A stretch of DNA of 64,000 nucleotides from Calorimonas adulescens (GCF_008274215.1 NZ_VTPS01000001.1:186001-250000), one strand, 5' to 3'; positions 1 through 64,000 are shown, counted from the first letter of the stretch. Notes: generated from the sequence alone by a model not told the origin. Numbers and translations: made by a program.

Positions 1-439
1 ATATACACTTGTTGTCAATTATCAGTGAGATACTCCCGGGCGTATGCCCAGGGGTGTGCCTTACAGTAACCATCATATTACCAACACTGATTATGTCGCC
101 ATCTTCAACCCATTTGTCACCTTTCATGGAGACACTCTGTCCTGATATCCATGGCGAAAGGTTCATCTCTGGATTTTCCAAGACCTCTTCCTCAAGTCTA
201 TGAAGTATGACTTTATCCACACCAGTTTCTGTCCTAATATCATTAAGTGCCCCCCAGTGGTCATAATGGGCGTGAGTCAGTACAATGTATACAATGTTGC
301 TGTCGGTCCTGCCTATCAGATCCAATATCTTTTCCGGCTCATCCCCAGGATCTACGACAATGGCATCTCTCGTCTCTTCATCTCCAATTATATAGCAGTT
401 GGTCATACCAATGCCGACTGCTACTCTTTCAAAAATCAT
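1..439 (-). CDS. Metallo-beta-lactamase-fold hydrolase (glyoxalase II-like), C-terminus cut by window edge
   Basis: The minus-strand frame from an ATG at 439 stays open to the window edge, so the protein is partial. It shows the metal-binding signature THAHYDH near residue 56 and a later HTPGHTPGS motif, both typical of metallo-beta-lactamase-fold hydrolases of the glyoxalase II / YqgX type, which hydrolyse thioesters such as S-lactoylglutathione. The true substrate cannot be read from sequence. A strong ribosome site (AGGAGG) sits 7-8 bases before the ATG and overlaps the end of dtd, so it is the distal gene of the apt-relA-dtd operon. About 146 residues are visible; the family usually has about 205. 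Confidence 0.85.
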   Translation of the reverse strand, partial: MIFERVAVGIGMTNCYIIGDEETRDAIVVDPGDEPEKILDLIGRTDSNIVYIVLTHAHYDHWGALNDIRTETGVDKVILHRLEEEVLENPEMNLSPWISGQSVSMKGDKWVEDGDIISVGNMMVTVRHTPGHTPGSISLIIDNKCI

Positions 440-451
440 AGCTACAGCCTC

Positions 452-901
452 CTAAAACTGTTTTTCACTATCCATAAGTATGGTTACAGGCCCATCGTTC
501 TCTATTTTAACAAGCATCATTGCCTGAAATATTCCATTTTCCACTTTTATACCGTATCCCATACACTTTTCTACAAAATACTCATACATTTCCCTTGCCT
601 TATCTGCTCCTGCAGCTCTCATGTAATTGGGACGCCTACCTTTTTTGCAGTCACCATACAGGGTAAACTGTGAAACGATAAGTAGTTCTCCTCTTATATC
701 GAGGAGGGACAGGTTCATCTTACCCTCACTGTCATCAAAAATCCTTAAATTCATTAGTTTGTCTGCAAGATAATCAGCATCATCTTTTGTATCATCAGCT
801 TTTATACCAAGAAGTGCCACAATCCCCGAACCAATGCTGCCCACTATCCTGCCATCAACCTCAACACTACCTGACCTTACCCTTTGCACAACAAGTCTCA
901 T
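452..901 (-). CDS. dtd: D-aminoacyl-tRNA deacylase
   Basis: Dtd removes D-amino acids mischarged onto tRNA, in the cytoplasm. The protein begins MRLVVQRV and contains SQFTLYGD and the NGPVT-like motif (here [10 protein letters not shown]) near the C-terminus, the two active-site signatures of the family. I start it at the ATG at 901 (149 residues, the usual length) because GAGGTG lies five bases upstream. A longer frame reaches 916, overlapping the relA stop. It follows relA directly, a common arrangement in Firmicutes, so the two are probably co-transcribed and translationally coupled. Confidence 0.93.
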
Positions 902-912
902 CGCCACACCTC

Positions 913-3126
913 TCAAACAGCATTTATCCTGAATACATCCTTTACACCATTTAACCCTTTAAGACGGGTCATTATCTTTTCTAGTTCATCTTTCGTATTT
1001 ATTTCCAGGGTCATGTTAATCACAGCCCTGTTATCCCTACCTGTCCTGGCGTTTACGGCCTTTACTGGAACTTTATTATCCGAAAGCACTCCGGTAATTT
1101 CTGAAAGCAAACCATATCTATCTATAGCATAAACCTGTATGTCAGCCTGATAGGTATCAGTTACTCTGCTACCCCAATCAACTGTTATAAGCTTGCTTTT
1201 ATCTACACTTGGACCGTTTACATTAGGACAATCAACCCTGTGTACAGACACACCTCTTCCCTTAGTGATATAGCCAATTATCTCATCTCCAGGTACAGGG
1301 CTACAGCATTTAGCGATTCTGATAAGAATGTTATCCACACCAGGCACACGTATGCCGTTTTCGGTCTTTTCTCTTCTTTCTTTTTTAGGTCTTGCCTCAG
1401 TTCGGCCCTCTTCTACACCACCCCTTGTTAATTCCTTGCGTTCTTTGTATATTTCCCGTATTCGCGGCATTATCTGAGAAGTGGCCAGGCCACCATATCC
1501 TATAGCAGCATAAAGGTCATCCACGCTTTTTATTCCTATCCTCTTCGCCACTTCTTCCAATATTTCCTCATTGGAAACATCTTTCAATCTGCGTATCCTG
1601 AGAAGCTCATGCTCAATTATATCCTTACCTCTTGCAATATTTTCTTCTCTTCTCTCCTTTTTAAACCACTGCTTTATCTTATTTTTTGCCTGAGAACTTT
1701 TTACGATACTCAGCCAGTCACGGCTTGGACCCCTGTCAGGACTTGTCGAGGTAATGATTGTCACTATATCCCCATTATTTAACCTATAATCCAGTGGTAC
1801 AAGCTTGCCGTTTACCTTTGCCCCGACACACTTATGTCCTATATCAGTATGAATCGTATAAGCAAAATCTATAGGTGTTGAGCCAATTGGCAGGTTTATG
1901 ACATCACCCTTGGGCGTAAACACATAGACCTCATCAGTAAAAAGGTCTATCTTAAGTGTCTCCATAAACTCCCTGGCATCCTTTAGCTCACCTTGCCACT
2001 CCAAAAGTTGCCTTAACCATGCAAGTTTTTCATCGAACTGATCCTCATTCCTTTTACCTTCCTTATATTTCCAGTGGGCTGCTATGCCAAATTCCGCTGT
2101 TCTGTGCATCTCCCATGTCCTTATCTGTACCTCAAAAGTTTCTCCGCCCGGACCTATTACTGTTGTATGGAGAGACTGGTACATATTAGGCTTGGGCATA
2201 GCAATATAATCTTTAAATCGCCCCGGAATAGGCTTCCACATCGTGTGCACAATACCAAGTACCCCATAGCAGTCTTTAACTGTATCTACTATCACCCTGA
2301 TAGCAGTAAGGTCAAATATTTGCTCAAAATTCTTACCCTGTTCTTTCATCTTTTTATATATGCTATAAAAATGTTTGGGGCGACCGTCAATGGTAGCTTT
2401 GATGCCAACCTCGTCCATTTTTCCCTTAAGTTCTTTAATGATATTTTTTATATATTCTTCTCTCTGTGCCCTTTTTTTTGCAACTTTTTCTACCAGGTCG
2501 TAATATCCCTCAGGATCAAGATATCTCAAGGACAAATCCTCTAACTCCCATTGTATTTTGGAAATACCAAGCCTGTGCGCTATTGGGGCATAAATCTCCA
2601 GCGTTTCCTGAGCTTTCTCTCTCTGCTTATCCGGAGGCATATATTTAAGCGTCCTCATGTTATGAAGCCTGTCGGCCAGTTTAATAAGTATTACCCTTAT
2701 ATCCTTTGACATGGCCAACAGCATCTTGCGCATGTTTTCTGCCTGTTCCTCAACTCTTGTAGAGCTGTCCCTATTCTCTTTCTTTGTCTGGTCATCCATT
2801 TTTGTAGTGTTGCTCAATTTGCCAAGTTTAGTGACACCATCAACAAGGTCTGCTATCTCACTGCCAAACTCATTTTTGAGCTGCTCATAGGTAGTATCCG
2901 TATCTTCAATGACATCATGGAGCAGGCCAGCACAAATAGTTGGCGTATCTATTTGCAAATCAGCCAATATTTCAGCCACCGCTGTTGGATGTATTATATA
3001 TGGTTCACCAGAAAAACGCATCTGACTGGCATGTTTATCTACGGCATAGTTATATGCCTTTTCAATAAGCTCTATATTTGCATTTTTGTTGTACTCCATG
3101 ACTTTATATAACAGGTCATCTAACAT
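913..3126 (-). CDS. relA: Bifunctional (p)ppGpp synthetase/hydrolase (RelA/SpoT family)
   Basis: This is the long RSH protein (737 residues) that makes and degrades the stringent alarmone (p)ppGpp in response to amino-acid starvation at the ribosome. In order it shows an HD hydrolase domain (HDVIEDT near residue 70), the synthetase region (residues about 240-360, with the KRFKDYIA-type substrate loop), a TGS domain ([17 protein letters not shown] near 408), a conserved Cys region (KCCSPVPGD) and a C-terminal ACT domain. The intact HD and synthetase motifs suggest both activities. The start has GGGTGG four bases before the ATG. It lies between apt and dtd, the usual Firmicutes order. Confidence 0.96.
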
Positions 3127-3221
3127 ATTTCCACCCTTTTAATAAGATTTATTATTTAGTAATATTAAAACAGACTATGTACATACTATCCTGGACACAA
3201 TGCCTATGAGCGGAGAGCATC

Positions 3222-3749
3222 TTAAACCGGATATTCCACTAAACTTTTTACATCATAGTTTTTCAAGCGTTCTCTCCCACCAAGCTCTGTAAGCTCAATG
3301 AGAAAAACAAATGCCTCTACTATACCACCTAATGATTCTACCAGATGGGCTGTGGCTGAAACTGTTCCGCCTGTAGCTAAAAGATCATCAACTATTATCA
3401 CCCTCTGGCCAGGCCTTATTGCGTCCCGATGTATTTCAAGAGCGTCCATGCCATATTCCAGTTGATATTCATATTTCTCCACATCGGCTGGAAGTTTACC
3501 TGGTTTACGTACCGGGACAAATCCCGTACCCAGCTCATACGCCATTGCCGAACCCATAATAAACCCCCGTGCCTCAGGGCCAACAACAAGGTCAATATCT
3601 CTGCCGTAGAAGTCCTCGCACATTTTTTTTATCACATATCTAAAAGCTTTAGCGTCATTTATCACTGGTGTAATATCTTTAAAGCTTATACCTTCTTTGG
3701 GAAAATCTTCTTTAATTCTGATCATGGATTTAATAGTTGTAAGATCCAT
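3222..3749 (-). CDS. apt: Adenine phosphoribosyltransferase
   Basis: Apt salvages adenine by joining it to PRPP to form AMP. The 175-residue protein has the PRPP-binding signature VIIVDDLLATGGT near residue 117 and the family motif FPKEGISFKDITPV at the N-terminus. Length matches the family (about 170). A GGGAGG ribosome site precedes the ATG. It is the first gene after a strong promoter and is followed by relA after 95 bases, so apt-relA-dtd probably form one transcript. Confidence 0.96.
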   Translation of the reverse strand: MDLTTIKSMIRIKEDFPKEGISFKDITPVINDAKAFRYVIKKMCEDFYGRDIDLVVGPEARGFIMGSAMAYELGTGFVPVRKPGKLPADVEKYEYQLEYGMDALEIHRDAIRPGQRVIIVDDLLATGGTVSATAHLVESLGGIVEAFVFLIELTELGGRERLKNYDVKSLVEYPV

Positions 3750-3793
3750 ATTTCAACCTCCCACTAAACATCAATTTTTGTTTTAACTAAACT

Positions 3794-3822
3794 ATTATAA
3801 TCTATTAATGATAGTATATCAA
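3794..3822 (-). promoter_or_regulatory. Sigma-A-type promoter for apt-relA-dtd
   Basis: On the minus strand there is TTGATA (3817-3822), a 17-base spacer and a perfect TATAAT (3794-3799), about 45 bases before the apt start codon. Position and spacing are ideal for a housekeeping promoter. Confidence 0.75.
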
Positions 3823-3841
3823 GAACGTTAATTGATGAACA

Positions 3842-4231
3842 TCAACTTTCATTCGGATGTTCTTTCCCATATGTCTGGTTATTGCTTTCATCTTCGTCCT
3901 TTGATACATGTGTATCTCTACCGGTTGCAGCCTCAATCTCTCTTTGTAGTCCCTGAAGCTGAACCCTTAATTCCTCATTCTCTTTCTCAAGGTTCTTAAT
4001 CCTGTTATTTAAACCCCTTACCTTAATACCATGGCTTACCTGCCCGAATACCCCTACTATCCCTATGGCAACAGCACCTGTGGCAGCAGACAGCAAGATT
4101 ACCAGTGCCTGCGATATAGTGTAATGCCAGTATAAGAAATTAATATCAACTGGAGCAGCATTAGAGATTGCAAAAATAGATACTAAAATGGCAAATATCA
4201 AGACAAGTATTATATAATACTGACCCTTCAC
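3842..4231 (-). CDS. LapA-domain (DUF1049-type) membrane protein
   Basis: A 129-residue protein with an N-terminal membrane segment (about residues 5-25), a short periplasm-side loop containing the family-typical NAAPVDINFLYWH, a second membrane segment (about 42-65) and a cytoplasmic coiled-coil tail rich in Glu and Arg. This is the architecture of the LapA/YciS family of small inner-membrane proteins; its function in Firmicutes is unknown. It follows ubiB by 52 bases on the same strand, so it is likely its operon partner. Confidence 0.75.
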   Translation of the reverse strand: MKGQYYIILVLIFAILVSIFAISNAAPVDINFLYWHYTISQALVILLSAATGAVAIGIVGVFGQVSHGIKVRGLNNRIKNLEKENEELRVQLQGLQREIEAATGRDTHVSKDEDESNNQTYGKEHPNES

Positions 4232-4283
4232 GTTTTTATTCCCCCTTCTCCCAATAGAATTCGATACCCCACGTAAAATTCCT

Positions 4284-5936
4284 CTATCTTGGCCTGTGAA
4301 ATATTGTGCTGAACAACAACCAGAATCCCAAAATCGCAGTTATAGTAAATGTTAAAAACCCTATAAACGGCATTCCAAAAATATATGGTTTAATGTCTAT
4401 CTGCATAAACATGGCAGATGATATTGACATAGCAGCCACAAGGACACTTAAAGATAACTTATTGGAAGCGTAATTAATATCATTGCGTATCTTCTGCGTC
4501 TCAACGAATTTGATCTTTAAATCCATGTCATTATTTTCCAGTTTTTTTAATATTTTTGAAAGCTGGTTAGGAATCCTAACGGTATTCCATACTGAGTTCT
4601 TAACATTATCAAATCCTTCTTTAATCATTGACCGATAATCATAAATATCAGATAAATTTTGGAGCAAAAACTGGGAGGCAGCCTCGGAAAGTTTAAATTC
4701 GGGATCCAATTGTCTCCCAACCCCTTCAATGGTTATAAGTGCTTTCACCAAGAGTGTAAAGTCAGCCGGTAAGCGAACATGAAATTTGTATATTATGTTC
4801 ATAAATCTGTGTAAAATTTCTTCCAATTGCACATTTTCCAGTGGATTTAAATAAAGTTCATTAAACATGGCGCCTAGCTCTCTCGAAAGCCCTATGTAAT
4901 CGGTATCGCTATCTAAGGCGTGCAGCTCTCCAAGCCCATCTATTACCATATCTACATCCTGACGTATAAAAGACATAAATAATGTTCTTACAAATTTCAT
5001 AAGATGTCTATCCAGATGACCTACAACCCCGAAATCGATCAAGGCTATCCTTTCATCTGATTGAACAAAAATATTTGAGGGGTGTGGATCTCCGTGAAAA
5101 TACCCAAAAAGAAATACCTGTTTCATAAATGTAAAGGCGCCCAGCTCAGCTATCTTTCTTATATTATACCCGGCACCCTTTATCTTTTCTATCTCTCTTA
5201 CTGGTATACCATTAACACGCTCCATCGTAAGAACTTTTTTACTGGTATAATCCCAATATATCCTGGGTATATAGACAGACGGATCATCTTTATAAAGTTC
5301 CTTAAATTTTTCTGTATTTCTCCCCTCCTGAAGATAATTCAGTTCTCCCATTATGCTTCTTGATATTTCTTCAATCACCTCGGTATATGAAACAGACCCT
5401 TCCTCATCTCTCTTGTCCAGAAACCTTGCAATTTCAAACAGGATGTCTAAATCGCTCTCAATGGTATCTTCAATTCCGGGACGCTGGATTTTTACAATCA
5501 CCTCACTGCCATTTTTAAGAACAGCACTATATGCCTGTCCTATCGATGCTGAAGCAATTGGTACAGGATCAAACTTCACAAAAACATCTGATAAAGGCTG
5601 ACCAATCTCATCCTCAAATATCTGGTATGCTTTGGCAGTTTCAAAGGGTTCCACATCATCCTGCAAGTGCGAAAGTTCATATGCTAGCCTTTCTGGTATA
5701 ATATCTGTTCTCGTACTTAAAATTTGGCCAAACTTAATAAAAGTTGGACCCAGTTCTTGAAAGCACTGTCTTACTCTGTTTTCAAAGGGTATCTTTTCTA
5801 TCGCTCTATTTCTCGGTAGCATCCTGTAAGTGATACGGTCAGCTATCTCATAAATCCCATATTTGACAAATGTATCTACTATCTTACTTAACCTTAATAA
5901 GTTCCTTTTTTTTACATGTATCTTAAATATGTCCAT
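4284..5936 (-). CDS. ubiB: ABC1/AarF/UbiB-family atypical protein kinase
   Basis: A 550-residue UbiB-family protein. It carries the family KxGQ-like motif (FIKFGQILSTR), an Ala-rich nucleotide loop (PIASASIGQAYSA), the catalytic-loop equivalent HGDPHPSNIF and the DFG equivalent LIDFGVVG. Two membrane segments lie at the C-terminus (about 490-545). UbiB proteins are ATPases linked to isoprenoid-lipid/quinone handling; a Clostridia host may lack ubiquinone, so the true role here is open. The preceding gene encodes a phasin-like small protein, a pairing often seen with UbiB in Firmicutes. Confidence 0.88.
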   Translation of the reverse strand: MDIFKIHVKKRNLLRLSKIVDTFVKYGIYEIADRITYRMLPRNRAIEKIPFENRVRQCFQELGPTFIKFGQILSTRTDIIPERLAYELSHLQDDVEPFETAKAYQIFEDEIGQPLSDVFVKFDPVPIASASIGQAYSAVLKNGSEVIVKIQRPGIEDTIESDLDILFEIARFLDKRDEEGSVSYTEVIEEISRSIMGELNYLQEGRNTEKFKELYKDDPSVYIPRIYWDYTSKKVLTMERVNGIPVREIEKIKGAGYNIRKIAELGAFTFMKQVFLFGYFHGDPHPSNIFVQSDERIALIDFGVVGHLDRHLMKFVRTLFMSFIRQDVDMVIDGLGELHALDSDTDYIGLSRELGAMFNELYLNPLENVQLEEILHRFMNIIYKFHVRLPADFTLLVKALITIEGVGRQLDPEFKLSEAASQFLLQNLSDIYDYRSMIKEGFDNVKNSVWNTVRIPNQLSKILKKLENNDMDLKIKFVETQKIRNDINYASNKLSLSVLVAAMSISSAMFMQIDIKPYIFGMPFIGFLTFTITAILGFWLLFSTIFHRPR

Positions 5937-6003
5937 CCTATCACCTATTTTTAAAGGGTGGTATAATACTCATTTACTGTATTATAGCCACCCTTCAAAT
6001 GCT

Positions 6004-6315
6004 TTACTCCTTATCAAATTTATTTTCGAGTTCTGCCAATCTTATGTTTAATTCATTAATCTTCGAAAGCAGTTCCTCATACTCATCTCTGGTAATGAGA
6101 TTTGCTTCCTTCACCATGGCATTGAACTCCTTTTCGAGCTTCTCCTTCAACATGTTCTTCTGCTTATCCGCATTATCCATTAACTTTGATATGAAGTCGC
6201 TTTTCTCTTCTTTAGCCAGCTCACCGCGTCTGATGAGTTCCTGAGATATTTCTTCAGCCTTATCCCTGGTCATATATAAAGCCCCCAGCCCCATCAGAAT
6301 GGCCTCTCTTAACAT
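6004..6315 (-). CDS. Phasin-like small helical protein
   Basis: A 103-residue, charged, all-helical protein. It starts with a hydrophobic stretch (REAILMGLGALYMTRDKAEE) followed by a long coiled coil that ends in a leucine-spaced helix. This matches the small phasin / PHA-regulator-like family commonly encoded beside ubiB in Clostridia. No catalytic residues are visible. It lies between secF and ubiB with short gaps on the same strand. The phasin name reflects shape similarity only. Confidence 0.65.
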   Translation of the reverse strand: MLREAILMGLGALYMTRDKAEEISQELIRRGELAKEEKSDFISKLMDNADKQKNMLKEKLEKEFNAMVKEANLITRDEYEELLSKINELNIRLAELENKFDKE

Positions 6316-6333
6316 ATTTTACACCCCCATAAT

Positions 6334-7239
6334 TTATGTGGTCCTCAGACCCGATTTCGCAGTAGATTTTACGCTCTTTTCATTTCTCTTCCAAAGGTAC
6401 CATATTGGTGAAGCAATAAAGATTGAAGAATACGCACCACTGGCAATACCAACAATCAATGGCAATGCGAATTCCTTTATAGAGCTTGGACCTATGAAAT
6501 AAAGTATTGTAATTGTAAACAGCGTGGTCAGCACTGTATTTATTGACCTTGTCATTGTCTGGCTTATGCTTTTGTTGATAAGCTCCTCTATAGTCATTTT
6601 GCTCTTGCTGTTCTTGAGGTTTTCTCTTATCCTGTCAAATATAACTATAGTATCGTTTATAGAATAACCAAGTATCGTCAACATCGCTGCAACAAAAGAA
6701 CTGTTAATCGGGATCTTAAAAAGGGCATACACGGCATATGTCACAAGCAGGTCATGTATCAATGCAATTATAGCCGCAACGCCAAACTTATATTCAAACC
6801 TTATGGCAATATATATGAGCATAGCCACAGAGGTAACGACGACTGCAATCAATGCATTCCTTCGTAATTCGCTCCCAATGGTTGGACCTACCTTATTTAT
6901 TGAGAGTATAGCATCATTCTTTAGGTCATATTTTTTAAGTATATCATTTATTATACTCTGTCTCTGTTCATCAGGCATATCAACAGTCTTAATTATCACC
7001 TCATGCCTATAATCCCCAGCTTGCTGTACAAAACTATCCTTTCCAACATTATACTTGTTTAAAATCTCATAGATATCGCTGTTATTAAATTCTTTGCCTA
7101 TATTTATCTGGATTATCGTACCTCCGGTAAAGTCAATGCCGAACTGCACTCCATAGACAAATGTGGCAACTATACCAGCCAGTATTACTACTAGAGATAT
7201 AACAAAAAATATATTTCTCTTGCCGATAAAATCAAACAT
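6334..7239 (-). CDS. secF: Protein translocase subunit SecF
   Basis: SecF works with SecD in the membrane to pull secreted proteins across using the proton gradient. The 301-residue protein has the N-terminal membrane helix and DFTGGTIIQI motif, an extracytoplasmic domain, and the five-helix C-terminal channel half with SINDTIVIFDRIRENL near residue 193. It follows secD after 12 bases, the standard order, so the two form a membrane complex from one transcript. Confidence 0.96.
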   Translation of the reverse strand: MFDFIGKRNIFFVISLVVILAGIVATFVYGVQFGIDFTGGTIIQINIGKEFNNSDIYEILNKYNVGKDSFVQQAGDYRHEVIIKTVDMPDEQRQSIINDILKKYDLKNDAILSINKVGPTIGSELRRNALIAVVVTSVAMLIYIAIRFEYKFGVAAIIALIHDLLVTYAVYALFKIPINSSFVAAMLTILGYSINDTIVIFDRIRENLKNSKSKMTIEELINKSISQTMTRSINTVLTTLFTITILYFIGPSSIKEFALPLIVGIASGAYSSIFIASPIWYLWKRNEKSVKSTAKSGLRTT

Positions 7240-7251
7240 CCCAAGGCCTCC

Positions 7252-8487
7252 TTATAGACCGAATAACTTCGGGTTCTTTGTAATATTCATACCAACGACA
7301 GTGTTTAATATATATTTCATTAAGACCACTGCGGTCAACATGCTGGCCAGGACACCTATGGAAAGGGTAATAGCAAAACCTTTGATCGACCCTTCCCCAA
7401 GGAAGAAAAGGACAGCACAGGCAATGAGTGTCGTAACATTTGAGTCCACAACAGTCACTAAAGCCCTGCTAAACCCCTGGTCTATTGACGCCCTGAGGCT
7501 CTTTCCATTTTTTAACTCTTCTTTTATCCTTTCAAAGATAATTACATTGGCATCTACTGCCATACCAATTGAAAGTATAACACCGGCTATACCTGGAAGT
7601 GTCATTGTAACCTTGATAGCTGCAAAAACTATAAATGAAATTATAATATAAATCACCAATGCTATGTCTGCTACAAATCCTGGCAATTTATAATATGCAA
7701 GCATAAATAGCATGACAAGAAGTACCCCGTATATGCCAGCCTGTATGCTCTTGGTAAGCGCGTCCTGTCCAAGAGTTGGCCCCACTGTTCTTATCTCAAT
7801 AGGCTTTAGGGGTACAGGCAAAGCACCTGACCTTATCTGAATCGCAAGCTTTGATGCCTCATCAAAATTCTCAAGGCCGGTGATTACTGCTTCGCCACCC
7901 GTAATCTTAGACCTAACTACAGGAGCAGATATCACCTTGTCATCAAGGACTATGGAAATCTGTTGATTCAAATATTTTTCTGTGGCATCAGCAAACTTCT
8001 TGGCTCCATCCGGGGTCAAACTTAGTGTAACCTGTGGGGTTTCCACTCCCATCTCATCTTTACCAAGTACAGCCCTTGAATCTTTTACATCAGCACCTGT
8101 TAAAACTATCTTCCCATCTGGACCAATAAACTGAAGCTGGGCTGTCTGTCCAAGGAAGTTAATAGCACTTTCAGGATCACTTACACCGGGAAGTTCAACC
8201 CGTATCCTGTTTGTACCTTCAGGTACAATAATGGGTTCTGTAACACCTAAAGCATTTACCCTGTCATTTATTACGACAATGGCTTTTGATATGTCATCCT
8301 GAGTCACATTACCCTGTGCCTCCATGATGGCATAAACACCGCCTTTCAGGTCAAGACCTTGGCGTATACTGTTCTTGATAGGCTCAATCTTAAAGCTTCC
8401 TATAGTTATACCCTGCAACATCACAAAGGATACGATAGCTATAATTGCTATAATTATGGCAAATTTTACTGCATTTTTTACCCTCAT
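7252..8487 (-). CDS. secD: Protein translocase subunit SecD
   Basis: The 411-residue SecD has an N-terminal membrane helix, the RQGLDLKGGVYAIMEA motif, a large external domain and the six-helix RND-type channel region ending with AVDANVIIFERIKEEL near residue 316. It is short compared with E. coli SecD (615), as is normal for Firmicutes. A textbook promoter lies 35 bases upstream of the start codon, so secD is probably the first gene of the secDF-phasin-ubiB-lapA transcript. Confidence 0.96.
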   Translation of the reverse strand: MRVKNAVKFAIIIAIIAIVSFVMLQGITIGSFKIEPIKNSIRQGLDLKGGVYAIMEAQGNVTQDDISKAIVVINDRVNALGVTEPIIVPEGTNRIRVELPGVSDPESAINFLGQTAQLQFIGPDGKIVLTGADVKDSRAVLGKDEMGVETPQVTLSLTPDGAKKFADATEKYLNQQISIVLDDKVISAPVVRSKITGGEAVITGLENFDEASKLAIQIRSGALPVPLKPIEIRTVGPTLGQDALTKSIQAGIYGVLLVMLFMLAYYKLPGFVADIALVIYIIISFIVFAAIKVTMTLPGIAGVILSIGMAVDANVIIFERIKEELKNGKSLRASIDQGFSRALVTVVDSNVTTLIACAVLFFLGEGSIKGFAITLSIGVLASMLTAVVLMKYILNTVVGMNITKNPKLFGL

Positions 8488-8521
8488 CTAATTACGACCC
8501 CTTTCTCCAAATCATAAGTTC

Positions 8522-8550
8522 ATTATAAGACTTTTGTGTGGGGACGTCAA
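8522..8550 (-). promoter_or_regulatory. Sigma-A-type promoter for secDF
   Basis: Minus strand: TTGACG (8545-8550), 17-base spacer, TATAAT (8522-8527), ending 35 bases before the secD start codon. Confidence 0.75.
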
Positions 8551-8658
8551 CAAATTAACAGTCAATCCCCTTTCCATAATTATATAGACCGATACTATTT
8601 TACAGCAATATTTCTATAACTTCAATAAATATTGCCTATTTTAACCATGGTACATATA

Positions 8659-9171
8659 TTATTTAATGGCAGCAATATGTTCAAAAGCAAGTTTACTATA
8701 ATTTAAAGCACTATCTCTTATATGCCTTATCTCATCTTCATTAAGCTCCCTTACGATCCTTGCTGGGTTGCCATACACTAAACAGTTTGAAGGAATGCTT
8801 TTACGCCCTGCTATTAAAGCGCCGGCACCAATTATGACATTATCTCCTATTGATACATTATCTATAATTATGGCACCCATCCCAACAAGAACATAATCAC
8901 CTATGGTACATCCGTGAACTACAGCCTTATGTCCAACAGTAACATAATTCCCTATATGTGTTTCGGAGTTTTCGTTTACGTGAATCACACAGCCGTCCTG
9001 TATGTTTGTATATTTTCCTATGGTAATCTTGTTGACGTCACCCCTTATTATACTTCCATACCACACACTGGAAAAATCATCTACATGTACATCGCCTATG
9101 ATAGTAGCACCTTCTAATATATAAGCTTTAGGGCTGATAACAGGTTTTTTGGAATTATACTGCAAAATCAT
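8659..9171 (-). CDS. Gamma-carbonic-anhydrase-like left-handed beta-helix protein
   Basis: A 170-residue hexapeptide-repeat protein (IGDYVLVGMGAIIIDNVSIG and similar turns) that forms a left-handed beta helix. The conserved His residues of the gamma class appear (HVNEN, VGHKAVVHGC), consistent with zinc binding. Homologues are annotated as gamma-carbonic anhydrase, YrdA or PaaY; enzymatic activity is not certain. It overlaps the end of scfB by four bases (ATGA), so it is translationally coupled to the SCIFF maturase. Confidence 0.85.
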   Translation of the reverse strand: MILQYNSKKPVISPKAYILEGATIIGDVHVDDFSSVWYGSIIRGDVNKITIGKYTNIQDGCVIHVNENSETHIGNYVTVGHKAVVHGCTIGDYVLVGMGAIIIDNVSIGDNVIIGAGALIAGRKSIPSNCLVYGNPARIVRELNEDEIRHIRDSALNYSKLAFEHIAAIK

Positions 9172-10535
9172 GAAGATTCACCTACCATTTTCTTTAGCTG
9201 CATCGCTATTGCGTACTCCAGCCGTTTTTTAGTTATCTCACAACCCAGTCTGTACGTCTTATCAAGCCCGCCGCCAATCTTTATGTTGGATGCATGACAA
9301 CCGCCGCTGCAGTAAAATTTTGCCCAGCAGTTTCTGCACTCTTCTTTCGTATATATATTGCTGTTTAGAAACGCCTTTCCTATATTTTCATCTTTTATCC
9401 CATCAAAAATATTGCCCATAACGTATTCATCCATCCCTACAAACTGATGACAGGGATATATCTTACCTGATGGGTCAACCGCCAGGTATTCAAACCCTGC
9501 CCCGCAACCTGTTATCCTTTTGAGTATACATGGACCACCGTTTAGGTCTATATTAAAGTGATAAAAGTTTATAGGTTTCCCCTCTCTTTCCCTTTCTAAA
9601 CAAAATCTCATAAGTTTCTCATACTCACTAAAGATTGATGGCAGATCATCCTCCGTTAATGCAAATCGTTCATCTTTTGATACTACAGGTTCCAAGGAAA
9701 TCTCTTTATAACCAAGGTCGGCAATGGCTCTTACATCCTCTGTAAAATCAAGGTTACACCTTGTATATGTGCCCCTTATGTAGTACTCTTTGTCTCCTCT
9801 TTTGCTTAATAGTTTATTTATATTTTTTAAAACAATGTCATATGTACCTTCATTGGCGTGATTGTGTCTAAACCTATCGTTGACCTCTTTCCTGCCGTCA
9901 AGACTTAAGACCACATTATACATGTTCTCATTTATAAAATCTATTGCCCCATCATCTAATAGGGTTGCATTTGTGGTTATGGTAAAGCTGAATTCTTTAT
10001 TATGCTCCATGCCCTTCTGTTTCGCATAGTACACCATGTCTTTCACAACATCAAAATTCATCAACGGTTCTCCACCAAAAAAGTCTATCTCCAGCAATTT
10101 AGTGTTTCCTGAGTTTTTTATTAGAAAATCTACACACTGTCTCCCTGTTTCCAAACTCATATAGCATCTATCTTGATTATAGCTTCCTGATGACGCAAAG
10201 CAGTAGTCACATTTTAAATTGCAGTCATGCGCAGGATGTACGCATAAAGCCTTAACTACTGGTTTATAGCCATTCATACTGTAACCCATACCGGGATCCA
10301 TTGAGAACAGTTGTCCACCTTCAACAAGCTCATTTACCTCATTTATTGCTTCTGTTATTTCTTCTTCACCGTATTTAAATTTCAAAAGTTCAACTATTTC
10401 ATCCTCCATATGGTTGGGATAAAGTTCCAATATATCATAGGTCAAATCATCTACAAGGTGAATAGACCCAGAGTTTACATCCAGCACTATATTTAGCCCA
10501 TCAATTTTGAATCTATGAATCATATATATACCCAT
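9168..10535 (-). CDS. scfB: SCIFF peptide maturase (radical SAM, SPASM-type)
   Basis: A radical SAM enzyme that installs thioether bridges in the SCIFF peptide. It has an N-terminal peptide-recognition region, the radical SAM cluster motif CNLKCDYC near residue 108, and a C-terminal SPASM-type Cys-rich region (CGAGFEY, CHQF, CRNCWAKFYCSGGCHA) for extra iron-sulfur clusters. Length (455) matches the family. The called start has GGAGG directly abutting the ATG; the ATG four codons later (10,523) has 12-base spacing, so either may be used. The substrate gene scfA lies just upstream. Confidence 0.95.
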   Translation of the reverse strand: MGIYMIHRFKIDGLNIVLDVNSGSIHLVDDLTYDILELYPNHMEDEIVELLKFKYGEEEITEAINEVNELVEGGQLFSMDPGMGYSMNGYKPVVKALCVHPAHDCNLKCDYCFASSGSYNQDRCYMSLETGRQCVDFLIKNSGNTKLLEIDFFGGEPLMNFDVVKDMVYYAKQKGMEHNKEFSFTITTNATLLDDGAIDFINENMYNVVLSLDGRKEVNDRFRHNHANEGTYDIVLKNINKLLSKRGDKEYYIRGTYTRCNLDFTEDVRAIADLGYKEISLEPVVSKDERFALTEDDLPSIFSEYEKLMRFCLEREREGKPINFYHFNIDLNGGPCILKRITGCGAGFEYLAVDPSGKIYPCHQFVGMDEYVMGNIFDGIKDENIGKAFLNSNIYTKEECRNCWAKFYCSGGCHASNIKIGGGLDKTYRLGCEITKKRLEYAIAMQLKKMVGESS

Positions 10536-10544
10536 CCTCCAGGA

Positions 10545-10591
10545 AAAAATTTAAAAAGCAGTAGATATTAGATCAACTAATATTTACTGCT
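10545..10591 (-). terminator. Rho-independent terminator/attenuator between scfA and scfB
   Basis: Minus-strand hairpin with arms AGCAGTAAATATTAG and CTAATATCTACTGCT (10,557-10,591), one mismatch per arm, followed by a broken T-run (TTTTTAAATTTTTT). It falls in the 70-base gap between the peptide gene and the maturase gene, where partial termination would give much more precursor mRNA than enzyme mRNA. Confidence 0.75.
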
Positions 10592-10605
10592 TAGCTGCCC
10601 ATTTT

Positions 10606-10740
10606 TCAGTTTTTTGGGCATTTTTGATTTGCAACTGTGCAGGAGGTTTTGCATGCAGACTGACACGAGGCATGACATCCCTCACAATCAGATATATTCA
10701 CTTTATTTTGAGGTACATTTAAAGTCCTAATATGTTTCAA
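10606..10740 (-). CDS. scfA: SCIFF ribosomal peptide precursor (six cysteines in forty-five)
   Basis: A 44-residue peptide, begun by TTG with AGGAGGGG eight bases upstream. The N-terminus reads MKHIRTLN and the core carries six cysteines at residues 19, 22, 26, 30, 34 and 41, exactly the hallmark of SCIFF peptides. Cys-Thr/Ser-rich core residues are cross-linked by ScfB. SCIFF is near-universal in Clostridia; its cellular job is unknown. A TATAAT at 10,774-10,779 lies 33 bases upstream but has only a weak -35. The gene is easily missed because it is short and uses a TTG start. Confidence 0.95.
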   Translation of the reverse strand: MKHIRTLNVPQNKVNISDCEGCHASCQSACKTSCTVANQKCPKN

Positions 10741-10807
10741 ACCAATCCCCTCCTAACGTTTAAATTCTTCATTATTATATCATAAGTTTGCTGATAAGAA
10801 AATAAGT

Positions 10808-11182
10808 TTATAGGTTTACCCCTAAGATACCACCAAGTGTTCCCACAAGTATTCCAACAGCAATGTCTACCAACAAATTTGTATCAGGCTGAAATTCCTT
10901 AAGTAATATCATTGAAAATACTAATAAGAGTGCTGTGTATATAAATCCAGCCAGTCCACCGGTTATCCATCCCTTGCTTCTTGTCTGTCTTGCTGACAGA
11001 ATGCCAGATAAAAATATGGTAGCAGCCGACACAACTCTTGTTACAATCGGCATGGAACTTTCGGAAACTGAAGTGAACCTGAGTAGCATTCCGTAAATTA
11101 AAAATATGATTATGGCAATTATATATCCTATAAGCACGCTTTTGATAACACTTCTAAACGAGCTCGCCATTTCTCTGTCCAA
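10808..11182 (-). CDS. TIGR04086-type membrane protein
   Basis: A 124-residue protein with four predicted membrane segments (about 15-37, 48-65, 76-97 and 103-122). Its position between yajC and scfA is typical of the TIGR04086 family of Clostridia, whose function is unknown. I start it at TTG 11,182 because GGGGGTGG lies six bases upstream; a longer frame begins at 11,203. It stands alone between the yajC terminator and the scfA promoter region. Confidence 0.7.
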   Translation of the reverse strand: MDREMASSFRSVIKSVLIGYIIAIIIFLIYGMLLRFTSVSESSMPIVTRVVSAATIFLSGILSARQTRSKGWITGGLAGFIYTALLLVFSMILLKEFQPDTNLLVDIAVGILVGTLGGILGVNL

Positions 11183-11250
11183 TACTATCCACCCCCTAAA
11201 CACTTAATCATATTACAAAATATGATTCAAATAAAAAAATATAACCACAG

Positions 11251-11271
11251 AAAAAAGACTGCGAAGCAGTC
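11251..11271 (-). terminator. Rho-independent terminator after yajC
   Basis: The perfect hairpin GACTGC-TTC-GCAGTC (11,257-11,271) is followed on the minus strand by TTTTTT. It begins two bases past the yajC stop codon, ending the tgt-yajC transcript. Confidence 0.85.
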
Positions 11272-11273
11272 TT

Positions 11274-11597
11274 TTACTGGTTGTTTCCTTCCTTTTTATC
11301 TTCTTTTTCCACTTTGTTCTCTTTTGACGGCGCCTTATTTAGTATACCACCAACAGCCCACTTGGCTATTTTCAGTTTCACCTTGTCTGCACCAACCTCT
11401 ATAGTTACTGCATCGTCTTTAATGTTGAGTATTTTCCCGTAAATGCCACTTTTGGTTATGATCTCGTCTCCCGGTGTTAGCGAGGCCAACATCTCTTTTT
11501 CCTTTTTGTCCCTCTGTTGTTGTGGCAGTATGATAAGGAGATAAAATATACCTACGAAAACCACCAGCTCAATTATCAGGACCATCGTTTGGTTCAT
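11274..11597 (-). CDS. yajC: Preprotein translocase subunit YajC
   Basis: A 107-residue protein with one N-terminal membrane helix (about 5-24), the motif LPQQQRDKKEKEML and a YajC beta-barrel-like domain (LTPGDEIITKSGIYGKI), then a charged tail. YajC associates with SecDF. It follows tgt by 27 bases, the classic queA-tgt-yajC-secDF order, though here secDF are separated by the SCIFF genes. Confidence 0.94.
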   Translation of the reverse strand: MNQTMVLIIELVVFVGIFYLLIILPQQQRDKKEKEMLASLTPGDEIITKSGIYGKILNIKDDAVTIEVGADKVKLKIAKWAVGGILNKAPSKENKVEKEDKKEGNNQ

Positions 11598-11624
11598 AAT
11601 ATCCCTCCCTTCTTTTTTTCTATT

Positions 11625-13387
<1,763 letters not shown>

Positions 13388-13405
13388 TATTCATCCCCCA
13401 TTCAA

Positions 13406-13426
13406 TTAAATTATAAGCATAGCATC
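13406..13426 (-). pseudogene. queA: Stranded original 3' end of host queA
   Basis: On the minus strand this reads GAT GCT ATG CTT ATA ATT TAA, i.e. DAMLII-stop, the expected QueA C-terminus. The base triplet before it is GGG, completing GDAMLII. The rest of queA lies beyond the prophage at 63,812-64,000, where the reading frame ends GDAMLIV-stop. This is the displaced host half of the attachment site. Confidence 0.85.
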
Positions 13427-13430
13427 CCCC
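13416..13430. other. attL, left prophage junction
   Basis: The plus-strand sequence AGCATAGCATCCCC (13,416-13,429) matches AGCATTGCATCTCC at 63,822-63,835, with GCATC (13,422-13,426) as the longest identical core. A short imperfect core is expected for a large serine integrase. The outer side is host (queA end, PsiE/CorC-like gene); the inner side is phage. In the reconstructed attP, GAGCAT and ATGCTC would flank the core as an inverted repeat. Confidence 0.8.
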
Positions 13431-13482
13431 ATGCTCACGGGAAGCAGGAGGAATGCTCATCATGCACTATCACAAGTAATTA

Positions 13483-13511
13483 ATTATAACAAACATAGCG
13501 GTCTTTTTCAA
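13483..13511 (-). promoter_or_regulatory. Outward-facing phage promoter reading across attL into the tgt operon
   Basis: Minus strand: TTGAAA (13,506-13,511), 17-base spacer, TATAAT (13,483-13,488). It lies inside the prophage left end and no phage gene lies downstream, so it must fire out over attL into the PsiE/CorC-tgt-yajC genes. Confidence 0.7.
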
Positions 13512-13530
13512 CCGCCGAAATTGCCTCTAA

Positions 13531-13597
13531 ACAGCCCCGTTTTCATCATGTGGTATTTATGTATTCAAAGTTTCGTATGACTTTTGCACGGGGCTGT
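13531..13597 (-). terminator. Long inverted repeat at the prophage left end, probable terminator
   Basis: ACAGCCCCGT (13,531-13,540) and ACGGGGCTGT (13,588-13,597) are perfect 10-base arms around a 47-base loop region. It begins 14 bases after the stop of the leftmost phage gene and is followed by TTTAGAGG on the minus strand, so it could end phage transcription before the outward promoter. The long loop is unusual for a simple terminator. Confidence 0.5.
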
Positions 13598-13610
13598 ATT
13601 TTGATAAAAA

Positions 13611-14252
13611 CTATATTTTGTTACCAATCTTATATACCTTATCTTTCCCTTTTCCGGAACCTTTAATGAATGAATCTATCCAAATAACTTTTCCGCTTTT
13701 GTAATGCCGGAAATGCCCTCGGACCGTAAACTGACCGCTTGGAGATTTTCGATATCCGGATGCAGCAAAGTGCCTTTTCCCGCTACTGCTTTTCATGAGA
13801 TAAACTGTGGATGCCGAGCTTCTACTCTTCTTGCTTTGGTTTTTCTGAACATTTTTTCGCAGGCTGTGGACTTCGCTGTTCTCTCGTTCATTCTCTTCCA
13901 GGACTTCCGTCTCAGTTTCTTTGCAGTATGCCATAAAAGCCATTGCTGAACAGTAAACGGTGAGTACAGATTGCTTATCTTCACTGCTCAGGTCCGTTCT
14001 ATCCTTAACCAAATCAAGCAGTCCGTCTGGTCGTATTCTATATTCCATCATTCCAAGACTTAATCCCTTATGACTTACATAGAGCCTTATCTTCGATTCA
14101 TTCCGGAACCCTTTGATAACATAACCGGACTCGGTGCAATCTATCTTACATGCCGGTAAAACCGGAGGATACCGGCGAACAATGTCCTTGTTCTTGTCTC
14201 TCCAGTCAAGGAGAAACTCGGTATCCTTTATGGTTAAAACAATCTTATCCAT
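13611..14252 (-). CDS. Phage protein of unknown function
   Basis: A 213-residue protein. The first half looks globular; a Lys/Ser-rich linker (about 125-150) follows; the last 60 residues contain a basic, aromatic motif (FTVRGHFRHYKSGKVIWID) that recurs in phage proteins of Firmicutes. I do not recognise a function. It is the last gene of the far-left operon, whose promoter carries repressor operators, and it ends at a long hairpin. It could be a nucleic-acid-binding or host-interaction protein; that is a guess from its basic tail. Confidence 0.6.
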   Translation of the reverse strand: MDKIVLTIKDTEFLLDWRDKNKDIVRRYPPVLPACKIDCTESGYVIKGFRNESKIRLYVSHKGLSLGMMEYRIRPDGLLDLVKDRTDLSSEDKQSVLTVYCSAMAFMAYCKETETEVLEENERENSEVHSLRKNVQKNQSKKSRSSASTVYLMKSSSGKRHFAASGYRKSPSGQFTVRGHFRHYKSGKVIWIDSFIKGSGKGKDKVYKIGNKI

Positions 14253-14267
14253 CTTTCATCCTCCTCG

Positions 14268-14417
14268 TTAATTATCAGCCTCCTCTACTCTTATCAGCCA
14301 GTCAGGTCCGAATGCAATCCGGTATTCATTTCTCATGGCTATAGCTTCCTCTAAAGTATCAAATTCATCAATATCCTCCCATGGATGGCCTTTGTATTTG
14401 CCTCTAACTTTATACAT
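14268..14417 (-). CDS. Small phage protein (49 aa)
   Basis: An open frame of 49 residues with an excellent AAGGAGG site nine bases before its ATG. The peptide starts MYKVRGKYKG and is acidic towards the end (DIDEFDTLEEA, VEEADN). It is a short single-domain protein of unknown function. It sits between two genes of the far-left operon with short gaps, which supports real coding. Confidence 0.6.
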   Translation of the reverse strand: MYKVRGKYKGHPWEDIDEFDTLEEAIAMRNEYRIAFGPDWLIRVEEADN

Positions 14418-14434
14418 TTACACTACCTCCTTGA

Positions 14435-14926
14435 TTAACGTATGGCTTGATAGTGTTCTTCAAAGATTTCATCGATGGCATCAGCCGTATCCCCACATAT
14501 GCTCCATTGTGCTTTATCGCCGCCCCACCAGAGCTTCACGGCTCTGTCACTGGTGTCAACTTCGATATGAGGTCCTCCGGTTGCTATTGTCACCGCAACA
14601 CCTCTGTACTCACCATCACCGCCAATATGATATTCGATATCAAGAGCATCTTCAAAGTAGCTGTATAAATCAGTTGCTTCTCCATTATCCAGTTTTTCAC
14701 GGATTGCTTCGAGTTCTTCCTTCATTTCTTGAAGTTCTTCTTGTTCCGCTTCGGTCAACTGGCCATTATCTTTGTCTTCATAATCTGCTATATCTTGTTC
14801 TAACTCTTCGGCTCGTTCTTCCAGCTCATCCCTGCTTTGCGGATTTGCAGATAACTCGTCAAGCTCTTGGGCTATTTTTCTTACCCTTTTCAGGCATTCT
14901 TCTTCGTAAAATCTACTATTACTCAT
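14435..14926 (-). CDS. Phage/ICE-type hypothetical protein with coiled coil and C-terminal GGP-VDT domain
   Basis: A 163-residue acidic protein. Residues 10-90 form a Glu-rich coiled coil; the C-terminal 75 residues hold a conserved pattern (TGGPHIEVDTSD, KLWWGGDKAQW) that I have seen in proteins of Firmicutes conjugative elements and phages without a known role. Small acidic proteins in repressor-controlled phage operons are often anti-defence factors or DNA mimics, which is only a possibility here. A hairpin with arms TGGGCGG/CCGCCCA lies just upstream of its ribosome site. Confidence 0.6.
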   Translation of the reverse strand: MSNSRFYEEECLKRVRKIAQELDELSANPQSRDELEERAEELEQDIADYEDKDNGQLTEAEQEELQEMKEELEAIREKLDNGEATDLYSYFEDALDIEYHIGGDGEYRGVAVTIATGGPHIEVDTSDRAVKLWWGGDKAQWSICGDTADAIDEIFEEHYQAIR

Positions 14927-14977
14927 CTTTCTACTCCTTTCTGGGCGGTTTCGCCGCCGCCCATCGGCTATTCATGT

Positions 14978-15154
14978 TTACTTTCTTTCATCCTCTTCAA
15001 CCTTGATGCCGCAGTACGGGCAATACTTTATAGGAACCAGTTTTCCGTCTATTACCATGTAGGGCATTACATCATGCAGGTTAACTTCCGGCTTTCCGGT
15101 TCCCTGTCTGCAAGTGTGGACCAGGTGCTCATGACCAGGTACTTCTTTCAGCAA
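14978..15154 (-). CDS. Small zinc-ribbon-like protein (58 aa)
   Basis: The frame begins at TTG 15,154, eight bases after GGGGAGG and directly after the stop of the upstream gene. The peptide ends YCPYCGIKVEEDERK, so a CxxC knuckle is present, with HTC near residue 15 as possible second ligands. Such short zinc-ribbon proteins are common in phages as DNA- or protein-binding adaptors. No specific function can be read. Confidence 0.65.
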   Translation of the reverse strand: MLKEVPGHEHLVHTCRQGTGKPEVNLHDVMPYMVIDGKLVPIKYCPYCGIKVEEDERK

Positions 15155-15589
15155 CTATTTCACCTCCCCTGCCATGTAGTCATACAGCTTGGCTTTCAGC
15201 TTCATAACGTCGCACTCAAGGTCTTCAATCATTACTTTGTAGGATTCAGCCTGGTTTTTATATCCTGCGGCTTCTCTCTTTGCTGTCATTAACGCTTCAT
15301 TAAGCTCTTCTATGTTTGTCTTTAACATTGACTCTCTTTTTAAAACTGTTTCATATGCTTCTTTAAGACTACTAAGCTGTTTTGCCATCTCTAATTTTGC
15401 ATCTTCAGCTTTTTGCACTTCATTGATGTAATACCGAGTCGTACAGCCAAAATCGTTTTCAATATTCTGTTCTGCTATCTCAAAGGCTCCGTCGAATGCT
15501 GCTGCCAAGTAGCTATCTGTTCCAAGCTCTGCTACCATCTGTCTGATTTTTTCAAGAGTCTTGCGCTCCATTTCTTTGGTTGCTGTCAT
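15155..15589 (-). CDS. Phage coiled-coil protein, first gene of the far-left operon
   Basis: A 144-residue protein, mostly helical, with a long coiled coil from about residue 55 onwards and no recognised domain. Its ATG follows AGGAGG and a strong promoter whose spacer is a repressor operator, so the whole operon (15,589 down to 13,611) should be silent in the lysogen and switched on at induction. Function unknown. Confidence 0.6.
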   Translation of the reverse strand: MTATKEMERKTLEKIRQMVAELGTDSYLAAAFDGAFEIAEQNIENDFGCTTRYYINEVQKAEDAKLEMAKQLSSLKEAYETVLKRESMLKTNIEELNEALMTAKREAAGYKNQAESYKVMIEDLECDVMKLKAKLYDYMAGEVK

Positions 15590-15603
15590 TTCAACTACCT
15601 CCT

Positions 15604-15621
15604 ACTTACCGTTTGGTAAGT
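15604..15621. promoter_or_regulatory. Repressor operator, between promoter and first gene
   Basis: The 18-base palindrome ACTTACCGTTTGGTAAGT lies between the promoter and the ribosome site of the 15,589 gene. Same motif family as the operators at 15,644, 49,594, 59,927 and 60,182. Confidence 0.75.
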
Positions 15622-15637
15622 TTTAATTCTTGACTTC

Positions 15638-15666
15638 ATTCTAACTTACCAATATGTAAGTGTCAA
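15638..15666 (-). promoter_or_regulatory. Consensus promoter with an operator filling its spacer (15,644-15,661)
   Basis: Minus strand: TTGACA (15,661-15,666), 17-base spacer, TAGAAT (15,638-15,643). The operator ACTTACCAATATGTAAGT occupies the spacer. The CI/Cro promoter at 60,176-60,204 has the same -35, -10 and spacer design, so the same repressor probably shuts both. The stretch 15,667-15,861 holds only AT-rich sequence with loosely repeated AAGCCTTG/AAGCTTCTG motifs and no gene. Confidence 0.8.
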
Positions 15667-15861
15667 TCAAATAATTTATTTTTTATAAAATTTTTTATTA
15701 TCAAGTTTTACATTTATGGCAAAGGAGCAAAAGCCTCTGAGAGCTTCCCAGTTGCTTTATAAGCCTTGATAATGCAAGCCTATAGTTTTATATTCAAAAC
15801 GTCTGAAAGCTTCTGAAAATCGAAAATCCCGTAAGCCTTGTAAATAGTGGATTTTTTGGCA

Positions 15862-15904
15862 AAAAAATAAAGCCCCCTCAAGGATTTTCTCCAAGAGAGG
15901 GCTT
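15862..15904 (-). terminator. Rho-independent terminator after the holin gene
   Basis: Minus-strand hairpin with arms AAGCCCTCTC.. and ..GAGGGGGCTT followed by TATTTTTTT. It starts just after the holin stop codon and probably ends the late (structural and lysis) transcript. Confidence 0.85.
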
Positions 15905-15910
15905 AACTTG

Positions 15911-16300
15911 TTACTTGCTCTTTTGTTCTTTGACGGCCTGTTCAATTTTTGCAGTGAGCCAGGTGTCGAGGTCTCCGTATAACGACTCAAGCAATTCTTT
16001 GGTTTTCTGCGATAACAGTTTAACAGCCATTTCTTTTGCTGTGTTAAACGCTGTCTTTTGTGCTTCTGCATCAAAGGTTCCTGCTTTCTTAAGGCTGTCA
16101 ACATAGGTCTGCGCTGTGTAGGTTACTGCTGTATAAACGGCATCGGCGGCCTCGTAGAGAGCCTGTTGCAGGGTATCGTTGTCTATGGTGGCAATTGCTT
16201 CATTTGTTTTAGTCTTAAAGTATTTCACGAGGAAGGTAACTAAAACCGGTATGGCCGGAATGATTACTACCTGAATTAAAGTCGTAAGTATTTCGTTCAC
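15911..16300 (-). CDS. Phage holin, LL-H type
   Basis: A 129-residue protein with one N-terminal membrane segment (about 5-27) and a long helical cytoplasmic domain with repeated Ala residues. Composition, length and position next to the amidase fit the phage LL-H holin family, which makes the membrane hole that releases the lysin. It is the last gene of the late transcript and has a terminator right after it. Confidence 0.8.
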   Translation of the reverse strand: MNEILTTLIQVVIIPAIPVLVTFLVKYFKTKTNEAIATIDNDTLQQALYEAADAVYTAVTYTAQTYVDSLKKAGTFDAEAQKTAFNTAKEMAVKLLSQKTKELLESLYGDLDTWLTAKIEQAVKEQKSK

Positions 16301-16317
16301 AATTCACTCCTCCTTTT

Positions 16318-17337
16318 TTATACGAGCGAAACATCACTGATGTTCACCCAGCTAACTATTTCTTTGAGCAACACTTTTCCGTCACCGAGTTGCTGCACCG
16401 TATATGTGTTATTTTTTACCCAGTCAGGGATTGCCTGGCCCGTACTATACTTGGCAGCACTGCTTTTAATCTTAACCTTGCTACCGACTGTTATGGATGC
16501 AGAAGCTGATTCTACACTGACCGTTGTTCCTCCCTGGGTGGTAATAAAGGTATCGAAGCCATCAGCCTTAAGCTTTGCAGCCATGTTGTCAGCATTTTCT
16601 TTCTTGGAATATGCTCCTACCTGAACTTTATACAGGTTTCCTACCTGCACAAGCATGGTATCATATCCCTTAGCCTTAATAGCCTCCAGTGTCTTTTCGG
16701 CATTGGCTTTAACCCCGTAGGCACCAACCTGCACCCTGTAAAGAACGGTCCCTGATGCTGAATTGCCTTGATTTCCTGTGGAGGATTCGCTGCCTTTCAA
16801 TGCCGCTATGATAGCATCAAATTGAAATTCGGAGCCTGGGCAATTTGGCTTTGTGACCGGATTTATTTGATAGTGCCCGACAATATGTTCACGGTCAAGC
16901 GGTATTTCAACGCCGTAAATGCGTTTTACCTCGCTTCGGATAAATTTAATCAGTTCAATTGTAGCAGCAAGCTGTGCATCCGTGAGCTTACCCTTTGTCT
17001 TGGCCCATATCCCTTCATGTTCGATGCTCACGGTATAATAATTGGCATTGGTCTTACGCTCTCTAACGGCTGCAAGGGTACTTTTCCCGTAGTACACACT
17101 CGAACTTGCGTCTGTGCTGGTTCCGTTGCACCATGCTCCATCCGTGAGTGGAACAAGCTGTGATACTCTTCCATCCTGAGCGACTACGAAATGAGCCGAT
17201 GCTTGAGCTTGCGGGTTGCAGAGCCAGCTTACTGCGCCTTCATAACTTCCTTCGGTAATGTGGCACACAATCATGTCAGGCTTCCAGCCTTTACGACCAT
17301 CGTATTTGTTTGGTGACGGCCTCTGGGTTATGTTCAT
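16318..17337 (-). CDS. N-acetylmuramoyl-L-alanine amidase endolysin with SPOR repeats
   Basis: The phage lysin, cutting the bond between muramic acid and L-alanine in peptidoglycan. Residues 1-175 are an Amidase_2 domain with zinc ligands in VCHITEG (His26), GHYQINP (His155) and PNCPG (Cys166). Two SPOR-like repeats follow (YRVQVGAYG at 200, YKVQVGAYS about 40 residues later), then a C-terminal SH3-like domain (TVGSKVKIKSSAAKY). SPOR domains bind denuded glycan strands. I start it at ATG 17,337 (GGGGAG six bases upstream) rather than the TTG at 17,355. Confidence 0.92.
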   Translation of the reverse strand: MNITQRPSPNKYDGRKGWKPDMIVCHITEGSYEGAVSWLCNPQAQASAHFVVAQDGRVSQLVPLTDGAWCNGTSTDASSSVYYGKSTLAAVRERKTNANYYTVSIEHEGIWAKTKGKLTDAQLAATIELIKFIRSEVKRIYGVEIPLDREHIVGHYQINPVTKPNCPGSEFQFDAIIAALKGSESSTGNQGNSASGTVLYRVQVGAYGVKANAEKTLEAIKAKGYDTMLVQVGNLYKVQVGAYSKKENADNMAAKLKADGFDTFITTQGGTTVSVESASASITVGSKVKIKSSAAKYSTGQAIPDWVKNNTYTVQQLGDGKVLLKEIVSWVNISDVSLV

Positions 17338-17351
17338 GTCTATCTCCCCTT

Positions 17352-17636
17352 TCAAACTTGACTATTTTGATTTCCGATGTCCTCGTCTGGGATGTATTTA
17401 TCACCGTATAATTTCTTAAGCTTGATTTGGTTTTCCATCTTCGCCTTGTTATAATAAAAACCCGTAGCTGTTGCCATCTCTGCGGCTGCTGCGGGGATTA
17501 AATAACTTAGCGGAGTGAGGTCCATTGTTCTCCATATCATGATGCAAGCGAAAATGAGAACGAATAGGTTTACAATGGACACGCCAATGAATATTTTCTT
17601 TGAAAACTCAGGAGGATTTCTTTTCTTGCCTCGCAT
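17352..17636 (-). CDS. Small phage membrane protein next to the lysis genes
   Basis: A 94-residue protein with two hydrophobic segments (about 15-38 and 43-65), a basic N-terminus and a charged tail. Its position just upstream of the lysin suggests a lysis accessory or second holin, but no family is recognised. I prefer the ATG at 17,636, four to five bases after GGGGGTGA; the open frame starts at GTG 17,654. Confidence 0.65.
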   Translation of the reverse strand: MRGKKRNPPEFSKKIFIGVSIVNLFVLIFACIMIWRTMDLTPLSYLIPAAAAEMATATGFYYNKAKMENQIKLKKLYGDKYIPDEDIGNQNSQV

Positions 17637-17650
17637 ATAATCACCCCCAA

Positions 17651-17974
17651 TCACAGGAAATTGTCAACCCCTTGCTCATTAAGGAAATCTTTCTGTTCAT
17701 GCTTAACAGCTCGTGCATACTCCAGAGCCTTTTCCATCTCTCCGTTGCATTTACTGTCAAGCCGTTTTATGGATTGAGCCGTAGCTTCACCGAGTGCTAT
17801 TGCTGCTCCAACACCTTTGATAAGCAAGAGCTCGTTTTTTTTTCTTGCTTCCTCCTGTTTGTCTCTTTTGGCATCACGCCTTGTAATTGATTTTTGAATT
17901 GCCCAGAAGCACAGTCCTGTAACAGCGGACGGTATCCCCATCAGGGCGAGAAGTGATAAAAAATCAATTGCCAA
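17651..17974 (-). CDS. Small phage membrane-anchored protein
   Basis: The protein begins (M)AIDFLSLLALMGIPSAV, an N-terminal membrane anchor, followed by a basic region and a helical, charged domain (107 residues). I start it at TTG 17,974 because AAGGAG lies eight bases upstream, inside the end of the reverse transcriptase gene; the open frame extends to 18,031. It is common beside phage lysis genes of Clostridia; a role as lysis accessory is an inference from position. Confidence 0.6.
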   Translation of the reverse strand: MAIDFLSLLALMGIPSAVTGLCFWAIQKSITRRDAKRDKQEEARKKNELLLIKGVGAAIALGEATAQSIKRLDSKCNGEMEKALEYARAVKHEQKDFLNEQGVDNFL

Positions 17975-19091
17975 ATGCTTCACTCCTTTCTGCTTTTTGA
18001 TAGATTTCATTGAGCTTTCTTCGTAAACCATAACTATTGCAATGTTGCAGCATCCCTTTGTAAGATGCTGCGCTTCTCATAAACTCTTCTTTCGTCAGTC
18101 TTCCGGATTTTAATTCTTCGCACATGTGCTTAACCTTTCTAATGATGCGCCTCGCCGTTTGTTTCTTGAGCTTACGATGTGTAGCCCATATTTTGTAACC
18201 AACAAAGTCAATTCCAAGTGTAATCGGACGTATAGCTGTCTTACTGTTGAGGTCAAGGTGAAGCTCTTCGTCAAGGAATCTCTGAATCTCGTGCTTAACT
18301 TGATTCAGGAACTTCTTATCATTGGACAATATAATAACATCATCCATGTAACGAATGTAGTAATGGAGCTTCAACTCGTGCTTTGCATATTGGTCAAGCT
18401 CGTTGAGGTATATGTTTGCAAATAACTGGGATGTTAGGTTGCCTATAGGCATACCTACATCCGATAGCCACATATCCTCTGTACATTCTTCCGGATTCAT
18501 TCCGGAGGGAAGACCGAATTTCGTATTCTCGCAGTTTATGACTTTCCAAAGAAGATTGAGAAGCCTTTCATCGGTTATTCGCCGTTTTAGGATTTCAAAC
18601 AAAATTGCGTGGTCAACGCGGTAAAAATATTTGCTTATATCAAGCTTAAGATAATACCATTTCCCCTCCTTTCTGCTTACCTGGCGTAGCCAGTATTGCA
18701 ATCTGTCGGCGGCTTTGTGGGTTCCTTTCCCGATTCTGCATGCATAGCTGTCTTCAATGAACAGTTTGTCGTAAACCGGATTCAAGCATCGATAAATTGC
18801 CCATTGGACCACCCTGTCTTTAAACTGCAATGCCATGACAAGCCGAAGTTTCGGCTCGGTAACATAAAAAGGCCGGTATGGGCCGACTTCGTAAGTTCCC
18901 CACAAAAGCTCGTTCTGAGTGATAATGAGGTTCGACTCAAGGTTTGCTGTATAAGCCAGCACATCATCCCGGTACCTTTTGCCCTTCCGAGCTTCCAGGT
19001 ATGAATTATAGAGGTTTTCGTAATCGCAGATATCATCAAAGACATCTGTAATCATGGTCATTCCTTCACAATTATCTTTGATTTCCTTCAT
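17964..19091 (-). CDS. Diversity-generating retroelement reverse transcriptase
   Basis: The DGR enzyme that copies the template-repeat RNA into cDNA with random bases opposite adenines. The 375-residue protein has motif A (KLDISKYFYRVDH, Asp151), the DGR-type motif MPIGNLTSQ (214-222; other retroelements usually have QG in this region), the catalytic YMDD (248-251) and the thumb region after about 300. Length fits compact DGR RTs, with no extra nuclease or maturase domain. It lies 187 bases downstream of the template repeat in the same orientation, as in known DGRs. ATG with GGAGG four bases upstream. Confidence 0.96.
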   Translation of the reverse strand: MKEIKDNCEGMTMITDVFDDICDYENLYNSYLEARKGKRYRDDVLAYTANLESNLIITQNELLWGTYEVGPYRPFYVTEPKLRLVMALQFKDRVVQWAIYRCLNPVYDKLFIEDSYACRIGKGTHKAADRLQYWLRQVSRKEGKWYYLKLDISKYFYRVDHAILFEILKRRITDERLLNLLWKVINCENTKFGLPSGMNPEECTEDMWLSDVGMPIGNLTSQLFANIYLNELDQYAKHELKLHYYIRYMDDVIILSNDKKFLNQVKHEIQRFLDEELHLDLNSKTAIRPITLGIDFVGYKIWATHRKLKKQTARRIIRKVKHMCEELKSGRLTKEEFMRSAASYKGMLQHCNSYGLRRKLNEIYQKAERSEAFGN

Positions 19092-19278
19092 GCGTCCTCC
19101 TTGTATTTGCGCCGTGCGTGACGTTTCCGCCTCGCTTCAATAATGAGCGTTTTCACGGCAATATAATCTTTTCCCCATGTCGTTCAGAGCAAAGGGAGGG
19201 AAGCAAGCCCCTTTGAGCCTGTACACTGTGCGCATTCCCGTAAGATATACGCCCATTATCGCTCCGATACAGGCGCAG

Positions 19279-19394
19279 AGCGGAGCGGAACCCGATGCTC
19301 GCGCTGACGCCCGAACGCGGATTGCCCAAGCTCGTGCAGAAGACTCCCGCGTTGGACGTGTTGTTCCAGTTGCCACCGCGAATCGGGAACCGCT
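19279..19394 (-). repeat. DGR template repeat (TR), 116 bp
   Basis: This 116-base segment matches the end of the target gene (19,905-20,020) over its full length except at 12 positions. Read on the coding strand, ten of these are A in the TR and another base in the target copy. The TR would encode the same frame with Asn/Ser/Ile codons (AAC, AGC, ATC, ATT) where the target has other residues. It starts 24 bases after the avd stop and lies before the RT gene, the standard position. The 187 bases between TR and RT have no gene and are probably part of the TR RNA needed for priming. Confidence 0.95.
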
Positions 19395-19418
19395 ATAGGC
19401 TTGCTCCCCATAATCGTA

Positions 19419-19820
19419 CTATTTGAGGGATTTCATATATCCTCCAATAATACGACCGATTTCATCAAGCAACCTGCTCCAATACTCATACTTTTTAAAA
19501 GGCAGAGGTGGAGCAAAGTTTTTATCGTAGTAGTCTTTATCCTGTGCTAACCGGATAAAATGTCTTAAAACCTCCAGTTCTATGTCAAGCTCTTGTAACG
19601 TCGTCTTCTTGTAATACTTTTTCTCTACTTCAATAGACAGGCGATACATCCTGAGCATAGATGTCCGGATTTCATCCGCAGTTTGCCGTTCTCTCCTTGG
19701 AAAATGAGCCACTGCTCGTTTCCCGTACTTTATCATGTCGGCTATTTTCTCTTTGAGAACGAATGCTTTCTTATCCGGTTTTTGCTCTGGATTATTCTGA
19801 AATTGATTTATTTCCGTCAA
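19419..19820 (-). CDS. avd: DGR accessory variability determinant (Avd)
   Basis: A 133-residue, basic, all-helical protein typical of Avd, which forms a pentameric four-helix bundle that binds the DGR RT and the TR RNA. It starts at TTG with AAGGAG upstream. The order target gene, avd, template repeat, RT is the same as in the Bordetella phage BPP-1 DGR. Avd is required for mutagenic homing in that system. No other role is evident. Confidence 0.9.
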   Translation of the reverse strand: MTEINQFQNNPEQKPDKKAFVLKEKIADMIKYGKRAVAHFPRRERQTADEIRTSMLRMYRLSIEVEKKYYKKTTLQELDIELEVLRHFIRLAQDKDYYDKNFAPPLPFKKYEYWSRLLDEIGRIIGGYMKSLK

Positions 19821-19848
19821 TTATTCTCCTTTCTTTAGAAATAGTAAA

Positions 19849-19864
19849 GCGGCCTATCGGCCGC
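19849..19864 (-). promoter_or_regulatory. DGR-type hairpin with GATA tetraloop downstream of the variable repeat
   Basis: GCGGCC-GATA-GGCCGC on the coding strand, a perfect 6-bp stem with a loop that fits the GRNA tetraloop rule described for DGR target hairpins. It lies 22 bases after the target stop codon and 40 bases from the end of the VR. No T-run follows, which argues against a simple terminator. Confidence 0.7.
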
Positions 19865-19886
19865 ATTCAGTTTAACAGTATACAGT

Positions 19887-20951
19887 TTACAGTTCTCCAT
19901 AGTAAGCGGAGCGGAACCCGACGCCCGCGCCGACGCCCGAACGCGGATTGCCCAAGCCCGTGCAGCAGACTCCCGCGTAGGACGTGTAGCCCCAGCTGCC
20001 ACCGCGAAAGGGGAACCGCTCTGCTACTCCATTGTTAGCATAAAAGTAATCGTTGCCGTATGTTTCATCAACAACAGCCCCATCAGGGAATAAACCAAGC
20101 TCTTTAAGAATCTGCGGGCATGTAACGCCAGATGCAAGGGTCATATCTTTAAAAAGACAACCTCTTGATGAATCAAGCTGAGAGGTAATTGATGTGCAAA
20201 GAGTCCATTTACTTGAAACATAATCGAGCTTAAGCGTACCGGCTGTACCTGGCGCAACAAGCGAACCATCCTGCAAAATAGCTTTCCAGTGAGTGGAGCT
20301 CTCTCCCATATCAGAAGTCGCATTCATACAGTCAGCATAAGGAATGATTTGAATTTCTCCCATAACCAGCCGCATTCCTGCACACCATTCCCAAACGTTT
20401 CCATTCAGGTCTGCAATGCCATCCGGCAGCCAGTTGTGATTCCATGTTGCCGGTCCCGAACCCGTAGCTGTCCTTCCAGTCTTTCCGGCTCCACTGTCAA
20501 AGTAAGTCTCCACACCTTTTTCATGAGGATACCCATGGTCAGAACCATAGTTGTTATTTCCTCGTGGCATTGTTCCGTTCTTTTTACTCCAAAGAGCAAT
20601 TGCTCCCCACAGAGAAAACGGCATAAGTCCCCAGGAGCTTCCTTTCTGTCTGCATGCTGCAAGTGCAGCATCCCAGGTTATAGAGGTCTTCGGGTCCTGC
20701 ATAGGCAGTGAATACGCTCTGTTGTTTACAATGATGTTTTGATATTTGCTGACTCCTACTTTTGCCTTTTCTGTACTATTCAGTACAAATGCAGGATGCA
20801 CTGTTGATGTAGCACCTGAATATAGTTCAGAAGTTAACATTTTAGGAAGAACAACAAGCACTGAGGGCATCCCAACGTCGTCGAGTTTTACCGTATTTTT
20901 CCCTCCAGAAAGAGATTCAACCGCCAATTTAAAATCATCAAAGTTTGCCAT
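19887..20951 (-). CDS. DGR target: formylglycine-generating-enzyme-like C-type-lectin-fold tail protein
   Basis: A 354-residue protein whose C-terminal half has the FGE/sulfatase-modifying-factor C-type lectin signature: NGNVWEWCAG near residue 190 and, at the very end, RFPFRGGSWGYTS...GVGFRSAYYG. The final 39 codons before SAYYGEL are the variable repeat. In such proteins the variable residues line one binding face. It is the first of the four DGR parts and lies between baseplate genes and avd, so it is probably the tail-tip receptor-binding protein or a decoration of it. ATG with GGAGGTG upstream. Confidence 0.93.
   Translation of the reverse strand: MANFDDFKLAVESLSGGKNTVKLDDVGMPSVLVVLPKMLTSELYSGATSTVHPAFVLNSTEKAKVGVSKYQNIIVNNRAYSLPMQDPKTSITWDAALAACRQKGSSWGLMPFSLWGAIALWSKKNGTMPRGNNNYGSDHGYPHEKGVETYFDSGAGKTGRTATGSGPATWNHNWLPDGIADLNGNVWEWCAGMRLVMGEIQIIPYADCMNATSDMGESSTHWKAILQDGSLVAPGTAGTLKLDYVSSKWTLCTSITSQLDSSRGCLFKDMTLASGVTCPQILKELGLFPDGAVVDETYGNDYFYANNGVAERFPFRGGSWGYTSYAGVCCTGLGNPRSGVGAGVGFRSAYYGEL
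19905..20020 (-). repeat. DGR variable repeat (VR), 116 bp
   Basis: The VR covers codons for FPFRGGSWGYTS to GFRSA at the end of the target gene. Compared with the TR, adenine-derived codon changes are ATT to TTT, AAC to AGC, AAC to GGC (two bases), AAC to TAC twice, AGC to GGC three times and ATC to GTC. Two changes are not at adenines: CCG to CCC and TTC to TGC. The 3' part is GC-rich and nearly free of A, as expected for the initiation-of-homing region. Confidence 0.95.
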
Positions 20952-20954
20952 TCT

Positions 20955-21284
20955 TTACACCTCCAAATCCCATAATGTTAGAGTACATTTATCAATATCA
21001 AAGGGAACCGGTTCAAGTCTCGTAGCAGGTTCTCCTTCTTCCGGATTTTCAACCGGAGTTTCAATATAAGTCCGTGCCGGTATGTCTATTTCAGCCACGT
21101 ATCTGAGTCCCGCTGCCGTACCGCAAACCAGGCATCCCATACTGTCGGCACAGATGTCGATATGATTTGTGTCGTCTCTTTCATACTTTGAAAGATTAAG
21201 CATAATCTCATCTCTGAAACTGATAATATTTCCAGTAACCGAATACTCAATTTTCGGCCCTTCGTTTTTATTAACAACGTTCAT
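20955..21284 (-). CDS. Phage protein upstream of the DGR target
   Basis: A 109-residue protein, apparently beta-rich with an acidic C-terminal half, and no recognised domain. It ends three bases before the DGR target begins and its start overlaps the upstream small gene (ATGA). Its place between the tail genes and the receptor-binding target suggests a tail-fibre accessory or an adaptor that carries the target; that is inferred from context only. Confidence 0.55.
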   Translation of the reverse strand: MNVVNKNEGPKIEYSVTGNIISFRDEIMLNLSKYERDDTNHIDICADSMGCLVCGTAAGLRYVAEIDIPARTYIETPVENPEEGEPATRLEPVPFDIDKCTLTLWDLEV

Positions 21285-21454
21285 CGTCTATTTTCCTCCA
21301 TTCTTCTTAATTCTTTGTAGGCTTCTGCTGTTCTTGCAGCAATGCATTCAACATGCTCACGGTCAGCAGCATTTTTGGGATTTGCTCCGAAAGAGCGAGC
21401 CACGTATGCTTCGGCTTGTTTTCGTTCTTCGGACTTTATGATTATGTTTGCCAT
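21281..21454 (-). CDS. Small phage protein (57 aa)
   Basis: The frame starts MANIIIKSEERKQ and is helical and charged. Its stop overlaps the next start (ATGA), typical of real operon genes. It overlaps the 21,363-21,560 frame by 92 bases in another phase; both have plausible ribosome sites, so I list both. Function unknown. Confidence 0.5.
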   Translation of the reverse strand: MANIIIKSEERKQAEAYVARSFGANPKNAADREHVECIAARTAEAYKELRRMEENRR

Positions 21455-21560
21455 ATTCTTCGTTCACTCCTTTCTCGCAGTTTATACAAATCTGTCTTCC
21501 TTCTGGGATTATTTCACCGCAGCAAACACATCTGTCTGTATCGGTGTAACAGAAAGACAT
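21363..21560 (-). CDS. Small zinc-ribbon phage protein (65 aa)
   Basis: Starts MSFCYTDTDRC with GGGAGG nine bases upstream. Four cysteines in CVCC and CINC spacing (CVCCGEIIPEGRQICINCEK) make a zinc ribbon. The tail is basic and ends in Cys-Cys. Short proteins of this kind are frequent among phage genes of Clostridia; the role is unknown. It overlaps the 57-residue frame at 21,281-21,454. Confidence 0.55.
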   Translation of the reverse strand: MSFCYTDTDRCVCCGEIIPEGRQICINCEKGVNEEYGKHNHKVRRTKTSRSIRGSLFRSKSQKCC

Positions 21561-21562
21561 GA

Positions 21563-22003
21563 TTAAATACCTCCCTGGATATAGCAATTGACTACAACCC
21601 TGGACGCAGCTCCTGTAAATGCTATTTTGAATCCGTTAAGCAGCTTTTCAGTGATTTCTATGCTTCCAACTCCGCCATTTTCATAGCTGACTATTTCCGC
21701 ATAGACAGTATAGTCTTGAGTGTTCCTACTCGTAGCAAGGGATACGGTTTGAATACTGTTGTTGAACGGATATTTCTGTGTATTTGTGAGTTCCACTGTC
21801 TTTTTCTCTCCAGTCAACCCATCCGTCTTGTCTTTGAGAAGTCTCGCCATTCGTATAGCCTCAAGAGCCATCGCATCTCCGGCAAAAACACCTTCTTCAA
21901 TGTTGTTAAACCGGTCCTGGTCTTGAGGAGTCCCCTGTTGAATCACCTGCTGGGTTGCAGGGTCAACAACATGGTTCAACCAAAATGTCCTGCCGTATGC
22001 CAT
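21563..22003 (-). CDS. Tail-fibre-like phage structural protein
   Basis: A 146-residue protein starting MAYGRTFWLNHVVD, with a helix in the middle and a beta-rich C-terminal half. The N-terminus resembles attachment segments of short tail-fibre proteins. It is placed between baseplate genes and the DGR genes. The assignment is from context and weak resemblance only. Confidence 0.5.
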   Translation of the reverse strand: MAYGRTFWLNHVVDPATQQVIQQGTPQDQDRFNNIEEGVFAGDAMALEAIRMARLLKDKTDGLTGEKKTVELTNTQKYPFNNSIQTVSLATSRNTQDYTVYAEIVSYENGGVGSIEITEKLLNGFKIAFTGAASRVVVNCYIQGGI

Positions 22004-22006
22004 TTT

Positions 22007-22312
22007 TTACACCTCCTGTATCGGTAGATTAAATTTAATTAAAATGCTTTGTACTCCTGTTCTTGATATACTCACCTCCTGCTCACCTGCTAATGTTCCT
22101 GCGTCATCATAAATTCTTATGCGTGTCACCGTGTTAGCCACGGCTGGAACGTTAGGAATATTAGCAAGAATGATGATACTGTTTCCGCTGATTTGAGCAC
22201 TGTTTACCTCTGCATCGTACCAGACACCTGAAACCTGATACTGAAATTTTTGAAGAGAGTTGAGCCATCTTTCCCTTTGTTTTGCAAGAAACTCGTTTGT
22301 CCAAAAACCCAT
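22007..22312 (-). CDS. Phage tail/baseplate-associated protein
   Basis: A 101-residue protein (MGFWTNEFLAKQ...) with a short N-terminal helix and a beta-sandwich-like rest. I start it at ATG 22,312, nine bases after GGAGG, not the GTG at 22,321. It lies directly after the gpI-like protein gene, where adaptor or fibre proteins are usual. No family is recognised. Confidence 0.5.
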   Translation of the reverse strand: MGFWTNEFLAKQRERWLNSLQKFQYQVSGVWYDAEVNSAQISGNSIIILANIPNVPAVANTVTRIRIYDDAGTLAGEQEVSISRTGVQSILIKFNLPIQEV

Positions 22313-22326
22313 GTGAATCACCTCCT

Positions 22327-23241
22327 TTATTCACCGCAGTATGCAGTTCCACAATATGTCGGCTGGAAGAAGTATTCTAATACACCTCCGTCAACATCAA
22401 CTTGCTTTTCTATATTTGTGCCAACAGTAGATAAATACGGATAGGTTCCACAAACCTCATCACCACAATTCATTGGCTGATAGAGAAAGTTTTCTATTGC
22501 TCCATCAACATCAATATCCTTTGTGAGAATTACTCCAATTGTAGCGATGTCTGGATAGGTTCCACATTCAGTTGGCTCGTAGATAAAATCTGCTATAGAA
22601 CTGCCAACAGATACGTCTTTTTCAAGGATAGCACCAAGAGTAGCAACGTTCGGATAAGTCCCGCAAAAAATCGTTCCGCAAAACGGAACGTTTGTGATGA
22701 ATGAAGCTATATTCTTTCCAACCTGGACTTCCGCTTTTATTTGGTACATGTATCGTATTCCGACACCACCAGGTTTTATAGCAGGAACTTCACCCAGGAC
22801 AATAGGTTCTCCTCCAGGACCAATCGTCGGCATTGTCAGGATGATGGTTGCAGGTTGAGAAGGTTCTTCTGAGTAATAGATATCATCTACTCCCCAGACA
22901 TTCTTCATGGCCTCCATGATGTCATAGTAGGTTCCATTGGTAACATTTCTGAAAGCCTTATATTTCAGGAACCTCCTGTACCGTTCATCATCAATAACTG
23001 GATAGTAAATTTCTTTTCCTGACAACAAACCTGCTTCTTTACGGCTCAAAACAACTATATCACCTACACCATCTAATTGTTTCCCTACGGCTTTGTCTAA
23101 TGTCCTTTCAGTTCGTAACTGGTTGAACATGTCAAGGACTTCTTGAAGCTGATGATCCAGTGCATTTGCTAAAACTTCTATATTGTGCTTATTTCTGAAC
23201 TGTTCCGGAAAGTCAGCTAAAAGGCTATCAAGGCGTTCCAT
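22327..23241 (-). CDS. gpI-like/DUF2612-type baseplate protein with Cys-containing tandem repeats
   Basis: Residues 1-180 resemble the P2 gpI / DUF2612 baseplate wedge protein (FPEQFRNKHNIEVLANALDH at the start; RYRRFLKYKAFRNVTNGTYYDI in the middle). The last 120 residues are three to four imperfect repeats of about 38 residues built on CGTYP..AT.G..L.K...V...I..F.Y.P..CG. The repeat region has nine cysteines, unusual for a cytoplasmically assembled tail protein; metal binding or disulfides after release are possible. It follows the baseplate J gene with overlap. Confidence 0.8.
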   Translation of the reverse strand: MERLDSLLADFPEQFRNKHNIEVLANALDHQLQEVLDMFNQLRTERTLDKAVGKQLDGVGDIVVLSRKEAGLLSGKEIYYPVIDDERYRRFLKYKAFRNVTNGTYYDIMEAMKNVWGVDDIYYSEEPSQPATIILTMPTIGPGGEPIVLGEVPAIKPGGVGIRYMYQIKAEVQVGKNIASFITNVPFCGTIFCGTYPNVATLGAILEKDVSVGSSIADFIYEPTECGTYPDIATIGVILTKDIDVDGAIENFLYQPMNCGDEVCGTYPYLSTVGTNIEKQVDVDGGVLEYFFQPTYCGTAYCGE

Positions 23242-24685
23242 TCAGGACCACCTCTATTCTGTCTTTGTCTATAACCGCCTTTTGTCTGCTCGTAATATCA
23301 ACGTTTTCCAGGTCGTAAGCCGTTGGTGTTTCTTCCGCATCTGTTGTTGCAAACGCTTGAATTTTAACGTATCCAACGCCACTTACATTGGTATAGATAC
23401 CAGCGTAAAATCTCTGCGTAAAAATGCTTTCTCCTGCTTTCAAGCTTTTTACATCGCTTAGAATTGAGTTTCTCGTAAGCTCTGCGTAATTTGGCGGCAT
23501 CGGCTGTGCGGAATTCATTGTAAGTGTCACTTTAAGCCAAACATAGACATACTGAGGACGGTTAAACCTTATTGTTATGGGTTCTCCGGAAACACCGGTT
23601 ACTATAACCTCCTCTGAACCAAATGTTCCAATTCCCCCTGCCTTTTTTGCAAGAATTTGAGCTGCTATTTCCGTACTGTCTCCGCCATCGACAACTATCT
23701 CAATACTATGTGGCGGCCTTCCTTCTTCGTCCACAGTATCTCCGTCGTTCTCATACCCCTTTGCGCTTTCGACACCTTCTACGTTCTCAAGAATCGCACC
23801 AACGATACTATCGAGCATTGTATTAGACCTGAGAGCGATTTTCTGGATATATGATTGTCTCGCTTCAACATCTGTCTCTGCAAGTCGTCCGTAGACTGCA
23901 TATCCTACGTTTCTACAGCTCCGAAAGCCAATCGGTCCCGTAACTATTTTGTTAATAGAACCTTCTGGCAGAACAAATTTACCGTATTCCTCGCTTAAAA
24001 AGCTTATGAGAGAATAAACGCTCTTCGTTGTCAGATTTTCAGATAATATCAGCGAGCTGCTCCTGAGCTTGTTGGTATCTTCCAGCATTAAAACTCCATT
24101 TTGTACCGTAGCTGTAAAGAGAGGGTCAGTAATGGCTTGTGCTAAACCTTCCAGAATTGAGGATTCTGTCGGGTTTGTTCCACTTGTGTAGGTGTAAATC
24201 GTTCCGTCTATTGCGATGGTATAAGTCGAAGAAGCTTGAACCTGTAATACTCTGATAGAAACTTTGTTAAAAGCCCTACGTGTTATGACTGATGATTCCT
24301 GAGCGCATAGGAAATTGACAACAGGTAAAGTATCAGATGCAATCATACATGTAGTCGGTATAGGTGTTTCATCGTCGCCCTCACAAAGGATAGTATAAGA
24401 TGTCTTAGTTGCCCTGGCTCTTTTTGAACCTCCAAACTGCATTGCATTGTCAAGGTTTATGCCTTCTGCTGTCGATGGATACTGAGAGTAATATACGTCC
24501 TGTCCAACTTCCCACAAAGTCGCAATCTTATCAGCAAAGCTTGTAACGAATACATTTAACAATGATTGAGGATTAACCGTTGGGTCAAATCCCCAGCCTT
24601 CTTTAAGCTCTTCGTATATTTCAGACATAATAGTATCAAGCCTTTTCAATACAAAACCATCTGGAGTGACTCCGTAATCAGGCAT
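23228..24685 (-). CDS. Baseplate J/gp47-like protein
   Basis: A 485-residue homologue of the baseplate wedge protein J (Mu gp47, XkdT family). It begins PDYGVTPDGFVLKRLD, contains the RARATKTSYTIL beta domain and the typical VYGRLAETDVEARQSYIQ...NTMLDSIVGAILENVEGV helix region, and ends in a beta-rich domain. The protein forms the baseplate wedge of contractile tails. It overlaps its neighbours on both sides by a few bases. Confidence 0.9.
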   Translation of the reverse strand: MPDYGVTPDGFVLKRLDTIMSEIYEELKEGWGFDPTVNPQSLLNVFVTSFADKIATLWEVGQDVYYSQYPSTAEGINLDNAMQFGGSKRARATKTSYTILCEGDDETPIPTTCMIASDTLPVVNFLCAQESSVITRRAFNKVSIRVLQVQASSTYTIAIDGTIYTYTSGTNPTESSILEGLAQAITDPLFTATVQNGVLMLEDTNKLRSSSLILSENLTTKSVYSLISFLSEEYGKFVLPEGSINKIVTGPIGFRSCRNVGYAVYGRLAETDVEARQSYIQKIALRSNTMLDSIVGAILENVEGVESAKGYENDGDTVDEEGRPPHSIEIVVDGGDSTEIAAQILAKKAGGIGTFGSEEVIVTGVSGEPITIRFNRPQYVYVWLKVTLTMNSAQPMPPNYAELTRNSILSDVKSLKAGESIFTQRFYAGIYTNVSGVGYVKIQAFATTDAEETPTAYDLENVDITSRQKAVIDKDRIEVVLNGTP

Positions 24686-25031
24686 TAACCGTCACCTCCT
24701 CACTTATATATTCACTGCCTGCTTTTGCCTCAAATGAAATAGTTAAAGTTCTCTCAGCCTTGTTTGCAGTAATAGTAAGCGATGTAACTTCTGTTACCTC
24801 ATCAACGCTGAGTATCTGCTCTCTAATGAGCTGTTCGGTCCGGAAGTCATTTCCTCCTTTTACAAGCACCTCATCAAAGTAAGGGATCCCGAGCTCTTCG
24901 TTAAACTCCCATTCTCCGGCAAACCATTGCAGCCGTATCTTAACTGCTTGGCTTACGCTGTCTGTAATGGAAATATCGCCGCTACTGGATACTGCAAGGT
25001 CTCCTGTAGCATCAAGCAACAAATCTTTCAA
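24678..25031 (-). CDS. Baseplate gpW/gp25-like (DUF2634-type) protein
   Basis: A 117-residue protein with the gp25-like pattern: KIRLQWFAGEWEFNEELGIPYFDEVLVKG, and a C-terminal beta-strand region that ends at the baseplate J overlap. gp25/W forms the inner baseplate disc and starts sheath polymerisation. It starts at TTG (GGAGGGAT upstream). Placement between spike and baseplate J genes is canonical. Confidence 0.85.
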   Translation of the reverse strand: MKDLLLDATGDLAVSSSGDISITDSVSQAVKIRLQWFAGEWEFNEELGIPYFDEVLVKGGNDFRTEQLIREQILSVDEVTEVTSLTITANKAERTLTISFEAKAGSEYISEEVTVNA

Positions 25032-25045
25032 TTATCATCCCTCCT

Positions 25046-25681
25046 TTACTGTGGTGCTGAGGTCTGGCTTCCAGGTTCCGATGATGTATGAGTATGATTC
25101 TTCAATGAGATATTTCCTGCTGTTACATCTCCGGAAAGCACTGAGAGCCCTTGTGAGGCCGTTATTTTTCCTGTGGTAGTTGTTATATTACCCTCCACTG
25201 TTAAATCGCCCCTGATGGCTATTCCGCTTTGAGAAAGGGTTATTTTGCTATCCCCTTTCTTAATCACTATTGCATCATTGTCGATTGCTTCCTTAACCGC
25301 AGCATTTGGCTTTGCAAAAAGCCCTGGTATTGCTACTGCATTGGTAAGGTCATGCCTCAATTCTGCCTGCGTCTCACCGCCGTATCTCCAGTAATCAAGG
25401 GCCTGCTCGCAGATTATAAGCAGACATCCGTCGCCCTCTTTTATCGGGAATGCAATAGTAGCATCCTGTCCGCCTCCCTGTATCAGCACCACTGGAACAC
25501 CGGATATGACCGGATAGTTAAAAACCCTGCCATCCGGAGACCTAAACTGTCCTTTCGGTAGGACAACAGCCGTGCATGTGGCAGAGTCAAAACTTTTAAT
25601 TTCTCCTGGCATCGCAGTATGAACGCCAGAAAGGAATTCTTCAATAGTCCTTCCTATTTGTTCTGTAAATTCTTGCAGCAA
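25046..25681 (-). CDS. Baseplate spike protein (gpV / Gp138-type)
   Basis: The 211-residue protein has an N-terminal OB-fold (MPGEIKSFDSATCTAVVLPKG, VPVVLIQGG), a beta-helix repeat region (GDLTVEGNITTTTGKITASQ) and a C-terminal KNHTHTSSEPG. The HTH motif near the tip is the iron-binding HxH of trimeric spike tips. It is the membrane-piercing needle. The hub gene follows upstream and gp25-like downstream. Confidence 0.88.
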   Translation of the reverse strand: MLQEFTEQIGRTIEEFLSGVHTAMPGEIKSFDSATCTAVVLPKGQFRSPDGRVFNYPVISGVPVVLIQGGGQDATIAFPIKEGDGCLLIICEQALDYWRYGGETQAELRHDLTNAVAIPGLFAKPNAAVKEAIDNDAIVIKKGDSKITLSQSGIAIRGDLTVEGNITTTTGKITASQGLSVLSGDVTAGNISLKNHTHTSSEPGSQTSAPQ

Positions 25682-26563
25682 TTACTTCACCTCCAGCAAT
25701 TCGGCTGTGCAAGTCCATTCGCCTTCGATGTTGTCTCCGTCTATAGTCAGTTTTGAAACTCGGAAATTCCCAGTTGCAATCTTGCTTTCCAATCTCACAT
25801 AATCATTGACGTTGATAGCTGCGTTCATGAAGTATCGTACTTCCCATCCTGTCTGAGCGGTCTGCATTGTATTATTTCTGTTGCCTTCGTTTGGTGTCTG
25901 AGATGCCTTAGTAATTCTTTTAGGTATTCCGATTAATCCTGTTTCTGCACTGAGAAGAAAAGCTCTCGTACTGATAGGTTCATTAGGCATCTTAACTTGC
26001 AGGACCCCGTTCTGCAATGACCATGCAAGCCCGCTCGAAGCACAGGCTTTTTTCAAAGCTCCTTTTGCGGCACCTACATAGCTGAACCCATTTTGAAGGT
26101 CAACAAACTTTGCTTTGGGAGAAAATACGACAGGCACTCCCATTTGTCCGGCAGTATCTTCAATAATTTTCTTGCTGTTGATAACACCGGCATACGAAAC
26201 CGAGATGTAGGTATCACGTAAAGCTACTCGGCTATCCACAGCCTCAATTTCTGTCATAGTGTCCGGACCGTCTTGAGTAGTAACAACATTGGTGATATTC
26301 CCAACAAAAGCAAGGGGCATTATCGTCCCATAGCCTGCCTTAAGCACTACTTCACAGTCCTTGAGATTTAATGTGGCAAGCTGTGCTGGAGATAAGTTCC
26401 AAAGCGTAATCTTTCCTGTGTTTGCACTCTCCAAATCTGACTTCTCTATAGAAAAACTGATATGAAGGGCTGTTTTATGCGGAAAGTCGGTGGAGCCAAC
26501 TTCAAAGCCTGGCCTTCCAGGTACTCCAGCCGAAAACCTATATTGCCTATCAAAGTTATTCAT
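25682..26563 (-). CDS. Tail hub protein (gpD/XkdQ-like)
   Basis: A 293-residue baseplate-hub protein of the phage late-control-D type. It begins with a strand-rich LHISFSIEKSDLESANTGKI segment and contains VDSRVALRDTYIS and the hub linker LAWSLQNGVLQVKMP. These proteins cap the tail tube and hold the spike. Context between the plug and spike genes fits. Exact family name is uncertain. Confidence 0.78.
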   Translation of the reverse strand: MNNFDRQYRFSAGVPGRPGFEVGSTDFPHKTALHISFSIEKSDLESANTGKITLWNLSPAQLATLNLKDCEVVLKAGYGTIMPLAFVGNITNVVTTQDGPDTMTEIEAVDSRVALRDTYISVSYAGVINSKKIIEDTAGQMGVPVVFSPKAKFVDLQNGFSYVGAAKGALKKACASSGLAWSLQNGVLQVKMPNEPISTRAFLLSAETGLIGIPKRITKASQTPNEGNRNNTMQTAQTGWEVRYFMNAAINVNDYVRLESKIATGNFRVSKLTIDGDNIEGEWTCTAELLEVK

Positions 26564-26573
26564 GCTCCACCTC

Positions 26574-26894
26574 CTATTCCTTTAGGTCCTCGTAGGGTAT
26601 AAACACAAAAACGGCCTTCCCGTTAATGAAGTCGTTTCTCCCAACCTTTTCAAGGTCTGTTATTACTCCAAAAACTCCGGAAGGCAGGTCTCTGTTTTCA
26701 TAAAAGAATGTCAGCGGCGAGTTGGGCACAATCTTTGTCATCGCCACGATAGGGGTTTCCTCCAGGTCGTAAATTCCAAAGGACCAGTATCCGAATGTGT
26801 CGTTATAGGTAAACCGGAGCAAATACTCTTTTCCTCCAAGAACAACCCTGGAGAAACTATCATTGAGGTCCGGAGGCGTAATGTATTGCATCAT
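26574..26894 (-). CDS. Baseplate plug protein (Pam3 gp18-like)
   Basis: A 106-residue beta-barrel-like protein. It resembles the cyanophage Pam3 baseplate plug family: GKEYLLRFTYNDTFGYWSFGIYD and a hydrophobic C-terminus. The plug closes the tail tube before infection. Start chosen at ATG 26,894, six bases after AGGGGGTG; the open frame starts at GTG 26,903. Confidence 0.7.
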   Translation of the reverse strand: MMQYITPPDLNDSFSRVVLGGKEYLLRFTYNDTFGYWSFGIYDLEETPIVAMTKIVPNSPLTFFYENRDLPSGVFGVITDLEKVGRNDFINGKAVFVFIPYEDLKE

Positions 26895-26908
26895 CAAAAA
26901 CACCCCCT

Positions 26909-27496
26909 CTAACCAAACAGCTTAGCTGAATCAGCTAAACCATATAGAATCGATGCGGCTTTTTTCGAGTCTTTTTTTTGTTCGGACTTGTTTGTGGAAT
27001 TTGTAGCATTCTTAGAGCTGATTGTCCCTGCATTGGCTCCGGTAGCCCCGCTTTTCCCGTAGGAAGCCTGGATTGCTACCGTTTTGGCTTCCGTAACTCT
27101 TATCTGCTTGAGCTTAATCGGTATCTCGCAGGCGTATCCTGTCTCGGCAGTTTTTGGTATCGTGATGCTGACTATACCCATGTTCTTCCATGTACCTTCA
27201 CTCGTTGTGAAAGTAACCGGTTGCTTATTGAAATACAGCCTTTTCAATTCTTCTGTAACGGCCTTTACACGGTTTCTGTTTTTGCCGAATCTTTTTGCCC
27301 ATGTAACGGGAGTATCGGTAAGGAAGATGGTTAAATCAATCAGCAACGGCTTCAAGATGATTGTATCCTCAACAGAATACCCCTTCTCTGTCGGATATTC
27401 TGGGATGTCTGCTTCATAGGTTGTTGTCTGGTTTATGAGCACATCAAATTCAATCCCATTGATGCTTGCTGGTCTTGTGGCTCTCATCTTCCTCAC
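26909..27496 (-). CDS. Dit-like tail/baseplate protein
   Basis: A 195-residue protein with an N-terminal Dit-like barrel (INGIEFDVLINQTTTYEADIPEYP...SVEDTIILKPLLIDLTIFLTDTPVTW) and a low-complexity Ser/Asn/Ala/Lys tail before a final short helix. The fold forms the ring joining tube and baseplate. Its start overlaps the tape measure stop (ATGA). Confidence 0.75.
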   Translation of the reverse strand: MRKMRATRPASINGIEFDVLINQTTTYEADIPEYPTEKGYSVEDTIILKPLLIDLTIFLTDTPVTWAKRFGKNRNRVKAVTEELKRLYFNKQPVTFTTSEGTWKNMGIVSITIPKTAETGYACEIPIKLKQIRVTEAKTVAIQASYGKSGATGANAGTISSKNATNSTNKSEQKKDSKKAASILYGLADSAKLFG

Positions 27497-29385
27497 CTCC
27501 CATATGCCAATCCACGGGCCATATAGCTTGTTGCGTCATAGGCAGATTTGCTCATAGCCTTAGCACCAGCTTTTTGAGCAGAGACATCGCCGCCGTTGAA
27601 ATTGTTTGTAATGTTTACATTCTGATTGACATTGCTGGTTCTGTTCCCTCCACCGGCTGCTGCACCAGCAGTAGAAGCAGATACCGTCGCTTTCATGTCT
27701 CCTCCTCCGAAGAACTTGCCTATTGCATCGCCTATCCCTCCGAAGAAGTCTTTCACCGCCTGTATCTTTTGCTTGATTGCGTCTACAAATCCCGTAACCT
27801 TCGCAACGATTGCGTCAATCTTTTCTCCAAACCAGTTGTAAATGGTATCCCAGATATACACGAAGAAAGCCTGTATGCTGTTCCATACTCCTTCAAAGAT
27901 GGTCTTTATTCCATTCCAGGCTTTTTCCCAGTCTCCGGTAAATACACCTGCGATGAATTCTGCTATACCTCTTATTACCGTAAGAAAACTCATAACCAGG
28001 CTGCTTAAGAAGTTCCACAATATTTCAAACTGGGCTGTAATCTGGTCGCCCCACTGGTTCCAGAAATCTTGCAGTGCTCCAAATACTGCTATGGCAATAG
28101 CCTTCAACGCTTCCCATAATGCACCCAGGGTTGATTTAATAGCATCCCATACTGCAAGCAGGGTAGATTTTATTTCATCGCCGTTTTGTGCCCAGAAATC
28201 TTTCAACCCTCCCCATATCGTTGAGGCTATTTGTTTAATGAAATCCCAGGCAGCAAGCAAGAATGACTTGATGCTTTCCCATGCTGCGATGATGGTTTGC
28301 CTTACTTTTTCTGTGTCTACTCCGGCTTTTTCGAGAAGCTTCCCTATAACACTGTCATTGCCCTTCATGAAATTTATGAAGTCGTCGATAATGAGGAACA
28401 CTGCTACAATGACTGCTACTATAGCAAGCATCTTGAAGTTGATTCCCGTTAATAGTTTCCCGAACGTTTGCAGGAATGCAAGGATTTTCTGTGCATTGAG
28501 TGCTACAAATATCGCTGCCGCCGTTACTGCTACCAGCTTGAGCAGATTATCAAACCCTCCTACACGGTCAGCAAGTCTTTCAACGAATGTCGTTGCCTTT
28601 TTCAGAACCTCCATTATCTGTGTGAAAGAACGGACCATGAATCTTCCGATTGTTTGACTTAATCCAAGGGAACTGTTCATGCTGTCAACCCAAAGCCCCC
28701 ACTGGTTCCGAATGTTCAGAAGAGCATCCGAAATGCTGAAATCCAGTGTTTCAAATCCGGCGTTTATTTCGTCCGCATTGGATATAAAGGCTTTTTTCAA
28801 GTCTGCTACAGTGAAGGTTCCTTTGCTTGCCATATCAGCAAGTTTTTCCTTTGCTACACCGAGACTTTTTGATATCAGGTTTATGGCCTCCGGAGCTCTT
28901 TCGTATAGCCGGTTGAGCGTTTCCGAATCCACTATCCCTTTTGCGAACGATTTATTAAGTGCCTCCTGCAATGACTTGACTTCTTCGTTGCTTTTACCGG
29001 CAGTCTTAAAGAGTTTTGTTGTCAGTGTAGCAAACTCTGTAGCTTCCTCAACCGACCCAAATAGTGAACGGTCACTTTGTATAAGGGTGCTTACCACGTT
29101 TGCCATATCTGCGTAGGAGGACCTTGTATCGTTCGCCGCCTTAAGAATTTTCTGCTGTATCTCTTCCTGGTTTCCAAGCTGCTTCGTAGCATTCCGTATC
29201 TGGTCGTTAATACCATTGAACTCTTCGGCAATGGCGTTAAGTTGAACAAGTGAAAACCCTATTCCGATGGCTCCAAGCAGTTTGGTAGCCATATCTTTAA
29301 GCCCTTTGATGCTGTTTTCTGCGGCGTTTTCGGTTTTCTTGTCAACTTCATATCCGAAAAGAATAGCAATATCTCTTATAACCAT
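27493..29385 (-). CDS. Tail tape measure protein
   Basis: A 630-residue protein with an N-terminal tape-measure domain (QLGNQEEIQQKILKAANDTRSSYADMANVV), a hydrophobic centre (about 280-350, two to three membrane-like helices), tandem Trp-rich helices (AAWDFIKQIASTIWGGLKDFW and similar repeats, about 380-520) and a Gly/Asn-rich tail. It sets tail length and enters the host membrane during DNA delivery. It is short compared with many siphovirus tape measures, which predicts a short contractile tail. Confidence 0.92.
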   Translation of the reverse strand: MVIRDIAILFGYEVDKKTENAAENSIKGLKDMATKLLGAIGIGFSLVQLNAIAEEFNGINDQIRNATKQLGNQEEIQQKILKAANDTRSSYADMANVVSTLIQSDRSLFGSVEEATEFATLTTKLFKTAGKSNEEVKSLQEALNKSFAKGIVDSETLNRLYERAPEAINLISKSLGVAKEKLADMASKGTFTVADLKKAFISNADEINAGFETLDFSISDALLNIRNQWGLWVDSMNSSLGLSQTIGRFMVRSFTQIMEVLKKATTFVERLADRVGGFDNLLKLVAVTAAAIFVALNAQKILAFLQTFGKLLTGINFKMLAIVAVIVAVFLIIDDFINFMKGNDSVIGKLLEKAGVDTEKVRQTIIAAWESIKSFLLAAWDFIKQIASTIWGGLKDFWAQNGDEIKSTLLAVWDAIKSTLGALWEALKAIAIAVFGALQDFWNQWGDQITAQFEILWNFLSSLVMSFLTVIRGIAEFIAGVFTGDWEKAWNGIKTIFEGVWNSIQAFFVYIWDTIYNWFGEKIDAIVAKVTGFVDAIKQKIQAVKDFFGGIGDAIGKFFGGGDMKATVSASTAGAAAGGGNRTSNVNQNVNITNNFNGGDVSAQKAGAKAMSKSAYDATSYMARGLAYGR

Positions 29386-29388
29386 AGG

Positions 29389-30077
29389 CTACCTCCCTTC
29401 TCTCAATTCCATCGTCTTCCCGTATTCTATGTCCAAATCCATCCTGTGCAGTGCGTAGAGCTTCAATGCCTCATCCAGCGTATAGCATGTTTCAAGTTCA
29501 TACTTTGATGCCAGCCTTGCTTTTATGAGGGTATACATCCTCAGTTCAAGCTCAGTAAACTGGCTTACATCAAGCTTTCCATATTTGCTTATTTCATCTG
29601 TTTCATAAATTTCTCGACGACCGCACCAGATTGGCCGCCGAGCTTCCTGAAAAAACCTGCAAAGTTGACTCTGATAACCTCAAATGCAAGGATGAACATA
29701 TTCTGCACTTCACCGCAGAAAAGTTCATTCGCCAGGTCCTCGGTGAGTCTTTGCGGTTCTTCTCCGTCTTCAAGCTCTACGGTAATGTTCTTTCCGGTTA
29801 TGAGAAGTTTCTTCATTAAGCTTTCAACTTTATCCCCTGAAATAGAGTTGAAAGCCCCTGCAATCGCAGGGGCTGCATCTTCAACATCTATATCAAGGAG
29901 GCTGGTTTCTGAACCGTCCGGCTTCTTTACTCCCAAGAAGGGAGCAAGGCTTCCGAGCAGCGGTATGGCAAGAGCCGCAAGCTCGCCACTAAGATTGCTG
30001 GCCTTAAATGCAGGGAACGGAAAGATGTAAAACACATTCCCGCCTATCGTCACCTGTTTTGGTTCAAACTGTTTCAT
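29389..30077 (-). CDS. Tail assembly chaperone GpGT, made by -1 ribosomal frameshift
   Basis: The GpG frame (stop at 29,589) and an open -1 frame (stop TAG at 29,389-29,391) overlap. In the overlap lies the slippery heptamer T TTT TTC in register (29,649-29,655). Shifting there adds 86 residues (QEARRPIWCGRR... to ELREGR), giving a product of about 229 residues. The extension has no good start of its own. Such chaperone pairs flanking the tape measure gene are almost universal in long-tailed phages, which strongly supports this call. Confidence 0.85.
29589..30077 (-). CDS. Tail assembly chaperone, short form (GpG-like)
   Basis: The unshifted 162-residue product starts MKQFEPKQVTIGG, is helical and acidic in the centre, and ends KFMKQMK. 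It lies between the tail-tube and tape-measure genes, as GpG does. It would coat the tape measure with the longer GpGT while the tube assembles around it. I recognise it mainly by position and by the frameshift signal. Confidence 0.8.
   Translation of the reverse strand: MKQFEPKQVTIGGNVFYIFPFPAFKASNLSGELAALAIPLLGSLAPFLGVKKPDGSETSLLDIDVEDAAPAIAGAFNSISGDKVESLMKKLLITGKNITVELEDGEEPQRLTEDLANELFCGEVQNMFILAFEVIRVNFAGFFRKLGGQSGAVVEKFMKQMK
29649..29655 (-). promoter_or_regulatory. Programmed -1 frameshift slippery site
   Basis: Coding strand TTTTTTC, read GGT TTT TTC in frame 0; it fits X-XXY-YYZ exactly. It is 60 bases before the GpG stop, and the -1 frame then stays open for 86 codons. Confidence 0.8.
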
Positions 30078-30090
30078 CGTTTAACCTCCT

Positions 30091-30510
30091 TTATCCTTCT
30101 TTCAGCTCTCCTGCGCCAGTTTCTATGGTCCACTCACGGTTATTTGTGTCCTTCCCATATACCCTGCTGGCAGGCTTTGTTACCCATGCTTCATCGCACG
30201 AGAAAAGCGTACCGCCTTTCAGGTCCTTTATAAGGACAGGGAAGGTTCCGTTTCCAGTCTTTTTGTCCAGGGTATATTTATCCTGGAGAAACTTATTGGT
30301 AGGAGAGGTCTGTAGCACAACAACTTTTATACTGTACTGGTCGTTAGGGTCAATTGCCCTGGCAATTTCTCCGTCGCATCCGGTCTTAGACATTACTCCG
30401 TCGCCCTTTGCTTCGATGGTAACAAAGCTGTCATCGGCGTACCCTGATACGGAGTGATTCCCAAAGGCAATCATTACCTGTCTGCTGCTATAAGTCTTTA
30501 CAGTCCCCAT
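30091..30510 (-). CDS. Tail tube protein (DUF3277-type)
   Basis: A 139-residue protein with the pattern of DUF3277 tube proteins: YSSRQVMIAFGNHSVSGYADDSFVTIE and the SKTGCDGEIARAID loop. It makes the inner tube on which the sheath sits. It directly follows the sheath gene, the usual pair in myoviruses and phage tail-like particles. Confidence 0.85.
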   Translation of the reverse strand: MGTVKTYSSRQVMIAFGNHSVSGYADDSFVTIEAKGDGVMSKTGCDGEIARAIDPNDQYSIKVVVLQTSPTNKFLQDKYTLDKKTGNGTFPVLIKDLKGGTLFSCDEAWVTKPASRVYGKDTNNREWTIETGAGELKEG

Positions 30511-30523
30511 TGTTCACACCTCC

Positions 30524-31615
30524 TTAGTAAACGAGAGAACCTTGGATATTTGCTACATGTATAGCTCCGGCCAGTCGTGCCGTGAACTTGCACCTGCTTA
30601 ATATCCTCGAAGCTTTGTCTGTGTCGCTTATATTTGCTGCATTTGGAACAGTAACTGTATAACCTACAATTACATTTCCGTCTTCATCAAACTCATCTTC
30701 GGCAATGCCGCCGTTGGCCTGACCCTGCTTGAGCGATGCAAGCATCTGGTTCTGAACAAGTGAGATTCCGGCATTGGTATACGGGATTTTCGGATTGAGC
30801 ACGAGCAGGTTGAAAACCCTCAACTGCATATCGTTCTTTAACCAGTCCCTGAACCTGATTACATCAATCCACTCACCTGCACACGTCTGACCGAGCTGTG
30901 TTACATTCCTTCCGGCGTAGGTCACGTAGTAATTAATTTTCTGTGCCTTAAGTTCGTTCATTTCAGTACCGCTGAGCGTGGACGGCGAGATTGTCGCCAA
31001 CGTCTTCAAAGCCCAGGTTTCGGAACCTGCATCATAAGCAAGACATTTTGCAAGCCATGCCACATGAGCATATTTGTTGCTTTCCGGCGTGGATGTTGCG
31101 CCCGTAGATGTTTTGCCATAGATTCCAAAACTGCGGTACAGCGTCAAATCTACAGGATTGATGGTTGCCATCGTGGTGTATGCAAACAGCTTTTCGTTTG
31201 CTTCGACCCATGTTGCTATTGCCTGGAAGTCAGTTTCTGCTATACCGGCAGGAGCGACTGCATACCATCCAGGGTAATTAAGTGCCCTGTCAAGAGTTGT
31301 CGTTACCGGCTCCAGCGTTTCTCCGACTTTTTTCTGGACAGCAATATAGATTTTTGCAGGCTGTGGGCTTTGTGAGAATGCCGCAACTGCTGCCAAGCCG
31401 ATTGGGTCTGCACTTTCTCCAGATGCTACCCATCCAGCGTCCGTAACCTCTTTAAGAGAAGTATACACTCCGACATCCGGTGGCGGTTCATATCCAGGAG
31501 CCGAAGTATTAGCTGGTCCAGGCCCCACAATGAGCATTGTATCGAAGCTTGCGCTATCTACGACAGGTGTGCGTACATCAATCTGCACATTTACTATGTC
31601 GCTAAGATTGCTCAT
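30524..31615 (-). CDS. Tail sheath protein (DUF3383-type)
   Basis: A 363-residue sheath protein. It begins LSDIVNVQIDVRTPVVDSA, has a mid-region typical of DUF3383 (PVTTTLDRALNYPGWYAVAP...) and ends with a C-terminal strand (ANIQGSLVY) able to join the neighbouring sheath subunit. It shows that the phage has a contractile tail. ATG with AGGAGG upstream, 13 bases from the tube gene. Confidence 0.9.
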   Translation of the reverse strand: MSNLSDIVNVQIDVRTPVVDSASFDTMLIVGPGPANTSAPGYEPPPDVGVYTSLKEVTDAGWVASGESADPIGLAAVAAFSQSPQPAKIYIAVQKKVGETLEPVTTTLDRALNYPGWYAVAPAGIAETDFQAIATWVEANEKLFAYTTMATINPVDLTLYRSFGIYGKTSTGATSTPESNKYAHVAWLAKCLAYDAGSETWALKTLATISPSTLSGTEMNELKAQKINYYVTYAGRNVTQLGQTCAGEWIDVIRFRDWLKNDMQLRVFNLLVLNPKIPYTNAGISLVQNQMLASLKQGQANGGIAEDEFDEDGNVIVGYTVTVPNAANISDTDKASRILSRCKFTARLAGAIHVANIQGSLVY

Positions 31616-31616
31616 A

Positions 31617-32216
31617 TCATATATCCTCCTTTTCGATGATTACTTTTTCAAAGTATCCGGTTTCTTTGTTGAGGAGCACCTCTGTTCCTCCTCCACTTGG
31701 TGTTTGAGTCCATTCACCTTCCTCGGGTATGATTCCAGCATATCCCTTTGCTACTTGCATAAAATCTACATTCAGTTCCAGCATTGCTCTGTACTGATAC
31801 ATGGTATCGTTAAGCAATGCAGTGACATCTTGGACAGGTCCGTTTGGAGTTATAGCAATGTCGAGGCTTTCACAAAGGTCTGTTACATACTGAGAATTGA
31901 TATATCTCAAAAAATCCATCAAATCATTTACTGCCGTGTTTTCCGTTGCCCCAACTTCCCCTGGTTCCATTTCCACCGGAGCTCCTTTAGTATAGAGGTT
32001 AATCTCAAGCGTCACTCTGGATGGATAATAGCCAGTAGGAACGCCGTTTATATCTTCCGCGATAGGAAATGTTGTCAACGATAATGAGCCCGTTTTAAGC
32101 GTTATTAGGGGCAATGTAGGCTTAACCATATGCTGCTCTGCCCATACTACCGTTGCCCCTTCAAAATACTGCTTTACTATCTCATACAGGTTATCCCTCA
32201 GCGTCCTTAGATTCAT
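31617..32216 (-). CDS. Tail terminator/neck protein
   Basis: A 199-residue protein starting MNLRTLRDNLYEIVKQYFEGATVVWAEQ, with a compact alpha/beta domain and a Gly-rich tail. The N-terminal pattern fits the phage neck-terminator family (gp12-like). It sits just before the sheath gene, where the tail terminator is expected, and overlaps the upstream gene by four bases. Confidence 0.65.
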   Translation of the reverse strand: MNLRTLRDNLYEIVKQYFEGATVVWAEQHMVKPTLPLITLKTGSLSLTTFPIAEDINGVPTGYYPSRVTLEINLYTKGAPVEMEPGEVGATENTAVNDLMDFLRYINSQYVTDLCESLDIAITPNGPVQDVTALLNDTMYQYRAMLELNVDFMQVAKGYAGIIPEEGEWTQTPSGGGTEVLLNKETGYFEKVIIEKEDI

Positions 32217-32602
32217 GAGCTACCACCATCCTGGGATGGAGGTTCTACGGCATTATCCGGTTCTGCTTCTGATACCTGCACAAACTGTGAACGGTAATGC
32301 TTTAACGGCGTATGATCCCAGAGAACGGACATCTCGCACTCATACCACTTCCCTTCAAAGAAAAGTCTGTCAGCTTGAACTCCGGTCTTCTGATTTGCTG
32401 TGGCAAACGGAAAATCGCCGAAACATTTTATCCTTTTAACGGAACGAGAACCTTCCGGAATAACCTCCAGCTCGTCGTTGCTTAAAGGCTGAACATTGAG
32501 CATTACCGGTATATCCTCATATCCCGTGGTGACATATCCTTTTCTGCCAACCTTTTGCGCTTGGTATCTTCGCATTGTGTACTGTTTCTTCCAGATGTTC
32601 AT
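32213..32602 (-). CDS. Head-tail connector (stopper-like) protein
   Basis: A 129-residue protein of SH3-like strands (IPVMLNVQPLSNDELEVIPEG, KRIKCFGDFPFATANQKTGVQADRLFFEGKWYECEMS) with an acidic disordered tail. Composition and position between the neck and tail-completion genes suit the head-closure stopper. Not identified by a specific motif. Confidence 0.6.
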   Translation of the reverse strand: MNIWKKQYTMRRYQAQKVGRKGYVTTGYEDIPVMLNVQPLSNDELEVIPEGSRSVKRIKCFGDFPFATANQKTGVQADRLFFEGKWYECEMSVLWDHTPLKHYRSQFVQVSEAEPDNAVEPPSQDGGSS

Positions 32603-33066
32603 TTCCTACCTCCTTTCTCAACGATTATATAGTTTACAGATTTCCTCATGAGGCCGGTATCAATAAGAGGCTTGTCGGATTTCTTTCGTCTGATGGTAGA
32701 CGGAGCATTTGGCTCAAATTCGCCATCAACGATTTTCTCCTGCACAAGCCCCTTAGAGAATACCCCGATTTGCTTAAGTATTTCTTCTGCCGTTTCACCT
32801 TTTGTCAGCCTTTGCAATTGCGCCTTGCAGAAGGAATTTATTTTGTCTGCGTTTTCGTCAACACTCTTTCTCAAAAACGGCCTCGATGGTGCATTGATAG
32901 TTCCCAGCTCATTCCACATGGCAATGTCAAGCATGTCAACTCCATCCTCAGTTATCACATCACCCTGCTGGTATCCTATCCTTACCTGTAACTTTTTGAG
33001 TTTTTCTATTTCAGCTTTGAATTTCTTCCCCTCAGCCGTCCAGCGGTCTTTTGCTTTTCCTGCCAT
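32599..33066 (-). CDS. HK97 gp10-like/virion morphogenesis protein
   Basis: A 155-residue protein with AMWNELGTINAPSRPFLRKSVDENADKI and SDKPLIDTGLMRKSVNY, the two typical stretches of the gp10 / virion-morphogenesis family used in head-tail joining. I start it at ATG 33,066 after AGGTGAGG; the open frame starts at GTG 33,078. It overlaps the next gene by four bases. Confidence 0.78.
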   Translation of the reverse strand: MAGKAKDRWTAEGKKFKAEIEKLKKLQVRIGYQQGDVITEDGVDMLDIAMWNELGTINAPSRPFLRKSVDENADKINSFCKAQLQRLTKGETAEEILKQIGVFSKGLVQEKIVDGEFEPNAPSTIRRKKSDKPLIDTGLMRKSVNYIIVEKGGRK

Positions 33067-33067
33067 G

Positions 33068-33445
33068 CTATGCCTCACCTGCCGAGACTATAGGTATTAT
33101 CCTTGCCCTGCGCAATGAAAGATATTGCAGACCGTATGTTGTGAGTGTCAACTCCGCATCGTTGAGAAGGTTTGTTCCCTGGTTGACCGTATACCCAATC
33201 GAGGTTTCACCCTCCGAGTATGAGCCAACTCGAAGGGTGTCCCCGATGGTTCCGTTTGTGTTGTCGCCATAGCCTGCCATTTTCAGCTTATGTGCCGTTA
33301 ATAAGGCAAGGGCTTGGTTGTAGGTATCCCCAAACCGTTTTGCGCTTACAAAAGGCGTAAAGAGTTCAATCCATTGAGTGATAACTTCATCGCTTATTGA
33401 GGAAAACTCCGGTGCCAAAAGCCTCAAGACTTCAATAGGGGTCAT
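33068..33445 (-). CDS. DUF4054-type head-tail adaptor
   Basis: A 125-residue helical protein starting MTPIEVLRLLAPEFSSISDEVI, with ALALLTAHKLKMAG and a Gly-Ser loop, the layout of DUF4054 adaptor proteins that bind the portal. It follows the Ala/Lys-rich gene after 13 bases and has a GGAGGGGTG ribosome site. Confidence 0.72.
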   Translation of the reverse strand: MTPIEVLRLLAPEFSSISDEVITQWIELFTPFVSAKRFGDTYNQALALLTAHKLKMAGYGDNTNGTIGDTLRVGSYSEGETSIGYTVNQGTNLLNDAELTLTTYGLQYLSLRRARIIPIVSAGEA

Positions 33446-33458
33446 TTGTCACCCCTCC

Positions 33459-33776
33459 TTACGCCTTCTTCTGAGTCGTATTCCCCTCGGCTGCCTTTGC
33501 TTTCGCTGCATCTGCTGCTTTAGCTTTGGCTTCTTCCGCTTTAGCTTTTGCCTCTGCTTCTGCTTTCAGTTTTGCTTCGGCCTCTGCTCTCGCTTTAGCT
33601 TCTTCCGCTTCTTTAGCAGCAGCTTCTTCATCGAAAAGAGCAATATCCCCGCGCTTTTCCAAAAACTTAAGCACGGGGTTGCCGACGAAATCTTTGGGTA
33701 CTATTTCAGTTGCTCCAGGCAAAACAGACAGCTCTCCGATGTTGATTATCTTAACTGAATTGTTCGTAACCTTCAT
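33459..33776 (-). CDS. Low-complexity Ala/Glu/Lys-rich phage protein
   Basis: A 105-residue protein. The first 48 residues are a small beta-rich domain (MKVTNNSVKIINIGELSVLPG). The rest is an uninterrupted helix of alternating Ala, Glu and Lys (pattern AEAEAKAKAEEAKAK) with an internally repetitive DNA sequence, before a short polar end. It lies directly after the major capsid gene, where capsid-fibre or head-completion proteins are found. Its role is unknown. Confidence 0.6.
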   Translation of the reverse strand: MKVTNNSVKIINIGELSVLPGATEIVPKDFVGNPVLKFLEKRGDIALFDEEAAAKEAEEAKARAEAEAKLKAEAEAKAKAEEAKAKAADAAKAKAAEGNTTQKKA

Positions 33777-33792
33777 GCGTCATTCTCCTTTC

Positions 33793-34827
33793 TTATATTC
33801 CCAGTGCAATCAACAGGGACAGAGGATAGTAGATAATCGCTCCGGCTGTTCTTGCTTCGCAGGGAACGATAACCTCAAGCCCTTGCGGCTGTAAAGGATA
33901 CTGATAGAAGGGCAGTGGATTCTCGATAGTAATTTTCCTCGGGTCCTTCTTGAACAGCAATGCAACTGCCTGCGGTGCGTATGGGTTAGTATCGGTTGCA
34001 TCAGACTGCAATTCGGCAGCAGGAACGATTTCTTTCAGGTATGGAGCGTTTTCAAGAACAAACCTCTTGATGGTGTAACCGGTATTGTCTATCTGCCTGG
34101 TTGAAATGTCAATGTACACGTCAGCAGGGAGAACCAATGTATCCGGCCTTTCTACGTTCTTGGTGTTCTTGGCTACCTGAGCCTGCATTCCGTTTATATC
34201 GGCGAGAATCTGAGCAGCAGTCTTGTTCTTCCACAGAGTGGAGCTTCCTTCTCCGTTTGCCGGAATGGTGTAGAACGGGATGTTGTTTCCGGCAGACAGG
34301 ACGCCGATTAAGCCCGTTTCTTCGTCCCCTGCCCACGCAATCTTATTGTTCAGATAGTCAATCTGGTAACGTGTAGCTTCTGCTTTTCTTACGTCGAGGG
34401 ATTTCCCCGCCATACGGCTTGCTCTCATCTCCTGTACGGAATATCCGTAGCTTGCTCCGATTGACTTAATAATAGCTGTAGTCGGTTTTCCTTTTGCGTC
34501 AGCTCTCGGTAAGTCGGTGGCATAGTTGCTGATAATCTTAGCCATACCGGTTTTATCGTAGCTGTAGTAAGTTACCGTCTCAGCTCCAGGATTAACTTCA
34601 CTGGAAATTGGGAAAATCGAAAGTGCGGTGAACTCCGGATATTCTACGTCGTAAGACTGGCTCTTGATATAGTCAAGCTCACGAGCGAAGAATACGGACG
34701 CATCCTCGGCACTGTCAAATCTCATTCCCTGAACCCCGACAAGGGCAGCAGGAATAGTGGAGCTCATAAGAGCTTCATAGTCTGCTACAGAGTAACCTGT
34801 AGATGGCATTTGTGCGTTATAGCTCAT
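33793..34827 (-). CDS. Major capsid protein (DUF2184-type)
   Basis: A 344-residue capsid protein of the DUF2184 family with an HK97-like fold. Signature stretches are SAEDASVFFARELDYIKSQ, TGMAKIISNYATDLPRAD, YGYSVQEMRASRMAGKSLD and the C-terminal PCEARTAGAIIYYPLSLLIA. It is preceded by the cement protein and the DUF2213 scaffold/protease, a fixed order in this phage group. ATG with AGGAGGAGG upstream. Confidence 0.9.
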   Translation of the reverse strand: MSYNAQMPSTGYSVADYEALMSSTIPAALVGVQGMRFDSAEDASVFFARELDYIKSQSYDVEYPEFTALSIFPISSEVNPGAETVTYYSYDKTGMAKIISNYATDLPRADAKGKPTTAIIKSIGASYGYSVQEMRASRMAGKSLDVRKAEATRYQIDYLNNKIAWAGDEETGLIGVLSAGNNIPFYTIPANGEGSSTLWKNKTAAQILADINGMQAQVAKNTKNVERPDTLVLPADVYIDISTRQIDNTGYTIKRFVLENAPYLKEIVPAAELQSDATDTNPYAPQAVALLFKKDPRKITIENPLPFYQYPLQPQGLEVIVPCEARTAGAIIYYPLSLLIALGI

Positions 34828-34847
34828 ATTGTTCGTCCTCCTCCTTC

Positions 34848-35345
34848 TTAGGCTTGAGCCTGGTTGAACAGCTCAACAGGAGCTATATCACCAGAGCCCT
34901 TGGTGCCTATAAATCTTCCTTTGACTTCAATGGTGTCGACACTCGATGTAGTAGTAAACAATCCTGCATCAGCTCCGTTGATAATCAGATAGAGTTTTCC
35001 ACCATATGCAGGGGTATCTCCAGCTTTGATTCTTGCCCACGCTTTTCCATAACGGAGAATACCTACACTCTGGTTGGGCAGGATGTTTACGTCTCCTTCG
35101 ATAGTCTGCTGGTTGCTGAACCCAGTCATGACTATGCCCTCGAATACTGCTGCTGTATCTGTGCTTATCGGTTTTCTTACACCGACTCCAGCGGTATCCC
35201 CCTGCACGACTCCCATTCCATATTTAAGGGAGTCAGCAGCAGCTTCATTGTTGACACGGGTGTCAATGGAATATGGCGCAATGTCTAAAAGACCACCGGC
35301 CACACCTTTTGGAGTTGCAAACCCATAACTTGTTTGTGCGCTCAT
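34848..35345 (-). CDS. Capsid cement/decoration protein
   Basis: A 165-residue beta-rich protein that resembles the gp24-like structural cement family: NNEAAADSLKYGMGVVQGD, VFEGIVMTGFSNQQTIEGDVNILPNQSVGILRYGKAWARIKAG. Such proteins trimerise on the capsid surface and stabilise it. It lies between the scaffold/protease and the major capsid gene. Its start overlaps the upstream stop by one base. Confidence 0.78.
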   Translation of the reverse strand: MSAQTSYGFATPKGVAGGLLDIAPYSIDTRVNNEAAADSLKYGMGVVQGDTAGVGVRKPISTDTAAVFEGIVMTGFSNQQTIEGDVNILPNQSVGILRYGKAWARIKAGDTPAYGGKLYLIINGADAGLFTTTSSVDTIEVKGRFIGTKGSGDIAPVELFNQAQA

Positions 35346-36718
35346 TACCTATTACCTCCATTCTGTTTTCTTTCAATCATCCTGGCTCTTGCCTTCTCTG
35401 CGGCAGACATTCCGATTTCATTTCTATTCGGTCTTGCGCTATCAGCATTGAACATCTGAGAACGCTGATAATTGGTATCCTTTCTGGCATTGAGGGTTTC
35501 CTTTGCCAGGTCAAAGGCTGCGTTGATATATGCCTTTCCTTTTCCGTCGAGCCTCATTTGAGGATTAACCGCTTTGATGATGGCCTTCTTTGCATCAATG
35601 ATTGGCATGTTCTCTATTCCATCGATGTTCAAGCGGTCTCCGATACGGACAAGTTCCAGTCTTGTTCTGAACAGTGCATCAGCGGCATCCATATTGAGAG
35701 AGCAGGATTGGTCTTCGGAGCTGTCCTTCTTTCCTTCTTCCGCATCCTCATCTTTGTTGCAGTCTGCTGCCTGTGCAGCCTCTCCAAAGTCTTTTTCGGC
35801 CTTGAGAGCCTCGATGATTTCAAGCAGTGTTTCGATGTCCTCATCCTGCTGGGCAATAATACCCATTGCCGCTTCCGGAGTAGCAGGGTCTCCTTCCTGG
35901 TCTCTCCTGTCACGTCTGTCCTTAACCATCTGAATGGTTTCATCTGTGGACATGGTTTTCTCGGCAGATGTTGCCGGAGCTGCGGCAGGTTCTGCATCGC
36001 TGTCTTTTGCAGGTGTTGCTTGGGATGCAGTCCCTTCATTACCTGCTTTAGCAGCATTTCTCGCTGCCCTTCTGGCCTTGAAAGCTTCAACTGCGGCAGC
36101 GAAATCTTCTGGAGTCATAGAGCCTCCGTCCTTTCTTTTTGTTTTTGTACTCATGGATTTACCTCCTTTAAGAATTGATTTAGTTTCTTGCCCGTCAATA
36201 TTCAGGCGAGCTTTCTCTCCTGCTCGGGCATTTGCTACAAGTGCAAGATGGTTGATTTCGATGTCTTTTTGGATGGCATCATAAGGTTGACCGTTCCAGA
36301 CACCAGGCGTTTCATCAAGAGTCAGGTTGTATCCGAGAGATAGTTCTCTAAGCCCACTCTCTTTCATCCTGTCTGTATCGTGAATGACTATTTTCACTCT
36401 TACGTTGTCTCCGTCCTGGTATCCCTTGGATAGCATTGTGCCGATGATTTCCTTATCAACATTGTTTTTATCTACGACACCTGCGTCGTGAGTTATGATG
36501 ATAGGCTTGCCCTCGTAACTATCCAGGCTTTTCTGAGCAAATACATGCTCCGGTAATCTTAGCTCCCTTCTGATTGTTCCATCCGGATTTGTGTACTCAA
36601 ATATCCCACACGATGTAACAATCGGGTGGTCAATGAGATACCCTTCTTCTGTGAAATACGTTTCGTCAAGCTTGATGCTGTCGAGTCTAAGTACCCTTCT
36701 TAATTGGGGGACTTTCAC
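35345..36718 (-). CDS. Prohead protease/scaffold (DUF2213-type)
   Basis: A 457-residue protein, GTG start. Residues 1-185 are a DUF2213 domain (FTEEGYLIDHPIVTSCGIFEY, GKPIIITHDAGVV, LRELSLGYNLTLDETPG), thought to be a prohead protease. The middle (about 190-360) is a charged, Ala/Glu-rich coiled-coil scaffold, and the end (about 360-457) is helical and basic. The fused protease-scaffold layout is common in DUF2184-capsid phages: the scaffold would be cut out during capsid maturation. Confidence 0.82.
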   Translation of the reverse strand: MKVPQLRRVLRLDSIKLDETYFTEEGYLIDHPIVTSCGIFEYTNPDGTIRRELRLPEHVFAQKSLDSYEGKPIIITHDAGVVDKNNVDKEIIGTMLSKGYQDGDNVRVKIVIHDTDRMKESGLRELSLGYNLTLDETPGVWNGQPYDAIQKDIEINHLALVANARAGEKARLNIDGQETKSILKGGKSMSTKTKRKDGGSMTPEDFAAAVEAFKARRAARNAAKAGNEGTASQATPAKDSDAEPAAAPATSAEKTMSTDETIQMVKDRRDRRDQEGDPATPEAAMGIIAQQDEDIETLLEIIEALKAEKDFGEAAQAADCNKDEDAEEGKKDSSEDQSCSLNMDAADALFRTRLELVRIGDRLNIDGIENMPIIDAKKAIIKAVNPQMRLDGKGKAYINAAFDLAKETLNARKDTNYQRSQMFNADSARPNRNEIGMSAAEKARARMIERKQNGGNR

Positions 36719-36942
36719 TATTCCTCACCCCCAGTTTCCTCTTCGCCTGTGCTTAATGCTTCTGTGAGTTCGAGCGTTAGTTTCTGGATATGCTCAAGCT
36801 CATCAAGCCTCAGTTCGTCAAACAGAGCAGCGGCACCGCCTTCGATTGCTTTTGTCGCTTCAATGTCTTCGGTATATTTGATGATTGCCTCTGCCTCTGC
36901 TATCAACTGTCTGCACAAGGCTGCTATCGCTATTGCCGACAT
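36718..36942 (-). CDS. Small acidic helical phage protein (74 aa)
   Basis: A 74-residue, all-helical, acidic protein (MSAIAIAALCRQLIAEAEAI) ending in a Glu-rich tail. It overlaps the scaffold gene start by one base and follows the Mu F-like head gene. It may be a scaffold or head-assembly cofactor; the sequence itself gives no known motif. Confidence 0.55.
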   Translation of the reverse strand: MSAIAIAALCRQLIAEAEAIIKYTEDIEATKAIEGGAAALFDELRLDELEHIQKLTLELTEALSTGEEETGGEE

Positions 36943-37005
36943 GTCTCAATCTCCTTTCTTCCAAGATTCTCGTTTTGCAAGTCATTTCTTCACACACAGC
37001 ACCTC

Positions 37006-37902
37006 CTATCCTTTTGCAATCGGAACATTGATTGTATCTATATCAAAGACCGGCAGCGCAACACATCTGCACTGATAATCTTCGCCTGGATGTGCTCTTC
37101 TGCCGGTCTTGGTATCAACCACCGGAGGGTCATCCCACCGAAACCTTTTGCCATTCAGCTCCCTATGCCGTTCTCTCACTCGGCTGTCACCGGAAGTGCT
37201 CCATGTATACTCATTTACTCCTGCATCGGTCTGCTGTGCTTTTGCCAACTGCCCGTGAAGCTTGGCCGTCTGGTCACGAGCTATAAGCCTTGCATGACGT
37301 TTTTCTATTCCGTAGGTACGTTGTATCTCCTTAACTATAGAATTCGTTGTCTTTCCGGCTTTAAATCCTTCCTGGACGATTTCTTTCATTCTGCCAAGGG
37401 AGTCTTTCGGTATCGTCTTGATGAGATTGACGTTATCCTCAACCCATACATTGAGAGCTTCACGGTAAAACTCGCCCATATAGTAGTCATCCATGATGTC
37501 AATTCCGAGAGTTTGTTTGACCACCTTTTTCCATTCTTTGATTGTCAGTTTCCTCGTAAGATGAGCAAGGGCTTCGAGCTTCCTGCGCAATCCGAAGGAT
37601 TCGGTCTTTTGCTCAAGCTGTTTATGCATAGCATCGAACGCATCTTTTACAACGAGTCCCAGGTCCCTGATGTCGTCTTTGCGTACATTGCCTTTTTCCT
37701 GCATCAACGCATCTTTAATCATAGGCAGATATTCCTTGAGGACATCTTTCACAAGCTTCATATAAGCGTCTGTGACCCTCTGGTACTCTCTTTCTATGCT
37801 TTCGGGATAATAAGTATGGACTTTGCTTTTAAGCTTCTGGTTGCCTCGAAATTTTGGCTTTACTGCTGCCTGAACCGCCTGCTTCATTGCTATGTCATTC
37901 AT
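37006..37902 (-). CDS. Mu F-like/SPP1 gp7-type minor head protein
   Basis: A 298-residue protein. N-terminal half is helical and basic; the C-terminal half has the conserved family pattern: ARLIARDQTAKLHGQLAKAQQ, YTWSTSGDSRVRERHRELNGKRF and PGEDYQCRCVALPVF. Proteins of this family bind the portal and DNA and are ejected with the genome. It follows the portal region, separated by the CPCC-like gene and a strong terminator. Confidence 0.88.
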   Translation of the reverse strand: MNDIAMKQAVQAAVKPKFRGNQKLKSKVHTYYPESIEREYQRVTDAYMKLVKDVLKEYLPMIKDALMQEKGNVRKDDIRDLGLVVKDAFDAMHKQLEQKTESFGLRRKLEALAHLTRKLTIKEWKKVVKQTLGIDIMDDYYMGEFYREALNVWVEDNVNLIKTIPKDSLGRMKEIVQEGFKAGKTTNSIVKEIQRTYGIEKRHARLIARDQTAKLHGQLAKAQQTDAGVNEYTWSTSGDSRVRERHRELNGKRFRWDDPPVVDTKTGRRAHPGEDYQCRCVALPVFDIDTINVPIAKG

Positions 37903-37925
37903 TTTGTTACACCTTCCCCAACAAG

Positions 37926-37955
37926 AAAAGTGACCGTTAGTTAACGGTCACTTTT
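37926..37955. terminator. Bidirectional rho-independent terminator
   Basis: Perfect 14-base arms AAAAGTGACCGTTA and TAACGGTCACTTTT around GT. A/T runs on both sides make it work in either direction. It separates the CPCC-like gene from the Mu F-like gene inside the late operon, which is an odd place for a strong terminator. Confidence 0.8.
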
Positions 37956-37972
37956 CTATCAGATAAATCTTT

Positions 37973-38374
37973 TTAATCAGCTTCTTCGTCGTCTTCGTCC
38001 CAACAATCCTCTTTAGAAAGGAACAAGTCTTTATCTGGTTTGGTTAATTTGAACTCGCTCATGTTGTATTGTCCGTTTAATTCAGGATGTTTCCTAATCC
38101 ATACATCATAAATAGCTTTGGGTGCCTTAAATCTATTGTAGGCACTGGACCCTATGCTTTCAGCAAATTGCTTGAGTATGTGCAGAAACCTGTAATAGTT
38201 TAACGATGTGTACGGTCTGTTTAAAATATCTTCATTAGGGTATCGGAAATAATGGTCATTCTGTACCCATCCGCACAATTCGCACACTTCGTGCCCCTGT
38301 TCGGTTTGTTGTAGAAACATTTTCTGCGCGCCGCATAAATCGCAACATGTCCTCATGATTTTCGAATTACTCAT
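37973..38374 (-). CDS. CPCC-like zinc-ribbon protein downstream of the portal-ART fusion
   Basis: A 133-residue protein. The N-terminus has two knuckles, CCDLCGAQ and CELCGWVQND, reminiscent of CPCC-type domains seen in many toxin-immunity neighbourhoods. The rest is helical with an acidic end (EDCWDEDDEEAD). Its stop is followed by a terminator and its start overlaps the end of the portal-Nudix-ART gene, so the two are made together. It may be an immunity or assembly partner of the ART domain; this is inference. Start at ATG 38,374 (GGAG ten bases upstream). Confidence 0.6.
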   Translation of the reverse strand: MSNSKIMRTCCDLCGAQKMFLQQTEQGHEVCELCGWVQNDHYFRYPNEDILNRPYTSLNYYRFLHILKQFAESIGSSAYNRFKAPKAIYDVWIRKHPELNGQYNMSEFKLTKPDKDLFLSKEDCWDEDDEEAD

Positions 38375-41300
38375 ACCCAATCAACTCCATTTCAACATAT
38401 ACTCCAAAATCATCACCAACACCATGTTTTTTAGGAAATGTTGCCGTGCTAAATGTAATTCCTTTGTTTATTTCTCTCCACGTTGTTCCTCCTATCCCAG
38501 GTGAGCCTTCTTTTCTCCAGTCTGATTTAGGGTCAATATCTCTTCCTGTTTGCCACCTTGGAAGTTCTATTGGTTTAGTGTTTGGTATGATATCAACCTT
38601 TGTTATTTTCATTTTAGCGTTTGGAGGAATTACGATTTCGCCCTCTGAGATGTTGGTTGTCATATAAACAGGTATATCTTTTGGCACTTTTATTTTTACT
38701 GCAACATCCCTATTCTCAAAAAAACTATGAACACCAGGTGCTGTTGATTGTAGTGCATTATTGACTATGGTCTTTCCTTGTAATGATAATGCTGCCTTCT
38801 TTGAACTTTCGCTTAAAATATTGATATTGGCTCCGGTGTAAGGATTTACTGCGTATTCTTCTTCTGAGCCAATTAAAGATGATATATAACCCTTACCAAC
38901 CATCCTATATAGGTCAGTATCTTTCCCTAATGGCTTCGCTAATGTTGATATTTGATTCACCACTGCCTTCTCTTCATTTGTAAGCTCAATTCCCTGCCTA
39001 ATTTTAGCATTTATAGCTTGAGCGTTTACGCTAATAGAGGTGGCAGCGTCAGCAGTAAATGCAGCATCAATCATTCTTTCCTGTTCGCTATATTCTTTAG
39101 TGGCTTCCTTTGCTTTTTGGACAAATTCGCTCGTGGTCATTTGATTTGGCCCAAACTTTTCTTTGGCAATCTCATCAGTATTTTTGTCCTCAACATATTC
39201 TTTCATCATTTTATCATATAACTCTTGCTGTTTATACTTTTTCTTCAAAGCTTTTTTGTCCTTGTCTGTTATTTCTGGCTTGTCAACATCATACATTTTC
39301 CTTGGTGTCTTCGATGCCGTGTTGTTTGTATTTTGAGACTGTTTAGGTTTATGTTCTTTCCCTACCAGGTTGGGAGGCCCTCCTTTAATAGTCCCCTCCT
39401 CTCCTATAAGAACATGAGTTCCTTTCATGGTTATCCATTTCTCCTCTTCATCAAAAGCCATCTTGCTTTTTCTCATTTCCTTTAACAGCATTTCCAACGA
39501 CCCTATGAACGGTGGGAACAAATGAAATTCAGGCAACTCATCAAGTTTGCAGAACCTTGCATCCTCCATTTCCTTACCGTCACATTTCGGGATTCCGTCA
39601 TAGTCCGTACATAAGAAAATGAACGGCACTCCGTATCTTTCCGGTAAACCGTTCATCACTCCGACAGGTATCATTTCATTTGCTTTTATCCCAAACTCTT
39701 CGCTCAGCTCCCTCCTTGCTGCCTGTTCCGGCGTTTCGCCATCTTCAATGCCACCCCCCGGACCACACCATCCGGTTCCGTCCCTTCTTCTGCCAATGAG
39801 TATCTCGCCATCTTTCACTACCAGGGTTGCAGCAGAAGTACACGCCGATTCATCCATATTGGGCTGTTCCACATTTTCCACAAACATATCTGTCGGGACA
39901 TAAAGTGGCCCTTTTTCTCCTTCGGCTCCAAACTGTTCTTGAACATTACCCGCCAATCCCCAGTCTTCATCTTCAATGTCTTGTTCGTCAAGCAAGTCTT
40001 CAACGTTAAATTCTTCAGTCTTAGCAAGTCCTGCCCTTACCTCTGATGGGTCAAGTGCTCCCATGTCAACGTATAGTTGTGCTGTTTGGGCTTTGGTGTA
40101 ACTGGTCTGAGCTTTTGTGCTTTCTACTGTAGCCTGCTCAGAGTCGCTCATGCTCCATAATGGCGAGAACTTTAGCTTGTAGTCAGGTATTTCAGGTATT
40201 TTGCCGCCTGCAAGTCCAGCTTTGAGAATAACATCAATCAATGTCTTTAGGTTACCCCTGAGCATTAGCTTCTGTATCCTCTCGACGTAGTTGTAGTAGT
40301 TTTCCAGGTCACTCTCGCCTGTGCTGTTCTGTCCAGCAGGGGAACGTCCGAACAAGATTGTCTGTGGTATGCTGGTAAGTGCCGAAAGCATGTTGCAGGT
40401 TGAGTCTATTACATCTTTTACTCCTGAAAGTTGGAACGTCTGAAAGCTGTAGTCTTCTCCCTCAGCGTCAATCGATATGCTGTTAAGAATGCCACGTGCC
40501 ATGTCGATTACCTGCAAACGCTTAAGAACCTGGTCTTCTCCGTCGCTTGTGGCAAGGAGTTGAGCCAGGTTCTTCATCTTGTAGATTGCCTGTACTGAAC
40601 GTTCAAGCAGTTTTACTGCATCTCCATGGGCTGTTATTGTCTCCCTCAGTGCTCTCTTGATTCTTATATATTCCGGTATTCCCCAGAACCGATAATACGA
40701 CTGAGTGATGTATTCTGGCAGAATGCCGTTCCGGAATATCAAGCACCTGCTTTCGTGGACTGTAAACGTGCCGTATGCACTAAAAACATGGTAATACTCC
40801 GGCATTCCGAATTTTGATGTCGTCCTTCGTGCTGGGTCCTTCGGGTCGTAATTGTAGATGTTGGTATAGTCCGGTTGTACTACAGCCCTTTCGTACACTC
40901 TCAGCTCATCAATGCTACGAATGTTTTTCCATTCTAATGGCTGCTCCAACCCCCTTCCATCATCAATGAGCATGACTATGAGGCTTCCCCCGTAAAGCCG
41001 AGCCCACTTGATAGCTGTAGCTGCTTTTTCCTCCCAATCCAGCTCGTCAAGACTATCTGTGATAAAACTTTCTATTTCCGGATTGTTGATGCCAAGCTCA
41101 AACCCGTGCTTCACAGCCTCTTCTGCGGGCGTGTCAATAATTTTAGCGAAAAGTCCTTCGCCTTCATAGTGCCTGGCAAGGTCCATATCCGGTACTGTCG
41201 GCTCTCCCTCAAAAAAGTATGCCGTCGTATTGTCCTGCGCAGTACCGTACTTGTTAAGTAGATTGACATATCCATCTCTTCGGTATGCGCTGTCCGCTCT

Positions 41301-41381
41301 GTCAACCTTACCGGCAATTATTTGCCTCCCTCTTTCCAATCTTTGCATCTGCGCTATTTTACGAGCATTATAATCGTTCAC
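38367..41381 (-). CDS. Portal protein fused to Nudix hydrolase and ADP-ribosyltransferase domains
   Basis: A 1004-residue protein, GTG start after GCGAGGTGAG. Residues 1 to about 480 are a DUF1073-type portal (ARLYGGSLIVMLIDDGR, FGRSPAGQNSTGESDLENYYNYVE). Residues about 512-635 are a Nudix domain with an intact box (GGIEDGE-x7-RELSEEFG at 543-564). A linker motif WITMKGTHVLIGEEG follows (649-663). Residues about 770-1004 resemble ADP-ribosyltransferase toxins: R in LYRMV (826), hydrophobic VKIKVP..IPVYMTT and the ExE-like EGE (913-915). Its place between terminase and head genes fits a portal. The enzymes may enter the host with DNA or act during assembly. Database names for the first domain can mention anti-CBASS Acb1; I see only the portal pattern. 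Confidence 0.88.
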   Translation of the reverse strand: MNDYNARKIAQMQRLERGRQIIAGKVDRADSAYRRDGYVNLLNKYGTAQDNTTAYFFEGEPTVPDMDLARHYEGEGLFAKIIDTPAEEAVKHGFELGINNPEIESFITDSLDELDWEEKAATAIKWARLYGGSLIVMLIDDGRGLEQPLEWKNIRSIDELRVYERAVVQPDYTNIYNYDPKDPARRTTSKFGMPEYYHVFSAYGTFTVHESRCLIFRNGILPEYITQSYYRFWGIPEYIRIKRALRETITAHGDAVKLLERSVQAIYKMKNLAQLLATSDGEDQVLKRLQVIDMARGILNSISIDAEGEDYSFQTFQLSGVKDVIDSTCNMLSALTSIPQTILFGRSPAGQNSTGESDLENYYNYVERIQKLMLRGNLKTLIDVILKAGLAGGKIPEIPDYKLKFSPLWSMSDSEQATVESTKAQTSYTKAQTAQLYVDMGALDPSEVRAGLAKTEEFNVEDLLDEQDIEDEDWGLAGNVQEQFGAEGEKGPLYVPTDMFVENVEQPNMDESACTSAATLVVKDGEILIGRRRDGTGWCGPGGGIEDGETPEQAARRELSEEFGIKANEMIPVGVMNGLPERYGVPFIFLCTDYDGIPKCDGKEMEDARFCKLDELPEFHLFPPFIGSLEMLLKEMRKSKMAFDEEEKWITMKGTHVLIGEEGTIKGGPPNLVGKEHKPKQSQNTNNTASKTPRKMYDVDKPEITDKDKKALKKKYKQQELYDKMMKEYVEDKNTDEIAKEKFGPNQMTTSEFVQKAKEATKEYSEQERMIDAAFTADAATSISVNAQAINAKIRQGIELTNEEKAVVNQISTLAKPLGKDTDLYRMVGKGYISSLIGSEEEYAVNPYTGANINILSESSKKAALSLQGKTIVNNALQSTAPGVHSFFENRDVAVKIKVPKDIPVYMTTNISEGEIVIPPNAKMKITKVDIIPNTKPIELPRWQTGRDIDPKSDWRKEGSPGIGGTTWREINKGITFSTATFPKKHGVGDDFGVYVEMELIGYE

Positions 41382-41395
41382 TTTCTCACCTCGCT

Positions 41396-42790
41396 TTAAG
41401 TAATTAGGCTGTTAAGGTTGAATACATTTTCAAGTTCAAGCTCTGCAAAAGCTGAGCTGCTGGCATCAACCATGTCTTTAAACTTACTGGCAGGAAAACT
41501 TTCAAGCTGGTTGAAATAGATTTCGTTCCAATCCCCAACAACCACGTCGAAATTTCCGGCTTGCCATTGAGCCGCCATCGGTTCCGCACGTACCTCTTTG
41601 TTTCCGGATTCCGGTATTGCAGTAACGTCGAATCCAGCGAGGAACTTGATGTAGCTTTGCGCCTGTTCTTTTCCTGCCTGTCCTGGGTCCTGCGGAAGTC
41701 TAATCCGAACCCTCTTGAAACGAACAAGGTCTGTTGTCGCCGTGTTCTTTATGGTAGTCCTAACATCTGATGCCGACATTCGTTCATTGATTACATCAGC
41801 TACTACATATCGTCCATTTTTTCGTTTCCCTATAAGAACTCCCGCTGTGAAGGCCGACTCCTTGCTCTCCTCATCAGTGGTCGCCGCAAGGTCCCATGCT
41901 CTAACCCATCTGACAACATCCTCCGGTATGGCTGGTATCATATTGACTTGCGTTCGCTTAAAGAACAATCCGGCAGCCGGTTTTATCTTCCAGTTGCCGT
42001 GGAGCATACGTTCTCTCTCGATGAGGGACTGGGCTTTAAGGTTAGCAAGGTACGACGGGTCTTTTTCCAACAGTATCTTGTTATCGTAGACTGTGCTGAC
42101 AATGAATGTGACCGACTTTGGCTCTCTGCGTTCTTCCGGTGTAACCAGATTGAAGCGTTCCCAGAGCTCTTCTTTTGTGTTTGCCCATGTGACTACCTCA
42201 TTTCTTCGGATGAACCAGCGAATGACACCTGAGCGTTCTGGAATAGGGTATCCGGTGTCTTGGTCTATCCACCATTCAATGAACTTAGCCACCCAACTAT
42301 CCGCATCTGGGTTACATGTCGCTCGGATATACGGTTTTACGCCGCACGTCGAACGGTTACGTATGAGCATATAGAAAAACTGGTGCTCAGTGAAGTGCGT
42401 GAGCTCATCAAATCCGATATAGCATATCTGGGCTCCCTGCCATTTTGGGAGGTCATCGTCGCTTTCAATGTGGGCAAATCCAACTTTCGCACCACCGTTG
42501 AAAATCCACGTCGGACGCGGGGACATCCTGAGTTCCGCTCCTCTGATTCCAGCGTAGATTTCACGGCTCTCGTCAAGTAAACCTCCTTCAATCGTTACCT
42601 GGATTGCATTTCTTCGGAAGATTACTGCGCCATACTTTGGGTTGTTTTTGTGTCTCAGTGGCTCAAGCAGTAACCCGTAGGTCTTTCCTCCTCCAGCAGC
42701 ACCTCCGTATATCACTATGTCAGCAGAGGACGATAAAAACGCCTCCTGCGGCCCCTCCTGCGGTTTCAGTATTCGGACGTTATTAGCCAT
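41396..42790 (-). CDS. terL: Terminase large subunit
   Basis: The 464-residue DNA-packaging motor. It has a Walker A motif (GGAAGGGKTYGLL near residue 36), a Walker B-like region (AQICYIGFDELTHF), the coupling motif region RATCNPDADSWV and a C-terminal nuclease domain with acidic residues (RAWDLAATTDE, VVADVINERMS). Start at ATG 42,790 overlaps the end of the small-subunit gene; an in-frame ATG at 42,805 is possible. Confidence 0.93.
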   Translation of the reverse strand: MANNVRILKPQEGPQEAFLSSSADIVIYGGAAGGGKTYGLLLEPLRHKNNPKYGAVIFRRNAIQVTIEGGLLDESREIYAGIRGAELRMSPRPTWIFNGGAKVGFAHIESDDDLPKWQGAQICYIGFDELTHFTEHQFFYMLIRNRSTCGVKPYIRATCNPDADSWVAKFIEWWIDQDTGYPIPERSGVIRWFIRRNEVVTWANTKEELWERFNLVTPEERREPKSVTFIVSTVYDNKILLEKDPSYLANLKAQSLIERERMLHGNWKIKPAAGLFFKRTQVNMIPAIPEDVVRWVRAWDLAATTDEESKESAFTAGVLIGKRKNGRYVVADVINERMSASDVRTTIKNTATTDLVRFKRVRIRLPQDPGQAGKEQAQSYIKFLAGFDVTAIPESGNKEVRAEPMAAQWQAGNFDVVVGDWNEIYFNQLESFPASKFKDMVDASSSAFAELELENVFNLNSLIT

Positions 42791-43268
42791 CACTATCACG
42801 CCCATTCGCAGGCATGTAGATTACCACATCCTCTCCATTGTCCGTGCTTATGTTCACATCCTGCTTCTGAGACCATTCTCCTCGTCTGCGATTATTGAGC
42901 CAGTACATAATTGCCATCGTGTCCGGAGGAACGTGCTTCTTGGTTGTTTTTCTCCTAACCGGTTTGATATTTCCGTTAGTGTCTATATCAACAACGTTCT
43001 CCGATTCTTCGACATCATATCCGAGTGCCCTTTCGTAAAGCTTCTTTTCAACTTTGGCATCTGCTGCATCCTTCCCTTCCTGCAACGCTTCGCCGAACGA
43101 TGTGAGAACTTCGTTTCCGTTAGCATCGGTTGTTTTGGACCATCTGAGAATTGTCCTGACCGATACCCCCATCGCCTCAGCTATTTCCTTGTTGTCACAT
43201 CCCTTCATGGCAAGTGACCATGCCCAGGCATCGTGATATTTCGGATTGTATTTCTTAGGTGCAGCCAT
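42783..43268 (-). CDS. Terminase small subunit
   Basis: A 161-residue protein with an N-terminal helix-turn-helix (KEIAEAMGVSVRTILRWSK), a central oligomerisation region (VEKKLYERALGYDVEE) and a C-terminal WLNNRRRGEWSQKQ helix, the usual build of phage small terminases that mark DNA for packaging. It overlaps the large-subunit gene. ATG with AGGTGAT upstream. Confidence 0.85.
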   Translation of the reverse strand: MAAPKKYNPKYHDAWAWSLAMKGCDNKEIAEAMGVSVRTILRWSKTTDANGNEVLTSFGEALQEGKDAADAKVEKKLYERALGYDVEESENVVDIDTNGNIKPVRRKTTKKHVPPDTMAIMYWLNNRRRGEWSQKQDVNISTDNGEDVVIYMPANGRDSDG

Positions 43269-43277
43269 CTATATCAC

Positions 43278-44186
43278 CTACCTTCCGGCAAGAAAATCAG
43301 CAGCCCAATACTCAATAGCCTGCCACTTGTTTTTCTGGCCGACAATCCCTTCCTCACACATCTTTTTGACAGCTTCCGAGATAACATCTGCTGCTTCTTT
43401 AGGAACAGCACTGCTGCCGAATATTGAAGTAAGCTGTACCCATTCCTGGCTTTCCTCGTATCCAATGTCCTCAAACATCTGCTCAGTGCATCGTATCATT
43501 GCATGAATAGCAGAACCGGTATTTTTGACATTGGCAAACTTCTGGTACTTGTTGATTGCTTCCATGAAAGGCTTATGTTCTTCGATAGGAGCAACCCCTA
43601 TAAAGTCCGGTTTTGTGCTTTCCAGTGCGGCAATAAGCTTTTCCAGATCTTTTAACTGGTGAGGCAAGAACGTAAATGTTATGTTCCTCCAGTCAAACTC
43701 AACCTTCGGAGACAAGAGCTTCTCAAGTTCCGCCATCGGTTGTTCGAGAATTTCTTTGCCGATGTAGCTTTCAAGCATGTCATCCACATCCTCAATAAGC
43801 TTCACTATCTCCTTGAGTGTTGACTGGTCATCGAATCCGGAAATGGCATTATGGGCAATCTGTTTTGCTGCTATTTGAGAACGGCTTAAGCCGCTGATAT
43901 CCAGTATGACTACAACTTCATCCATGCCAGCTTCACGTGCCGCACGTATTCTGTGATGTCCCGATATAATTTCAATCTTATCTCCGACCAAAACGCACAA
44001 AGGGAGGCTTTCAAGTTGCCCCCTCTTTTTTATATTGTCAACCAACTGCTTGAACATCTCCGGCTTCATTATTCTGGCGTTGATGTCCTGTTCCTTGATG
44101 TTGGCTATCTTTACTTTTGCTATAATAAGGCCGGAACCCAGGTCGGCTAACTTATCGACTTGGATTTTGCTCGTTGCTTCTTCCAT
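43278..44186 (-). CDS. ParB/sulfiredoxin-fold protein
   Basis: A 302-residue protein whose first 120 residues have the ParB N-terminal pattern: NARIMKPEMFKQLVDNIKKRGQLESLPLCVL and the ISGHHRIRAAREAG box. The rest is helical without a known domain. ParB-like proteins beside phage methyltransferases are frequent near terminases and have been linked to DNA modification, but the reaction is unknown. It overlaps the end of the methyltransferase gene by about 40 bases. Start at ATG 44,186, seven bases after GGAGGG. Confidence 0.8.
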   Translation of the reverse strand: MEEATSKIQVDKLADLGSGLIIAKVKIANIKEQDINARIMKPEMFKQLVDNIKKRGQLESLPLCVLVGDKIEIISGHHRIRAAREAGMDEVVVILDISGLSRSQIAAKQIAHNAISGFDDQSTLKEIVKLIEDVDDMLESYIGKEILEQPMAELEKLLSPKVEFDWRNITFTFLPHQLKDLEKLIAALESTKPDFIGVAPIEEHKPFMEAINKYQKFANVKNTGSAIHAMIRCTEQMFEDIGYEESQEWVQLTSIFGSSAVPKEAADVISEAVKKMCEEGIVGQKNKWQAIEYWAADFLAGR

Positions 44187-45580
44187 CTTTCTTCCCTCCA
44201 TAACCACTCTTTAAGAGTTTCTTTTTCGTTTCTCTTGACCAGGTCAGATTCATAGGTAAGCCTGAATCCGTACTTCTTATCCGGAACCTTCTTGGTAAGC
44301 TTCATGATTCCCCTCATTTCCTTTGCTTCCGGATATTTGGTCATTTGTACTGTTTTCAGTGTCTTTGCCTTTTCTTTTTCAAGGTCAGTGCATAGGCTAA
44401 GGATGAAGTCTTCATTCTGTGCCAGCATTGTCAATAGTCTGTTAAGCCGGTACTCTTTATGGGGAACGGTCATTCCATACATGAGGAATACCGCATTGCT
44501 TACCTGTGTACCGAAAGCTCCCATCGTGAGAGCCGACTTATCAAGTCCAAATACACCGGCAATTTTCCCGTCAATGAGGACCGCTATATTTATAGGAGCA
44601 GAGGAGCCTACGAAGTTGTGTGTCCAGAGCTGCCTGTAATACTGAGCCTCTGACCGTTCAACCTGGCATAGCTGAACCTTTGATTTTTCTGTTATGACAT
44701 AATCCCTCGGTAATATTGAACAATCAAGAGGATTGAGTTTGCTTTCGTTGGGCCTCGTTACCTTCTTACCTTTCGCCAGTGCCGTTGCTTCATCCGGTCT
44801 GTTGGTCGTCAAATATACATTTATGCCGTTTCTTACCCCGTACCGTGCGAATATGGGATGCCCAGCAGTTTTTCCTGGTTCATTTTCTTCGTAGCAGATA
44901 ACAAGGCATTTTGCATCTTCGCATTTACGCATCAGCTCTATAAGACCGGTTTTCGGGTCAAATATCTTATACTCAGGCTCCTTCCATGTCATCTTCCCTC
45001 CGGTGTCATACCATTTTTCAAAACCGGCAGCATAGGTCGGAGGATTGGCTATTACCAAAGTGTGGGGGTCGTCAATAACCTCATCAAGATGTACCCACAT
45101 ATCAAGAGGTCTATAACTCATTCCATGTAGCACATCTCTCGCCCTCTGGAGCTGTTCATTGATGTTTTTGATATGCTGCTCTCTTCTGTACTCCAGGTCC
45201 ATCATAATGTTGTAATAGTATTCTTTCCCTGCTTGTTTTGCTGCTCGCAGGTAGAGCTGAGCAAACAAAGCGGTCGCAGGGTCAAGCAGCTCTTCGTCAG
45301 TAAATCCATGAGCCTTGATTTCCAGCTCTTTCAACGACTGTCCAGTGATGGCATAACCCATGATGGTAGTAAACATAGCAACATCGCTTGTTTCTATCTC
45401 GCTCGGCTTGTATCCCGCCTGCACTGCAAGATGAGCCATTGCAAAAGCTCCGGCGCAAGGTTCTACGAATCTCGTATATCCATTCTTTCTGGCATTTTCA
45501 ATTAAAGGCTTAAGGAATTTCTGTTCCGCTGCTACCAATGTTCCCAAAAAAAATGCTCCTGGATTCTGAAACTTCGCCAC
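44147..45580 (-). CDS. Adenine-specific DNA methyltransferase, antirestriction type, with extra C-terminal domain
   Basis: A 477-residue protein. SAM motif I is FVEPCAGAF (38-46) and the catalytic NPPY-like motif is NPPTY (179-183), consistent with N6-adenine methylation that would shield phage DNA from restriction. Residues about 315-400 form a further alpha/beta region (NFVGSSAPINIAVLIDGKIAGVFGLDKS) that looks like a GNAT-type acyltransferase core and may resemble the Mu Mom modification enzyme; this is by eye. I start it at GTG 45,580 (GGAAGG eight bases upstream); the open frame reaches 45,646. A phage metK lies 2.2 kb upstream. Confidence 0.78.
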   Translation of the reverse strand: MAKFQNPGAFFLGTLVAAEQKFLKPLIENARKNGYTRFVEPCAGAFAMAHLAVQAGYKPSEIETSDVAMFTTIMGYAITGQSLKELEIKAHGFTDEELLDPATALFAQLYLRAAKQAGKEYYYNIMMDLEYRREQHIKNINEQLQRARDVLHGMSYRPLDMWVHLDEVIDDPHTLVIANPPTYAAGFEKWYDTGGKMTWKEPEYKIFDPKTGLIELMRKCEDAKCLVICYEENEPGKTAGHPIFARYGVRNGINVYLTTNRPDEATALAKGKKVTRPNESKLNPLDCSILPRDYVITEKSKVQLCQVERSEAQYYRQLWTHNFVGSSAPINIAVLIDGKIAGVFGLDKSALTMGAFGTQVSNAVFLMYGMTVPHKEYRLNRLLTMLAQNEDFILSLCTDLEKEKAKTLKTVQMTKYPEAKEMRGIMKLTKKVPDKKYGFRLTYESDLVKRNEKETLKEWLWREERWKKQRAKSKSIS

Positions 45581-45627
45581 AATATTCACCTTCCTTTCTT
45601 TCTTGATAATTTGCATATGCAACATAA

Positions 45628-45656
45628 AAGGCATCGTATTTTTCATACGATGCCTT
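45628..45656 (-). terminator. Rho-independent terminator downstream of the tRNA gene
   Basis: Perfect 12-base arms AAGGCATCGTAT and ATACGATGCCTT (loop of five), followed by TTTTAT on the minus strand. It lies 12 bases after the tRNA CCA end, so it would set the 3' end of the precursor and limit read-through into the methyltransferase gene. Confidence 0.8.
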
Positions 45657-45667
45657 GTTTCTATATT

Positions 45668-45743
45668 TGGTCCGCCGAGCAGGAATTGAACGCTACGCCC
45701 TCCTGGTAAAGAGCCAGGTGCTCTGCCACTAAGCTATCGGCGG
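45668..45743 (-). tRNA. tRNA-Lys (anticodon CTT), phage-encoded
   Basis: A full cloverleaf: 7-bp acceptor stem (CCGCCGA with TCGGCGG), D-arm GCTT/GAGC, anticodon stem CCTGG/CCAGG with loop CTCTTTA, and an encoded CCA end. The anticodon CTT reads AAG (Lys). The T-arm has a bulged C (GTAG-C-G against CCTGC); without it the stem would be perfect, so the tRNA may be slightly decayed or tolerate the bulge. Its 5' end overlaps the last 15 bases of the DUF488 gene. Confidence 0.85.
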
Positions 45744-46229
45744 TTGCAAACCAAATAATGATAATTGTTCTGGTTCCGGTTCTTTAGGCTTTTCCGATTC
45801 TTTCTTCGGTAATATTAAGCTGGAACCTTGCTTGGCTTTATAGGTGGAAGGGTCTTGCAATTCTTCTATCGTTTCTCCGGTTCTTGCTTTCCACCATTCA
45901 GCAAAAACCAATCTGTGGCACCACTCACCAGGTTTTGTTACGTCTTCGTAGCAACACAGCACTACGTCTTTTCCTAACGCAAGATACTGATTGAGAATTG
46001 ACCTTATCCTTGCCACTCCTACTCTGTCCATATTTGCGAAATATGGCCTGGTGAATCTTGTTCGGTCATATTCATTAAAGAGATAACCTGGCGGTGCTAT
46101 TTCTATTATGTTTCCTGCCAGTACATACCGAAGCGGAAACTTCGGTGCTCCTCTTGTTATCCCAACTACCGTATAACTCCCATTTGAGAGTTCCGGATTT
46201 TGATACCTGCTTGTATAAATTTTCAACAT
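45729..46229 (-). CDS. DUF488-type protein
   Basis: A 166-residue protein of the DUF488 family, with the typical core VVLCCYEDVTKPGEWCHRLVFAEWW. Conserved Cys, Glu, Cys-His-Arg residues suggest an enzyme or nucleic-acid-binding site, but the family function is unknown. The end is Pro/Glu-rich. Start at ATG 46,229 (AGGAG eight bases upstream) rather than 46,256. Its last codons overlap the tRNA-Lys gene. Confidence 0.75.
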   Translation of the reverse strand: MLKIYTSRYQNPELSNGSYTVVGITRGAPKFPLRYVLAGNIIEIAPPGYLFNEYDRTRFTRPYFANMDRVGVARIRSILNQYLALGKDVVLCCYEDVTKPGEWCHRLVFAEWWKARTGETIEELQDPSTYKAKQGSSLILPKKESEKPKEPEPEQLSLFGLQPPIA

Positions 46230-46239
46230 TCTATCGCTC

Positions 46240-46467
46240 CTAACCGTATAGGCCAACCAGTACGTTTACTCCCTCCTCTATTCTTTTTGGAACATCCTCA
46301 CCGATGGAGAGATAAAATCTACTGTGGACCATGCATTCGTACGCCTTTTTCATACTGTTGGATTGAGCTGGCGTAATTCCGAGCCGGAAGTCTTTGGCTA
46401 TTTTCAGGGCTTTTTTATATTCCCCTGCTTTTACCAATTCCCTCACGATATCCGTTTTCTTAACCAT
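46240..46467 (-). CDS. Small phage protein (75 aa), first gene after promoter/operator
   Basis: A 75-residue helical protein (MVKKTDIVRELVKAGEYKKA), basic at the start. I start it at ATG 46,467, seven bases after GGAGG. It follows a promoter with an operator-like palindrome, so it may be regulated. Similar short proteins occur in phages of Clostridia, without known function. Confidence 0.55.
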   Translation of the reverse strand: MVKKTDIVRELVKAGEYKKALKIAKDFRLGITPAQSNSMKKAYECMVHSRFYLSIGEDVPKRIEEGVNVLVGLYG

Positions 46468-46481
46468 TCCCTCGCCTCCTT

Positions 46482-46541
46482 TCTTACCATTCGGTAATTT
46501 GTTCCTTGTAATCATTCTAACATTTTACCGTCTGGAGTCAA
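46482..46541 (-). promoter_or_regulatory. Promoter with downstream operator, before the 75-aa gene
   Basis: Minus strand: TTGACT (46,536-46,541), 16-base spacer, TAGAAT (46,514-46,519). A degenerate operator half (ACGGTAAAAT) lies in the spacer and a palindrome, AATTACCGAATGGTAAGA (46,482-46,499), lies just downstream. Same layout as the promoter at 15,638 with weaker motif matches. Confidence 0.65.
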
Positions 46542-46646
46542 ACGAAAGAGCGAGGTATTTACTTAAAATAACCGGATAGGAGCGAAATTTGGGCTTTTCG
46601 TGCAGTTCTTTTTTATGGTGTGACATTACCCAATTTCATCGATACC

Positions 46647-46675
46647 ATCTTACGATATCGTAATTGCCTTGTCAA
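46647..46675 (-). promoter_or_regulatory. Consensus promoter overlapping a 14-bp palindrome, probable late promoter
   Basis: Minus strand: TTGACA (46,670-46,675), 17-base spacer, TAAGAT (46,647-46,652). The perfect palindrome TTACGATATCGTAA (46,650-46,663) covers the spacer and part of the -10, and is related to the operator core. It lies right after the ArpU-like regulator gene and before the packaging/structural region. The 33-codon frame after it has no ribosome site. Confidence 0.6.
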
Positions 46676-46704
46676 TGCCCACTTTTTGCCCTGAATAATT
46701 TTCC

Positions 46705-47259
46705 CTATCGGTTTAGCCACTCAACGCCAAATATCAAGGCCGACAGCTTCTCACAGGCGGCGTCAACATCCTTGTAAACTGTCCTTTCATCAATAGCCTC
46801 TTCTTTTGCAATTTCCTGCACAGTTTTGGGGTTTTCGTCTATGTATAGGCTGCAAACCGTCCTATATCTGCGTTTGTCTTCCGGCTTTTGTGACCTCATG
46901 CAGTATGACTCATATATTCTCATCATCTCTTTTACATGTTCTATGATGATTCTTGTTCTTGCCGAGCTCTTTTTGATGCTGTCTATGTAAAGCTCTTCTT
47001 TCCCGAAATAATTTCCGCTCATTATTTCAAGGATTTCAGCAAGGCTTTCGTCATGAACCTGTGCCGCTTCGTAGATTGCGTTTTCGCTATGTTCTGATAA
47101 CTCCCTGAAATTTCTAAGCAGCATTTTGGTGTTTCTGAGTCTCTTGTCATAACGTGCCTTTCTTTCTTTCTCAGCTTCTTCCTTATACTTTTCAATTACA
47201 ATATCAGTAATTTCCTTTATGGTCTCGTGGTCTAATTTTTTATATTTCTTTTGGCTCAT
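46705..47259 (-). CDS. ArpU-like/sigma-70-region-4-like late transcription regulator
   Basis: A 184-residue, highly helical and charged protein. The last 50 residues have a helix-turn-helix like sigma region 4 (NPKTVQEIAKEEAIDERTVYKDVDAACEKL). Position at the end of the early region, just before terminases, and architecture fit the ArpU/late-regulator type of Firmicutes phages. It probably activates late genes. ATG after GAGGGGG. The 126-base gap upstream to mazF holds an imperfect hairpin with arms AGGCCGC/GCGGCCT. Confidence 0.7.
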   Translation of the reverse strand: MSQKKYKKLDHETIKEITDIVIEKYKEEAEKERKARYDKRLRNTKMLLRNFRELSEHSENAIYEAAQVHDESLAEILEIMSGNYFGKEELYIDSIKKSSARTRIIIEHVKEMMRIYESYCMRSQKPEDKRRYRTVCSLYIDENPKTVQEIAKEEAIDERTVYKDVDAACEKLSALIFGVEWLNR

Positions 47260-47385
47260 GCCTTTAACCCCCTCTTACCGTTATATTGATTTTTGATTGC
47301 GAGCCTGGTAAAATATTCTTGTCGAATAGATTATAGGCCGCTAAGTCGTTAACACGGTGGAGGCGGCCTTTCCTTTTTCCTCCCC

Positions 47386-47772
47386 CTACCTCGGTTTTCT
47401 CCCCTCTCCCCCTTCGGGGTCGAGGGAGAGAGAAACCTTGAGGGCTCGGTTCAACTGCTTCTCTGCTTTGGTATTTACTACAGTTCCTATATAGGATTTC
47501 AGCATACTTTTCTCCAGAGTGATTATATGCTCACAGAGAACGATGCTTTTCTTCCGAAGACCACAATCAGGATAGAGCTTTACATGTGTCGGGAGATATT
47601 TCTTCAGCTTGCTTGTTATAAGGGCTGCGATTACGCTTGTGCTGTGGAGATTTCCCTTATCGTTCTGGATTATAAGCACCGGCCTTACTCCGCATACGGA
47701 ATCTATCTTGTGCTGAGTGAGGTCCGCCATGAATATATCTCCTCTTCTCGGCTGAACGTTTGCGTCTGTCAT
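47386..47772 (-). CDS. MazF/PemK-family toxin-like endoribonuclease
   Basis: A 128-residue protein with the family layout: [10 protein letters not shown] near the start, [24 protein letters not shown], the conserved [15 protein letters not shown]. MazF toxins cut mRNA. No antitoxin frame lies beside it; its start overlaps the metK stop (ATGA). It could be a plasmid-type addiction toxin with its antitoxin lost or distant, or a phage regulator. Confidence 0.82.
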
Positions 47773-48989
47773 CTTCTTATTACCTGCTTTACCGCTTCGT
47801 CAAAGCTTATAGTCATATCTGTCTTTTCCCAGGTTCGGTCTTCGTCTCCTATGATGTTCCCGAAATGCCCATAAGCAGAGGTTCTTTTGTATATCGGTCT
47901 TCTCAGGTCAAGCTTGTCAATGATGGCTTTTGGTCTCATATCGAAACATTCCAATACTGCCTTTGTAAGGGTCAGGTCATCAACTTTCTTTCCTGTACCA
48001 TAAGTATCCACGTAAACTGATACCGGTTCGGCCACGCCTATTGCATATGCTATCTGGATTTCGCACTTATCCGCATATCCGGAAGCCACAATGTTCTTTG
48101 CTATATATCTCGCCATGTATGCGGCACTTCTGTCTACTTTTGTTGGGTCCTTTCCGGAGAATGCTCCTCCTCCGTGCCTTCCCCACCCTCCGTAGGTGTC
48201 CACTATGATTTTTCTGCCGGTTAATCCGCTGTCTGCGGCAGGTCCTCCCTTTACAAAACGTCCGGTGGGATTGATAAATAGATTAACATTGTCCCCTTCT
48301 ATCCCAAGGTTTTTTGCATAGCTTTTAATTACTGGGTCTATAACATATGCGATAAGTGCTTCTGTCAGTTCTTCTTGGGTAATTTCCGGTACATGTTGTG
48401 TAGATACAATAATTGTATTAATTCCTACAGGCTTCCCATCATCTCCATATTCAACTGTTACCTGAGTTTTTCCATCCGGAAGTATCAAGGGAATTGTTCC
48501 GTCTTTTCGTGTCTGTGACAACTTATACGCCAGTTTATGAGCGAGAACAATTGGAAGTGGAAGATACTCAGGCGTTTCATTACAGGCATACCCGAAAACC
48601 ATCCCCTGGTCCCCTGCTCCCAATGTGTCCATTTCGTCTGCGCTTCCGTTTTTTGCCTCTAAGGAACCCATAACTCCCATGCTGATATCCGGACTTTGTT
48701 CGTCTATAGTTGTCAATACGGCACAAGTGTTTCCATCGAATCCTGCATCCGGTCCGTCATACCCAATTTCTTTTAATGTCCTGCGGACAGTCCCAGGAAT
48801 GTCCACGTAACTGTCCGTGGATATTTCCCCCATAACAAGTACCATGCCGGTAGTTACTGCTGTTTCACAGGCAACTCTTGCGTATGGGTCTTTTTCGAGT
48901 ATTGCATCAAGCACTGCGTCAGATATCCTGTCGCACACTTTATCGGGATGTCCTTCTGTTACTGATTCTGATGTAAATAGCTTTCTCAT
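47769..48989 (-). CDS. metK: S-adenosylmethionine synthetase (phage copy)
   Basis: A 406-residue MetK that makes SAM from methionine and ATP. Family motifs are present: [20 protein letters not shown], the [12 protein letters not shown] loop, [18 protein letters not shown] and [19 protein letters not shown]. It is full length. The host surely has its own copy elsewhere; here it lies among phage early genes with four-base overlaps on both sides. It probably supplies SAM for phage DNA methylation and may offset phage SAM-consuming or SAM-destroying steps. Confidence 0.93.
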
Positions 48990-49294
48990 TGCTTTACCTC
49001 CTCATCGTTTTTGTCTCGCTTTTCTCTCACTTCCATAGCAGCCAGCGAAGCTTCTTTTAATACCTCCATTAACTCATCAAGTCTTACAGCAACCATTATT
49101 TTTCTGTTTCTTACAGAGAAGGATACTGTGCCTATTTCGTAGCTGGCTTTGATATTACACGGATGCACTTTCTGCTTTTTGATTTTCACCTTTCCTCCCT
49201 GATTGCCAAAGTCTGTAACTACGCAATAGGCATTCAGAGATACTCCATCCAGTGGACCTTCTGTTTTGTCTTTTACCCTTTCAATCGTTGACAT
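48986..49294 (-). CDS. Phage protein of unknown function (102 aa)
   Basis: A 102-residue protein with a beta-rich centre ([37 protein letters not shown]) and a helical, charged end. I start it at ATG 49,294, nine bases after GAGGAG; earlier ATGs are possible. Overlaps metK by four bases. No family recognised. Confidence 0.5.
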
Positions 49295-49307
49295 CTTCTT
49301 CATCTCC

Positions 49308-49577
49308 TCATAAATAATTTCTTCCAAATTCCTTTATGAACTCCTCAATGGAAGCTCCGTTTTCAATCATGTACTTCCTCTGCCCATATTCGTGGAGCTT
49401 TTGTGCCGTTTCTGGGCACTGGTGGGCCGCTTTCTTTCCGTTCCTGTGGCATTTGTCTCCGCATAGTCCAACCTTAAGTCCATATTTTTCTGATTTCTTA
49501 CGGTTCGCTCCACCAAATATATGGTGTTCCTCCAGCAGCCCCCACTCCCCGCAGAGGAAGCATCGCCCATAATACAT
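49308..49577 (-). CDS. HNH-like zinc-finger phage protein
   Basis: An 89-residue protein with RCFLCGEWGLLEEHHIFGGANR and GLCGDKCHRNG, i.e. two zinc-binding pairs around an EEHHIFGG motif. This is the layout of small HNH-fold proteins related to NinG/Ref/DUF968 used in phage recombination. It lies in the early operon, downstream (in transcription) of a repressor-like operator at 49,594. Confidence 0.72.
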   Translation of the reverse strand: MYYGRCFLCGEWGLLEEHHIFGGANRKKSEKYGLKVGLCGDKCHRNGKKAAHQCPETAQKLHEYGQRKYMIENGASIEEFIKEFGRNYL

Positions 49578-49593
49578 TCCTCTTCACCCTCTT

Positions 49594-49611
49594 ACTTACG
49601 AATCGGTAAGT
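49594..49611. promoter_or_regulatory. Repressor operator inside the early operon
   Basis: ACTTACGAATCGGTAAGT, a near-perfect copy of the operator family, in the 73-base gap between the HNH-like gene and the 49,651-49,938 gene. No good promoter is visible around it. Confidence 0.7.
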
Positions 49612-49650
49612 CTTGTCTAAAAAAAATAATCTACTGCTTCTTTATATTTG

Positions 49651-49938
49651 CTATGGTTCATAATATCTGCCATGTCTCCCTCCGCTTAGAAAAAAGGTCC
49701 GAATGCTTACTTCTTCAAATTCTCCTTTGTCTCTATGTTCCTGTTCGCATTTCCTGGCTCTGTCTGCCGCTCCTTTTGGCCCCCAAATTGCATCTGGATT
49801 CCAACCTTGCCCGCACGCTTCGCAATAGTAAATCTGCTTTTTGACTACAGGATGGCTATTCCGGCATTCAATAGCTTCACTTTGCGTCCAATATTCTTTA
49901 GTGCATACAGGGCACATATAGTACGTCTCTATCTTCAT
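49651..49938 (-). CDS. Phage zinc-ribbon protein
   Basis: A 95-residue protein with two CxxC pairs: MCPVCTKEYWTQSEAIECRNSH and YCEACGQGW, plus a C-terminal charged region. Typical of small phage DNA-binding zinc ribbons. The ribosome site is weak. Function unknown. Confidence 0.6.
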   Translation of the reverse strand: MKIETYYMCPVCTKEYWTQSEAIECRNSHPVVKKQIYYCEACGQGWNPDAIWGPKGAADRARKCEQEHRDKGEFEEVSIRTFFLSGGRHGRYYEP

Positions 49939-49941
49939 GGC

Positions 49942-50502
49942 TTACTCTTTTTCATCCAGATAAGTAGCTTCTAAGTCTGCTATGTGAAGCATCAGTGAAA
50001 GTGGATACCTTTCAAATGCATTGTTCAGGGTGTAGCTTCCTCCCCTCACAGAGTCATCGAAACTTCCCATGTGCCACCGGATAGCCATTGCTTCTTCCCT
50101 GGAGAGTCTCATAAACCCGCTCACTATGTAGACCGACTTTTCACCATGCCCGTATGGGAGCTTATCCTCTACCGTATAATACGGTACTTTAACCCACTGC
50201 CCATATTCATCCTTTGCATTTCTGAGTTCCGTCTTATAAAAATCAACTTTGCAAACATCGTGCAACAATCCGCATATTGCAATAGTCTCTGCTGAAACAT
50301 CTATCATCTCACGGGTCACATAGTTGAGCAGCCTTTCATAAACATGAATGCTATGCTCGCATAATCCACCTTCTCTGCTCAGATGGTATTTGGTACTTGC
50401 CGGTGCTGTAAAGAAATCCGACTTTTTAAGCCAGTTAAGAAGCTCAGTTGAGCCATCTCTTTGAATATTTTCCTCGAATATACTTATAAATTTGTCTTTC
50501 AT
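49942..50502 (-). CDS. HD-domain phosphohydrolase
   Basis: A 186-residue HD-superfamily protein. His-Asp metal ligands occur in GGLCEHSIHVYERL, the GLLHDVCKVDFYK pair and in AIRWHMGSFD. Members of this group are nucleotidases or phosphohydrolases. In phages they may clear nucleotide signals or remodel nucleotide pools; which applies here cannot be told from sequence. Confidence 0.82.
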   Translation of the reverse strand: MKDKFISIFEENIQRDGSTELLNWLKKSDFFTAPASTKYHLSREGGLCEHSIHVYERLLNYVTREMIDVSAETIAICGLLHDVCKVDFYKTELRNAKDEYGQWVKVPYYTVEDKLPYGHGEKSVYIVSGFMRLSREEAMAIRWHMGSFDDSVRGGSYTLNNAFERYPLSLMLHIADLEATYLDEKE

Positions 50503-50513
50503 ATCTATCCCCC

Positions 50514-50957
50514 TTAATTCTCATATGGGCAACCGTCTGTCTGCTCTTGGGCTACCGGTATGTTGAGTTTCATGAAAAGCTTGTACCGCTCACACTCTTT
50601 GTGATTTGTTTTATTACACCCGACACATTCTTTTAAGGAGAAGCTGGCAAGGTCGTACAAATCCTCAATGTCTATATACCTTCCTCCCTCGGTCCTCCCC
50701 AGCTTCTCGTTTACTCTGTCAACTATCCTGACTTCGGTGTTTTTTGCATCCCTCATCAATTTCTTTGCATAGTCTACTTCAAGTCTTCCTACTATGCTGT
50801 CGCTGGCATGTAGTAGATGAGTAGCAGCGGTTTTTATCCTTTTCCTTTCTTCTGTGGTAAGACAGCTCGTTTTTTCCAGCCAATTTCCCAGGTAATCCCA
50901 TGTAACTAACATCATCAAATGGTGTTCTCTATCAATTCGGTTCATGTAGGTTTTCAT
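50514..50957 (-). CDS. DUF5651-like phage protein
   Basis: A 147-residue helical protein whose end has four or five cysteines (ECVGCNKTNHKECERYKLF...GCPYEN), resembling DUF5651 of Clostridia phages. Cys spacing suggests metal binding. It lies in the early replication operon; its role is unknown. Confidence 0.6.
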   Translation of the reverse strand: MKTYMNRIDREHHLMMLVTWDYLGNWLEKTSCLTTEERKRIKTAATHLLHASDSIVGRLEVDYAKKLMRDAKNTEVRIVDRVNEKLGRTEGGRYIDIEDLYDLASFSLKECVGCNKTNHKECERYKLFMKLNIPVAQEQTDGCPYEN

Positions 50958-50976
50958 TTTCCCACATCCCCTCCTT

Positions 50977-51732
50977 TTACCAAGGGTACTCAGTGATAAT
51001 TCTTTGTCCCCAGATAGGTTTTAAGCTATTTTTCATAAATACCGGAATGTTGTAGGTCCGGCAATCTTCAATGATTTTTCTCAGCCATTCCCGTTCAGGA
51101 ACTACTTTGCCTTTCCTGTTTCCTGTTTCTGCACCGATGATTACCCACTCCGGTAAAATTACCCCTGACCCAGTAGTAATATCTATTCCTTCAAGTAGTG
51201 GTTCCATAGATATGAACCAGTGGAATTTCTTTTCTCTGAACCATGCAAAGTCATCATCTGGCTTTGTTACGCTTGTTCCGAACCAGAAGTTATCTTCCCA
51301 GGGAAGGAGTCTCTTCTTTTCAAGTTCAAGATAACGCTTGGGATTTTTGGTGAGGAACAGGTACTTATGCTGTGGGGCTGCCTTGCAAGCATCGAACACT
51401 TTTAATATCCATTCTTCCGGAACCCAGTCTCCAAAAAGGTCTGCCATCGAGCATACAAATATCGTCCTGCTCTTTGTTTTTATTTTCGGTTCGTTAAGCC
51501 TGTATGTATGAAACGTAGGCTTAAATGCAAATGGATATGGATATTTGACATCCTTCTCATCAACCTCAAACAACCTGTCGCTTTCTTCAACGGTATTCTC
51601 AAACATTATCGCTTCAAACGGCCTTTTAAACCTATTGGCTATTCTTCTTGCATAACAATATTCACATTTGTGAAGGCAACCAGTTACCGGATTCCAACTC
51701 ATATCACACCATTCAATCTTTGTTTCGTTCAT
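50977..51732 (-). CDS. Gp37/Gp68-type (DUF5131) radical-SAM-like phage protein
   Basis: A 251-residue protein with IEWCDMSWNPVTGCLHKCEYCYARR near the start; the CLHKCEYC triad (C-x3-C-x2-C) looks like a radical SAM cluster site. WNPVTGC is the family signature of phage Gp37/68 proteins. Downstream regions (FLTKNPKRY, VIIGAETGN) fit the same family. The reaction is unknown; the neighbouring metK would supply SAM. Start at ATG 51,732 after GGGAGGTG. Confidence 0.8.
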   Translation of the reverse strand: MNETKIEWCDMSWNPVTGCLHKCEYCYARRIANRFKRPFEAIMFENTVEESDRLFEVDEKDVKYPYPFAFKPTFHTYRLNEPKIKTKSRTIFVCSMADLFGDWVPEEWILKVFDACKAAPQHKYLFLTKNPKRYLELEKKRLLPWEDNFWFGTSVTKPDDDFAWFREKKFHWFISMEPLLEGIDITTGSGVILPEWVIIGAETGNRKGKVVPEREWLRKIIEDCRTYNIPVFMKNSLKPIWGQRIITEYPW

Positions 51733-51736
51733 TCTC

Positions 51737-52084
51737 TCACCTCCCAGTCCCCGTTGCAGCGTAATTTTTCTGCTTTTCGTATCCATTGAGAGCCTTTTGA
51801 GCCATAGCTGCTACCTGTATCATTTCACAGGCTGCCAGTGCAGCTATTCTTTTAAGGTCAAAAAGGATACTGTTCTGCTCATCTCTGTCGTCTGTTTTCA
51901 CTGCATCCCAATACTCCTCAAGATGTGCAGCAGCTTCAACTGCATCATTCATTGCTTCTTCAAGCTCTTCTTTGATTACTGCATAGGATTCATGAGGGGA
52001 ATTGTTCTTAGGTCCAAACTTGACTTCCGCCCTTTGCAGTTCCCTATCTATTTCTGCTTGTACAGCCTTAAATAGCAGTTCCAT
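51737..52084 (-). CDS. MazG-like/nucleotide-pyrophosphohydrolase-like phage protein
   Basis: A 115-residue helical protein with the EELEEAMNDAVEAAAHLEEYWD pattern and a second acidic helix, resembling the all-alpha MazG-type NTP pyrophosphohydrolase fold; the metal-binding glutamates are only partly clear. I start it at ATG 52,084, six bases after GGAGG, instead of the longer frame to 52,240, which overlaps the previous gene. Confidence 0.55.
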   Translation of the reverse strand: MELLFKAVQAEIDRELQRAEVKFGPKNNSPHESYAVIKEELEEAMNDAVEAAAHLEEYWDAVKTDDRDEQNSILFDLKRIAALAACEMIQVAAMAQKALNGYEKQKNYAATGTGR

Positions 52085-52712
52085 CGGCTTCCTCCTCCGG
52101 ACTGTCGTACTGATATCCGTCGTAAAAATCTTCGTCCGTATCCTGAACGTCTTCCGTTTCAGCATCTTCCAACTCATCGTCAGGCAAGTTTTCATCCTCA
52201 GTATCATTGCTGTCATCTTCGTCTTCTTCCATATCCTCATCCACTATTCTGTAATCTGCATCTACAAATTCTTCTGTTGATCCAGTAATGCTTAAGACTT
52301 TCCTGCCTTTAAGAGCATCCTCATCATAAACCTCTTTGTCATACTCAAAGATGCTAAGCTGAGGGTCTTTTATCTCCCTCATTACGTATTGTCCGAGCTC
52401 TCCGTCCCAAACTAACTCATAATTGCCGCTTAAGGTTCCCGTTTTCTCGTCTTTAATCTGCATTACCGAGCTTACTTTGTGGTCAAACTTAGGTTTGATT
52501 ACTTCTCTCTGTGCACCTGGGATTAACGAATCGAAGTTTGGAGCTTGTTCTTTCATGAGTGAAATTTTCAGTTTAACTGTAAGCTCTGCCTGCTCACTCT
52601 CTTTGTTCTCCATATTGGTTAGAGTCTTCCTTAATACCTGGTCGAAATCCGATTTGAGAGCATTGAATGTGTCACTGCTGAGCGTTAAAGCCCATACGTT
52701 TTGCTGATTCAT
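52068..52712 (-). CDS. Phage early protein with acidic tail
   Basis: A 214-residue protein starting MNQQNVWALTLSSDTFNALK. The first 140 residues look globular; the last 60 are almost all Asp and Glu, a DNA-mimic-like or protein-binding tail. It is likely an early replication-region protein of unknown function, perhaps like single-strand-binding-protein partners. Start at ATG 52,712 (AGGAGG nine bases upstream). Confidence 0.5.
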   Translation of the reverse strand: MNQQNVWALTLSSDTFNALKSDFDQVLRKTLTNMENKESEQAELTVKLKISLMKEQAPNFDSLIPGAQREVIKPKFDHKVSSVMQIKDEKTGTLSGNYELVWDGELGQYVMREIKDPQLSIFEYDKEVYDEDALKGRKVLSITGSTEEFVDADYRIVDEDMEEDEDDSNDTEDENLPDDELEDAETEDVQDTDEDFYDGYQYDSPEEEADGTAI

Positions 52713-52725
52713 GATACAATCCTCC

Positions 52726-53151
52726 TTATTCTTTCGTGGTCTGAATAACCACTTCAATTCTTGGTTGTTCTGAGTAATACTTTCTTAGCATCGTGTCCAC
52801 TATCTGCGAGTCATCCCTGTATGCTACCTGGTTGAGGCTATCCGCTACTACCTTGATGATGTTGTCCGCATCCGGCTTTTTGGTCGGTCTTATCTCTTTT
52901 TCAATCATCATCCGACGCTTCTTTTTGCTTGCACTGGAAGGTATCGAGTAGTAGGCCATAATTCTCATATCAAGATAGTCATTATCGTTGAATCTCACAT
53001 TTCCGCACTGTCTTAAAAATTCCGTCTGAATAAGATTCTCGTAAATAACTGTTTCGTCCGGTGTCCTGGTGACTACAAAGTCTCCCCGCTTGCTGAACTT
53101 CGGCCTTCCTTTCCCCTGCGGTTCACCCAGGACCGTAAATCTTACCTTCAC
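52726..53151 (-). CDS. RusA-type Holliday junction resolvase
   Basis: A 141-residue RusA-like enzyme: GEPQGKGRPKFSKRG near the N-terminus and the metal-binding KPDADNIIKVVADSLN...RDDSQIV region with three Asp. It resolves recombination intermediates. GTG start, ten bases after GGAGG, overlapping the small upstream gene by four bases. Confidence 0.92.
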   Translation of the reverse strand: MKVRFTVLGEPQGKGRPKFSKRGDFVVTRTPDETVIYENLIQTEFLRQCGNVRFNDNDYLDMRIMAYYSIPSSASKKKRRMMIEKEIRPTKKPDADNIIKVVADSLNQVAYRDDSQIVDTMLRKYYSEQPRIEVVIQTTKE

Positions 53152-53324
53152 TCTTTATCATCCTCCCTTCCTGCGTTTTCATCGTCCAGTGTTTCGAGGT
53201 AGTAATCATAGCTCTTACCCGTGCTGGTCCTCTTTTCTTTGCCTTGCCGTACAGTATAACCGTTTTTCACAAGGATGGCCGCTACCGTCAACCTGTCTGC
53301 TTCCATAAATATCTTTATCTTCAC
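53148..53324 (-). CDS. Small phage protein (58 aa)
   Basis: The frame starts at GTG 53,324, overlapping the DnaC-like gene stop (GTGA), and ends overlapping the RusA start. The peptide begins MKIKIFMEADRLTVAAILVKNGYTV and has an acidic end (DDENAGREDDKE). Tight coupling on both sides supports it. It is too short for a confident family call; no function known. Confidence 0.6.
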   Translation of the reverse strand: MKIKIFMEADRLTVAAILVKNGYTVRQGKEKRTSTGKSYDYYLETLDDENAGREDDKE

Positions 53325-54190
53325 GCCTCTCCCTCCAAAAACTTAGTCATCTCATCGTACCTTTTGGCCGCTTCTTCCTTCCTCCAGGAAGGACCGTTAA
53401 ACTCAACCGGATAGCACATTTCAAATATCCTGTCGTAGATTCTTGAGTACCGTATATCCGCGGTTTCCTGCATCTGCATAAGGGAAAGATTCGTGGTAAG
53501 GATGAGAGGCTTTCTTGCCCTGTAACGACTGTCGATGATGTTATAAACCTTTTCCAGGGCAAATTCTGTGTTCCGTTCGGCTCCGAGGTCGTCAATGATG
53601 AGCAGCTTTGCTTCATTCATCCGGTTTATAACTTTTTGTTCTTCGTCTTCTCCTGAGAAAAACTGAACGCTTTGCAGTATCTTCACAAACGATGTCATTA
53701 CCACAGGAACCATCCGGTCGAGCAGATAATTTGCTATGCAAGCAGCAGCAAAGCTTTTCCCCGTTCCTACAGGCCCGTAAAGGAGCAACCCTTGATTCTT
53801 CTCCATCATCTCATCAAAGTGCTCTGCATACCTTAAGCACATCTTATAAAGCTTGGCGTTTTCTTTTATAACTTCAAACGTATCAAAGGTGGTGCTTCTG
53901 AATTTCTCATCCATAAGACTATTGCCTTTAAGCCGTGCAACCCGTTCCATCTCCTCCCGCTTTCTCATTTCCTCCTGTTCTCTTCTGTACTCTTCCTCTC
54001 GGCATTTGCACATAACTGGAACTTTGTATGTCTTTGAAGGGTTATCCGGCAGGGATAGAATCGATTGTTTACGAGTTCTGCACTTTCCACAATAAAGGAG
54101 GCCATCTTTGCCGATAAAGTCATCGTCACGCTTTGGCTGGTTTTCGTACGCTTTCCCTATTACAGACTCCAATATGTAACTAACTTCCAT
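53321..54190 (-). CDS. DnaC-like ATPase, helicase loader
   Basis: A 289-residue AAA+ protein. An N-terminal zinc finger (YCGKCRTRKQ...VMCKCREEEYRR) is followed by a Walker A (LYGPVGTGKSFAAACI near residue 137), a Walker B (AKLLIIDDLGAE) and an arginine-finger-like RARKPLILTTNL region. DnaC-like proteins load the host replicative helicase at the phage origin. It overlaps the end of the replisome organizer gene by 11 bases. Confidence 0.92.
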   Translation of the reverse strand: MEVSYILESVIGKAYENQPKRDDDFIGKDGLLYCGKCRTRKQSILSLPDNPSKTYKVPVMCKCREEEYRREQEEMRKREEMERVARLKGNSLMDEKFRSTTFDTFEVIKENAKLYKMCLRYAEHFDEMMEKNQGLLLYGPVGTGKSFAAACIANYLLDRMVPVVMTSFVKILQSVQFFSGEDEEQKVINRMNEAKLLIIDDLGAERNTEFALEKVYNIIDSRYRARKPLILTTNLSLMQMQETADIRYSRIYDRIFEMCYPVEFNGPSWRKEEAAKRYDEMTKFLEGEA

Positions 54191-54971
54191 CGCTATTGCC
54201 TCCTCTCTTGTATTTTGCGAACGGGTTCCCTCCGTTTTGAGTTTCCGGTTTGCTTGCCTGCTGAATAAGTCCAGGGTTCGTCTTTTTGATTTCGTCTACC
54301 ACCCAGGAAAGAATAGCTCGGTAATCATCCTTGTAGGTCTTCCCTTTTGAGCCTTTATAAAAATCAAGCTTCTGGATGCAGGCTTTGGTAAACTGCTCTC
54401 CGTATACATCAACTAATTTTTGATACTCTTCCGGCTTCATGCTTACGTAGTCTGCATACTTTGTTTTTTCAACTTTTGCTTTCTTAGGTTTTTCTGGCGG
54501 ATTTTCTTCCTTTCTCGCATTGTCCGGTGGACTGTCCGGCGGACTGTCCGATGGATTGTCCGATGCCCGTTCAAGTTTTTGCTTTTCTTCTTGCCTTTTT
54601 CTCGCTCTTTCTTCTCTCTTGCGTCTGGCATCGTATTCTTTTTGAGAGAGAAACTTAAACCACTGTTCCTGCCATTGGTCCCAATCGTGCAGGTATAAGG
54701 TTCCATCTACTTCGTCAAGCCATCTTGTTGCGATGAGACTGTTAACTATGTGCATCGGGTCTAACCCAATGCTTAAACCTGTTGATAGAGCATCCGCCAC
54801 ATCCTCTCTATCTGCACTTTTTATCTCACCGCTTTTGTCCGCATTGTTAATCCCCCACAGCCAAAGCGAGATGAGAATACCGAGGGCTTCTTTCTGTGAG
54901 CATCCTATCTGTTTGGACAACTCTCTCAGCTTTCCGCCCACTACATGGTCATGCACGCTTATCCATGCCAA
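54180..54971 (-). CDS. Replisome organizer (DnaD-like initiator), carries internal iterons
   Basis: A 263-residue phage replication initiator. N-terminal winged-helix region (HDHVVGGKLRELSKQIGCSQKEALGIL), a charged middle, then a repeat-encoded stretch SDNPSDSPPDSPPDN (about 133-147), a basic linker and a DnaD-like C-terminal domain (YKDDYRAILSWVVDEIKK). The DNA for the Ser/Pro/Asp stretch is the 12-base iteron array also found near the integrase, so the gene probably contains part of the origin, as in many phages. The next gene is the helicase loader. Confidence 0.85.
   Translation of the reverse strand: MAWISVHDHVVGGKLRELSKQIGCSQKEALGILISLWLWGINNADKSGEIKSADREDVADALSTGLSIGLDPMHIVNSLIATRWLDEVDGTLYLHDWDQWQEQWFKFLSQKEYDARRKREERARKRQEEKQKLERASDNPSDSPPDSPPDNARKEENPPEKPKKAKVEKTKYADYVSMKPEEYQKLVDVYGEQFTKACIQKLDFYKGSKGKTYKDDYRAILSWVVDEIKKTNPGLIQQASKPETQNGGNPFAKYKRGGNSDGS
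54521..54568. repeat. Iteron array A, four 12-bp units in the replisome organizer gene
   Basis: Tandem units TGTCCGGTGGAC, TGTCCGGCGGAC, TGTCCGATGGAT, TGTCCGATGCCC. The same unit forms the clusters at 61,689-61,993. Confidence 0.85.
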
Positions 54972-55032
54972 TCATCTCACCTGCCTTTATGAAGCAGGGG
55001 GACGTTGCAGGGTCCCCCTGCTTGTTTCATTA

Positions 55033-55866
55033 TTAGGATTCATTGCCTTTGTCCTCATCATTTAGGGACTCGTCTCCGGACTTCGCTTTGTCGATGGCTT
55101 CCTGGATTTTTTCCATCACTCTCTTGTAAACCGATGTCGGCATTCCTGTCGTAGACTGGAAACCTTCTTCTGCTATCAGTGAGGCTATCAGCTCATTGCC
55201 TTTCTTTTTTCCAAAATTCGCTTGAGCAAGTGCGAACATTTGCTGCCTTTGTTCCTGTGTAATTGGTTCGTCTTCTTCAACCACATGGTAGTCAGCATCT
55301 ACATATCCTTCCGGACCTGCTTCCTCTACCGTGTAAAGTCCTTCATAATCACGAGGGAAAGCAGCTCTCAGTGCCTGTGAAACCGCAACCTTTTCAATCA
55401 TTGTGCAAGGTTTGGTTTTCCAGTTGGCTTGGCCTTTATCGTATTCTTTCAGGCTGACTTCCTTGTAAGTCTCTTCAATCTCGCCATTCTTTTTGCGGAA
55501 TACTCTGCACCACCCGCCGATAAGCTCCTCTTTTGGATAGAGGCATGTACCCTCTTTCTGCACTACCTGGTCTCCACGAAGAACGACTATTCCAGACTTT
55601 CTTCCGGCGTATGTCGGGTTCTCTTCCGCTCTTCTCTTGTAGGTTTCATATCCAACTACAAGCTGGAAGTCATTTCCGAACTTGATAGGATAGCACTCAC
55701 CAACAAACGGGTTAAGCTTCTGATACTTGCACAATTCCAGGAAGAGTTTGATTTCCTGGTCTGTGATATTCCCTCCTCCTCTTACCAGGTACTTCTTTAC
55801 ATCTTCCGCTGTAATTTCAACGGCTCCAAAAGCTGTGTCATATTTGACCATCAAACTATTGGACAT
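55033..55866 (-). CDS. bet: Bet/RecT-type single-strand annealing protein
   Basis: A 277-residue recombinase of the lambda Bet family. Matches include TDQEIKLFLELCKYQKLNPFVGECYPIKFGND, the VVGYETYKRRAEENP stretch and NWKTKPCTMIEKVAVSQALRAAFP. It anneals single strands during phage recombination. A partner nuclease gene lies 730 bases upstream. A hairpin-rich short gap (54,972-55,032) separates it from the replisome gene. Confidence 0.93.
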   Translation of the reverse strand: MSNSLMVKYDTAFGAVEITAEDVKKYLVRGGGNITDQEIKLFLELCKYQKLNPFVGECYPIKFGNDFQLVVGYETYKRRAEENPTYAGRKSGIVVLRGDQVVQKEGTCLYPKEELIGGWCRVFRKKNGEIEETYKEVSLKEYDKGQANWKTKPCTMIEKVAVSQALRAAFPRDYEGLYTVEEAGPEGYVDADYHVVEEDEPITQEQRQQMFALAQANFGKKKGNELIASLIAEEGFQSTTGMPTSVYKRVMEKIQEAIDKAKSGDESLNDEDKGNES

Positions 55867-55871
55867 ATGAA

Positions 55872-56591
55872 CTACCTCCTAAAACTCATTTTTGCAGTTT
55901 CTTTGTAGACTACCCCAGGGATGCTGACCGTGCCTTTTGACGCTCTGATGAGTCTCATGACTGCTTTCTCGTCAACCGGCCTTATAGTTACTCCTGCTAC
56001 CTTGAGGGGAACTATCGCATCGTTAATCGATACAATTTCCCAGTCTTTACTTACGGAAACTCCTTCCGCCTTCGGTTTTTCAACTACCAGGGTTGCTCCT
56101 CTTGCAACCGAGTCTGTTATCTGGGCATCGAGCATAGCAGCTTCTGCTTCTTCGATTTTTCCTTGTTCCTCAAGGGCTATTGCCTCTTCAATTTTCCTGT
56201 TGGCCTCTTCTTCCGCCTTTCTACGCATTTCCTCTTCCAGGGCTTTACGCTTTCTTTCTTGTTCCAGCGCATATGCACTCATTGTTTTCTTGAGGATGTT
56301 CTCTGCATTCTTGAGAGGTGTCAGCATCATCTTTTCCCTGTCACATATTTCTTTGTGAGCCTTGTATGCCGAATCTTTCATTGGCTTAAAGAACTCGACT
56401 ACCTCAGCCGCTTTCTGCTTTATAGTCCTCCCAAACTCAGCGGCTTGCTGGTAATCTGCCTCATCCTGAATAATGATAGATTCTGCCTGGAATTCGATTG
56501 CTGTTACCTCTTTCGATATTTTCTTTTCGTCTGGTGTTACCGTCGTGGGAAGTACGGCCACGACTTCTTCTTTAACTGCTGAAATACTCAT
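55872..56591 (-). CDS. Coiled-coil phage protein beside Bet
   Basis: A 239-residue protein with an N-terminal globular part, a central Glu/Lys/Arg coiled coil (ERKRKALEEEMRRKAEEEAN) and a C-terminal domain starting SKDWEIVSINDAIVPLK. The same protein often sits between phage exonuclease and Bet genes in Firmicutes phages. It may link the recombination partners; the function is not known. Confidence 0.65.
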   Translation of the reverse strand: MSISAVKEEVVAVLPTTVTPDEKKISKEVTAIEFQAESIIIQDEADYQQAAEFGRTIKQKAAEVVEFFKPMKDSAYKAHKEICDREKMMLTPLKNAENILKKTMSAYALEQERKRKALEEEMRRKAEEEANRKIEEAIALEEQGKIEEAEAAMLDAQITDSVARGATLVVEKPKAEGVSVSKDWEIVSINDAIVPLKVAGVTIRPVDEKAVMRLIRASKGTVSIPGVVYKETAKMSFRR

Positions 56592-56596
56592 AATTT

Positions 56597-57217
56597 CTAC
56601 CTCCGTTTATATTTTTGTTGATGGTTCCAGATTGTGAGGAGCGCACCAAAAACCTCCCAGCTTTCGCTATCGTTAGCCTTATACCTTTCCATTGAGTAGG
56701 TCCCATCGCTTTTCAGATGTACGATGGCCTTCTCGTCAAATTTGACTCCATGACTTTCATAAGCTTTGGAGTATGCTTCAAGCTGTACTCCCGTCAGCAT
56801 CCGGTTTATTTCTGCCGACGTTTTGAAGTCTACGCATATCAGGTTTTTGCCGATTACACATGGCATATCAGCCGTGCCTGCATACCTGAGATACTTGTGA
56901 TAAACTCTGCATTCTGTTTCTATGGGAATTGGCTTAAAATCAGCCATCCACTTAAGGAATCCGTCAAAGTATCCTCTGTGTTGTGGAGCAATATCCTCAA
57001 TTTCAAACTTGACATAGTTTTCAATACCGTTGTGCACTGCTCTTCCCCTGTCTGCCGCTGCATTGAGGATATCTTCATCGACATCTTTGTAAAATTCGTT
57101 GGATAACGGCCTCATTACTGTGGTTACGCTCGGTATGTAGATTCCGTTGAGCTTGTAGATGTGCTTCTTCGGTTCAAAGGTCAGTTCAGGAAATTTTGGC
57201 AACGTAACATCTACCAT
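56597..57217 (-). CDS. PD-(D/E)XK exonuclease-type protein
   Basis: A 206-residue nuclease of the RecB-like family. Key residues: GRAVHNGIENYVK (motif I His), ETECRVYHKYLRYAGTADMP, and the catalytic CVDFKTSAEINRMLTGVQLEAYSKAY (D-x-K and QL-x2-Y). It should act as the 5'-3' exonuclease partner of Bet. Start at ATG 57,217 after GGAGGTGG. Confidence 0.88.
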   Translation of the reverse strand: MVDVTLPKFPELTFEPKKHIYKLNGIYIPSVTTVMRPLSNEFYKDVDEDILNAAADRGRAVHNGIENYVKFEIEDIAPQHRGYFDGFLKWMADFKPIPIETECRVYHKYLRYAGTADMPCVIGKNLICVDFKTSAEINRMLTGVQLEAYSKAYESHGVKFDEKAIVHLKSDGTYSMERYKANDSESWEVFGALLTIWNHQQKYKRR

Positions 57218-57444
57218 CCGCAATCCACCTCCGCCGTTTCAACTTCATACCCGCATGTTTCTAACAATTCCTTGGTTGTCATGTTATCGAGGCAGTCCAT
57301 GCAGATATACTTGCCGTCAATTTCGACGTATTCATCTCCGTCCAAAATCCCTTCTCCGCAATTCGAGCAGTTATAAACCTCAACCGGTTCCGGAGCGTTT
57401 GGACATCTTGGATGGCATGGCATTTGCAAACATACAGAACACAT
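57211..57444 (-). CDS. Small zinc-binding phage protein (77 aa)
   Basis: Twelve cysteines or so in 77 residues: MCSVCLQMPCHPRCPN, NCSNCGEGI, ICMDCLDN. Probably two zinc ribbons, with an acidic tail. It overlaps the exonuclease start. Function unknown. Confidence 0.65.
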   Translation of the reverse strand: MCSVCLQMPCHPRCPNAPEPVEVYNCSNCGEGILDGDEYVEIDGKYICMDCLDNMTTKELLETCGYEVETAEVDCGW

Positions 57445-57448
57445 TTTC

Positions 57449-57709
57449 TCACCCCCTCACCGTCATCATTTCTGAATTTTCCCTTTGAGTCATAATGAGC
57501 ATTGACTTCATGTTGATGTATTGTCTTATATAGAAGTCTGTAATTTCAGTCTCAAGCAGCAATGGCAGGTAATCTTCGTCTTTCTTGATATAGTCTAATT
57601 TCCTTACTGCATAAGCCAGTATGCTTTGGTATTCATCCTCCGGAACCTTGAATCCGAGCTTTTCCTCAGCGTATATCCTCGCCTGCTTGAGCCTTTCTTC
57701 CAAACTCAT
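57449..57709 (-). CDS. Small phage protein (86 aa)
   Basis: An 86-residue helical protein (MSLEERLKQARIYAEEKLGF) with acidic patches. GGAGGTG lies 11 bases before its ATG. It overlaps the end of the membrane protein gene by 44 bases in another frame. No family recognised. Confidence 0.55.
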   Translation of the reverse strand: MSLEERLKQARIYAEEKLGFKVPEDEYQSILAYAVRKLDYIKKDEDYLPLLLETEITDFYIRQYINMKSMLIMTQRENSEMMTVRG

Positions 57710-57926
57710 TACTTACATTCACCTCCTTAAACTCATCAAACATATCTTTAATGCCATACCCAAGCTGAACTATGAGGATAAACAACGGTATAATGAGAAA
57801 CTCTCCTCCGAATGCTCCGCTATACCCTCTCTCCCTGGCTGCCATCTGTACTGCATAAGGAGTTAGTATTGTTCCTGCAAGCACCGCAGCTATGTAAAGC
57901 CAGTTTTTCTTAATCCATCTTTTCAT
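57666..57926 (-). CDS. Small phage membrane protein (86 aa)
   Basis: An 86-residue protein with two membrane segments (about 9-27 and 43-59) and a charged C-terminus. It lies next to a membrane-anchored transglycosylase-like gene. It could take part in superinfection exclusion or entry, but this is a guess. Confidence 0.55.
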   Translation of the reverse strand: MKRWIKKNWLYIAAVLAGTILTPYAVQMAARERGYSGAFGGEFLIIPLFILIVQLGYGIKDMFDEFKEVNVSNEFGRKAQAGEDIR

Positions 57927-58584
57927 TTGCTCCCTCCACCTCCGTCATCTCATCCATCAATTGATGGATTTTCCGACTGTATTCTGTGCTGTATATTCCT
58001 TTTTCCCAAAGCTTTTGGGCACCTGATTCTCCGCAGTTGTAAGCCATCAAAACTTTATCAATGTCTGCGTATTTATCTGTCAGGTCAGCCAGCATGTAAA
58101 CTCCGGCCAATATGTTCTGTTTTGCATCCAGGAAGTTTTCTATGCCGAGCTTGTCTTCAAGCCACTTATGGTTAATCTGGTTAATCTGCAAAATACCGTA
58201 ATCTTTGGTCTTGCTTATTGCATCTTCCTGGTAGCTGCTTTCCTGTCCCATCATTGCCAGTACCATTTTGTAATCTACGTTGTTTTCAGTGCAAATATCG
58301 TAGGTGTATTTCTGGAGTTCTGCATCAAGCGGCACATTGTAGAGGATAAACTCTTCATTTTCTGTCTCATCAGTTTCAACTGTCTCCAATGCCGGTACGG
58401 ATTCATCGGTTTCTGTTATATAAAGCTGTTTTTCTGTTTTCGTCTCAGGGTTTTCTGTTATCAGAACCGCATTTCCCGTTTCTTTAGGTGCTGTAACTGC
58501 AATCGATGCAGCCATTGAAAAAACAAGCAGGACGATAAAGCGCAGTCTAAGACTCGTTCGCCTATTCCTCTTCCTCGTCCTCAT
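57910..58584 (-). CDS. Membrane-anchored lytic-transglycosylase-like protein (SLT domain)
   Basis: A 224-residue protein with a basic N-terminus and one membrane/signal segment (about 13-32), an acidic Thr/Glu linker (about 38-85) and an SLT domain from about 95: AMMGQESSYQ with catalytic Glu, DYGILQINQINHKW, MAYNCGESGAQKLW. It cuts the glycan backbone of peptidoglycan. It lies in the early region far from the lysis genes, so a role in cell-wall remodelling, entry or exclusion is possible. Confidence 0.85.
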   Translation of the reverse strand: MRTRKRNRRTSLRLRFIVLLVFSMAASIAVTAPKETGNAVLITENPETKTEKQLYITETDESVPALETVETDETENEEFILYNVPLDAELQKYTYDICTENNVDYKMVLAMMGQESSYQEDAISKTKDYGILQINQINHKWLEDKLGIENFLDAKQNILAGVYMLADLTDKYADIDKVLMAYNCGESGAQKLWEKGIYSTEYSRKIHQLMDEMTEVEGANEKMD

Positions 58585-59221
58585 GTTTTTCTAACCCTTC
58601 TCTTCTAATAAGCTCTTTCAAGAGCTCTCTTGTGCTGTACGACTCCAATGTCCTTTCGGAAACAATACATGTGCACCCGCTTTCTTCTTCCTCATCAGAT
58701 ACCAAGATATCAGATTTAAGAAACCAAGCGGGCCGAACGCCGATGTCGCCGTTGCAGGCGTAGTCGTAGTAGAGGCTGCCATCGGAGTTGACGCCGCGCA
58801 CGCCGTGGGCGTATCCGTTTGATGCTGTGCTGTAAGGTGTTGCAAGCCACCACCAATCATTCAAATTAGGAATTAATTTTCTGTACTTACGGTACTGGTC
58901 GCAAGTTAGTAAAAAAATCTTGTCATTGCTTGTTCCGTAATCAGTCAGACCGTCATCTGCCGTAAGGTCAACTTCTGCTACTTCGATATCCCTCTCCATA
59001 TCCGAGGTCTTTATAAGACTGTTCAGAAATTCTCCATTGAGGTATTTGCGAAGCGAGCTTTTCTTCCAATCGTTGCAGTTGTCAGTGTCAAAAGGCATAT
59101 CTCCTATGGATTCTTTGCAAAGCACGAGAGTTTTTCCATCTTGGTGGTCAAGAACCATAACCTCTCTTCCTCCGTAAAAAACCGTCTTACCGATTTCAAC
59201 ATTTTTTAACATTGCTTTCAT
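58562..59221 (-). CDS. DUF6273-like C-type-lectin-fold protein, possible orphan DGR target
   Basis: A 219-residue protein. The core has the DUF6273 pattern: SLRKYLNGEFLNSLI, FLLTCDQYRKYRKLIPNLNDWWWLATPYS...GYAHGVRGVNSDGSLYY and the end motif GVRPAWFL. The fold is that of lectin-type DGR variable proteins. Codons from about 58,741 to 58,815 are nearly all NNC (TAC GCC CAC GGC ... GAC TAC GCC TGC AAC GGC GAC ATC GGC), unlike the rest of the gene, exactly what mutated AAC-type template codons would give. The TR at 19,279 does not match it, so a template, if any, is elsewhere. It is early-region encoded. Confidence 0.75.
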   Translation of the reverse strand: MKAMLKNVEIGKTVFYGGREVMVLDHQDGKTLVLCKESIGDMPFDTDNCNDWKKSSLRKYLNGEFLNSLIKTSDMERDIEVAEVDLTADDGLTDYGTSNDKIFLLTCDQYRKYRKLIPNLNDWWWLATPYSTASNGYAHGVRGVNSDGSLYYDYACNGDIGVRPAWFLKSDILVSDEEEESGCTCIVSERTLESYSTRELLKELIRREGLEKHEDEEEE

Positions 59222-59367
59222 GCTATTGCCTCCTCTTTTTTTAGTGGAGAAACGAACAATCCAATGTCGATGGGTTTCATTTTTTTAATAGCCTCGTTCA
59301 GTTCCTCCGCAGTTTTTATTCCAAACTCCTTTTCCAAAATTTCTCGAATCTCATCTATCCTGCTCAT
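59218..59367 (-). CDS. Small phage protein (49 aa)
   Basis: A 49-residue frame (MSRIDEIREILEKEFGIKTAEELNEA) with ATGA overlaps at both ends, linking the regulator and the DUF6273-like gene. The peptide is helical. Function unknown; the overlaps are the main evidence. Confidence 0.6.
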   Translation of the reverse strand: MSRIDEIREILEKEFGIKTAEELNEAIKKMKPIDIGLFVSPLKKEEAIA

Positions 59368-59867
59368 TCCCCCCTCCCCTTTCCGAGAACCTTCTGGCTT
59401 ATGAGCTTAAGCTCTCCGGCTGCCTTGATGAGATAATCAAGATACTCAACTATTTGCGCCAGGTCCGGTTTTTCGTCGTCGCCGATAACTCCATCTTCCG
59501 CTATATCAACAAGCTGTTCCTTGATTTCATCAATCTTCTCGGGAGAAAGGCTTTTCAAAAGCTTAATTGTCACCTGCTCAATACTCTTAACTTCTGTAGC
59601 TATCGGAGCCCCTTTCCCAATCGGGCATTCATTCGCACAATATATAGTTTTAAGCTGAGGAGCATTGTAAAGGTCTGCCATCATGATAATTACATCCGGT
59701 GGTATTACCTTTGTTACTCCGAGCTCGTAATTTGCCAGTGATGAAACCGACACTCCCAGTAACTCCGCAGCATTCTCCCTGCTTTTAAGCCTTTCATTGT
59801 ATTTTGCAGCATCTTTTCTACAGCGAAGATAGATGTTTTCACTATCTTTCATGCAGCCACATTCCAT
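59364..59867 (-). CDS. XRE-type helix-turn-helix regulator
   Basis: A 167-residue DNA-binding protein with SRENAAELLGVSVSSLANYELGVTKVIPPDVIIMMADLYN as helix-turn-helix and a C-terminal helical region. Two Cys pairs (CGCM..., YCANEC) may bind metal. It is the second gene of the lytic operon after the Cro-like gene and may be an early regulator. Start at ATG 59,867 after GAAGGTG; the longer frame starts at 59,894. An operator lies upstream at 59,927. Confidence 0.78.
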   Translation of the reverse strand: MECGCMKDSENIYLRCRKDAAKYNERLKSRENAAELLGVSVSSLANYELGVTKVIPPDVIIMMADLYNAPQLKTIYCANECPIGKGAPIATEVKSIEQVTIKLLKSLSPEKIDEIKEQLVDIAEDGVIGDDEKPDLAQIVEYLDYLIKAAGELKLISQKVLGKGRGE

Positions 59868-59894
59868 TCTTTTCACCTTCTTTCTGCGATACAA

Positions 59895-60146
59895 TTAAGG
59901 CAGTTGAGGAGAGGCTTCGTCCTCCGACTTACGAAACGGTAAGTTGTTGTCAAAAAAAATATCGTTTGTTTGCTCCATCGTAAGTCCCAACTTGGCAGAT
60001 ACTATCGTAATTTCTTCCGGTGTAAACTTTACTTCGCCTCGCTCCTTTTTCGAGTACGATACAAGGGATTTGCCTATAGCATCTGCCATGTCCTGCTGGC
60101 TAAGCCTTTTCCTCATGCGCGCAAGCTTTAGCTCCAAAGCCTTCAT
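59895..60146 (-). CDS. Cro-like XRE repressor
   Basis: An 83-residue helix-turn-helix protein (SQQDMADAIGKSLVSYSKKERGEVKFTPEEI) placed first in the leftward operon, divergent from the CI-like repressor. This is the Cro position. Its ribosome site is AGGAGGTGAGAGC. It should start the lytic programme by binding the operators between the two genes. An operator copy (59,927-59,944) lies inside its own coding end. Confidence 0.85.
   Translation of the reverse strand: MKALELKLARMRKRLSQQDMADAIGKSLVSYSKKERGEVKFTPEEITIVSAKLGLTMEQTNDIFFDNNLPFRKSEDEASPQLP
59927..59944. promoter_or_regulatory. Repressor operator at the end of the Cro-like gene
   Basis: ACTTACGAAACGGTAAGT, a perfect 7-base inverted repeat apart from one G/C pair. 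A TTGACA lies at 59,948-59,953 on the minus strand but no matching -10 is visible. Confidence 0.75.
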
Positions 60147-60175
60147 GCTCTCACCTCCTGTGTTTCTTTATTATC

Positions 60176-60204
60176 ATTCTAACTTACGATATGGTAAGTG
60201 TCAA
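60176..60204 (-). promoter_or_regulatory. Early lytic promoter with operator in its spacer (60,182-60,199)
   Basis: Minus strand: TTGACA (60,199-60,204), 17-base spacer, TAGAAT (60,176-60,181). The operator ACTTACGATATGGTAAGT fills the spacer, so a bound repressor blocks RNA polymerase. It starts the long leftward early operon. Identical architecture at 15,638-15,666. Confidence 0.85.
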
Positions 60205-60233
60205 TATATAAATTATAATTTTAGTAAGAAAAG

Positions 60234-60262
60234 TTTACAGAGTCGTAATGTTGCAATAATAT
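60234..60262 (+). promoter_or_regulatory. Rightward promoter for the CI-like repressor operon
   Basis: TTTACA (60,234-60,239), 17-base spacer, TAATAT (60,257-60,262). It lies 18 bases before the repressor start. A half operator (GGTAAG) at 60,263-60,268 may give autoregulation. Confidence 0.55.
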
Positions 60263-60280
60263 GGTAAGAGGGGTGATATA

Positions 60281-60670
60281 TTGATAAATTTCAGCGAAAA
60301 CTTGAGCCGGATTATGGAGGCTCGAGGTATAAATCAGAAGTGGCTTGCTGATGCAGCTAACACCACTGAAGCCACTATCTCACGGTATGTAAATGGAGTC
60401 CATAAGCCCAATATAGACATCGTGGTAGATATAGCGAAGGCTCTTGGCGTTTCTGTTGATTACCTCCTTGGCTTAACCTCAGTCTCCGCTTATAAAGAAG
60501 AGCGTAATCCAGAACTGCGTCTTCTCACTTCATGCTATAGCAAAGCGTCCGAAAGGGACCGCAAGCTTATTTGGGGCATATTGGAAGATTACATGACTGC
60601 TGAGGAAAGGGGCTTCATTTCACACTTTCTGCCAGACGAGAAGAAAAGCAAAAACAGCGGAGCAGTATAA
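60281..60670 (+). CDS. CI-like lysogeny repressor (XRE family)
   Basis: A 129-residue protein with an N-terminal helix-turn-helix (NQKWLADAANTTEATISRYVNGVHKPNIDIVVDIAKALGVSVDYLLG) and a helical C-terminal half without a peptidase (LexA-like) domain. It is divergent from the Cro-like gene, with the operator between them, and is therefore the probable master repressor. Without a self-cleavage domain, induction would need another signal or an antirepressor. GAGGGGTG precedes its start. Confidence 0.88.
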   Translation: MINFSENLSRIMEARGINQKWLADAANTTEATISRYVNGVHKPNIDIVVDIAKALGVSVDYLLGLTSVSAYKEERNPELRLLTSCYSKASERDRKLIWGILEDYMTAEERGFISHFLPDEKKSKNSGAV

Positions 60671-60721
60671 TGCGAGAAGGTAATATCATACACGTTGATT
60701 TCGGTGTAAAGGGGGTGGACC

Positions 60722-61297
60722 ATGATAATGCTAACAGGTAATGAACATTTTACATATGACGGTATGCCAATAGGCGTGCTTTTAAATGATTTTTGGTCTT
60801 GGAGCTCATCTGATTTGCTTAATAATACTCTTCGTGGGGCACTTGCAGAATTTATTATCGGCTCCGCTCTTGGTATTGATTTTTCAACTTGCAGGCGTGA
60901 CTGGGAATCTTTCGATTTGCTATCTCCATCCGGCTACAGGATTGAGGTAAAATCGTCAGCATACCTTCAATCTTGGGAGCAAAGTAAGTTATCCAGGATT
61001 CAATTTAGTATACGTCCTTCACGTTCATGGACTTCTGACAGCGGGTATAGTGATACTATAGTTCGTCAATCCGACATTTACGTCTTCTGTCTCTTTGCAT
61101 GTAAGGAGAAATCTTCATCTAATCCTCTTGACTTAACACAATGGGAGTTTTATATTCTTCCTACAAAAGTACTTGATGATGCTTGCGGTGACCAGGTTTC
61201 TATTACTTTGTCATCCCTCATTAAACTTAACCCGATAAAATCAAATTATGGGGAGCTGGCAAATAAAATCGAGGAGGTATACAAAAATGGGAGCTAA
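60722..61297 (+). CDS. PD-(D/E)XK-type nuclease-like accessory protein, expressed with the repressor
   Basis: A 191-residue protein with GALAEFIIGSALGIDFSTCRRDWESFDLLSPSGYRIEVKSSAYLQSW: an E near the start, a D in the DLL strand and an ExK (IEVKSSA), the layout of restriction-endonuclease-like folds. It is transcribed from the lysogeny promoter, 51 bases after the repressor, so it is active in the prophage state and is a candidate for defence against other phages. The frame is rightward, like the repressor, and overlaps the next gene. GGGGGTG precedes the ATG. Confidence 0.65.
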   Translation: MIMLTGNEHFTYDGMPIGVLLNDFWSWSSSDLLNNTLRGALAEFIIGSALGIDFSTCRRDWESFDLLSPSGYRIEVKSSAYLQSWEQSKLSRIQFSIRPSRSWTSDSGYSDTIVRQSDIYVFCLFACKEKSSSNPLDLTQWEFYILPTKVLDDACGDQVSITLSSLIKLNPIKSNYGELANKIEEVYKNGS

Positions 61298-61634
61298 AAA
61301 CATGGTGGTATCCGGCGACTACAAGGGCAAAGCTGTTTCCCAGGTAAGAGGAACAGCATTCATAACGACCGGCCTTTTTAAGTCTATCAATATCGATAAA
61401 AACACAGTGGAATCGTATGAGGTTTTGGACGAGGAACATCAAAAGAGCGCAACAAGCGCAGTTGGCAGGGCTGCTGTTGGAGGACTTCTTCTTGGACCTG
61501 TCGGACTTCTTGCAGGATTGAGTGCTAAAACAAAAGGAGCGTATTACATAGCACTTCAATTCAAAGATGGAAAGAGAAGCTTGATTGAGGCAGACGATAA
61601 AGTCTACAAAGCAATCATGCAGCAATTGTTTTGA
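61287..61634 (+). CDS. Glycine-zipper-type small membrane/surface protein
   Basis: A 115-residue protein: an N-terminal beta domain (VVSGDYKGKAVSQVRGTAFITTG, YEVLDEEHQKS), a Gly/Ala/Leu segment (AVGRAAVGGLLLGPVGLLAGL, about 63-83) able to insert in membranes, and a final domain QFKDGKRSLIEADDKVYKAI. Similar proteins occur in Firmicutes phages and mobile elements, without a known role. Start at ATG 61,287 after AGGAGG; it overlaps the nuclease-like gene by 11 bases and ends before a terminator. Confidence 0.65.
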   Translation: MGAKNMVVSGDYKGKAVSQVRGTAFITTGLFKSINIDKNTVESYEVLDEEHQKSATSAVGRAAVGGLLLGPVGLLAGLSAKTKGAYYIALQFKDGKRSLIEADDKVYKAIMQQLF

Positions 61635-61647
61635 GGGAACAAAAATC

Positions 61648-61672
61648 GCCCTGCCATAAGGTAGGGCTTTCT
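61648..61672 (+). terminator. Rho-independent terminator of the repressor operon
   Basis: GCCCTGCC-ATAA-GGTAGGGC (61,648-61,667) followed by TTTCTCTTTG. It ends the repressor-nuclease-membrane protein transcript just before the iteron field. Confidence 0.85.
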
Positions 61673-61688
61673 CTTTGCTTTCTTTAGT

Positions 61689-61993
61689 TGTCCCATGGAT
61701 TGTCCGGTGGACTGTCCTATGGACGCTATATATTTATATAAATATATATTATATGGTAATGGTACTGGTGATGGTGATGGTTACATAGGATTGTCACACG
61801 GACTGTCCTATGGACTGTCCAGCGGACGAAAGCTGAAAGTGTTGATTTATCAATATGTTTCATAAAAGCATAAATTTTCATCTTTGCCATTTTTAACGTG
61901 TAATGATGAAAAATTCTGTGACAGTCTTCGGATTATTATATGGACGTTCACATGGACAGTCCAATGGATTGTCCTATGGACTGTCCTATGGAC
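61689..61993. repeat. Iteron field with AT-only tract, candidate phage replication origin
   Basis: This 375-base gap (61,635-62,009) holds three clusters of 12-base units of the type TGTCCNATGGAC: 61,689-61,724, 61,792-61,827 and 61,941-61,993, in phase. Between the first two is a run of 28 A/T bases (61,727-61,754) and GGTGAT triplets. The same unit is in the replisome organizer gene. The combination is typical of an initiator-bound origin. The last cluster reaches to the integrase ribosome site. Confidence 0.7.
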
Positions 61994-62009
61994 ACAGGAG
62001 GTTGAGCAA

Positions 62010-63746
62010 GTGAAAAGAAAATTATCAGATACTTTAAATAAACAAAAAGCAGCGTTATATATAAGAGTTTCAACGCACTGGCAAATTGACAAGGATAGCC
62101 TTCCTCTTCAACGTGAGGATTTAACTAACTATACTAAATATGCTCTTGGCATCGATTCTTACGAGATATTCGAGGATGCAGGTTATTCTGCTAAAAATAC
62201 GGACCGACCGGCATATCAACAAATGATGGCAAGAATGCGTACCGGCGAATTTACGCACCTGGTTGTCTGGAAAATTGACCGCATAAGCCGTAATCTTCTT
62301 GACTTCGCAGCCATGTATGATGAAATCAAAAAACTTGGCGTTACATTCGTCAGTAAAAACGAACAATTCGATACCTCATCTGCTATGGGCGAGGCTATGC
62401 TCAAGATAATCCTGGTCTTTGCAGAGCTTGAGAGAAACATGACATCAGAGCGTGTTTCTGCTGTTATGTTATCAAGGGCTGGAAATGGTCTTTGGAACGG
62501 AGGTAAGATACCATACGGATACGATTATAACGAGGAGACCGGCGTATTTTCAATTAATAAAAATGAAGCAGAGATTGTCAGATTCATGTATAACTACTAT
62601 GAACAGGAACGTTCGTTGCTTAAGGTAGCAAAAAATCTAAACGAGAGAGGCATACCTACCAGGAAAGGAAACACATGGAGCCCAGTAACCGTATCTATTA
62701 TACTGAAAAGCCCGTTCTACATAGGTACGATGAGATATAACTACCTTAGAGAGTCAAAGCGAAACAATATAAAACCTGAAAGCGAGTGGATACTAATTGA
62801 GGACCATCACCCAGCTATCATTGAAAAGGAGCAATGGATTCGAGTGAGCGAATATTTATCAGAAAACCAGCGGAACCGGAAAAATTCAAGCAAGACATAT
62901 TCCAGGAAGAATATCCATATATTTGCCGGACTGCTTAAATGCGGATATTGCGGCAGCGGAATGCCCAGCACTGTTGACCGTGCGAGGTCCGATGGGTGGA
63001 GACCGTCTATATATTCATGCTCAAGAAAACGTCGGTTCAATGACTGCCCAAACAAATACATTTCCGATATTACCCTTGGCCCATTTGTATTGAACTATAT
63101 TGCTAACATGATGAAGGCCCAGCGCAGCTTCGGCAAAACTACTTCCATTGAAGTGCTGGAGAAAAAGCTGCTGCGTGGTGATACCTTTTCAGATGTGGAA
63201 CATATCGACAGGCCAGGCTTGGAGGAGCTATACAATTCTCTCCGAGCAGGCAAAACTACAAGCGTGGACTATGTTACTCCCGCCGTATCATCTGACATAT
63301 ATTCATCTGGCGAAGACAGAGAAAGGGACCTGCTTGTATCGGAAAAACGCAAAAAAGAACGTGCTCTTGCAAGACTAAAAAGCTTATACCTTTACGATGA
63401 AGAAGCAATATCGGAGAAGGACTACTTGGTGGAACAGAAGAAACTCAAAGACTCTATCAAAGAGATTGATAAACGTCTTGAGGAAATCGAAAAAAACAGC
63501 TCTCTGCACTTTACACTTTCCGATGAAGAGTTCATAGCAAAGGCAAGCTACTTCATTATGTCACAGCAATTGACTGATAAAAGGCATATCGATTACGAGA
63601 AGTTTATACGTAAAATTGACCCTAAAATAGTCAAGGATTTTCTTAATTCTATCGTTCAAAACTTTTGTATAAAAAACGGCAAAATCGTATCAATTCGCTT
63701 CAAAAATGGTCTGGAACACAGATTTTTATACAAATCAGAAGAATAG
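62010..63746 (+). CDS. int: Large serine recombinase (phage integrase)
   Basis: A 578-residue integrase. Resolvase domain (about 14-155) with the catalytic Ser21 in YIRVS and LVVWKIDRISRN; recombinase domain (about 170-290: GKIPYGYDYNEETG); zinc ribbon with CGYCGSGMP and CSRKRRFNDC; and a C-terminal coiled coil (about 445-500). I start it at GTG 62,010 after AGGAGG; the open frame begins at 61,884 but its first 42 residues are translated repeat DNA. Its gene ends 76 bases from attR. It catalyses integration at queA. Confidence 0.93.
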   Translation: MKRKLSDTLNKQKAALYIRVSTHWQIDKDSLPLQREDLTNYTKYALGIDSYEIFEDAGYSAKNTDRPAYQQMMARMRTGEFTHLVVWKIDRISRNLLDFAAMYDEIKKLGVTFVSKNEQFDTSSAMGEAMLKIILVFAELERNMTSERVSAVMLSRAGNGLWNGGKIPYGYDYNEETGVFSINKNEAEIVRFMYNYYEQERSLLKVAKNLNERGIPTRKGNTWSPVTVSIILKSPFYIGTMRYNYLRESKRNNIKPESEWILIEDHHPAIIEKEQWIRVSEYLSENQRNRKNSSKTYSRKNIHIFAGLLKCGYCGSGMPSTVDRARSDGWRPSIYSCSRKRRFNDCPNKYISDITLGPFVLNYIANMMKAQRSFGKTTSIEVLEKKLLRGDTFSDVEHIDRPGLEELYNSLRAGKTTSVDYVTPAVSSDIYSSGEDRERDLLVSEKRKKERALARLKSLYLYDEEAISEKDYLVEQKKLKDSIKEIDKRLEEIEKNSSLHFTLSDEEFIAKASYFIMSQQLTDKRHIDYEKFIRKIDPKIVKDFLNSIVQNFCIKNGKIVSIRFKNGLEHRFLYKSEE

Positions 63747-63749
63747 CAG

Positions 63750-63781
63750 AAAGCCCATATACCGCTTGGTATAAGGGCTTT
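63750..63781. terminator. Hairpin between integrase and queA ends
   Basis: AAAGCCCATATACC and GGTATAAGGGCTTT around GCTT, with one bulge. It lies in the 65-base gap between two converging genes and could stop both; T-runs are short on both sides. Confidence 0.6.
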
Positions 63782-63811
63782 CGGGCTTCTGCATCCTCTG
63801 AAAAAAATCTG

Positions 63812-64000
63812 TTAAACTATGAGCATTGCATCTCCAAAGCTGAAAAACCTGTAACGGTTTTCCACAGCGATCCTGTAAGCATTTAAGATGTTTTCTCTCC
63901 CAGCCAAAGCACTTACCAGCATAATAAGGGTAGATTCGGGAAGATGAAAGTTTGTTATTAAAGCATCAATAACCTTAAACTTATACCCTGGATAGATAAA
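63812..64000 (-). CDS. queA: tRNA preQ1(34) S-adenosylmethionine ribosyltransferase-isomerase, 3' end only
   Basis: The C-terminal 62 residues of QueA, from [21 protein letters not shown] to GDAMLIV-stop; the gene continues beyond the window. QueA makes epoxyqueuosine from preQ1-tRNA using SAM. The frame is intact up to the prophage junction, but the last six or so codons (from 63,832 down to 63,812) come from the phage right arm and replace the original GDAMLII end found at 13,406. Confidence 0.95.
63822..63835. other. attR, right prophage junction inside queA
   Basis: AGCATTGCATCTCC matches AGCATAGCATCCCC at the left junction, with GCATC (63,828-63,832) identical. Host queA lies to the right, phage to the left. 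Non-palindromic dinucleotides such as CA or TC inside GCATC could be the exchange centre. Confidence 0.8.

Follow-up and report, generated by a model that had tools for sequence, protein, structure and literature searches.

Diversity-generating retroelements (DGRs) are known in thousands, and their template repeat (TR) is usually regarded as invariant. The DGR of phage BPP-1 has the order mtd-avd-TR-brt. Its TR-RT spacer recruits the complex of reverse transcriptase (RT) and Avd and primes cDNA synthesis (PMC12875486), the efficiency of homing depends on a hairpin past the variable repeat (VR) (PMC3240598), and its target protein Mtd carries extra trimerising domains (PMC6328139). In the Faecalibacterium phage FP_Lagaffe and in Dulem virus 37, the order is tail genes-target-avd-TR-RT-lysis genes, and hypervariation of the VR has been described for the Lagaffe group (PMC11792537). 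A further DGR, of a Thermus aquaticus prophage, encodes TaqVP, a DGR variable protein with a C-type-lectin fold of the FGE subtype (5VF4; PMC6328139).

Here we analyzed a DGR in a stretch of 64,000 nucleotides of Calorimonas adulescens DNA, hereafter called the window, and compared it with these systems. With BPP-1 it shares the gene order, the RT class (35% identity) and Avd, and also adenine mutagenesis, a hairpin past the VR, and the TR-RT spacer. Three differences from BPP-1 were found: the target is unlike Mtd with its extra domains, the TR is poor in adenines, and VR and TR agree at their 3'-ends as far as the homology extends, so that there is no IMH/IMH* difference within the repeat. 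FP_Lagaffe and Dulem virus 37 have the same overall arrangement as the window, with RTs that are 50-61% and targets that are 45-47% identical to those of the window; however, Lagaffe contains two VRs, and the window one. The Thermus target is homologous over its full length, including the VR, whereas phage and host differ. Three uncultured contigs, L033 and L037 (Lachnospiraceae MAG, IMG/VR) as well as L039, contain the same cassette with 70-71% identical RTs, but their TRs have kept at least ten AAY codons, in contrast to five in the window. As a system, the window DGR is a canonical, textbook and therefore ordinary member, one more clean example in an exactly bordered prophage, and its adenine-poor template is the part worth follow-up.

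Organization of the cassette and its prophage

The cassette extends from 17964 to 20951 on the minus strand and comprises target, avd, TR, spacer and RT. The order target-avd-TR-RT, which had been proposed in a preliminary description of the window, was confirmed, and every element was found at the coordinates given, all on the minus strand. All ORFs of the cassette are intact, and the spacer RNA and the hairpin are both present. A genome-wide search for further RTs of the same kind, TRs or VRs yielded none beyond the one RT, one TR and one VR described here. We are confident that the cassette is a complete DGR with a single target and that it belongs to a temperate phage with a contractile tail.

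The target gene (19887..20951, minus strand) encodes a variable protein of 354 aa with a C-type-lectin/FGE-like fold. It matched phrog_2889 (3.4e-128) and, over its full length including the VR, PDB 5vf4 (7.8e-62), and this homology to the solved TaqVP bears out the lectin fold assigned to it earlier. The avd gene (19419..19820, minus strand) encodes an accessory variability determinant of 133 aa. The protein, previously described as basic, helical and Avd-like, scored above the curated cut-offs of both Pfam bAvd (PF22296, 9.5e-25) and NCBIfam DivGenRetAVD (NF033474, 5.4e-26), and it matched phrog_3206 (1e-28). Homology and gene position suggest that the target is a receptor-binding protein, probably located at the tail tip, and it is conceivable that this phage could switch host-receptor binding, and thus its tropism.

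In G001, a relative from the same family, the insertion site is unoccupied, and the borders of the prophage were derived from this genome. There, the two host flanks lie about 3 bases apart, and they correspond to window sequences ending at 13412 on the left and starting at 63805 on the right. Because the flanks abut in this relative, the prophage body was assigned to 13413..63804 (about 50.4 kb). Upstream of the cassette and on the same strand are the genes for portal, terminase, head protease and major head protein, as well as those for the tail sheath (30524..31615, minus strand; phrog_205, 1.9e-84), tape measure, hub and baseplate, among them a J-like baseplate wedge (23228..24685, minus strand; phrog_6, 8.6e-38). 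Endolysin and holin genes follow downstream of the cassette, and a large serine integrase is encoded at 61884..63746 on the plus strand (phrog_95, 6.2e-130). The structural genes appear intact. Sheath, tape measure and baseplate genes, the integrase, and the insertion into a host locus with exact borders together substantiate the earlier proposal of a contractile-tailed prophage. The prophage also contains a tRNA-Lys (CTT) gene (45668-45743, minus strand), and its portal protein (1004 aa; 38367-41381, minus strand) has a C-terminal extension with a NUDIX-like and a weak ADP-ribosyltransferase-like match.

The reverse transcriptase

The RT gene (17964..19091, minus strand) encodes a protein of 375 aa, and its translation contains both the DGR-specific motif GMPIGNLTSQ, of which MPIGNLTSQ had been noticed before, and YMDD. 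The RT matched the phage RT family phrog_1423 (7e-147). Its best solved relative was PDB 8ub7 (1.2e-56), which we take to be the BPP-1 RT complex, and group II intron RTs followed at 2.9e-22. A maximum-likelihood tree was calculated from 47 RTs, with no bona fide retron RT among them. In this tree, the window RT grouped with those of BPP-1, Lagaffe, BalMu-1, VP58.5, ANMV-1 and other DGRs, with the viral contig L039 as its nearest neighbour (98/91), and 12 group II-type RTs together with one other RT formed a separate group (98/99). The phylogenetic check called for in the preliminary description thus assigned the RT to the DGR clade, together with BPP-1 and separate from group II RTs, retrons being absent from the tree. 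For retron RTs, the sole matching model gave 50 bits, below its cut-off of 235, and a search for RNA families near the cassette gave no match at all, and hence none to a retron msr-msd. That the RT belongs to a retron, a group II intron or a defence system and lies next to a merely coincidental repeat has practically no probability, since weak profile matches to group II RTs (139.5 bits, below the cut-off of 300) and to DRT RTs are opposed by the RT tree, the DGR-specific motif, the adjoining avd gene and the adenine-biased repeat.

A further RT, of 344 aa and from a same-order genome (L006; G005:C3:301313-302290), contains YMDD and PIGNYLSQ, and it branches with the RT of the crAss-like phage cr55.

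Spacer RNA and hairpin past the VR

The TR and the RT gene are separated by a spacer of 187 nt (19092..19278, minus strand) with a conserved RNA structure. Conserved motifs were found in seven relatives. In the consensus structure, 19 of 40 pairs had at least one compensatory change, a count for which the structure had been predicted on the same alignment. The window spacer folded better than 200 shuffled sequences (single-sequence z of -2.55). By analogy with BPP-1, the spacer RNA is expected to recruit RT-Avd and to prime cDNA synthesis.

A scan for GRNA loops identified a GC-rich inverted repeat, GCGGCC-GATA-GGCCGC, at 19849..19864 (minus strand), 40 nt past the VR. It is a candidate target-recognition hairpin or cruciform with a 6-bp stem and a GATA (GRNA) loop. 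The hairpins reported for phage DGRs have GC-rich stems of 7-10 bp and GRNA loops and are located 4-34 nt past the VR (PMC3240598), and the window hairpin thus lies slightly outside the published ranges in stem length and distance. Of the 48 repeat pairs scanned, 19 had a GRNA-loop hairpin past the VR, compared with 0.01 expected, and none had one past the TR.

The repeat pair and mutagenic homing

The TR (19279..19394) and the VR (19905..20020), both of 116 bp and on the minus strand, are 90% identical and represent the sole direct repeat of at least 30 bp within 16500-22500. Coordinates and repeat search agreed with the earlier claim that the VR is located within the last codons of the lectin-fold gene. 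The two copies differ at 12 of 116 sites. Ten of these sites are adenines in the TR, in which adenines occupy 19 of the 116 positions (hypergeometric p=6.4e-8 for the mismatch bias). From TR to VR, seven changes are A>G, three are A>T, and one each is G>C and T>G. The latter two, at repeat positions 11 and 55, had not been given in the preliminary description, and they point to limited drift after the most recent homing or to occasional errors of the RT. We also considered a programmed change at position 55, an idea that was abandoned, as TTC is kept there in the TRs and VRs of the relatives.

Two repeats of 116 bp would also be expected from the duplication of a segment, the copies of which then diverged by drift or recombination without mutagenic reverse transcription. 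However, 10 of 12 mismatches fall on adenines of just one copy (p=6e-8), and the same asymmetry was observed in dozens of relatives, in which 602 of 628 pooled TR-to-VR changes were at adenines and 26 were not, a figure that leans upward because the pairs had been chosen for at least 60% adenine mismatches. Relatives with shared ancestry, moreover, do not represent independent tests. A simple duplication is nevertheless very improbable.

By analogy with the BPP-1 model, RT-Avd would bind the spacer of the TR transcript, and the RT would then copy the TR into cDNA, making errors at adenines. This cDNA would take the place of the VR in the last part of the lectin-fold gene, so that an exposed binding face of the protein would be altered. 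The only other copy of the window locus that was found (IMG/VR 2887281495, L036) shows 100% identity over 11.5 kb and probably represents the same genome, and exact-pattern scans detected no independent strains with the window TR/VR. Homing was assessed in relatives with identical TRs, in line with the alignment of related prophages that had been recommended at the outset. In two such pairs, RT and spacer have identities of 97.7-99.5%. For L033 and L037 (97.7%), 16 of 17 VR differences were at TR adenines, and for L061 and L062, 19 of 21. The VRs of close relatives with the same TR thus vary almost exclusively at TR adenines, and active mutagenic homing is well supported for these relatives.

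The template repeat of the window is depleted of adenines

The preliminary description had not noticed that the window TR is unusually poor in adenines. Among 48 repeat pairs, it has the fewest adenines (19, compared with 20-37 in the others) and the fewest AAY codons (5, compared with 7-12). Its theoretical repertoire of 10^10.1 protein variants is the smallest of the 48, those of the others ranging from 10^11.3 to 10^19.4.

Canonical adenines were defined with an alignment of 33 TR codons. At ten of these codons, 80% or more of the relatives have AAY, which gives 20 canonical adenines. The window TR has lost 7 of these 20. All seven losses are A>G, and all are located in codons 16-27, i.e. 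in the 3' half. Losses were tallied with a profile search, so that altered TRs were also captured. In 41 of 45 TRs, zero to three canonical adenines were lost, and exactly seven were lost in four, namely in the window, L068, L091 and L107. Compared with L039, its nearest relative by RT, the window TR has 21 differences in the core, 12 of which are adenines in L039 and two of which are adenines in the window.

The window VR has G at all seven lost sites, and it has no adenine wherever the TR lacks one. Because of this agreement, either the TR had already changed when the VR was written, or the TR segment was derived from an earlier VR; in the former case, homing would have occurred at least once since the change in the TR. 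The 3' half of the TR would then once have been changed at adenines and later been copied into the VR, and the window copy would now diversify mainly the 5' half of its VR.

It might be argued that the DGR is decaying, i.e. that the cassette was homing formerly and that diversification by it, or by the prophage, has since largely or entirely ceased. The lowest adenine content among the 48 pairs and the two VR changes at non-adenines would fit this explanation. On the other hand, the ORFs are intact, the spacer RNA and the hairpin are retained, the phage structural genes look intact, and the VR contains ten changes at the remaining adenines and otherwise matches the altered TR. We thus regard decay as unlikely.

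Adenine loss in the templates of relatives

The TRs of this DGR family may themselves undergo adenine mutagenesis. In a limited literature search, no report of natural TR mutagenesis was found; in one survey, 7 DGR clusters are noted to have less than 75% adenine mismatches (PMC8144416). We compared the TRs of near-identical relatives. The viral contigs L091 and L092, which derive from the samples IMG 3300006213 and 3300035325, share 99.3% identity over 4.48 kb, and 11 differences were counted outside of the repeats. Their TRs (L091:3515-3613 and L092:7831-7929) differ at seven sites, all seven of which are adenines in L092 (Fisher p=1e-5). L055 and L060, which both have IMG genome-type identifiers and are 99.1% identical in RT and spacer, have two TR differences, both of which are adenines in one of the two. 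For L177 and L178, three TR differences were found, with no adenine on either side. A further contig, L171, has an RT identical to that of L091, and it ends before the TR. In the three other TRs with seven losses, L068 (7541-7639), L091 and L107 (1114-1212), A>G losses are accompanied by A>C or A>T, and the respective VRs retain some of the adenines that the TR has lost. Plain overwriting by the current VR is therefore not the explanation for these TRs.

In the metagenomic cases, chimeric assembly of a TR with VR variants could mimic TR mutagenesis, and when the altered TRs of L068, L091 and L107 were used in exact-pattern scans, no independent copies were retrieved from other contigs. For the window, a chimera is less likely because it stems from a genome assembly of 54 contigs that is 98.7% complete.

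An alternative is that TR adenines were lost by ordinary point mutation and that the changes were fixed because selection favoured particular small residues, namely Gly, Ser and Ala, at the binding face. The window itself fits this explanation well, as 7 of 7 losses are A>G, compared with 55% A>G (328/601) among the VR changes of the relatives, and a purely A>G set has a p of about 0.01 under the usual spectrum of the RT. It accounts less readily for the A>C and A>T losses in the other three TRs, and for L091 and L092, in which 7 of 7 TR differences are at adenines in contigs that are otherwise 99.3% identical. Point mutation followed by selection is a plausible explanation that falls only a little short of an even chance.

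The other reading is that the TR is not a fixed master, and that mutagenised cDNA or VR sequence is occasionally written back into it, preferentially into the 3' part. The window TR would be one product of such an event and would since have been re-copied into the VR. We put this forward tentatively, as a possibility that we would not call probable. Just as tentatively, write-back into the TR would burn adenines and thereby narrow the later repertoire. If TRs do wear at their adenines, DGR diversity would be a consumable stock under selection and not a permanent property. The near-identical phage pairs L091/L092 and L055/L060 make template wear directly testable from reads.

Additional arrangements of repeats were observed in other relatives. 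L067 contains several additional VR-like repeat copies between the target gene and the RT (7740-8253). In L088 (6657-7074), a TR-like start is located at about 6657, and near the RT only the last two thirds of the TR core are found (7008-7074), so that an insertion of about 0.3 kb seems to split this TR. The prophage DGR of Gemmiger sp. An50 (L035, L048 and L083) has two VRs, the second lying upstream of the first at a distance of about 4.6 kb.
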